From Candidatus Rokuibacteriota bacterium (GTDB lineage Bacteria > Methylomirabilota > Methylomirabilia > Rokubacteriales > JACPHL01): a stretch of 26,283 nucleotides of DNA. Below the pieces are notes generated by a model. It had not been told where the DNA came from and did not search any database. It saw only the letters and a list, made by a program, of their open reading frames with translations. Below are positions 1 through 26,283 of this stretch, in pieces. Positions within the stretch are counted from its first letter, which is position 1; every line of letters begins with the position of its first letter. Both the position numbers and the translations under genes were made by a program. The stretch lies in NCBI GenBank assembly GCA_016188625.1, contig JACPHL010000138.1, positions 1 to 26,283 of the forward strand. The letters are read 5' to 3'.

Positions 1-102
1 ACGATGGACACCACCCTCGTCCCGGCGATCCGGCGGGTCGCGCGCGCCCGGGGGCTCGGCGCCGCCATGGAGTCGGCGCCGGGAACGGAGAGCCGTGGCT
101 GA
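1..102 (+). CDS. C-terminal tail of an unidentified upstream gene
   Basis: Frame 1 is open from the window edge to TGA at 100-102. Almost every codon ends in G or C, as in the real genes downstream, so this is probably the last 33 residues of an upstream protein. The tail (ending GAAMESAPGTESRG) is too short to assign to a family. It overlaps the GTG start of the following cheW by 8 nt, which suggests it belongs to the same operon. Frame 2 is also open here because it runs into cheW, but its third-position bias is poorer. Confidence 0.5.
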   Translation, partial: TMDTTLVPAIRRVARARGLGAAMESAPGTESRG

Positions 103-598
103 GCAGAGCGCGCGGGCGGTCGATCGCCCGACCGGGAGGGTCGGGCTCCCCCTGGTCGTCTTCGTCCTCGACGGGCAGGAGTACGCCCTCCACCTCTCCA
201 GCGTCGAGCGGGTCCTCCCGATGGTGGCCGTGTCGCCGCTTCCGAAGGCCCCGACCATCGCCCTGGGGGTGATCAACCTCCACGGCCAGGTCGTCCCGGT
301 CGTGGACATCCGCCGCCGGTTCGTCCGCCCCTCGCGGGACTACGGCGTGAGCGGTCAGCTGTTGGTGGCCAGGACCAGCCGGCGAGGGCTCGTCCTGCCC
401 GTAGACGAAGTTCTCGGGGTCAGGGAGGTGCCCGTGGAGGGCGTGACCTCAGCGGACGCCGTCCTCCCAGGGATCGGTCACGTCGCCGGGATCGTGGCGC
501 TCGAGGACGGCCTCCTCTTCATCCACGATCTCGACACCTTCCTCTCGCTGGACGAAGAGGGGCAGTTGACCGAGGCCCTCGAGGAGATGGAGGGATGA
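95..598 (+). CDS. cheW: CheW-type chemosensory coupling protein (WspB/FrzA-like)
   Basis: A 167-residue protein made of a single CheW domain (about residues 17-155), the usual length for the family. CheW is a cytoplasmic SH3-like adaptor that links the signalling tip of an MCP to the CheA kinase. The typical pattern is visible: a strand with FVLDGQEYAL, the 'VLGV.N..G.V.PVVDIR' signature as ALGVINLHGQVVPVVDIRRR (about 56-75), and a second half with VDEVLGVREV. The GTG at 95 is the start used. The stop overlaps the ATG of cheR (ATGA at 595-598), so the two are probably translationally coupled. It is the first of two cheW genes in the cluster and the shorter one. No unusual features were seen. 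Confidence 0.93.
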   Translation: MAEQSARAVDRPTGRVGLPLVVFVLDGQEYALHLSSVERVLPMVAVSPLPKAPTIALGVINLHGQVVPVVDIRRRFVRPSRDYGVSGQLLVARTSRRGLVLPVDEVLGVREVPVEGVTSADAVLPGIGHVAGIVALEDGLLFIHDLDTFLSLDEEGQLTEALEEMEG

Positions 599-1989
599 GG
601 CTTTCGGGCGAGGTGTGCCGTGAGGTGCGGGCCCTGATCGCCAGCCGCCTGGGCCTGGACTTCCCGGAGAGCCGCCAGGCCGACCTGGAGCGGGGACTCC
701 TCCGGGCCCTTCGTGCCTCCTCGATCCCAGCGCCGGAGGCGTATCTGACGTGGCTGGCCGCCTTGCCGGACGAGAGCCCGGAGTGGAGGAGGCTGGCCGG
801 GCACCTCACGGTGGGCGAGACCTACTTCTTCCGCGACCGCGCGCTCTTCGAGGCGCTGGAGGGCGAGGTCCTGCCCTCCCTCATTCAGGTCCGCCGGTCG
901 GAGGGCGTGCCCCGCCTCCGGCTCTGGAGCGCCGGGTGCGCCACCGGCGAGGAGCCCTACTCCCTCGCCATCCTGCTGGACCGCCTGCTTCCCGACCGAA
1001 CCGACTGGGCCGTGACGATCCTGGCCACCGACATCAACCCGGTCGCCCTGGAAGCGGCCCGGAGGGCAATCTACCGGGAATGGTCCTTCCGGGAGACGCC
1101 CCAGTGGGTCCGGGACCGGTATTTCCACCGCCGGGGCGCGGAGACCTTCGAGGTGGACCCGGGGATCCGGCGGATGATCACCGTCGTGCCGCTCAACCTG
1201 GCCGAGGACGGCTATCCCTCCGTGGTCACCAACACCACCGCCATGGACCTGATCCTCTGCCGGAACGTCCTCATGTACTTCACCCGTGAGGCTCAACGGG
1301 CGACCGTGGCCCGGCTCCAGCGGGCGCTGGTGAGCGGGGGATGGCTGGCGGTGAGCCCGGCCGAGGCCTCGGCCGAGCTCTTCAGACCGTTGGCTCCCGT
1401 CAGTTTCCCCGGGGCCATCCTCTATCGGACGGACCACGCTTACGTCGTTCCTCCGCTTCCCAGCTGGCAGGCCGACACAGGCTTGCCCGATTCTCCGGCT
1501 CCCTTGCTTTCCGTGCCCATCTCGAGCGACCTGGTCACGCCGCCGTCGCCGGTCACGTCTTCCCTGGAGGAGCAGGCTGAAGCCCTTCCTCACACAGGGA
1601 CGGATCTCCCGCGCGCCCGAGCCCTGGCCGACCAGGGGAAGCTCGAGGAGGCCCGCGAGCTATGCGAGGCCGCGCTGGCGCGGGACCGGCTCGATCCTGA
1701 GACCCACCTCCTGCTGGCCGCGATCTGCCAGGAGCGGGGGGAGATCCCGGCGGCCCTCGAGGCCCTCCGTCGGGCCATCTACCTGGCCCCGGACTCCGCC
1801 CCAGCCCACTTCCTCCTGGGCAGCCTCCTCCTCCGGCAGGGGCAGCAGCGACGCGGCCGGCGATCGCTGGAGACAGTGGTGCACCTGTTGAGTGGGGTTC
1901 CTCGCGATGAGGTCTTGCCCGGGGGCGACGGCCTGACCGCCAGCCGCCTCCTGGAGACAGCCCGGGCGTATCTGGAGCTGCGAGGATGA
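595..1989 (+). CDS. cheR: CheR chemoreceptor methyltransferase fused to a TPR domain (WspC/FrzF-like)
   Basis: A 464-residue protein. Residues about 1-280 are a CheR methyltransferase, which methylates glutamates of MCPs using S-adenosylmethionine. Visible motifs are TVGETYFFRD (the 'T.NET.FFR' block), WSAGCATGEEPYSLAI (SAM-binding motif I), LATDIN, and LILCRNVLMYF. A proline-rich linker (about 290-330) leads to C-terminal tetratricopeptide repeats (about 340-440), for example LEEARELCEAAL and IPAALEALRRAIYLAPDSAPAHFLLG. CheR-TPR fusions are typical of Wsp and Frz chemosensory systems rather than flagellar ones. The MCP in this cluster has no C-terminal CheR-binding pentapeptide, so the TPR region may provide receptor docking (inference). 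The gene overlaps both neighbours by 4 nt (ATGA). Confidence 0.93.
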   Translation: MRLSGEVCREVRALIASRLGLDFPESRQADLERGLLRALRASSIPAPEAYLTWLAALPDESPEWRRLAGHLTVGETYFFRDRALFEALEGEVLPSLIQVRRSEGVPRLRLWSAGCATGEEPYSLAILLDRLLPDRTDWAVTILATDINPVALEAARRAIYREWSFRETPQWVRDRYFHRRGAETFEVDPGIRRMITVVPLNLAEDGYPSVVTNTTAMDLILCRNVLMYFTREAQRATVARLQRALVSGGWLAVSPAEASAELFRPLAPVSFPGAILYRTDHAYVVPPLPSWQADTGLPDSPAPLLSVPISSDLVTPPSPVTSSLEEQAEALPHTGTDLPRARALADQGKLEEARELCEAALARDRLDPETHLLLAAICQERGEIPAALEALRRAIYLAPDSAPAHFLLGSLLLRQGQQRRGRRSLETVVHLLSGVPRDEVLPGGDGLTASRLLETARAYLELRG

Positions 1990-2597
1990 GAGAGGCGGGA
2001 GAGGGGATCGACTGGCAGCAGGCTTACGCCGTGCTGGAGCGGGCCCGCCGGGCCCTGGAGTCCGGGGACGAGCCTCCGGTCGAGGAGGTCCAGCGGATCT
2101 TGAGGGAAAGGGCTCGGGCGCTGGCGCGGCCGCTGGCCGAGGCCCCGACCCCGACCGACGTGGTGGGGCTTCTGGTCTTCGCGCTCGGGGGGGAGCGCTA
2201 CGCGATCGAGACGGCTCACGTCCTGGAGGTGGTCCCTCTCGGGGAGCTGACGCCAGTGCCGGGTGCGCCGGCGCACGTCCTCGGGGTGGTGAACCACCGG
2301 GGGCGGATCCTGCCGGTCATGGACCTCCGAAGGCTGTTAGAGCTGGCCGGGCAAGGGGTTACCGAGGGGGGCCGGGTCGTGGCGGTGGAGGCCGGAGGGA
2401 TGACGTTCGGGATCCTCGCCGACGCTGTAGCAGGCACCGTCCAACTCGGATCTCACGAGGTGGCGCCTCCGCCGGCGAGCCTCGCCGGCGATCGCCTGGC
2501 CTTCATCCGGGGCGTGACCGGCGAGATGGTCGCGGTGCTGGATCTCGAGGCATTGGCCCGGGACCCTCGGATCACCGTGAACGACGAGGTCGGCTGA
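1986..2597 (+). CDS. cheW: CheW-type coupling protein with N-terminal extension (WspD/FrzB-like)
   Basis: A 203-residue protein. Residues about 1-52 form a charged, probably helical extension (IDWQQAYAVLERARRALESG and onward), followed by a CheW domain (about 55-195) with VFALGGERYAIETAHVLEVV and VLGVVNHRGRILPVMDLRRL. A second, longer CheW next to a CheR-TPR gene is the arrangement of WspD in Pseudomonas. The extension may make its coupling role differ from the first CheW, for example by binding a different partner; that is inference. ATG at 1986 overlaps the cheR stop (ATGA). The MCP gene follows after 27 nt. Confidence 0.9.
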   Translation: MREAGEGIDWQQAYAVLERARRALESGDEPPVEEVQRILRERARALARPLAEAPTPTDVVGLLVFALGGERYAIETAHVLEVVPLGELTPVPGAPAHVLGVVNHRGRILPVMDLRRLLELAGQGVTEGGRVVAVEAGGMTFGILADAVAGTVQLGSHEVAPPPASLAGDRLAFIRGVTGEMVAVLDLEALARDPRITVNDEVG

Positions 2598-2624
2598 GCC
2601 GAGCCTCCAAAGAGAGGGTGCGCC

Positions 2625-4097
2625 ATGAGATGGACTGTCGGTCAGCGCGTTGCGGTCGGCTATGCGGTGATCCTCCTGCTCCTCGTGGTGGTGGCGGGGG
2701 TGGGCGCGTATGCGCTCTCGACCATTTCCGGCGCATTTCGGGAGTTGATCCAAGAGCAGGGACGAGACTTGGGGGAGGTCATACTGGCCGATGAGGCGAT
2801 CGACTCGGCCAGCGGGAATTTTCTTCGCTACCTTTTGACTCCCGACGAGAGTTTTCTGAAAGGATGGCAGGACAGCCTCGCCGAGTCGGCTCGTCGCGCG
2901 GCCAACCTTCGCGACACCGGTGCCACGGCAGAATTGAAGGCCGGCTGGGAAGAGGTGCTTCGGGTCCTGAAGGCCTGGGAGGACGCGACGAGGGCCTCGA
3001 TCAACGCGAGGAAGGCCGGCCGTCAGGCCGACGCCCTTCGAATCCTGGTAGAGGAGGTTCGGCCGCTTCGGACGCAACGGGATGCCCTGGTCGCCCGGCT
3101 CATCGGCTTGACACGGGCGCGCACCGAAGAGGGGGCGAGGTCGGCGGTCGCCGCGGCGTCCCGCGCCCTCTGGGCCGTACTCGTCGCCGCTGGGCTCGCT
3201 CTGGCCTCGGGGGTCGTCATCTCCGTAGCGTTGACCCGGTCCATCATCGGTCCCCTGCGCCAGACGATCGGGACCCTGGCCTCCGCCTGCTCTGAGATCC
3301 TGGCGTCCACCACCCAGCAGGCCTCCGGGACGTCGGAACAGGCCACGGCGGTCCAGGAGACCTCCACGACCGTGGACGAGGTCAGGCAGACCGCGCAGGT
3401 CTCGGCCCAGAAGGCCCGGGCCGTGGCCGAGGCCGCGCAGAAGAGCGCCCAGGTCTCCCAGGACGGGCGGCGCGCGGTGGAGGAGAGCGTCAAGGGGATG
3501 CAGGAGACCAAGGCGCGGATGGAGGCCATCGCCGAGCGGATCCTCGCCTTGAGCGAGCAGGGCCAGGCGATCGGGGAGATCATCGCCTCCGTCAACGACC
3601 TCGCCGAGCAGTCGAACCTCCTGGCCGTGAACGCCGCGATCGAGGCGGCCAAGGCCGGGGAGGCGGGGAAGGGGTTCGCGGTGGTGGCGGCGGAGGTCAA
3701 GGCCCTGGCCGAGCAGTCCAAGCAGGCGACGGCGCAGGTGCGGGGGATCCTGAACGAGATCCAGCGGGCCACCCAGGCGGCGGTGATGGCGGCGGAGCAG
3801 GGGGTGAAGGCCTCGGAGGCGGGTGTCGGGGTGGCCGCGCGAGGGGGCGAGGCGATCCGGCTGCTGACCGAGAGCCTGACCGAGTCGGCCCAGGCGGCGC
3901 AGCAGATCCTGGTCTCGGCCCAGCAGCAGGTGGCGGGGGTGGATCAGGTGGCCCTGGCGATGCAGAACATCCAGCAGGCCTCCTCGCAGAACATGGCCTC
4001 GACGCGGCAGGTGGAGCGGGCGGCGCAGGACCTGAACGAGCTGGCCGGGCGATTGAAGGCCCTCGTGGCGGCCTCCGGCAACCAGCGGCCCGGGTGA
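2625..4097 (+). CDS. Methyl-accepting chemotaxis protein, membrane-bound
   Basis: A 490-residue receptor. TM1 is about residues 8-31, followed by a helical periplasmic region of about 150 residues (four-helix-bundle or CHASE3-like in appearance) and TM2 at about 181-203. The cytoplasmic signalling domain follows, with the conserved hairpin tip [20 protein letters not shown] (about 329-348) that binds CheA and CheW. After TM2 the sequence [17 protein letters not shown] starts like HAMP helix 1. It then runs straight into coiled-coil methylation helices, and no 'GDL' joint or second HAMP helix is visible. The C-terminus (ASGNQRPG) lacks an NWETF-type CheR tether. A Shine-Dalgarno-like GAGAGGG lies just upstream of ATG 2625. 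The 3' end converges with the minus-strand toxin gene, 21 nt away. Confidence 0.93.
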
Positions 4098-4118
4098 GGG
4101 AACAGGGGCCGATGAGGT

Positions 4119-4472
4119 CTAAAGGCCGAAGGCAGACTTGAGATGGGAATTCAGCTCGGCGAGAAGCGAAGGGCCGAGGTGGCCGAGCCGTCGTCGAACC
4201 CGCGATCTCGCGATGGTCATGAGCTTATCCAGTCGCACAACCGAGGTCTGTTTCAGCCCAGTCTCTCGAAACTCTGGGTGACCGACAGAGATCAGGAGGC
4301 GGGCGACAGCCACGGGTGCCTCAGGAACGACGGAAGAGAGATACGCGACGATGAGATCAGGTCCGGTGGGCTCCGGAGTCAGGATAACGGCGGGACGGAC
4401 CTGCACGGCGGATAAATCGGTAAATGGGAACGGAACGAGAACCACATCTCCCTTGCGGAGCGGGCGTCTCAA
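4119..4472 (-). CDS. MazF/PemK-family endoribonuclease toxin
   Basis: A 117-residue protein, typical MazF length. The family start is clear: LRKGDVVLVPFPFTDLSAVQ, then VRPAVILT, with later motifs IVAYLSSVVPE and LKQTSVVRLDKLMTI (compare the 'S.v..dki.tl..s.v...iG.l' block). MazF toxins cleave mRNA at short sequences and are neutralised by the partner antitoxin. Translation starts inside the antitoxin stop (4-nt overlap, 4469-4472), the standard toxin-antitoxin layout with the antitoxin first. The gene lies on the strand opposite to the chemosensory cluster and is convergent with the MCP gene. Family assignment is strong; the cleavage specificity cannot be read from the sequence. Confidence 0.9.
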   Translation of the reverse strand: MRRPLRKGDVVLVPFPFTDLSAVQVRPAVILTPEPTGPDLIVAYLSSVVPEAPVAVARLLISVGHPEFRETGLKQTSVVRLDKLMTIARSRVRRRLGHLGPSLLAELNSHLKSAFGL

Positions 4473-4690
4473 ACAGGCTCCCCGTCGTCAGGAGAGTAGA
4501 GATCTTCCACGGGCGCCTCCAGGAACGCGAAGCTCCCCTCATCTTCTGCCACCTTCGCGAGCAGTTCTGCAGGGAGATCATCCTGAACGGTGACCACAAT
4601 GGAGACCCGCTGATGTTCTGGAAGCTCTACCGCGCCAAGCGGCTTGAATACGCCGTCCTCGAAGACAGCCTCGATCGTTCGATGCCCCAT
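4469..4690 (-). CDS. DUF104 (AF2212-like) antitoxin
   Basis: A 73-residue protein beginning IEAVFEDGVFKPLGAVELPE followed by HQRVSIVV, the signature of the DUF104/AF2212-like antitoxin family ('IeAvYEnGvlkPl.plpL.Eg..v.v.v'). The acidic C-terminal half (EDEGSFAFLEAPVEDLYSPD) is the usual toxin-wrapping tail. It is cotranscribed with the MazF-type toxin, overlapping it by 4 nt. A strong purine-rich ribosome site (GGGAGGAAGGAAG) lies immediately before the ATG. Upstream there is a sigma-70-like promoter with a palindrome over its -10, which suggests autoregulation (inference). Confidence 0.88.
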   Translation of the reverse strand: MGHRTIEAVFEDGVFKPLGAVELPEHQRVSIVVTVQDDLPAELLAKVAEDEGSFAFLEAPVEDLYSPDDGEPV

Positions 4691-4724
4691 CTTCCTTCCT
4701 CCCTCAACGGTTCGTCAGAACCTT

Positions 4725-4758
4725 CCATAAACGTATGGGATTTCGAGTCAGGAGTCAA
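4725..4758 (-). promoter_or_regulatory. Promoter and candidate operator of the toxin-antitoxin operon
   Basis: Read on the minus strand, TTGACT (plus 4753-4758) and TACGTT (plus 4730-4735) are separated by 17 bp. A perfect inverted repeat CCATA-AACG-TATGG (4725-4738) covers the -10 element. Its position fits an operator bound by the antitoxin or the toxin-antitoxin complex. The predicted transcript would start about 33 nt before the antitoxin ATG. Confidence 0.5.
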
Positions 4759-4851
4759 GGCTCGCGGCCGCGGGGAATCAGCAGCGGCCCGAGGAGGGAT
4801 GGGCCGGCGGACGAGAGTCTTGCGGGCTTGTCGGAGGGCATAGGCTGAGCC

Positions 4852-7059
4852 GTGGCGAATCGCAGGGACGACCTCAAGGCGCGGCTCCTGGCCACCTTCC
4901 GGGTGGAGGCCGAGGAGCACCTCCAGGCCATCACGGCCAACCTCCTGGCCCTGGACCGCGGGCTCCCTCCCGCCGAGGCTCGCGAGAGGGTGGAGGCCGC
5001 GTTCCGGGCGGTTCACACCCTGAAGGGGGCGGCCCGCTCCGTCAGCCTCACGGACGTGGAGGCCATCTGCCAGGCGTGTGAGGGCGTTCTGAGCCGGATC
5101 ACGCGGGGCCAGCTCATGCTTAGCCAGCCGATCTTGAGTCGTCTCCAGGAAGCGGTGGATGGCGCGGCCCGCCTCCTGGCCGGACGTGGGGACTCCTCGG
5201 CGGTGGGGGAGCTGATCGACCGTCTCGAGCGCGCCGCCGCCGAGCGGGCGGCTGACGCCGCGGGACCCGTCGAGACTCCGGTCCAGCCGGCCGAGGAAGC
5301 GCCGCCCGCGCCGGTCCCTGGCGGGCTCCCGCCCGCCGACACCATCCGGCTGGCCACGGCCAGCCTCGATGCGCTGCTCCTCCAGGCCGAGGACCTCCTG
5401 GTCCCCAAGCTCGCCGCCGAGGAACGGGTGCGGGAGACCAGGGCGCTGGTGGACACGTTGAATCGCTGCCGCGCAGTCATGAATCGAGTCCGGGCCGCGC
5501 AGGGACCTGGCGCTCATGGATCGGACGCCGGCCCGACGGCGGAGCTGGAATCGGGACTGCGGGCGATGGAGGCTCAGGCCCGGGAGCTGTTCCGCCGTCT
5601 CATCCTCGATCAGCGGGCGATCCGCAAAGGGGTGGATGGCCTGCAGGATGAGCTGCGGCGGATGAGGCTCACACCCGCCTCGGTCGTCCTGGACCTCTTC
5701 CCACGGATGGTCCGCGATCTGGCGCGGGAGCACGGCAAAGAGGTGGAGTGGATGGCGCACGGCGCCAGTCTCGAGGTGGATCGGCAGGTCCTGGACGCGA
5801 TGAAGGAGCCCCTGATCCATCTCGTGCGGAACGCCATTGACCACGGGATCGAGCCGCCAGAGGCCCGGGCGCAGGCGGGCAAAGCTCTGCGGGGGCAGGT
5901 GGCCGTGGCCATCGCCTCGCTCGAAGGGGGCCGCATCGAGATCCGTGTGGAGGACGACGGGGGCGGGATCGACCTGGTCCGGGTGAGGGCCGCGGCCGTC
6001 CGGGCTCGCCTCCTGACCGCCGAGGAGGCCGACACCCTGACGGACGACGCCGCCCTGGATCTCGTCTTTCGCTCCGGCCTCAGCACCAGCCCCATCATCA
6101 CCGACCTCTCGGGTCACGGCCTGGGCCTGGCCATCGTGAGGGAGCGGGTGGAGCGGCTCGGGGGCCAGATCCGGATGGAGACGCGGGCCGGCGCCGGGAC
6201 GACGGTGCGGCTGACGCTCCCGGCGACGATCGCCACGTTCCGCGGTCTTCTGGTCCAAGCTGGCGGGCAGGGTTTTCTCCTCCCCACCGAGGCCGTCGAG
6301 CGAGTCATCCGCATCGCCTCGAATGAGATCGAGAGCGTAGAAGGGCGAGAGGCGATCCGCTGGAACGGACATCCCCTCTCCGTCGCCCGGCTCAGCGGGC
6401 TCCTCGGCCTTCCGGAGCAGGCTGACCAGCCCGAGGCAGAGGGCAAGCGGCCGTGCGTGATCGTGGGATCCGGCGAGGAGCGGGTGGGGTGTCTGGTCGA
6501 AGGGATCCTGGGGGACCTGGAGGTGCTGGTCAAGGAGCTCGGGCCGCCGCTGGTCCGGGTCAGGAACATAGCCGGCGCAGGTCTTCTGGGAACCGGTCAG
6601 GTGGTCCTGGTCCTCCGTCCGGCCGATCTCTTGAAGTCGATTCGGGAGCGTCCCCGCCCACCGGCGCCGCTGCCGGTTCCGGAGGAAAAGCGCCGTCACC
6701 CCGTCCTCCTCGTGGTGGACGACTCCATCACCACCCGGACGATGGAGAAGAGCCTCCTGGAGGCGGCGGGCTACCAGGTGCGGGTGGCGGTGGACGGGGT
6801 CGAGGCCTGGACCCTCCTCAAGAGCGAGGAGGTCGATCTCGTGGTGTCGGACGTGGACATGCCCCGGATGGACGGCTTCGAGCTGACGACCCGGATCCGG
6901 GCCGATCGGAAGCTGGCCGAGCTGGCGGTGGTCCTGGTGACGGCGCTCGAATCGCGGGAGGACAAGGAGCGGGGGATCGAGGTGGGCGCCAACGCCTATG
7001 TCATCAAGTCGAGCTTCGACCAGTCGAACCTCCTGGAGATCATCCGCCGGCTGGTGTGA
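4852..7059 (+). CDS. cheA: CheA histidine kinase with C-terminal receiver domain (WspE/FrzE-like)
   Basis: A 735-residue hybrid CheA. Domains in order: HPt (about 5-125) with the phosphorylated histidine in AVHTLKGAAR (His55); a variable linker; a dimerisation region; HATPase (about 310-460) with LVRNAIDHGIEPPEARAQ, VEDDGGGID and SGHGLGLAIVRERVERLGG; CheW-like regulatory domain (about 462-600); and REC (about 620-735) with VVDDSITTR, the phospho-acceptor in VVSDVDMPRMDG, and YVIKSS. No separate P2 domain is obvious. CheA-REC hybrids belong to Wsp, Frz and pilus-type systems, where the attached receiver acts as output or phosphate sink. The start is GTG 4852 with a weak ribosome site. The toxin-antitoxin pair separates it from the upstream che genes, so it needs read-through or its own promoter. 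Confidence 0.94.
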   Translation: MANRRDDLKARLLATFRVEAEEHLQAITANLLALDRGLPPAEARERVEAAFRAVHTLKGAARSVSLTDVEAICQACEGVLSRITRGQLMLSQPILSRLQEAVDGAARLLAGRGDSSAVGELIDRLERAAAERAADAAGPVETPVQPAEEAPPAPVPGGLPPADTIRLATASLDALLLQAEDLLVPKLAAEERVRETRALVDTLNRCRAVMNRVRAAQGPGAHGSDAGPTAELESGLRAMEAQARELFRRLILDQRAIRKGVDGLQDELRRMRLTPASVVLDLFPRMVRDLAREHGKEVEWMAHGASLEVDRQVLDAMKEPLIHLVRNAIDHGIEPPEARAQAGKALRGQVAVAIASLEGGRIEIRVEDDGGGIDLVRVRAAAVRARLLTAEEADTLTDDAALDLVFRSGLSTSPIITDLSGHGLGLAIVRERVERLGGQIRMETRAGAGTTVRLTLPATIATFRGLLVQAGGQGFLLPTEAVERVIRIASNEIESVEGREAIRWNGHPLSVARLSGLLGLPEQADQPEAEGKRPCVIVGSGEERVGCLVEGILGDLEVLVKELGPPLVRVRNIAGAGLLGTGQVVLVLRPADLLKSIRERPRPPAPLPVPEEKRRHPVLLVVDDSITTRTMEKSLLEAAGYQVRVAVDGVEAWTLLKSEEVDLVVSDVDMPRMDGFELTTRIRADRKLAELAVVLVTALESREDKERGIEVGANAYVIKSSFDQSNLLEIIRRLV

Positions 7060-7074
7060 CCCCGGGGAGGGACC

Positions 7075-8118
7075 ATGACCCGTGTCCTGGTGGCGGACGA
7101 TTCGGCGACCGTGCGGGAGTACCTCGCGTACCTGCTGGGTGAGGACCCCGCGCTCGAGGTCGTGGGCACGGCCCGGGACGGCCTCGAGGCCGTGGAGCAG
7201 GCCCAACGCCTCAGGCCCGACATCATCGTCATGGACGTCCACATGCCCCGGATGAACGGCTTCGAGGCGACCCGTCAGGTCATGGAGCGCATCCCCACGC
7301 CCATCGTGATCGTCAGCGCCAGCATCAGCCGGGAGGAGGTGGCGCTGACCTTCGAGGCCCTCAAGGCGGGGGCCCTCACGGTGGTGGACAAGCCCGGCGG
7401 ACCGGATCACCCGAAGCACGCCGAGAGCGCCCGGCGCCTCGTTGAGACGGTCAAGCTGATGGCGGAGGTGAAGGTGGTCCGGCGATGGCCGAGGGGCGAA
7501 CGCCCGGCGCCGCCGGCCCCGCCCGCGGTCAAAGCTGACCGGAAGATCCGGCTTATCGCTATCGGGGCCTCCACCGGCGGGCCTCAGGTGGTTGCCGAAA
7601 TCCTGAGAGGGTTGCCGCGTGAGTTCGGAGCCCCTATCCTCGTTGTTCAGCACATCGCGCCGGGGTTCACCGAAGGGCTGGTCGAGTGGCTCGGCCAGGG
7701 GACTCCTCTGGCGGTGAGGCTGGCCGAGGCGGGCGAGCCGGTCCGCCCGGGCACCGTGTATGTCGCCCGCAATGGCGTTCAGATGGGAATTACGGGGGAT
7801 GGGCGGATTCGCCTGACAAAGGAGCCGGCGGAAGACGGTTTCTGCCCATCGGCTTCTTACCTCTTCCAGTCAGTGGCTCAAGCCTACGGACGCGCTGCGG
7901 TGGGCATCCTTCTCACCGGAATGGGGCGGGACGGCGCCAGAGGGCTCCTCAGGCTCCGGGAAGCCGGGGGGCTGACCATCGCCCAGGACGAGGAGTCGAG
8001 CGTGATCTTCGGGATGCCGGGGGAGGCCGTCCGCCTCGGCGCGGCCGAGCACGTGCTCTCCCCCGAGCAGATCGTCGTGACGATTCGCTCCCTCGTGGGC
8101 GGGTTGATGGGGAGGTGA
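7075..8118 (+). CDS. cheB: CheB protein-glutamate methylesterase (WspF/FrzG-like)
   Basis: A 347-residue protein of normal CheB architecture. The REC domain (about 1-120) has the acidic pair in VLVADDSATVR, phospho-acceptor Asp54 in IIVMDVHMPRMNG, and Lys106 in VVDKPGGP. The methylesterase domain (about 157-345) has the catalytic triad at Ser166 (IGASTGGPQ), His193 (VVQHIAPGF) and Asp286 (LLTGMGRDGARG). It removes methyl groups from MCP glutamates after phosphorylation by CheA. The gene lies 15 nt after cheA with a GGGGAGGGACC ribosome site before the ATG. In Wsp systems this enzyme is the negative feedback arm. No unusual residues were noted. Confidence 0.94.
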   Translation: MTRVLVADDSATVREYLAYLLGEDPALEVVGTARDGLEAVEQAQRLRPDIIVMDVHMPRMNGFEATRQVMERIPTPIVIVSASISREEVALTFEALKAGALTVVDKPGGPDHPKHAESARRLVETVKLMAEVKVVRRWPRGERPAPPAPPAVKADRKIRLIAIGASTGGPQVVAEILRGLPREFGAPILVVQHIAPGFTEGLVEWLGQGTPLAVRLAEAGEPVRPGTVYVARNGVQMGITGDGRIRLTKEPAEDGFCPSASYLFQSVAQAYGRAAVGILLTGMGRDGARGLLRLREAGGLTIAQDEESSVIFGMPGEAVRLGAAEHVLSPEQIVVTIRSLVGGLMGR

Positions 8119-8129
8119 GACGGACAGTC

Positions 8130-10685
8130 ATGGAACGCAAGATCCTCGTGGTGGAGGACAGCCCGACCCAGGCCGAGCGCGTCCGCCTGCTCCTCGAGGG
8201 CGAGGGCTACCGGGTGGACCTGGCCTCGAACGGCCGGGAGGGGCTCGAGCGGGTGCGGACGGCGCCGCCGGACCTCATCATCTCCGACGTGATGATGCCG
8301 GAGATGGACGGCTACGCCTTCTGCCGGGCGGTGAAGTCGGCGGACCCGACGCGGCGGATCCCCTTCGTGCTGCTCACGGGGCGGAGGGGTCCGCTGGACA
8401 TCATCAAGGGGCTCGAGGCCGGGGCCGACAATTTCGTCACGAAGCCCTTCGAGGACGACTACCTCCTGGAGCGCCTCGCGCGGATCTTTGAGCAGCTTGA
8501 GTTCCGCCGGAAGGGCCAGCTCGAGGTCGAGGTGATGATCCACGTCGGCCAGCGGGAGATCGCGGTCTCGGCGGACAAGCAGCAGATCATCGAGCTGCTC
8601 TTCTCGACCTTCGAGGAGCTGGCGCGGGTGAATGACCGGCTCCTCGCGGCCCAGCGCCTGGTGGAGGACTACGCCCGGAACCTCGAGGCGAAGGTCGCGG
8701 AGCGGACCCGGGAGCTCCGCAGCCTCTTCGACGGCGTGCCCATCGGACTCTATCGGACCGGCCCGGACTGGCGCATCCTCGACGCGAACCCCGCCATGGT
8801 GCAGATGCTGGGCTACCCAGACCGGGAGTCTCTGCTGGGGGTCAACGCGGCCGACCTCTATGTGAATGCCGATGATCGCGAACGGTGGAGGACGCTCATC
8901 GAGCGCGAGGGGGTCGCGCGCGGCTTCGAGGTCCTGATGCGGCGCCGAGACGGGTCGCTCTTCTGGCAGCGGATCAACACCCGCGCCGTCCGGGATTCCG
9001 AGGGCCGGCTGCTGCTTTACGAAGGGGCCAGCGAGGACATCACCGATCGGAAGAGGGCCGAGGAGGAGGTCGAGCTCCTGCAGGAGCTGGCGCTCGCCGT
9101 CCGCGAGGCCGAGACGGTCGATGCCGCTTTCACCATGGTCCTCCGCAGGGTCTGCGAGGCGACCGGCTGGGGCTTCGGCGAGGTCTGGGTGCCCGTTCCA
9201 GAGAAGACCCACCTCAAGGTGGATGCGGCGTGGTGCGTCGGCGGGGCTCATCTCGATGCGATGAGGGCCGCCGCTCAATCGATGGTGCTCGCGTACGGGG
9301 AGGGGATCCCGGGTCGCGTCTGGGCGTCGAGGCAGCCGGTCTGGCTCGAGGACGTGACGCAGGACCCCAACTTCCGGCGAGCGACGCTCGCCACCCGGTT
9401 CGGGATGAAGACCGCGATGGCCATCCCCATCCTCATCGGAGACGAGGTCGTCGCGGTCATGATGTTCCTCTCCTTCGAAACCCGGGCCGAAGACGCCCAC
9501 CTGATCCGGCTCGTGTCGGCAGCCGTTGGTCAGCTGGGCACGGCGATCCAGAAGAAGCGCGCCGAGGACACGCTGCACCACACGCAGCGGATGGCCGAGA
9601 TGGGGTACCTCCTCGCCGGCGTCGCCCACGAGCTGAACAACCCGCTCTCGGTCGTGGTCGGCCAGACGGCCCTCCTGCGCCAGGCCCTCGGGGAGGACCC
9701 GCTCGCCGAGCGGACCCGGAAGATCGCCGACGCCGCGGAGCGCTGCTCCCGCATCGTTCGGAACTTCCTCGCCCTGGCCCGCCAGCGCCCGACCGAGCGG
9801 GCCCAGGTCCGGCTCAATCAAGTCGTGCGGGAGGCCGTCGAGCTGCTCGCCTACCAGCTCCGCGTGGACAGCGTCGAGGTGGAGGACGCCCTGGCGCCCG
9901 ACCTGCCGCCCCTCTGGGCCGACGGGCAGCAGCTCCACCAGACGGTGGTCAATCTCATCACCAACGCCCGTCACGCGATGCGCCAGACCCCGCCGCCCCG
10001 CCGCCTGACGCTGGCCACCAGCCACGACCGGGAGGGCCAGCGGGTCCGGCTCCAGGTGAGCGACACCGGCCCCGGGGTCCCGCCGGAGATCGGGGCCAAG
10101 ATCTTCGAGCCCTTCTTCACCACGAAACCCCTGGGGGAGGGGACCGGGCTCGGCCTCTCCATCTCCAGGAGCATCGTCGAGGAGCACGGCGGACAGATCC
10201 GGGTGGAGAGCCGCCCGGGGCAGGGCGCCACCTTCGTGATCGAGCTCCCCGTCGAGCCGGCCCCGGCCGTGGCGCCGGAGCCCGGGCCCGCCGAGGCGCC
10301 GGCCGCGCCCGAGCCCAGGCGGATCCTGGTGGTGGACGACGAGCCCGAGATCGCCGAGCTGCTGGCCGAGGTCCTGACGGCCGAGGGGCACCGGGTCGAG
10401 ACGGTGGGCGACGGGGCCACGGCCCTGGCGCGGCTCCGGGAGCGGGGGTATGATCTGGTCGTGAGCGACCTCCGGATGCCGGGGCTCGACGGCCCGGCCC
10501 TCTACCAGGTAGTCCAGCGCGAGGTCCCGGCGCTGGCGCGGCGCTTCATCTTCATCACCGGCGACGCGCTGGGGCGGCAGGTCAAGGAGTTCCTCGAGCA
10601 GAGCCAGGCCCCCAGCATCGCTAAGCCCTTCTCGTTCGAGGAGGTCCGCCGCGTGGTCCGGCGGGTCCTGGAAGGGGCGCGATGA
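8130..10685 (+). CDS. Hybrid sensor histidine kinase: REC-PAS-GAF-HisKA-HATPase-REC
   Basis: An 851-residue cytoplasmic kinase with no transmembrane segment. Domains: REC1 (about 1-120; VVEDSPTQAERV, Asp53 in IISDVMMPEMDG, FVTKPF); a helical linker ending in a coiled coil; PAS (about 200-320; SLFDGVPIGLYRTGPDW); GAF (about 335-480); HisKA with phospho-histidine in GVAHELNNPLSVVVG; HATPase with LITNARHAM, VSDTGPGVP and GEGTGLGLSISRSIVEEHGG; a Pro/Ala/Glu linker; and REC2 (about 735-851; VVDDEPEIAE, VVSDLRMPGLDG, SIAKPFS). The reading frame is open far upstream into cheB, but ATG 8130 starts exactly at the receiver and is chosen. It lies 11 nt after cheB and overlaps the HD-GYP gene by 4 nt. 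REC1 could accept phosphate from CheA and REC2 could relay it onward (inference). Confidence 0.92.
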   Translation: MERKILVVEDSPTQAERVRLLLEGEGYRVDLASNGREGLERVRTAPPDLIISDVMMPEMDGYAFCRAVKSADPTRRIPFVLLTGRRGPLDIIKGLEAGADNFVTKPFEDDYLLERLARIFEQLEFRRKGQLEVEVMIHVGQREIAVSADKQQIIELLFSTFEELARVNDRLLAAQRLVEDYARNLEAKVAERTRELRSLFDGVPIGLYRTGPDWRILDANPAMVQMLGYPDRESLLGVNAADLYVNADDRERWRTLIEREGVARGFEVLMRRRDGSLFWQRINTRAVRDSEGRLLLYEGASEDITDRKRAEEEVELLQELALAVREAETVDAAFTMVLRRVCEATGWGFGEVWVPVPEKTHLKVDAAWCVGGAHLDAMRAAAQSMVLAYGEGIPGRVWASRQPVWLEDVTQDPNFRRATLATRFGMKTAMAIPILIGDEVVAVMMFLSFETRAEDAHLIRLVSAAVGQLGTAIQKKRAEDTLHHTQRMAEMGYLLAGVAHELNNPLSVVVGQTALLRQALGEDPLAERTRKIADAAERCSRIVRNFLALARQRPTERAQVRLNQVVREAVELLAYQLRVDSVEVEDALAPDLPPLWADGQQLHQTVVNLITNARHAMRQTPPPRRLTLATSHDREGQRVRLQVSDTGPGVPPEIGAKIFEPFFTTKPLGEGTGLGLSISRSIVEEHGGQIRVESRPGQGATFVIELPVEPAPAVAPEPGPAEAPAAPEPRRILVVDDEPEIAELLAEVLTAEGHRVETVGDGATALARLRERGYDLVVSDLRMPGLDGPALYQVVQREVPALARRFIFITGDALGRQVKEFLEQSQAPSIAKPFSFEEVRRVVRRVLEGAR

Positions 10686-11653
10686 TGCGGGAGGGGGCCC
10701 CGGTCGTCCTCGTGGTCGAGGACGAGCCCGTGGTGCGGGAGGTCCTGGCCGAGCAGCTCGGGGAGCTGGGCTACCGGGTCCTGACTGCGGCCTCGGCGGA
10801 GGCGGCGCTGGAGGTCCTGGACGGGACGACGCCGGACCTGGTCCTCACCGATGTCCACATGGGGGGGCTGAGCGGGGTGCAGCTCTGCCGGCGCCTCAAG
10901 GCGGACCCGCGCCTTCAGCTCACCCCGGTGGTGATTCTGACCGGGGTAGCGGACCTGGACTCCCGGCTGGCGGGGCTGGCGGCGGGGGCGGACGATTTCT
11001 TCGCCAAGCCGGTGGAGTTCGTGGAGCTCCAGACCCGGCTGGGGGCGCTCCTGCGGGTGAAGTTCCTCCTGGACCAGCTGGAGCGGGCCGAGGGGGTGAT
11101 CACGACCCTGGGGCTGACGATCGAGGCGCGCGACCCGTACACGGCCGGGCACTGCGAGCGGCTGGCGCGCTATGCCGTGGCCCTCGGAGAGGCCCTGGGG
11201 GTGGATCCACCGACCCTGAAGGCCCTCAAGCTCGGCGGCTACCTCCACGATTTGGGGAAGATCGCCATCCCGGACGGGCTCCTGCTGAAGCCGGGGCGGC
11301 TGGATCCGGAGGAGCGGAAGCGGATCCAGGTGCACCCGGTGGTGGGGGCGGAGCTGGTCGTCGGGCTCAAGACCCTCGAGGCGGTGCGCCCGCTGATCCG
11401 CCACCACCACGAGCGGTGGGACGGCTCGGGGTACCCGGAGGGCCTCGAAGGCAAGGCGATCCCGCTGGGGGCGCGGATCATGGCGGTGGTGGACGTGTAC
11501 GACGCCTTGCGGACGGCGCGGCCGTACAAGCCGGCGCTCCCGCGGGAGGAGGCCATCGGGATCCTGCTGCGGGAGACCGAGGCGGGACTCTGGGAGGCGC
11601 GGATCACCACGACCTTCCTCGAGCTGCTCGAGGAGCTCGACCCCCCTTCCTGA
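10682..11653 (+). CDS. Response regulator with HD-GYP domain (predicted c-di-GMP phosphodiesterase)
   Basis: A 323-residue protein. REC is about 1-125 (VVEDEPVVREV, phospho-acceptor in LVLTDVHMGG, FFAKPVEF). The HD-GYP domain is about 140-300, with the metal-binding and catalytic signature intact: TAGHCERLARYA, YLHDLGKIAIPD, HPVVGAEL, IRHHHERWDGSGYPEG and VVDVYDAL. Such proteins (RpfG-like) hydrolyse c-di-GMP. The ATG overlaps the stop of the hybrid kinase (ATGA), so the two are probably produced together as a phosphorelay pair. It occupies the position at the end of the chemosensory cluster where Wsp systems carry the diguanylate cyclase WspR. Activity is inferred from intact motifs. Confidence 0.92.
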   Translation: MMREGAPVVLVVEDEPVVREVLAEQLGELGYRVLTAASAEAALEVLDGTTPDLVLTDVHMGGLSGVQLCRRLKADPRLQLTPVVILTGVADLDSRLAGLAAGADDFFAKPVEFVELQTRLGALLRVKFLLDQLERAEGVITTLGLTIEARDPYTAGHCERLARYAVALGEALGVDPPTLKALKLGGYLHDLGKIAIPDGLLLKPGRLDPEERKRIQVHPVVGAELVVGLKTLEAVRPLIRHHHERWDGSGYPEGLEGKAIPLGARIMAVVDVYDALRTARPYKPALPREEAIGILLRETEAGLWEARITTTFLELLEELDPPS

Positions 11654-11681
11654 TCGCCGTCGTTCGGACCCGGTTGCCCGC

Positions 11682-11719
11682 TTCTCCGGCGATGGGACCT
11701 CGCGTATAATACCCCTGCC
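11682..11719 (+). promoter_or_regulatory. Sigma-70-type promoter giving a probably leaderless mRNA
   Basis: A perfect TATAAT is present at 11705-11710, with only a weak -35 (TTCTCC, 11682-11687) 17 bp upstream. Initiation about 7 nt downstream of the -10 would place the mRNA start within a few nucleotides of ATG 11720. No Shine-Dalgarno sequence lies between them. It separates the chemosensory transcription unit from the pilus motor unit. Confidence 0.55.
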
Positions 11720-12109
11720 ATGGGCGAGCCGGACCCCGCCCTCATCCTGGTCGCCGACGATGATCGCCAGGTCCACCTCCTCGTCCGCGAGATCCTGGAG
11801 CGGGAGGGCTTCCAGATCGTGACGGCGGAGGATGGGGAGCGGGCGCTGGAGCTGGCCGTGGAGCGGCGGCCGGCGCTCATGATCCTGGACATCATGATGC
11901 CGAAGATGGACGGCTACGCCGTGCTGACCCGCCTCCGCGGCCACGCGGCGACCCGGGAGATCCCGGCGATCGTCCTCACCGGCCAGACCGAGGAGATCTA
12001 CCATGGCCTGAGCGAAGGCCTGGGGGCCATCGCCCACCTCACCAAGCCCTTCACCCCCGAGCGCCTGGTCGCGGAGGTCCGCCGGCACCTCCCGGGGAAG
12101 GGTTCGTGA
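11720..12109 (+). CDS. Single-domain response regulator (CheY-like)
   Basis: A 129-residue protein consisting only of a receiver domain: LVADDDRQVH (acidic pocket), phospho-acceptor Asp57 in MILDIMMPKMDGY, Thr in IVLTGQT, and Lys in LTKPFTPE. It has no output domain, so it should act by protein contact, as CheY or PilG/PilH do. It opens a transcription unit with the PilB-like, PilT and PilU genes, whose first gene overlaps its stop by 4 nt (GTGA at 12106-12109). A role in passing chemosensory signals to the pilus motor is a reasonable inference. The ATG is preceded directly by a TATAAT box and no ribosome site. Confidence 0.92.
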   Translation: MGEPDPALILVADDDRQVHLLVREILEREGFQIVTAEDGERALELAVERRPALMILDIMMPKMDGYAVLTRLRGHAATREIPAIVLTGQTEEIYHGLSEGLGAIAHLTKPFTPERLVAEVRRHLPGKGS

Positions 12110-13515
12110 GGCAGGCCGTGGGCGTCCGGATCGGGAAGATCCTGGTCGATCGCGGGTTCATCACCGAGGCCCAGCTCCAGGAGGCCCTGCGCCGCCAGAA
12201 GGAGAGCGGAGGGCGCGTCGGCGAGATCCTGATCGAGATGGGCGCGCTGACCCAGGACCAGCTCAACTGGGCCCTGGGCGAGCAGCTCGGTCTCCCGTAC
12301 GCTGAGCTCTCCCAGGAGATGGTGGACCTGGAGGCGGCCCGTGCCCTCCCCGAGGAGCTGCTCCGGCGCTACCAGGCCCTGCCCATCTTGAAGGTGGGGA
12401 ACGAGCTGACGGTGACCCTGGCCGACCCCACCAACCGGCAGGCGGTGGCCGACATCGAGGCCCTCACCGGCGCCAGGGTGACGGTGGCGATCGCCTCGGC
12501 GGCCGTCATCACCCACCTCCTCGACCTGGCCTTCCCACCGGCGATGGTGCGGGAGGGGGTCCGCTATTGCGAGATCTGCCCGCCGGGGTACCAGCAGCCC
12601 GAGGCCCTGACGCGCGACACGAGCGGCGTCGCCGCGGTCTACGCCTTGCTCCTGGCGGCGGTGCGGGAGCACGCGACCGAGATCCACATCGAGCCCCGGG
12701 AGGCGGAGATCCGGGTGCGCTACCGGGTGCCGGGAGGGCTCAGGGAGCCCGCGAGGTTTCCGGCCCACCTCGGCGGCGCGATCGCCACCCGCCTGCGGAT
12801 CCTGGCCGGGGTGCGCCCGGAGCACGGATGGCAGCGGAGCCGGATGCGGACCCGGCTCGACGAGCAGGAGCTCGAGCTCGAGCTGCTCTTCCTCCCGACC
12901 CGGCGGGGCGAGGCGATCACCATCTGGCTTCGCCGCCGGGACCTCGGCCCGCCCGATCTCGAACAGCTCGGCCTGCCGGCCCGCGCCGGCAAGACGCTGA
13001 CCCGGTTCCTCCGAGACGGCCGCGGGCTCTTCCTGGTGTCGTCGCCCGACCCGGGAGGCCTGGCGGCCGGCCTCTACGCCCTGGCCCGGACAGCCGCCAG
13101 GGAGGGGAAGCGGGTCGTCACGGTGGAGCGGGTGGCCGCCTTCGAGGTGGCCGACTTCGTCCAGGTGGAGATCGAGGACGGGATCGAGAGGGCCACCATC
13201 GAGGCCCTCGCTCGCCCGCCGGAGGTGGCGCTCGTGGAGGACGTGAGCGCCGGGGCGGTCTGCCTGGCCGCCGCCCGGGCCGCGGAGCGGGGGAGCCTGG
13301 TGATCGGCGGGCTCCCGTTCGCGACCCCCTCCACGGCCTGGCAGCACCTCCTCTCCCTCGACCTCCCCCGCCCGCTCCTGGCCGCCTCGCTGCGGGCGCT
13401 CCTGACCGTCCAGCGGGAGGAGGAGCGGTGGGCGAGCGCGCTCTTTCCCGTCAGCGATCGCACCCGGCGCCGCCTCATTCAGGGGCCGGTCCCGTGGACA
13501 TTGCCGACCTCCTGA
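12106..13515 (+). CDS. PilB/GspE-like protein with MshEN domain and degenerate (pseudo) ATPase domain
   Basis: A 469-residue protein. Residues 7-62 carry two consecutive MshEN-type motifs (RIGKILVDRGFITEAQLQEA and RVGEILIEMGALTQDQLNWA), the element that binds c-di-GMP in MshE/PilB proteins. The rest of an MshEN/T2SSE_N domain runs to about 143. Residues 170-450 align with the PilB/GspE ATPase (TEIHIEP, IRVRYRVPGGLRE, ATRLRILAGV), but the functional motifs are replaced. Walker A reads VSSPDPGGLAAG, the Asp-box region is TVERVAAFE, Walker B is PEVALVEDVSAG, and the His-box region is RGSLVIGGLPFATPSTAW. The C-terminal tetracysteine zinc site is absent. The frame is intact with normal codon use, so it looks like a functional pseudo-ATPase rather than a decayed gene. 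It overlaps the response regulator upstream and pilT downstream. Confidence 0.85.
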   Translation: MRQAVGVRIGKILVDRGFITEAQLQEALRRQKESGGRVGEILIEMGALTQDQLNWALGEQLGLPYAELSQEMVDLEAARALPEELLRRYQALPILKVGNELTVTLADPTNRQAVADIEALTGARVTVAIASAAVITHLLDLAFPPAMVREGVRYCEICPPGYQQPEALTRDTSGVAAVYALLLAAVREHATEIHIEPREAEIRVRYRVPGGLREPARFPAHLGGAIATRLRILAGVRPEHGWQRSRMRTRLDEQELELELLFLPTRRGEAITIWLRRRDLGPPDLEQLGLPARAGKTLTRFLRDGRGLFLVSSPDPGGLAAGLYALARTAAREGKRVVTVERVAAFEVADFVQVEIEDGIERATIEALARPPEVALVEDVSAGAVCLAAARAAERGSLVIGGLPFATPSTAWQHLLSLDLPRPLLAASLRALLTVQREEERWASALFPVSDRTRRRLIQGPVPWTLPTS

Positions 13516-14546
13516 TCCAGACCAAGGAGCGCGGGGCCTCCGACCTCCACCTCTCAGCGGGGTCACCCCCCATGATTCGTCTTCATGGTGTGATGACGCC
13601 GCTCGATGGAGCGCCGCTGGGGCGTGAGGACGTCCACCGGATGATCTACGAGGTCCTGAACGACGACCAGCGGCGGATCTTCGAGGAGCAGCGCGATCTG
13701 GACTTCGCCATCGAGCTGGGAGACGTCGCCCGCTTCCGGGTCAATGTCTTTCACCAGCGCAACGGCGAAGGGGCGGTCTTCCGGGTCGTCCCCACCCAGA
13801 TCCGCTCCTTCCAGGAGCTGGGGCTCCCGGACATCGTGAAGACCCTCGCCACCCGGGAGAACGGCCTGGTCCTGGTGACCGGCCCCACGGGGAGCGGGAA
13901 GTCCACGACGTTGGCGGCCATGGTGGACCTGATCAACTCGACGCAGAAGAAGCATATCATCACGCTGGAGGATCCCATCGAGTTCGTCCACCGCTCCAAG
14001 AACTCGCTGGTGAACCAGCGCGAGATCGGCCCCCACACCCGCTCCTTCGCCACCGCGCTCAGGGCGGCCCTCCGCGAGGACCCGGACGTGATCCTGGTGG
14101 GGGAGATGCGGGACCTCGAGACGATCAGCCTCGCCCTGACCGCCGCCGAGACCGGCCACCTCGTCCTGGCCACCCTCCACACCAAGAGCGCCCCGAAGAC
14201 GATCGACCGGGTCATCGACGCCTTCCCCCCGGCCCAGCAGCAGCAGATCCGGACCATGCTCGCCGAGTCCCTCCAGGGGGTGATCTCCCAGATGCTCCTC
14301 CCCACCCGCGACGGCAAGGGGCGGGTGGCGGCGCTGGAGATCATGGTGGCCACGATCGCCATCCGGAATCTGATCCGGGAGGCGAAGATCCACCAGATGC
14401 CCTCGGCGATCCAGACCGGGACCCAGCTCGGGATGCAGAGCATCGAGCAGTCCCTCCGGAACCTGATCATGCAGGGACGGGTCGCCAAGGACCTGGCCGA
14501 GGCGCTCCTCCAGTCGAGCGCGGCCGGGACGAAGCCCCAGGGATGA
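13494..14546 (+). CDS. pilT: Type IV pilus retraction ATPase PilT
   Basis: A 350-residue protein, normal PilT length. The N-terminal PAS-like domain begins DIADLLIQTKERGASDLHLS. The RecA-like motor has Walker A GPTGSGKS (130-137), Asp box ITLEDPIEFV, Walker B DPDVILVGEMRD, His box TGHLVLATLHT, and the PilT-specific AIRNLIRE (289-296). PilT powers pilus disassembly at the inner membrane base. The frame is open much further upstream, but GTG 13494 gives the canonical N-terminus and overlaps the pseudo-ATPase gene by 22 nt. Its stop overlaps the ATG of the pilU-like gene. All catalytic motifs are intact, in contrast to the preceding gene. Confidence 0.93.
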   Translation: MDIADLLIQTKERGASDLHLSAGSPPMIRLHGVMTPLDGAPLGREDVHRMIYEVLNDDQRRIFEEQRDLDFAIELGDVARFRVNVFHQRNGEGAVFRVVPTQIRSFQELGLPDIVKTLATRENGLVLVTGPTGSGKSTTLAAMVDLINSTQKKHIITLEDPIEFVHRSKNSLVNQREIGPHTRSFATALRAALREDPDVILVGEMRDLETISLALTAAETGHLVLATLHTKSAPKTIDRVIDAFPPAQQQQIRTMLAESLQGVISQMLLPTRDGKGRVAALEIMVATIAIRNLIREAKIHQMPSAIQTGTQLGMQSIEQSLRNLIMQGRVAKDLAEALLQSSAAGTKPQG

Positions 14547-15607
14547 TGCTCGACCAGCTCCTCCGGACGATGGTGGAGGCCGGCGCCTCCGATCTCTACC
14601 TGGTCGGGATGAGCCCGCCGCGGCTCCGCGTCGAGGGGGTCACCCGCGTCGTGGACGGTGCCGCCCCGCTCTCCGGCCAGGACCTCGAGGCCCTGCTCGC
14701 CGAGGCGCTGGACGAGGGGCGGCGGCGCCGGTTCACCGAGGCCCGCGAGCTGAACACCGCCGTGGTGCGCCCGGGCCTCGGACGGTTCCGGCTCAACTGC
14801 TACCGGGCCCTCGGCTCGGTGGGGATGGTGCTCCGCCGGGTGCGGGAGGAGGTCCCCCCCCTGGAGGCCCTCGGGCTCCCCCTGCGCCTCGGGGACCTCA
14901 CGCTCGAGCGGCAAGGGCTCATCCTGGTGGTCGGGCCGGCCGGGACCGGGAAGTCCACGACCCTGGCCGCGATGATCGACTACCGGAGCGCGAACCGCCA
15001 TGGCCACATCGTCACGGTCGAGGACCCTATCGAGTTCGTCCTCCCCCACCGCCAGAGCGTGGTCTCCCAGCGGGAGGTCGGCATCGACACCGCCTCCTTC
15101 GAGGCGGCCCTGACGAGCGTCCTCCGGCAGGCCCCCGACGTCATCTTCATCGGCGAGCTCCGGGAGTCCGGGACCGTCACGGCCGCGCTCCACGCCGCCG
15201 AGACCGGCCACCTCGTCCTCTCGACGCTCCATGCCACCAACGCGACCCAGGCGGTGGAGCGGCTCCTCCACTTCTTCCCCACGGAGGTTCAGCAGATCGT
15301 CCTCCTCCAGCTCTCGCTGGTCCTCCGGGCCATCATCGCTCAGCGGCTGGTCCCCGGGGCCGATGGCGCGGGGCGGATCCCGGCGCTCGAGATCATGCTG
15401 GGGACGTCGCGGATCCAGGCCCTGATCCGCCGGGGGGAGCTGGAGGGGCTACGGGCTGCGATCGAGGAGGGGGTGCAGGACGGCCTCCAGAGCTTCGACC
15501 AGGCCCTCTTCGCCCTCTACCGGGAGGGAAAGGTGAGCGCCGAGGAGGCGGTCCAGTTCGCCGACAGCCCCAACAACCTCCGCCTCCGGATCAGGGGCAT
15601 CCGCTGA
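14543..15607 (+). CDS. pilU: PilT-family ATPase, PilU-like accessory retraction motor
   Basis: A 354-residue protein paralogous to the preceding PilT. Walker A is GPAGTGKS (131-138), the Asp box is VTVEDPIEFV, Walker B is APDVIFIGELRE, and the His box is TGHLVLSTLHA. The C-terminus SFDQALFALYREGKVSAEEA followed by ADSPNNLRLRI matches the PilU type rather than PilT (AIRNLIRE is replaced by RIQALIRR). PilU works with PilT to give high-force retraction. The start ATGATG overlaps the pilT stop. No pilin, PilC, PilQ or PilMNOP genes are in the window, so the pilus itself must be encoded elsewhere. Confidence 0.88.
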   Translation: MMLDQLLRTMVEAGASDLYLVGMSPPRLRVEGVTRVVDGAAPLSGQDLEALLAEALDEGRRRRFTEARELNTAVVRPGLGRFRLNCYRALGSVGMVLRRVREEVPPLEALGLPLRLGDLTLERQGLILVVGPAGTGKSTTLAAMIDYRSANRHGHIVTVEDPIEFVLPHRQSVVSQREVGIDTASFEAALTSVLRQAPDVIFIGELRESGTVTAALHAAETGHLVLSTLHATNATQAVERLLHFFPTEVQQIVLLQLSLVLRAIIAQRLVPGADGAGRIPALEIMLGTSRIQALIRRGELEGLRAAIEEGVQDGLQSFDQALFALYREGKVSAEEAVQFADSPNNLRLRIRGIR

Positions 15608-15630
15608 CCCTTCTCGCCCGACGAAAATTC

Positions 15631-15661
15631 TTGACAGTCTCCCGCCCACCCGGGCTACATT
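15631..15661 (+). promoter_or_regulatory. Candidate sigma-70 promoter
   Basis: Consensus TTGACA (15631-15636) and TACATT (15656-15661) are separated by 19 bp, immediately after the pilU-like gene and about 47 nt before the GTG of the membrane-protein gene. The spacing is longer than optimal, so this is moderate evidence only. Confidence 0.4.
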
Positions 15662-15707
15662 GGCGTTGACTCCACACATAGTTACCGTTGATCCTCTGGA
15701 GACCGTT

Positions 15708-16283
15708 GTGGCGCACGGGAACGGGCAGTCCAGAACACTCGTGGGCGAGGCCGGAGGGCTCGAGAGTCGTACCCCACCGGCATCGGGGGGACCGGTGCCG
15801 GCGGATCCGGTCGCCTCGGCGTTCACCCCGCCCTCCCGTCCAGCCCGTCCCCTCGCGAGGCCCCGGGGGTGGGACTTCCTCCTCCGCCGATTCGTCCGGG
15901 ACCACGGCGTGCCGGTCGTGCTCGCGGCCCTCTTCGTCGAGTTGCAGCACGCCCGCTGGATCACCATCGTCCCCGTGGCTCCGACCCTGGTCATCGGGTA
16001 CGGCCGCGCCGGGCTTCTCCTGGCCGCGGTCGCGGCGTTCGTCGCCAGCAGCGCCTTCATCCGGGAGAATCAGGACTACGGGGTGGGGAGCTTTGTCCTG
16101 ACGGTCGTGGTCGCCTTTGCGCTGCTGCCGCCCATCATCAGCGACCCGTTCCGCTACGCGCTGGGGCTCCGCCCCCCCCAGATCCAGATCGTCCTGGTCT
16201 TCGTCTACCTCGGCCTGCACCTGGCGGCCGGGATCTTCATCGGCGGCCTGTGGACGGTCGTGGTGAAGACCTTCTACCGGTAA
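15708..16283 (+). CDS. Small multi-pass membrane protein of unknown function
   Basis: A 191-residue protein that I do not recognise. The first 55 residues are polar and rich in Pro, Ala and Arg, likely cytoplasmic. They are followed by hydrophobic stretches at about 66-97, 101-117, 127-143 and 158-187 (AGLLLAAVAAFVASSAF, FVLTVVVAFALLPPI, IVLVFVYLGLHLAAGIFI), giving four or five membrane spans. The frame is open back to a TTG at 15660. GTG 15708 is preferred because a GGAG lies 6 nt before it and the TTG would overlap the -10 of the candidate promoter. Third-position G/C is strong, which supports real coding. It follows the pilus motor genes in the same direction, but a functional link is not shown. 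Confidence 0.7.
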   Translation: MAHGNGQSRTLVGEAGGLESRTPPASGGPVPADPVASAFTPPSRPARPLARPRGWDFLLRRFVRDHGVPVVLAALFVELQHARWITIVPVAPTLVIGYGRAGLLLAAVAAFVASSAFIRENQDYGVGSFVLTVVVAFALLPPIISDPFRYALGLRPPQIQIVLVFVYLGLHLAAGIFIGGLWTVVVKTFYR

Positions 16284-16749
16284 GGCCGACCCGCGCCCGC
16301 GGGGACCTCGCCTGATCGCTCGTCGCGACCCGGATCGCCCCCTTCGGGTCTTGGCCCCCGATTACCGGCGCCTCGGCGGGTCTAACCCCGTCGGGTCCCG
16401 GGCGAGCCCCCTGCTGACGGGTTTTGTCTGCGCCCACCAAATTTTGTCAATGGTCGGGTGCTCGTTCCCGGCCCTGCCTCGATCGCCGCCGCGCCTCGAC
16501 ACGCGCCTCATCTCCTTGACAGATTGGGCCGCCATCGTCCGGTCTCCCCGCCGCTCTCTCCCCCGCGTCTAAGCCGGCATGGAAATTGCTGGAACGTAGT
16601 GGTTACCCTGCCGGAGCCCGAGAATCCCCATCCAGGGGGGGACTCGTGGCAGGAGGTGGCCGGCGGATGGCTGGTCAAGGTCCACAACGGTTCGTCCGGG
16701 AGGGCGGAGGGCCTCCCGGGTCGCGTCGTCGCGGTGGGGATTCGAAAGC
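16284..16749. other. Gap without a convincing gene
   Basis: About 470 bp with short overlapping frames but none with consistent codon bias or a recognisable product. Just after the membrane-protein stop there are GC-rich inverted repeats: CCCGCG-CC-CGCGGG at 16290-16303, and GACCCG/CGGGTC at 16327-16332 and 16345-16350. Neither is followed by a T-run. A TTGACA at 16516-16521 has no good -10 partner. A frame at 16458-16772 could encode 104 residues but its first half looks like GC-rich noise. Confidence 0.5.
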
Positions 16750-16779
16750 TTGACTTAGGTAATTACTCTTAAGTACAAT
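16750..16779 (+). promoter_or_regulatory. AT-rich promoter/operator island before the XRE gene
   Basis: A markedly AT-rich stretch in GC-rich surroundings. It contains TTGACT (16750-16755), the palindrome GTAATTAC (16759-16766), flanking ACTTA (16753-16757) and TAAGT (16770-16774), and TACAAT (16774-16779). The last overlaps the ATG at 16778, so it cannot serve as the -10 for that start codon unless translation begins further in. The palindromes fit an autoregulatory operator. Confidence 0.35.
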
Positions 16780-16975
16780 GCCCCCGCATCTTGGAAAGAG
16801 GCTGAAGGTCCTGCGAAGGCGGCGGGGCATGACGCAAGCCGCGCTGGCGCACAGGGCGGGGCTCTCGCTGGGCTATCTCGCGCGGCTGGAGCTCGGTCGC
16901 CATGACCCGAGCCTCACGACATTGCGAAAGCTTGCCAGGGCCCTGAAGATGACGGTGGCCGACCTGACGGGCTAG
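16778..16975 (+). CDS. Small XRE-family helix-turn-helix regulator
   Basis: A 65-residue protein consisting only of an HTH_3/Cro-C1 domain: LGKRLKVLRRRRGMTQAALA, then HRAGLSLGYLARLELGRHDP, then SLTTLRKLARALKMTVADLTG. The pattern (helix 2 'MTQAALAHRAGLS', recognition helix 'GYLARLELGR') is canonical for XRE DNA-binding proteins. There is no effector or oligomerisation domain. An AT-rich palindromic island directly precedes the start codon and could be its own operator. The PilZ gene follows 55 nt downstream on the same strand, so the two might be cotranscribed (inference). Confidence 0.85.
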   Translation: MPPHLGKRLKVLRRRRGMTQAALAHRAGLSLGYLARLELGRHDPSLTTLRKLARALKMTVADLTG

Positions 16976-17030
16976 CCGTTAGTCCCGGCCACATGCGGCA
17001 GCCACAGACGGCCTTTCGCCCGCGTCCGTG

Positions 17031-17537
17031 ATGGATATCCGCCCCCTCCTTTTCGAAAAGCTGGCCGAGGTCCGAACGATCATCGAACGCCTGGGCCAGC
17101 AGGGCGAGGTCGGGCGCGCCCCCCTGGAGTGGGAGAAGGGGTATGCGAGGGCCCTGGAGGACATGCTGGCGCTCAAAGGCATCTCCCTGCGGCGGTCGCC
17201 CCGCCGCACGACGATGATCGCCGCGGAGATCGCCCGAAAGCTCGCGGCGCCGGGCGCCCCCCCCTCGGAGAGCGGGACGATCACGGATTTGAGTCTCGAT
17301 GGGTGCAGTCTTGCCACGATGATGGAGGTCGCGGTGGGGGACCTGGTCGTCCTCACCTTTACCTTGCCCGAGCCGTTCGTGACGGTGAGGGTCGAAGGCT
17401 GGGTCCGCCGGGCCGACCGCATCGACGGGACGCTCGCCGTCGGCGTCGAGTTCATGGAGCCCCCCGAGGAGGTCTCCGGGGCGCTGAAGCGGTTCCTGGA
17501 CGCCGCTCTGGAAGCCGATCCCGAAGGCCGACCGTGA
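17031..17537 (+). CDS. PilZ-domain protein, predicted c-di-GMP receptor
   Basis: A 168-residue protein. Residues 1-50 are helical with no recognised domain. Residues about 53-160 are a PilZ domain with both c-di-GMP-binding signatures: the RxxxR motif (RRSPRR, Arg54-Arg59) and the D/N-x-S-x-x-G motif (DLSLDG, 86-91), followed by beta-strand segments VGDLVVLTFTLPEPFVTVRV and LAVGVEF. PilZ proteins change partner binding when c-di-GMP is bound. ATG 17031 is chosen; a GTG directly before it (17028) is an alternative. No strong ribosome site is visible. It is a plausible third c-di-GMP component of the window, beside the HD-GYP and MshEN proteins. Confidence 0.85.
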   Translation: MDIRPLLFEKLAEVRTIIERLGQQGEVGRAPLEWEKGYARALEDMLALKGISLRRSPRRTTMIAAEIARKLAAPGAPPSESGTITDLSLDGCSLATMMEVAVGDLVVLTFTLPEPFVTVRVEGWVRRADRIDGTLAVGVEFMEPPEEVSGALKRFLDAALEADPEGRP

Positions 17538-17610
17538 GCCCGCCGCGCGAGGCATAGAGCGCCGGTAGAGGCGCTCGCTCATCCGCACCCCGAGGCGTTC
17601 CCTCCCGTCG

Positions 17611-17639
17611 TTGACACCCCCCGGCCCCTCTGCTATGGT
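17611..17639 (+). promoter_or_regulatory. Sigma-70 promoter of the QueG-like pair
   Basis: TTGACA (17611-17616), a 17-bp spacer, then TGC-TATGGT (-10 at 17634-17639, with an extended -10 TG). The expected mRNA start is about 12 nt before ATG 17658, and GAGGGGCGGG between them would serve as ribosome site. This is the best-matching full promoter in the window. Confidence 0.7.
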
Positions 17640-17657
17640 CAGCCCGAGGGGCGGGCC

Positions 17658-18638
17658 ATGGCGCTGACGGCGGAGGCGGTCAAGGCGAAGGCGCGGGCCC
17701 TCGGGGCCGACGGCGTGGGGATCGCGAGCGCCGCCGTCCTGAACGCCCACCCGCCGGACCCCAAGCACCCCCAGACCCCCGAGCGGATCTTGCCCGAGAT
17801 CCGGAGCTGCGTCGCCTTCTTCAAGCGGATCCCCGCCGGCGTCTTCCGGGCGCGAGACAACGCCTGCATCCACCACGTGGACCAGCTCGTCCTCCGCGAG
17901 ATGGACAAGATCGGCTACCGCCTGGCCCGTTACCTGGAGGCCGAGGGGCACTGGGCCTTCCAGACCGCGGCGCAGGAGACGGTCTGGGAGATGAAGAACG
18001 CCAGCTACGGCTTCCTCTCGACCCGTCACGTCGCCATCGAGGCGGGGCTCGGGACCCTGGGGCTCGAGCTGAACCTCCTGACCAAGGAGTGCGGCCCCCG
18101 CTGCTACACCACCGTGGTCCTCACCAACGCCGAGCTGGAGCCCGACGGGAAGATGACCGAGCAGATCTGCATCGGGGAGCCGTGCTCGCGCTGCCTCTAC
18201 TCCTGCCCGGCCGACGCGGTCCTCCACTGGGGGATCGACAAGCGGGCCTGCGCCACCTACGCCCAGGAGTTCGGCTTCGCCACGATCCTTCGCCTTTTCC
18301 GCGGCTTCATCGCGGCGCCGGGGCCCGAGGCGCGGCCGGCGCTCCTCCGGAGCGTCCACGCCTTCGGGATCTGGCAGGGGCTCCTCCGGGTCGTCGGTGC
18401 GTTCGGCGACTGCCCGAGGTGCCTCGCGGTCTGCCCGGTGGGGGACGATTACCATCGCTTCCTCAAGGAGGAGCAGCGGGAGATCCCGGAGAAGACCGAC
18501 GCCAAGGTCGCCCTGGGGCGGCAGTGGCGGGAGATCAGGAAGAAGGGCGAGCCGATCCCGGGGATGGCCGAGGGCAGGATCCGCTGGATCGGGGAGGCCG
18601 GCTACGTCCCACCGGCCAGGGCGGGGGCGGAGCGGTGA
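17658..18638 (+). CDS. QueG-like 4Fe-4S protein (epoxyqueuosine reductase family-related), copy 1
   Basis: A 326-residue protein. The N-terminal half resembles the cobalamin-binding region of QueG-type proteins (VKAKARALGADGVGIASAAV; AIEAGLGTLGLELNLLTKEC; VLTNAELEPD). It is followed by two iron-sulfur motifs: CIGEPCSRCLYSCP (C-x4-C-x2-C-x3-CP) and CPRCLAVCPVG (C-x2-C-x3-CP). The C-terminal HEAT-like tail of bona fide QueG is missing and the protein is shorter. A redox role is likely, but queuosine synthesis is not implied; related reductive-dehalogenase-like or ferredoxin-type proteins are alternatives. Its stop overlaps the GTG of a clear paralogue (4 nt), with which it probably forms an operon behind the promoter at 17611. 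Confidence 0.75.
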   Translation: MALTAEAVKAKARALGADGVGIASAAVLNAHPPDPKHPQTPERILPEIRSCVAFFKRIPAGVFRARDNACIHHVDQLVLREMDKIGYRLARYLEAEGHWAFQTAAQETVWEMKNASYGFLSTRHVAIEAGLGTLGLELNLLTKECGPRCYTTVVLTNAELEPDGKMTEQICIGEPCSRCLYSCPADAVLHWGIDKRACATYAQEFGFATILRLFRGFIAAPGPEARPALLRSVHAFGIWQGLLRVVGAFGDCPRCLAVCPVGDDYHRFLKEEQREIPEKTDAKVALGRQWREIRKKGEPIPGMAEGRIRWIGEAGYVPPARAGAER

Positions 18639-19600
18639 GCCTCACCGCCGAGGCGGTCAAGGCCAGGGCCCGAGAGCTGGGCGCGGACCTGGTTGGGATC
18701 GCGCGCGGCGAAACGCTGAACCGCCACCCCCCGGATCCCCGGCGCCCCCAGACCCCGGAGCGGATCACCCTGGAAGATTCCCGATCCGTCATCGTCCTGG
18801 CCCGCCGGATCCTCACCGGGCTCAGCCGCCTCAAAGGCTCGGACGACCGCCACAAGCAGTACTCCACCGAGCTGATCCTCGCCGACCTCGAGGAGATCTC
18901 CCTCAAGCTCATCTACTTCCTCGAAGACCACGGCCACCCCGCCATCACCGTCCCGCCGATGCACTTCGACCCTCCGAGCTACGACCCGGGCGGCGACTCC
19001 CGCGGTCCGCTCTCGCTCCCCCACGCGGCCGTCGAGGCCGGGCTCGGAACCCTCGGGCTCAACCTCATGCTCCTGACCCCGGAGTTCGGCCCGCGCGTCC
19101 TCCTCGCCGGCGTCCTGACCTCCGCCCCGCTCGAGCCCGACCGGCCGCTCGACACCCCCCTCTGCCTCGGCGAGGCGTGCGGCCGCTGCCTCCTGGCCTG
19201 CCCCGGCGACGCCATCCTCCAGTGGGCGCTCGACAAGGCCCGCTGCGCCCCCCACGCCTCCCCCTACGGCTTCACCTACCTGACGCGCCACCTCGAGCAG
19301 GTCGTCAAGGCCGAGACCGCGGAGGAGCAGCTCGCCCTCCTGAAGTCCAAGGAGTCCTTCATGGTCTGGCAGTCGATCCTGCGGGGGGTCGGCGTCTACT
19401 CGGGGTGCACCCGCTGCGTGGATGTCTGCCCGGTGGGGAAGGACTACGAGGAGATCCGAGACGTCCAGGAGGAGATCCCGGAGCGGACCCCGGAGAAGGA
19501 GACACGGTTAGCCGAGCTGGCCCGCCGGGCCGAGGCCGGGGACCGCGGCCCCCACTGGGCCCACTCGGCCCGCTGGATCCAGGGCCCCGGACCCTCCTGA
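18635..19600 (+). CDS. QueG-like 4Fe-4S protein, copy 2
   Basis: A 321-residue paralogue of the preceding gene; the N-termini MSLTAEAVKARARELGADLVGIA and MALTAEAVKAKARALGADGVGIA-type align directly, as does the block HPPDP-R-PQTPERI. The same two iron-sulfur motifs are present: CLGEACGRCLLACP and CTRCVDVCPVG. AAVEAGLGTLGLNLMLLTPE matches the QueG-type core. The HEAT tail is absent, as in copy 1. GTG 18635 is chosen because it overlaps the previous stop (GTGA) and gives the paralogous N-terminus; the frame itself is open further upstream. The two proteins may form a heterodimer or differ in substrate; the sequence does not decide this. Confidence 0.75.
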   Translation: MSLTAEAVKARARELGADLVGIARGETLNRHPPDPRRPQTPERITLEDSRSVIVLARRILTGLSRLKGSDDRHKQYSTELILADLEEISLKLIYFLEDHGHPAITVPPMHFDPPSYDPGGDSRGPLSLPHAAVEAGLGTLGLNLMLLTPEFGPRVLLAGVLTSAPLEPDRPLDTPLCLGEACGRCLLACPGDAILQWALDKARCAPHASPYGFTYLTRHLEQVVKAETAEEQLALLKSKESFMVWQSILRGVGVYSGCTRCVDVCPVGKDYEEIRDVQEEIPERTPEKETRLAELARRAEAGDRGPHWAHSARWIQGPGPS

Positions 19601-19739
19601 CGCCAAGGTTCTGACGAGAGCAACGAGCAGGCGCAAACGAAGGCCCGAACGCCTAGGTGTAAGTAATTGCGTTGTGATGAGATGAAGTGGACGACGGGGT
19701 GGGTTCCTGGATCACGGTGATCTGGGAAGGATCGGGTAC

Positions 19740-19792
19740 TTGAACTGCACCGCCGACCGTGTAATAAATCGTTCGACGAGACCCGGTCGAAC
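19740..19792 (+). promoter_or_regulatory. Candidate promoter and leader hairpin before the first DUF1326 gene
   Basis: TTGAAC (19740-19745) and TAATAA (19762-19767) are spaced by 16 bp. Directly downstream is a perfect 7-bp inverted repeat, GTTCGAC/GTCGAAC (19771-19777 and 19786-19792, 8-nt loop). It would lie at the 5' end of a leader of about 95 nt, or act as an operator. The rest of 19601-19860 shows no gene. Confidence 0.35.
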
Positions 19793-19865
19793 CCGCACGA
19801 GGTGCGACTTAGCGCGTCGGGGCTGAAGGTGTCAAGGAGTATCATCAGCCGAGAGGAGGATGGCC

Positions 19866-20576
19866 ATGGTCACCGTGCGGCGCACGACGAAAAAGGTGAC
19901 GGCGACGAAAACGAAAGCCCCTAAAACGAAACCTGAGGCCGCTCCCACCTGGCGGCTGAGCGGCGACTACTTCGAGACGTGCAGTTGCACCTACCTCTGC
20001 CCGTGCGTTCCCACCAACCTGGCTGGACAGCCGACCAAGGGCCATTGCTACTTTGCCTTCGTGTTCCATATCGAGCAAGGCCGATATGGCGACCTCAAGC
20101 TGGATGGACTCAATTTCGCCATCCTGGGCCAGTCGCCGGGTGCGATGGCCGAGGGCAACTGGTCCGTCGGCCTGATCACTGACGAGAGGGCCCGTGCGGA
20201 GCAGCAGCAGGCCTTGACGGCCATCGCGAGCGGCCAGGCCGGTGGGCCCATGGCCGCCGTGGCCTCGCTCATCGGCAGGTTCCTGGGGGTGCAGGCCCAA
20301 CCGATCCGCTATCAGAAGGCTGGCATGACGCGTTCCGTCTCGATTCCGGAGATCCTCGATCAGGCCATCGAAGGGGTGGCCCCGATGGGGAGTCAGCCTC
20401 CGGCTGAGCCGATGTATCTCGACAACACGCCCCATCCGGCCAATAAGCGCTTGGCGTTAGCCCGAGCGGTTCGCAGCCACTTGCATGCCTTTGAGCTGAA
20501 CTGGGACGATGCCAGCGGCCGGAACAACGGCCATTTCGCGCCTTTCAACTGGCAGGGGACCGTCGTCCGGGTGTAG
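19866..20576 (+). CDS. DUF1326 domain-containing protein, intact copy
   Basis: A 236-residue protein. A Lys/Thr-rich N-terminal tail (about 1-28) precedes a DUF1326 domain. That domain shows the cysteine cluster GDYFETCSCTYLCPCVPTN (C-x-C-x3-C-x-C), then GHCYFAFVFHIEQGRYGDLK, and the end FELNWDDASGRNNGHFAPFN. The function of the family is not established; the clustered cysteines suggest metal binding (inference). ATG 19866 is chosen over ATG 19860 because the strong AGGAGG (19854-19859) lies 6 nt before it and abuts the other. A second, 3'-damaged copy follows 1.84 kb downstream. G+C is lower than in the pilus and chemosensory genes. Confidence 0.82.
   Translation: MVTVRRTTKKVTATKTKAPKTKPEAAPTWRLSGDYFETCSCTYLCPCVPTNLAGQPTKGHCYFAFVFHIEQGRYGDLKLDGLNFAILGQSPGAMAEGNWSVGLITDERARAEQQQALTAIASGQAGGPMAAVASLIGRFLGVQAQPIRYQKAGMTRSVSIPEILDQAIEGVAPMGSQPPAEPMYLDNTPHPANKRLALARAVRSHLHAFELNWDDASGRNNGHFAPFNWQGTVVRV
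19945..20516 (+). repeat. Direct repeat, copy A (DUF1326 coding region)
   Basis: This stretch aligns without a gap to 21780-22351 at a constant offset of 1835 bases, with most positions identical by eye. The near-identical ribosome site and start region upstream (AGGAGGATGGCCATGGTCA) sits at an offset of 1838 bases, so there is one small indel in the N-terminal tail. Confidence 0.8.
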
Positions 20577-20783
20577 CCCCATGGGTCGCCGGGCACCACC
20601 CGGTTCGCGGAGCGGTAAGCGCGGAGATGATGGCCGCAGGTGAAGCAGATGGCTTCAAAGAGTTGAGCAGAACCGGCTTAGACTGAACGCGCAGGAGTCC
20701 AGCCTTTCCCAGAACTAAGTGGTTCTCGGGTTGAAATGTCAGGGAGCTTTGGGTAGGAGGCGGAAGGGAAGGGCAGACCTAGG

Positions 20784-21539
20784 ATGAGCAGGATTTTGGG
20801 TTTCAATTTCGTCAGCGCTCAGGACGCGGCAAAAAGTGTTCTGACAGCGGGAGTCAGGGCTGGGTATGAGGGGCTGACGGCGATTCCATTTAATCGGTTC
20901 GATCCCAACTCAACCAGTTGGTGGCTCAGCCCGTCTAAGGACTATCCAGCTTATAAGTACGGAAAGATCATCTTCACTAATCGGGACGCGACGCCCGGTG
21001 ACATGCTGGTTGGATTGTATATGGAAAAAGGGATCGGGCCCTCAGCGTCAGCGCCTTATCGAGAGACGGCGCGGGGCAGGCGATACATCATGGATAGTGG
21101 CTGGACGTGGTATGGATTCTTCAGGACCCTGGCTGCTGGTGGGATCGACGCGATCTTTGCGCATATGGAGACCGAAACCGGTCGACCAGTGACGGTGGCC
21201 ATAGACGGCGGCAATGTGCCAGTGCCAAGTGGTGATCGTGACGACGTCCATAGCCCGTCTGTTCCGCGTGACGTGATCAGATTCGAGTGGACAAAGGGGG
21301 AGCTCTGCTGGCTGGATGAGGATATCCGGGCAGGTATTTTGCGAAACTTCAGTAGGCCGAACAAGCTGGTCTCCGTTGCGGAGCGCATCGGGAAGATAGG
21401 GAACTTGGATTGGGTGTGGATCGATTTCCAAGCAGGGTTTCGGTTTCGGACAGTTACTCAAGACACAGGTAGCGAAGTGTGGAGTGCCGATCAAGTATGG
21501 AAGCGTATTGTTTGGCCGTGGAGGAGTTGGCTTCAATAG
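20784..21539 (+). CDS. Unrecognised 251-residue protein in a lower-GC island
   Basis: I do not recognise this protein. It has no signal peptide or membrane segment. It is rich in Trp and other aromatics (TSWWLSPSKDYPAYKYGK, DSGWTWYGFF, NLDWVWIDFQAGFRF, RIVWPWRSWLQ), suggesting a compact beta-rich soluble fold. ATG 20784 is the only start after the in-frame stop at 20754. No good Shine-Dalgarno is next to it; AGGAGG lies too far upstream. The G+C content is clearly lower than that of neighbouring genes and A/T-ending codons are common, a possible sign of transfer. It lies exactly between two DUF1326 copies and is followed after 13 nt by a hairpin. Confidence 0.65.
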   Translation: MSRILGFNFVSAQDAAKSVLTAGVRAGYEGLTAIPFNRFDPNSTSWWLSPSKDYPAYKYGKIIFTNRDATPGDMLVGLYMEKGIGPSASAPYRETARGRRYIMDSGWTWYGFFRTLAAGGIDAIFAHMETETGRPVTVAIDGGNVPVPSGDRDDVHSPSVPRDVIRFEWTKGELCWLDEDIRAGILRNFSRPNKLVSVAERIGKIGNLDWVWIDFQAGFRFRTVTQDTGSEVWSADQVWKRIVWPWRSWLQ

Positions 21540-21552
21540 CAACTGTGTCTTC

Positions 21553-21573
21553 GATCCCTAAAAGTAAGGGATC
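21553..21573 (+). terminator. Hairpin after the unrecognised ORF, possible terminator
   Basis: Perfect 7-bp inverted repeat GATCCCT-AAAAGTA-AGGGATC, 13 nt after the stop codon at 21539. It is followed by TGGGGAC rather than a T-run, so rho-independent termination is uncertain. It could also be a boundary sequence of an inserted element. Confidence 0.35.
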
Positions 21574-21618
21574 TGGGGACGGTTGGGACACATGAGGTGT
21601 GCGGGAGGTCGCGTACCT

Positions 21619-21634
21619 AGCCCGCGGGCGGGCT
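21619..21634. repeat. GC-rich inverted repeat upstream of the second DUF1326 copy
   Basis: AGCCCGC-GG-GCGGGCT, a perfect 7-bp inverted repeat with a 2-nt centre, located 70 nt before the start codon at 21704. It could be an operator or a hairpin, but nothing in the sequence decides which. Confidence 0.35.
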
Positions 21635-21779
21635 TGCCCCGAGTCGGTTTAGGGAGCGGGCCTAGCGCTTCAGAGAGTGGCGTCGGCTAGGAGGAGGATG
21701 GCCATGGTCAGTAAGCGAGGCGTGAAGAAGAAGGCGGCGGCGAAAAGGCCGGCCGCGCGAGCAAAACGCGCGGCGCCTC

Positions 21780-22351
21780 CCACCTGGCGGCTGGCCGGCG
21801 ACTACTTCGAGACCTGCAGTTGTACCTACCTCTGCCCGTGCGTTCCCACCAACCTGGCTGGCCAGCCGACCAAAGGGCATTGCTATTTTGCCTTCGTGTT
21901 CCATATCGACCAGGGCCGGTATGGCAACCTGAAGCTCGACGGGCTCAATTTCGCCATCCTGGGTTACTCGCCGGGCGCGATGGCTGAGGGCAACTGGTCC
22001 GTCGGCCTCATCACCGACGAGAGGGCCAGTGCCGAGCAGCAGCAGGCCGTGACGACCATCGCGAGTGGCCAAGCGGGCGGCCCGATGGCCGCCGTGGCCC
22101 CGCTCATCGGCCAGTTCCTGGGGGTGCAAGCCCAGCCGATCCGCTATCAGAGGGACGGGACGAGGCGTTCGGTCGAGATCCCGAGGGTCCTCGACCAGGC
22201 CGTGGAAGGGGTAGTCCCGATGGGGAGTAAGCCTCCGGCTGAGCCGATGTATCTCGACAATACGCCCCATCCCGCGAACAAGCGCTTAGCGTTAGCCCGA
22301 GCCGTCCGCAGCCACTTGCATGCCTTTGAGCTGAACTGGGACGATGCGCGC
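21780..22351 (+). repeat. Direct repeat, copy B (DUF1326 coding region)
   Basis: Partner of 19945-20516 at a constant offset of 1835 bases with no internal gap. The abrupt end of similarity near 22351 marks the breakpoint with the unrelated downstream segment. Confidence 0.8.
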
Positions 22352-22478
22352 GGCCAAGGAGGCCCATCAGGCGCCCTGCGTTACCTCCAGCTTCACGAGC
22401 AGGAGCGAGTCACAGGTCGCCGGGGTGCTCGCCCTGACCACCTCGCCTCAGGCTGGGGGTCGGGGTGGAGTCGGCGAG

Positions 22479-22672
22479 GCCAGCCTCGCCGAGAAACCGG
22501 GAGGGGAGCAGGGTCCAGGCCCGCCCCCAGAGGCGGCGCTCGCGGCAGACCGAGAGCACAGTCGCCGCCGCGCGCGCGTGAGCCCCACGTAGCACAGCCG
22601 TCGCTCTTCCTCCAGGGCCTCCCCCTCGAGGTGCCGGTGGTGGGGGAGGGGCCCCTCTTCGAGCCCGTGGCG
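22479..22672 (-). pseudogene. Remnant of a UvrD/PcrA-type helicase C-terminal region
   Basis: On the minus strand one frame reads HGLEEGPLPHH, then LEGEALEEERRLCYVGLTRA. This is the motif V-VI region of UvrD-family helicases ('GLEEGLFPH...EEERRLCYVGmTRA'). Homology then continues in another frame as VLSVCRERRLWG followed by LLPSRFLGEA, so an indel near 22560-22570 breaks the gene. The preceding helicase motifs (TxHxAKGLEF) are not found upstream. Instead, a coding-like minus-strand frame of unknown origin (22663 to about 22870, with VSRALPHLLERVADPAV) joins it. This is a short, frame-shifted gene fragment and not expected to be active. Confidence 0.7.
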
Positions 22673-22927
22673 GCGTCGAGAAGCCCTAGCTTGGCCATCG
22701 GCACCGCCTCCACGCCGCCGAGGTCCTCGAGCACCTCCCGCCGCCAGGGCCGGGCCGCCCGCCCGACGGGCGAGAGGGCCTCGTCGGGGACGGCGGGGTC
22801 CGCGACTCGCTCCAGGAGGTGGGGAAGGGCCCGGGAGACGACATGGAGGCCGGAGCGGTGGTAAGGACGCTTGGCCTGATTCCGCGAGGTTGGAGAGGGA
22901 GTCATGCGGATCTCCGTCCCCGTGACG

Positions 22928-22968
22928 GGTAGGAAACAGCCCGACCGAAAGGTGCCTACCGGCGGGCT
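22928..22968 (+). other. Compact pseudoknot-like inverted-repeat element
   Basis: Two 6-bp complementary pairs are interleaved: GGTAGG (22928-22933) with CCTACC (22955-22960), and AGCCCG (22938-22943) with CGGGCT (22963-22968). Between them lies a small ACC-GAAA-GGT hairpin (22944-22953) with a GNRA loop. The topology is an H-type pseudoknot with an inserted hairpin. It matches no riboswitch or ribozyme class I can name. A small ORF starts 34 nt downstream. Confidence 0.35.
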
Positions 22969-22975
22969 CCCTGGG

Positions 22976-23007
22976 GGCCAGTCCGACTTGTCGGGGTAGA
23001 CGTGGCC
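22976..23007 (+). promoter_or_regulatory. Stem that could hide the start codon of the small ORF at 23002
   Basis: GGCCA (22976-22980) can pair with TGGCC (23003-23007), enclosing a CCGAC-TT-GTCGG hairpin (22983-22994). The downstream strand covers part of the GTG start (23002-23004), and the hairpin contains part of the GGGG ribosome-site candidate. This is structure by inspection only. Confidence 0.3.
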
Positions 23008-23244
23008 ACAGCGGATGCGTTTCGTCGCTTCTACGAGGAAGTGCTCGCAATGGCGCGTGAGGGTATTTCTGCCGAGATCATCGCCGACAAGATTCGTCGG
23101 GCCATCCCAGACCGGGACAGTCGGAAGCAACTGATCGGCCATTTACGGGATTCGCAGAACGCTTTCGAGACAGAGGGCAAGGAAGAGGCGGCGGCCACCT
23201 TGGAGCACGTTATCGAGTTGCTCGAAAGGTCGGACACCACTTAG
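23002..23244 (+). CDS. Small hypothetical protein
   Basis: An 80-residue protein that I do not recognise. It is soluble, highly charged and predicted largely helical (AFRRFYEEVLAMAREGISAE, then IIADKIRRAIPDRDSRKQLI, ending LEHVIELLERSD). The start is GTG 23002, preceded at about 8 nt by a GGGG that could serve as ribosome site. Codon use is less G/C-biased than in the chemosensory genes but is consistent along the frame. The first 130 nt upstream contain the pseudoknot-like element and the stem described separately. The helix-rich composition would fit a small regulatory or binding protein, but nothing more specific can be said. Confidence 0.5.
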   Translation: MATADAFRRFYEEVLAMAREGISAEIIADKIRRAIPDRDSRKQLIGHLRDSQNAFETEGKEEAAATLEHVIELLERSDTT

Positions 23245-23252
23245 CACGGACG

Positions 23253-23269
23253 AGCCGCGCCTAACGGCT
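23253..23269 (+). terminator. Weak hairpin after the small ORF
   Basis: AGCCG-CGCCTAA-CGGCT, a 5-bp stem with a 7-nt loop, beginning 8 nt after the stop at 23244 and followed by TCCTT. It is a weak terminator candidate only. Confidence 0.22.
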
Positions 23270-23327
23270 TCCTTCACCGCTCTCGGCGGGTAGACTCCAG
23301 CTAGGCGGTCCAGAAGTCGGAACGCCC

Positions 23328-23633
23328 ATGAACCGGGTCGGCGTTGCTCTCGCCCTCGTCCTCGCGGGTGGGCTCCTGCTCCTACCTACGGTATCCTGGG
23401 CTGGGTCCATGCCGAGCGTCATTGTCAGCGGTGGAGCCTTGCACGTCACCGCGCGTGGGGCAGCGGCTGCGGGCGTGGCCATTGGCGGCTTCCTCATCCT
23501 CGGTGGGTCCACCCGCACGGCGCGCTTCGGAGTATCCCGGCTCGAGTGGCCTTCGTTCCCGAGTGAGGTCCTGGGACCGCTTTTAGTGCATGTTTGTGAC
23601 GGGCGATTGGGTGTAACACTGGAAAGCGTGTAG
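23328..23633 (+). CDS. Possible small exported protein
   Basis: A 101-residue frame beginning MNRVGVALALVLAGGLLLLP followed by TVSWAGS, a convincing signal peptide with a likely cleavage after Ala25 or Ala26. A second hydrophobic stretch follows (AAAAGVAIGGFLILGG, about 46-61). After about residue 65 the sequence loses any clear pattern. It also overlaps on the opposite strand the end of a frame continuing from a PEGA-domain remnant, so the 3' part may be eroded. No family is recognised. The gene is probably either a short exported protein or the start of a truncated one. Confidence 0.4.
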   Translation: MNRVGVALALVLAGGLLLLPTVSWAGSMPSVIVSGGALHVTARGAAAAGVAIGGFLILGGSTRTARFGVSRLEWPSFPSEVLGPLLVHVCDGRLGVTLESV

Positions 23634-23639
23634 GGAAGC

Positions 23640-23874
23640 TTCGCGGAGTAACGGTGAACTGCGCGAGGTAGGAGTGAAAGCCTGAGGCGACGATTTCAAT
23701 GGCATACCTCCCCGGGGCCATCGGCAACGCGCGGGTAATGAGGTCGCGTGTTGCGCCGAGCACGCGACGGTCCAGGACGACCTGCGCGTCCAGCGGAGTG
23801 GCGTCCACGATCAAATACGTGGGCTCATTGAGAACGAAGCGAGTCTCTTCCCTGACCTCGAGTACACCTTACAA
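23640..23874 (-). pseudogene. Remnant of a PEGA-domain protein
   Basis: Minus-strand translation reads EETRFVLNEPTYLIVDATPL, then DAQVVLDRRVLGATRDLI, then PMAPGRYAIEIVASGFHSYL. This is the typical PEGA fold pattern ('V.t.P.dA.V.lDg...G......l.pG.h.i.v...Gy..y'). Upstream in the same frame is a TAA and no good start codon; downstream the match fades after AQFTVTP. Only one domain of what is normally a longer surface or envelope protein is left. It is flanked by the other decayed pieces of this region. Confidence 0.5.
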
Positions 23875-23939
23875 AGATCTCCCGCATCGCCTTCAGCATC
23901 TCCCCTGGCGACGTTCAAAGGTGTGCCGTCCGATGGAAT

Positions 23940-23975
23940 GCCTCGCTTGACATTTCGTTGAACGAGGCGGAACAT
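23940..23975 (+). promoter_or_regulatory. Candidate promoter with overlapping inverted repeat before the GAF kinase gene
   Basis: A consensus TTGACA at 23947-23952 lies inside a 6-bp inverted repeat, GCCTCG (23940-23945) and CGAGGC (23963-23968). The -10 at the right distance (GAACAT, 23970-23975) is poor, which fits an activator-dependent or repressed promoter. The downstream ATG is at 24000. Confidence 0.35.
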
Positions 23976-23999
23976 CTGGCCAGTAGAGAGGGCGCTGAC

Positions 24000-25625
24000 A
24001 TGGACCGGAGCCGCGATAGACTCCGCCAAGAACTGGCCAACCACTTCCGGGAAGAACTCGAAGGGTTACGGCGGCAGTGGGTCCGGCAGATGAGGACGAA
24101 CGTTGTTCTTCGGGGTCTTGTCCCTCAGGAAATCGAGGCCGAGTTCGTTGCCCTCCACGACGCCTGTGTGAACTCTCTGGAAGCCGTGAAATACGAAGCG
24201 GCCGTGGTGTTGGCCCGATCCTTGGCTCGCCGGAGCGTGGGGAGGGAGACCCCTGAACACATTATTGACGGCCTCCTCGTTCTCCGGGATGTGCACTGGC
24301 AATCCCTTCTTAAAAAATATCACGCGGATACGGACCAGTTGACGAAAGCCCTGGCCCTGTATTCTCCAGTGGCGAACCGCGTCTTGGCCCTTGTCGTCCG
24401 GGCTCTTCTCGACGAGGAGAAAGCAGTCACGACAAGGGAGATCGGCCAACTTCGGACCCTCGTGAAAGCGGGGATGGTCCTCAGCGCCAGGCTCTCCCTG
24501 ACGGCCGTGCTTCGGCGGATTGCCAACATGGCCTGCAGGGTACTGAACGCACGGTACGCGGCCCTCGGGGTCCTGGATGGGAAGGGCGGCCTCAGCCAGT
24601 TCATCACGGCGGGCCTCGATGAGAAAACCAGGCAGGCCATCGGCGCACTGCCGGTGGGCAAAGGCATCCTGGGTGTCCTGGTGCACGAGGCGAAGCCCCT
24701 ACGCCTGAAGGATCTGACAACGGATCCACGGGCCCATGGCTTCCCTCCGAACCACCCGCCGATGAAGTCCTTCCTCGGCGTGCCCATCGTGTCAAAGGGC
24801 AAGGTCTTCGGCAACCTCTACCTCACCGAGAAACAGGGCGCCGAGGAGTTTAGCGAGGAGGATAAGGCTCTGGCGATGAGGTTGGCCGCCCAGGCCGCCA
24901 TCGCCATCGAGAACGCCCGCCTCTACGAAGATGCGGGGCTGGCCCATGAGCTCAATAACCCGCTGAACACGATCGCCGGCTTCGTCGAGGCTCTCCAGCA
25001 GCGCTCTCAGGCTAAGACGCTTCTGGCCAGTAAAGAGTTCGAGGACTTCCCTCGATTCCTCAGGATGGTCCAGGGTGAGGTGGACCGTGCAGCCTCCATC
25101 GTCCGGAGGCTTTTGGACTTTGCGAGGCAGCGGGAGCCTTCCTTTTGCTGGGTCGATCTCGGCAGGCTCATCTCGGAGTCAGTCTCTCTCGTGGACAGGC
25201 AGGCTGCTTTGGCCAACAAGCGGATCCTCGTGCAGCCCGTTCCGAGGCCGATCCAGGCAAAGGCCGACGCCCAGATGCTTCAGCAGCTCCTGCTGAACCT
25301 CCTGACCAACGCACTCGACGCCCTTGAAGGCGCGGGAGAGGTCCGGGTTGCCCTCAGCACCGTAGCGAGGGGGCGAGGAGCTCAGGGCCAACACGAGATC
25401 GTCCAGATCTCCGTCGCCGATAACGGCTGCGGTATCCCTCCGGAAAACCTGCCTAAGGTCTTCGATCCCTTCTTCACCACAAAAGAGGTTGGCAAGGGAA
25501 CCGGCTTGGGCCTCCCCATCTGCCAGAGCATCGTCGAGCAGCATGGGGGGACCATCGAGGTCAAGAGTGAAGGCATCGGCAAAGGGACCACCGTGACCGT
25601 GACGCTCCCCCTGGACGATAAATAG
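24000..25625 (+). CDS. Soluble GAF-domain sensor histidine kinase with shortened DHp region
   Basis: A 541-residue protein. The N-terminal helical region (about 5-160; LRGLVPQEIEAEFVALHDAC, PEHIIDGLLVLRDVHWQSLL) resembles RsbRD-type N-terminal sensor domains (inference). A GAF domain follows (about 160-315; VGKGILGVLVHEAKPLRLKD, MKSFLGVPIVSKGKVFGNLY). HisKA has the phospho-histidine in GLAHELNNPLNTIAG, and the HATPase has LLTNALDAL, VADNGCGIPPENLP and GTGLGLPICQSIVEQHGG. The GAF domain runs almost directly into the histidine motif (ARLYEDAGLAHELNNPL). The usual linker and the first part of DHp helix 1 are missing. ATG 24000 is preferred to TTG 23958 because GAGAGGG lies upstream. The NtrC-type regulator 16 nt downstream is its likely partner. 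Confidence 0.88.
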   Translation: MDRSRDRLRQELANHFREELEGLRRQWVRQMRTNVVLRGLVPQEIEAEFVALHDACVNSLEAVKYEAAVVLARSLARRSVGRETPEHIIDGLLVLRDVHWQSLLKKYHADTDQLTKALALYSPVANRVLALVVRALLDEEKAVTTREIGQLRTLVKAGMVLSARLSLTAVLRRIANMACRVLNARYAALGVLDGKGGLSQFITAGLDEKTRQAIGALPVGKGILGVLVHEAKPLRLKDLTTDPRAHGFPPNHPPMKSFLGVPIVSKGKVFGNLYLTEKQGAEEFSEEDKALAMRLAAQAAIAIENARLYEDAGLAHELNNPLNTIAGFVEALQQRSQAKTLLASKEFEDFPRFLRMVQGEVDRAASIVRRLLDFARQREPSFCWVDLGRLISESVSLVDRQAALANKRILVQPVPRPIQAKADAQMLQQLLLNLLTNALDALEGAGEVRVALSTVARGRGAQGQHEIVQISVADNGCGIPPENLPKVFDPFFTTKEVGKGTGLGLPICQSIVEQHGGTIEVKSEGIGKGTTVTVTLPLDDK

Positions 25626-25641
25626 GGGTGTGAGGACAACC

Positions 25642-26283
25642 ATGGGCCGTGAGAGGGAACTCGTGCGCCAGATGCGGGTGCTGGTGGTCGATGACGAAGA
25701 GCCGTTCCGTATCCTGATGGAGAGCGAGCTCGGACGGATGGGGCACTCCGTCCAATGCGTGAAGAGTGGGGAAGAGGCCCTTGAGGCACTGGCCGCCCGT
25801 GACTTCGAGGTTGTCCTCTTAGATCTCAAGATGCCCGGCATTGGGGGCATGGAGACCCTGAAGCGGCTGAAGGCGACCGGCGTCGCCGCCGAGGTGATTG
25901 TCCTGACGGGGTATCCGGAGATCGATGACGCCATTCAGGCCATGAAGCTGGGCGCGTACGACTACCTCACGAAGCCCGCCCGGCTCTCCGAGGTGGAGGA
26001 GGTCCTCAAACGGGCCGCTGAGAAGACGCGGCTTCAGAAAGAGAACGTCGCCCTGAAGCGGATGGTGGCCCAGAAGGAAGGCCCCCCGCTCATTCTGGGC
26101 TTGAGCCCGGCGATCCGCTCCCTGCTCCAGACGATCGAGCGGATCGCCCCGACTGATGCCAACGTCCTGATCCAGGGGGAAACCGGGACGGGGAAGGGGC
26201 TGGTGGCCCGGGCCATCCATCAGGGAAGCCGGCGCAGTGCCGAGCCCTTTTTAGCCGTCAACTGCAGCGCCTTTCCGGATCAA
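25642..26283 (+). CDS. NtrC-family sigma-54-dependent response regulator (3' end outside window)
   Basis: The first 214 residues are visible and the frame is open to the window edge. REC is about 12-125: VLVVDDEEPFRIL, phospho-acceptor in VVLLDLKMPGIGGM, VLTGYPEIDDA, YDYLTKPA. A short linker leads to the AAA+ sigma-54 interaction domain from about 148: ILGLSPAIRSLLQTIERIAP, then Walker A IQGETGTGKGLVARAIH, then FLAVNCSAFPD. Walker A ends GKG where GKE is usual. AGGA lies 5 nt before ATG 25642. It follows the GAF kinase by 16 nt and almost certainly forms a two-component pair with it. The regulated promoters would be sigma-54 dependent. Confidence 0.92.
   Translation, partial: MGRERELVRQMRVLVVDDEEPFRILMESELGRMGHSVQCVKSGEEALEALAARDFEVVLLDLKMPGIGGMETLKRLKATGVAAEVIVLTGYPEIDDAIQAMKLGAYDYLTKPARLSEVEEVLKRAAEKTRLQKENVALKRMVAQKEGPPLILGLSPAIRSLLQTIERIAPTDANVLIQGETGTGKGLVARAIHQGSRRSAEPFLAVNCSAFPDQ

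Follow-up and report, generated by a model that had tools for sequence, protein, structure and literature searches.

Why would a bacterium keep, directly in front of two pilus retraction ATPases, a gene for a PilB-like protein from which every catalytic motif is missing? This question was raised by a 26,283-nucleotide stretch of DNA from a Candidatus Rokuibacteriota bacterium (hereafter referred to as the window), in which an initial annotation had placed a pseudo-ATPase of the PilB/GspE type at 12106-13515. Pfam, TIGR02538, the predicted fold and motif alignment confirmed this identification (the protein is hereafter referred to as pseudo-PilB). In our judgement, there is about an even chance that pseudo-PilB is a conserved, dead PilB paralogue kept as a regulator, relaying receiver and c-di-GMP input to the PilT/PilU retraction module. 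The relevant features of the window are as follows:

2..8118, + strand: chemosensory cluster of CheW, CheR-TPR, CheW, MCP, an unknown protein of 139 aa, CheA-REC and CheB (Pfam, NCBIfam).
10682..11653, + strand: REC-HD-GYP response regulator, predicted c-di-GMP phosphodiesterase (PF13487, PF00072; NosR-family match).
11720..12109, + strand: CheY-like single-domain receiver, 129 aa (Response_reg, 90.7 bits).
12106..13515, + strand: pseudo-PilB ORF (Pfam, NCBIfam, AlphaFold2, structural matches), with domains MshEN 1-145, linker 146-171, N2D about 172-290, dead RecA-like domain about 291-440 and a short tail.
12127..12285, + strand: tandem MshEN c-di-GMP motifs, residues 8-60, RIGKILVDRGFITEAQLQEALRRQ-KESGG-RVGEILIEMGALTQDQLNWALGEQ (published relaxed 24-5-24 motif).
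13030..13083, + strand: former Walker A, lysine gone, residues 309-326, FLVSSPDPGGLAAGLYAL (alignment with PilB, PilT and PilU).
13216..13260, + strand: former Walker B, GE replaced by ED, residues 371-385, PPEVALVEDVSAGAV (alignment).
13294..13335, + strand: former His box, histidine gone, residues 397-410, SLVIGGLPFATPST (alignment).
13494..14546, + strand: PilT (TIGR01420, 494 bits; motifs GPTGSGKST and DPDVILVGEMRD intact).
14543..15607, + strand: PilU-like second retraction ATPase (TIGR01420, 392 bits; Walker A GPAGTGKST intact).

The pseudo-PilB ORF runs from a GTG start at 12106 to a stop at 13515 and encodes 469 aa. At 68% GC, the strand antisense to this ORF is itself open for 522 aa, so the open frame alone is little proof of coding. 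Codon usage provides better evidence: GC3 is 0.95-0.97 throughout the dead ATPase domain, matching the 0.94 of PilT, and the codon-position composition of this domain is that of the neighbouring genes. The ORF overlaps the receiver gene by 4 nt and PilT (GTG at 13494) by 22 nt. Coordinates, GC3 and overlaps agree with the earlier description of an unbroken frame with normal codon bias and tight junctions on both sides.

Both Pfam profiles, T2SSE (79.9 bits over residues 179-433) and MshEN (62 bits over 61-145), gave matches, as did the NCBIfam type_IV_pilB model (TIGR02538; E=1.4e-44, residues 9-441), with a score of 152.7 bits, far below the equivalog cut-off of 675.65. Pseudo-PilB was absent from the NCBIfam matches to TIGR01420 (PilT/PilU), in which its two neighbours were present. 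An AlphaFold2 model built with a 10-row alignment had a mean pLDDT of 79 and a pTM of 0.51 and showed the linker, residues 146-171, as disordered; as this alignment was drawn from intact PilB relatives, part of the fold signal is theirs. In Foldseek and VIA-align comparisons, the modelled N2D and RecA domains matched PilB structures 5tsh_E and 5oiu_B with a Z score of 27.1 over 297-299 residues, and residues 4-143 matched c-di-GMP-bound MshE (5htl_B; Z 16.9 over 138 residues) and PilF GSPII-B (Z 16.5). Pseudo-PilB has the PilB-type succession of MshEN/N1D, N2D and RecA-like C-terminal domain, and the model adopts the PilB fold.

When pseudo-PilB was aligned with the PilT and PilU of its operon and with the genome's intact PilB, none of the motifs required for catalysis proved to have survived. 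Walker A GPTGSGKTT is replaced by SPDPGGLAA, with loss of the lysine; the Asp box TIEEPVEY by TVERVAAF; Walker B DPDVIMVGEIRD by PPEVALVEDVSA, its core VGEIRD becoming VEDVSA (within LVEDVSA), with loss of the glutamate; and the His box GHLVFSTLHTND by GSLVIGGLPFAT, its core STLHTND becoming GGLPFAT (within LVIGGLPF). Both CxxC pairs of the zinc tetracysteine site and the C-terminal ~100 residues are also missing. The losses listed in the initial annotation (Walker A, Asp box, Walker B, His box and zinc cysteines) were thus all found again, and the alignment adds the N2D arginines (DIRVST replaced by ELELLF, VVMRLL by ITIWLR). In PilT-family ATPases, these arginines face the nucleotide of the neighbouring subunit. 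Their loss would prevent pseudo-PilB from serving a neighbouring subunit's nucleotide, and argues against a productive mixed ring containing this protein.

We investigated whether these losses are peculiar to the window, by protein searches covering 95 genomes of the class and phylum. Pseudo-PilB was carried by only four of them: that of the window and three others (G002, G003 and G035). The orthologues in G002 (54% identity to the window protein) and G003 (53%) are clear, come from two further families, and have full-length frames devoid of all catalytic motifs. The same losses affect every catalytic position in three orthologues that are 41-54% identical, and the replacements themselves, LVED(V/L) at the lost Walker B and GGL.F within the lost motifs, are common to the window, G002 and G003. 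The fourth, more diverged member (G035 contig C203, 518 aa, 27%) was located through its neighbouring PilT; its Walker A reads GPPRAGGSTT, and it retains a cysteine-free C-terminal segment. A profile of the four members gave 647-787 bits for the members themselves, a range that is high by construction, and no more than 250 bits for the next genome matches. No P-loop loss was found in the 26 next-best loci fetched with this profile, all of which have a P-loop. In a single scan of genome contigs for relatives outside the phylum, the matches were two records of intact PilB and one match to MshEN alone; viral contigs yielded only small MshEN-type proteins or intact PilB. In a phylogenetic tree with 31 PilB sequences, the four pseudo sequences formed a single branch (99/95), in which the position of G035 is less certain because its branch is very long (5.15). 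The best explanation is that the loss of ATP binding and hydrolysis would predate the separation of the families now carrying pseudo-PilB.

Nei-Gojobori estimates pointed to purifying selection. Accompanying p-values, based on rounded proportions and on an assumed 30/70 split of sites, are approximate. For pseudo-PilB, dN was 0.37 and dS 1.05 between the window and G002 (ratio about 0.35), and 0.43 and 0.71 between the window and G003 (ratio about 0.6); these ratios are probably upper bounds, because synonymous change is limited at a GC3 near 0.95. The neighbouring genes, compared between the window and G003, gave 0.13 and 0.70 for PilT, 0.32 and 0.70 for PilU (ratio 0.46) and 0.41 and 0.58 for the receiver (ratio 0.7). 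For the dead RecA domain alone, pN was 0.27 versus a pS of 0.59 between the window and G002, at 54% identity. Recent decay, considered as an explanation of the missing motifs, is ruled out by the G002 and G003 orthologues, which have the same losses, and by a pN well below pS. The initial annotation had named three observations that would undermine it: orthologues with intact Walker motifs, dN/dS near 1 and a model without the PilB fold. The orthologues identified among the 95 genomes had no intact Walker motifs, and neither the ratios nor the fold refuted it, so that the status of pseudo-PilB as a maintained pseudo-ATPase is supported.

A separate canonical pilB, for which a search had been recommended, is present in the genome of the window, on contig C46, followed by PilC. 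It is only about 28% identical to pseudo-PilB, and its presence with PilC makes the pilus machine independent of pseudo-PilB for ATP. Other PilB-like sequences were encountered. In the same genome, one more PilB-like protein (contig C186, 4019-4864) is truncated where the contig stops, so that just its N-terminal part is present; its MshEN region contains a repeated GERLSMTLKRLGLVSEEQLLDFLS segment. Contig C161 of this genome has another MshEN-coding stretch (593-850) with an in-frame TAG. In G002 (contig C413, 1160-3025), an otherwise canonical PilB adjoining PilT has the Walker A sequence GPTGSAKST, with G replaced by A before the lysine; this is a milder change, unless the sequence is in error there.

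The genes around pseudo-PilB point to retraction. The gene order in the window is CheW, CheR, CheW, MCP, unknown, CheA-REC, CheB, hybrid kinase, REC-HD-GYP, REC, pseudo-PilB, PilT, PilU, a context of Pil-Chp type in which chemosensory genes adjoin a lone receiver and pilus motors. The intact PilT motifs and PilU Walker A agree with the original observation that pseudo-PilB directly precedes active PilT and PilU. The order REC, pseudo-PilB, PilT, PilU is found in the window, G003 and G035, all three genomes with sufficiently long contigs, with the receiver gene directly upstream of pseudo-PilB in each; the G035 receiver is of a different type from that of the window. The PilT of the window is 81% identical, and the PilU-like protein 60% identical, to the copies at the same place in G003. 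In G002, REC is fused to pseudo-PilB in a single 592-aa frame, just after which the contig stops; this fusion is the strongest hint that receiver and pseudo-PilB touch directly. No chemosensory genes were found beside pseudo-PilB in G002 and G003, on contigs of just 5.4 and 5.8 kb. The initial annotation mentioned neither the link to the receiver, which takes the form of an operon in three genomes and of a fusion in the fourth, nor the chemosensory context. The PilT proteins of the pseudo-PilB operons also group together (96/69), and their sister group consists of the PilT of four genomes (L159-L162), encoded in PilT-PilU-like pairs with no PilB upstream. This grouping ties pseudo-PilB to the retraction pair. 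In many other relatives, canonical PilB lies directly 5' of PilT.

The N-terminal domain of the window protein has features of a c-di-GMP receptor. The MshE c-di-GMP motif NF053729 matched residues 8-60 with 69.8 bits, and the two 24-residue motifs, separated by a 5-residue spacer, both satisfy the relaxed motif and differ from the strict consensus only in having F11 and A11 (consensus and relaxed motif from PMC5013675 and PMC11731258). The intact PilB on C46 departs further from the motif, mainly in motif II. The tandem motifs are therefore intact, as first reported, and the window protein likely binds c-di-GMP. The relaxed motif is missed at one position in G002 (D10 in motif I) and at two in G003 (Q1 and L24); G035 no longer has motif I, and its motif II satisfies the relaxed form. 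Perfect conservation of the motif may not be needed (PMC5013675). With imperfect motifs in the other members, binding across the group is doubtful, and c-di-GMP may be an input in some members only. For the window protein, the motifs support the proposed responsiveness to c-di-GMP; for the group, support is weak.

Inheritance together with the receiver gene and the retraction motors suggests that pseudo-PilB carries signals to those motors. The adjacent chemosensory kinase would phosphorylate the receiver, which would act on pseudo-PilB by direct contact; in the window organism, c-di-GMP at the MshEN domain would be a second input, its level possibly set by the neighbouring HD-GYP protein. The dead RecA/N2D body would act as an adaptor on the PilT/PilU motor or the PilC platform and set when retraction engages. 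As its own P-loop and N2D arginines are both gone, pseudo-PilB should be a scaffold or clutch rather than a working ring subunit. In its fullest form, this would be a new pilus control element, a dead PilB with two inputs (receiver phosphorylation and c-di-GMP) acting as a clutch on PilT/PilU and providing chemosensory control of retraction through protein contact, a tentative proposal that we regard as possible rather than probable.

In line with the initial annotation, which proposed entry into motor rings or competition with PilB, pseudo-PilB might instead join PilB hexamers or occupy their seat on PilC, blocking extension in response to c-di-GMP or the phosphorylated receiver. It shares the fold and the N2D/RecA body of PilB, an intact PilB-PilC pair exists in the genome, and, given the position of canonical PilB before PilT in many relatives, it may hold PilB's place in the operon. 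However, the genes travelling with it are PilT and PilU rather than PilB and PilC, and its identity to the genome's own PilB is low, which makes such competition unlikely. Pseudo-PilB might also be a signalling form that is always free of nucleotide and is sensed by a different system, with an output unrelated to motor rings. Myxococcus xanthus PilB provides a precedent: its Walker A mutant signals in the absence of pili, and its active state is proposed to be the one without nucleotide (PMC5544727). The chemosensory genes adjoining the unit would fit such an output, but the conserved partners are retraction motors and no exopolysaccharide genes were recognised within the window; we consider this reading quite improbable.

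Identity between the window and G003 falls from 0.67 in MshEN_C to 0.45 in the RecA domain and 0.28 in the tail, as might be expected if MshEN and N2D alone mattered and the dead RecA domain were a structural remnant under weak constraint. The low pN of that domain relative to pS, its identity to G002 and the replacements common to the close members within its lost motifs speak against this, and we rate it as decidedly improbable. A decaying pseudogene or an assembly error would account for the loss of all catalytic motifs, but is scarcely credible: it is already contradicted by three other genomes, in which the frame is full-length and shows the same losses, and the ORF retains pN well below pS, a neighbour-like GC3 and its overlaps with the receiver gene and PilT.

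The reading of pseudo-PilB as a regulator of the retraction module can be set against known systems. Pseudo-PilB shares the MshEN, N2D and RecA-like architecture, the fold and the tandem 24-residue c-di-GMP motifs of PilB, MshE and Thermus thermophilus PilF (TIGR02538; 5tsh, 5oiu, 5htl), and is placed before pilT as in pilB-pilT operons, but differs from these proteins in the absence of the P-loop lysine, the Walker B glutamate, the Asp and His boxes, the N2D arginines, the zinc cysteines and the C-terminal ~100 residues. An ATPase-deficient form of M. xanthus PilB, which also has MshEN motifs, still signals, so that signalling is separable from ATPase activity, and its nucleotide-free form has been proposed to regulate exopolysaccharide (PMC5544727); that protein is an active ATPase inactivated by laboratory mutation, whereas the inactivity of pseudo-PilB is natural and conserved. 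Acting jointly with PilU, PilT with mutated Walker motifs remains able to support retraction (reviewed in PMC11656802). These two sets of findings make a non-hydrolysing partner plausible. Bd2402-like response regulators (PMC5013675) combine a receiver with an MshEN c-di-GMP receptor, like the G002 fusion, and differ from pseudo-PilB, which is flanked by PilT and PilU. Pil-Chp systems with the single-domain regulators PilG and PilH (reviewed in PMC11656802) likewise associate CheW, CheR, MCP, CheA and CheB with a lone receiver and retraction motors; here, in contrast, pseudo-PilB is inserted between the receiver and the motors, and the unit adjoins an HD-GYP response regulator. A literature search of open PMC papers found no PilB/GspE pseudo-ATPase. 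Pseudo-PilB would be a natural, conserved pilus motor paralogue retained for signalling only. To our knowledge, the action of chemosensory receivers on pilus motors is poorly understood; the natural fusion of a receiver to a dead PilB, together with the operon containing PilT and PilU, points to a direct, testable physical link.

Three further features of the window were recorded. A PilZ-domain protein encoded near the pilus operon (17028-17537) is a second likely c-di-GMP receptor. The ORF between MCP and CheA (4424-4843, 139 aa) has no Pfam or NCBIfam match and a GC3 of 0.68, below that of its neighbours. Finally, two DUF1326 proteins are encoded close together, at 19860-20576 and 21677-22864.
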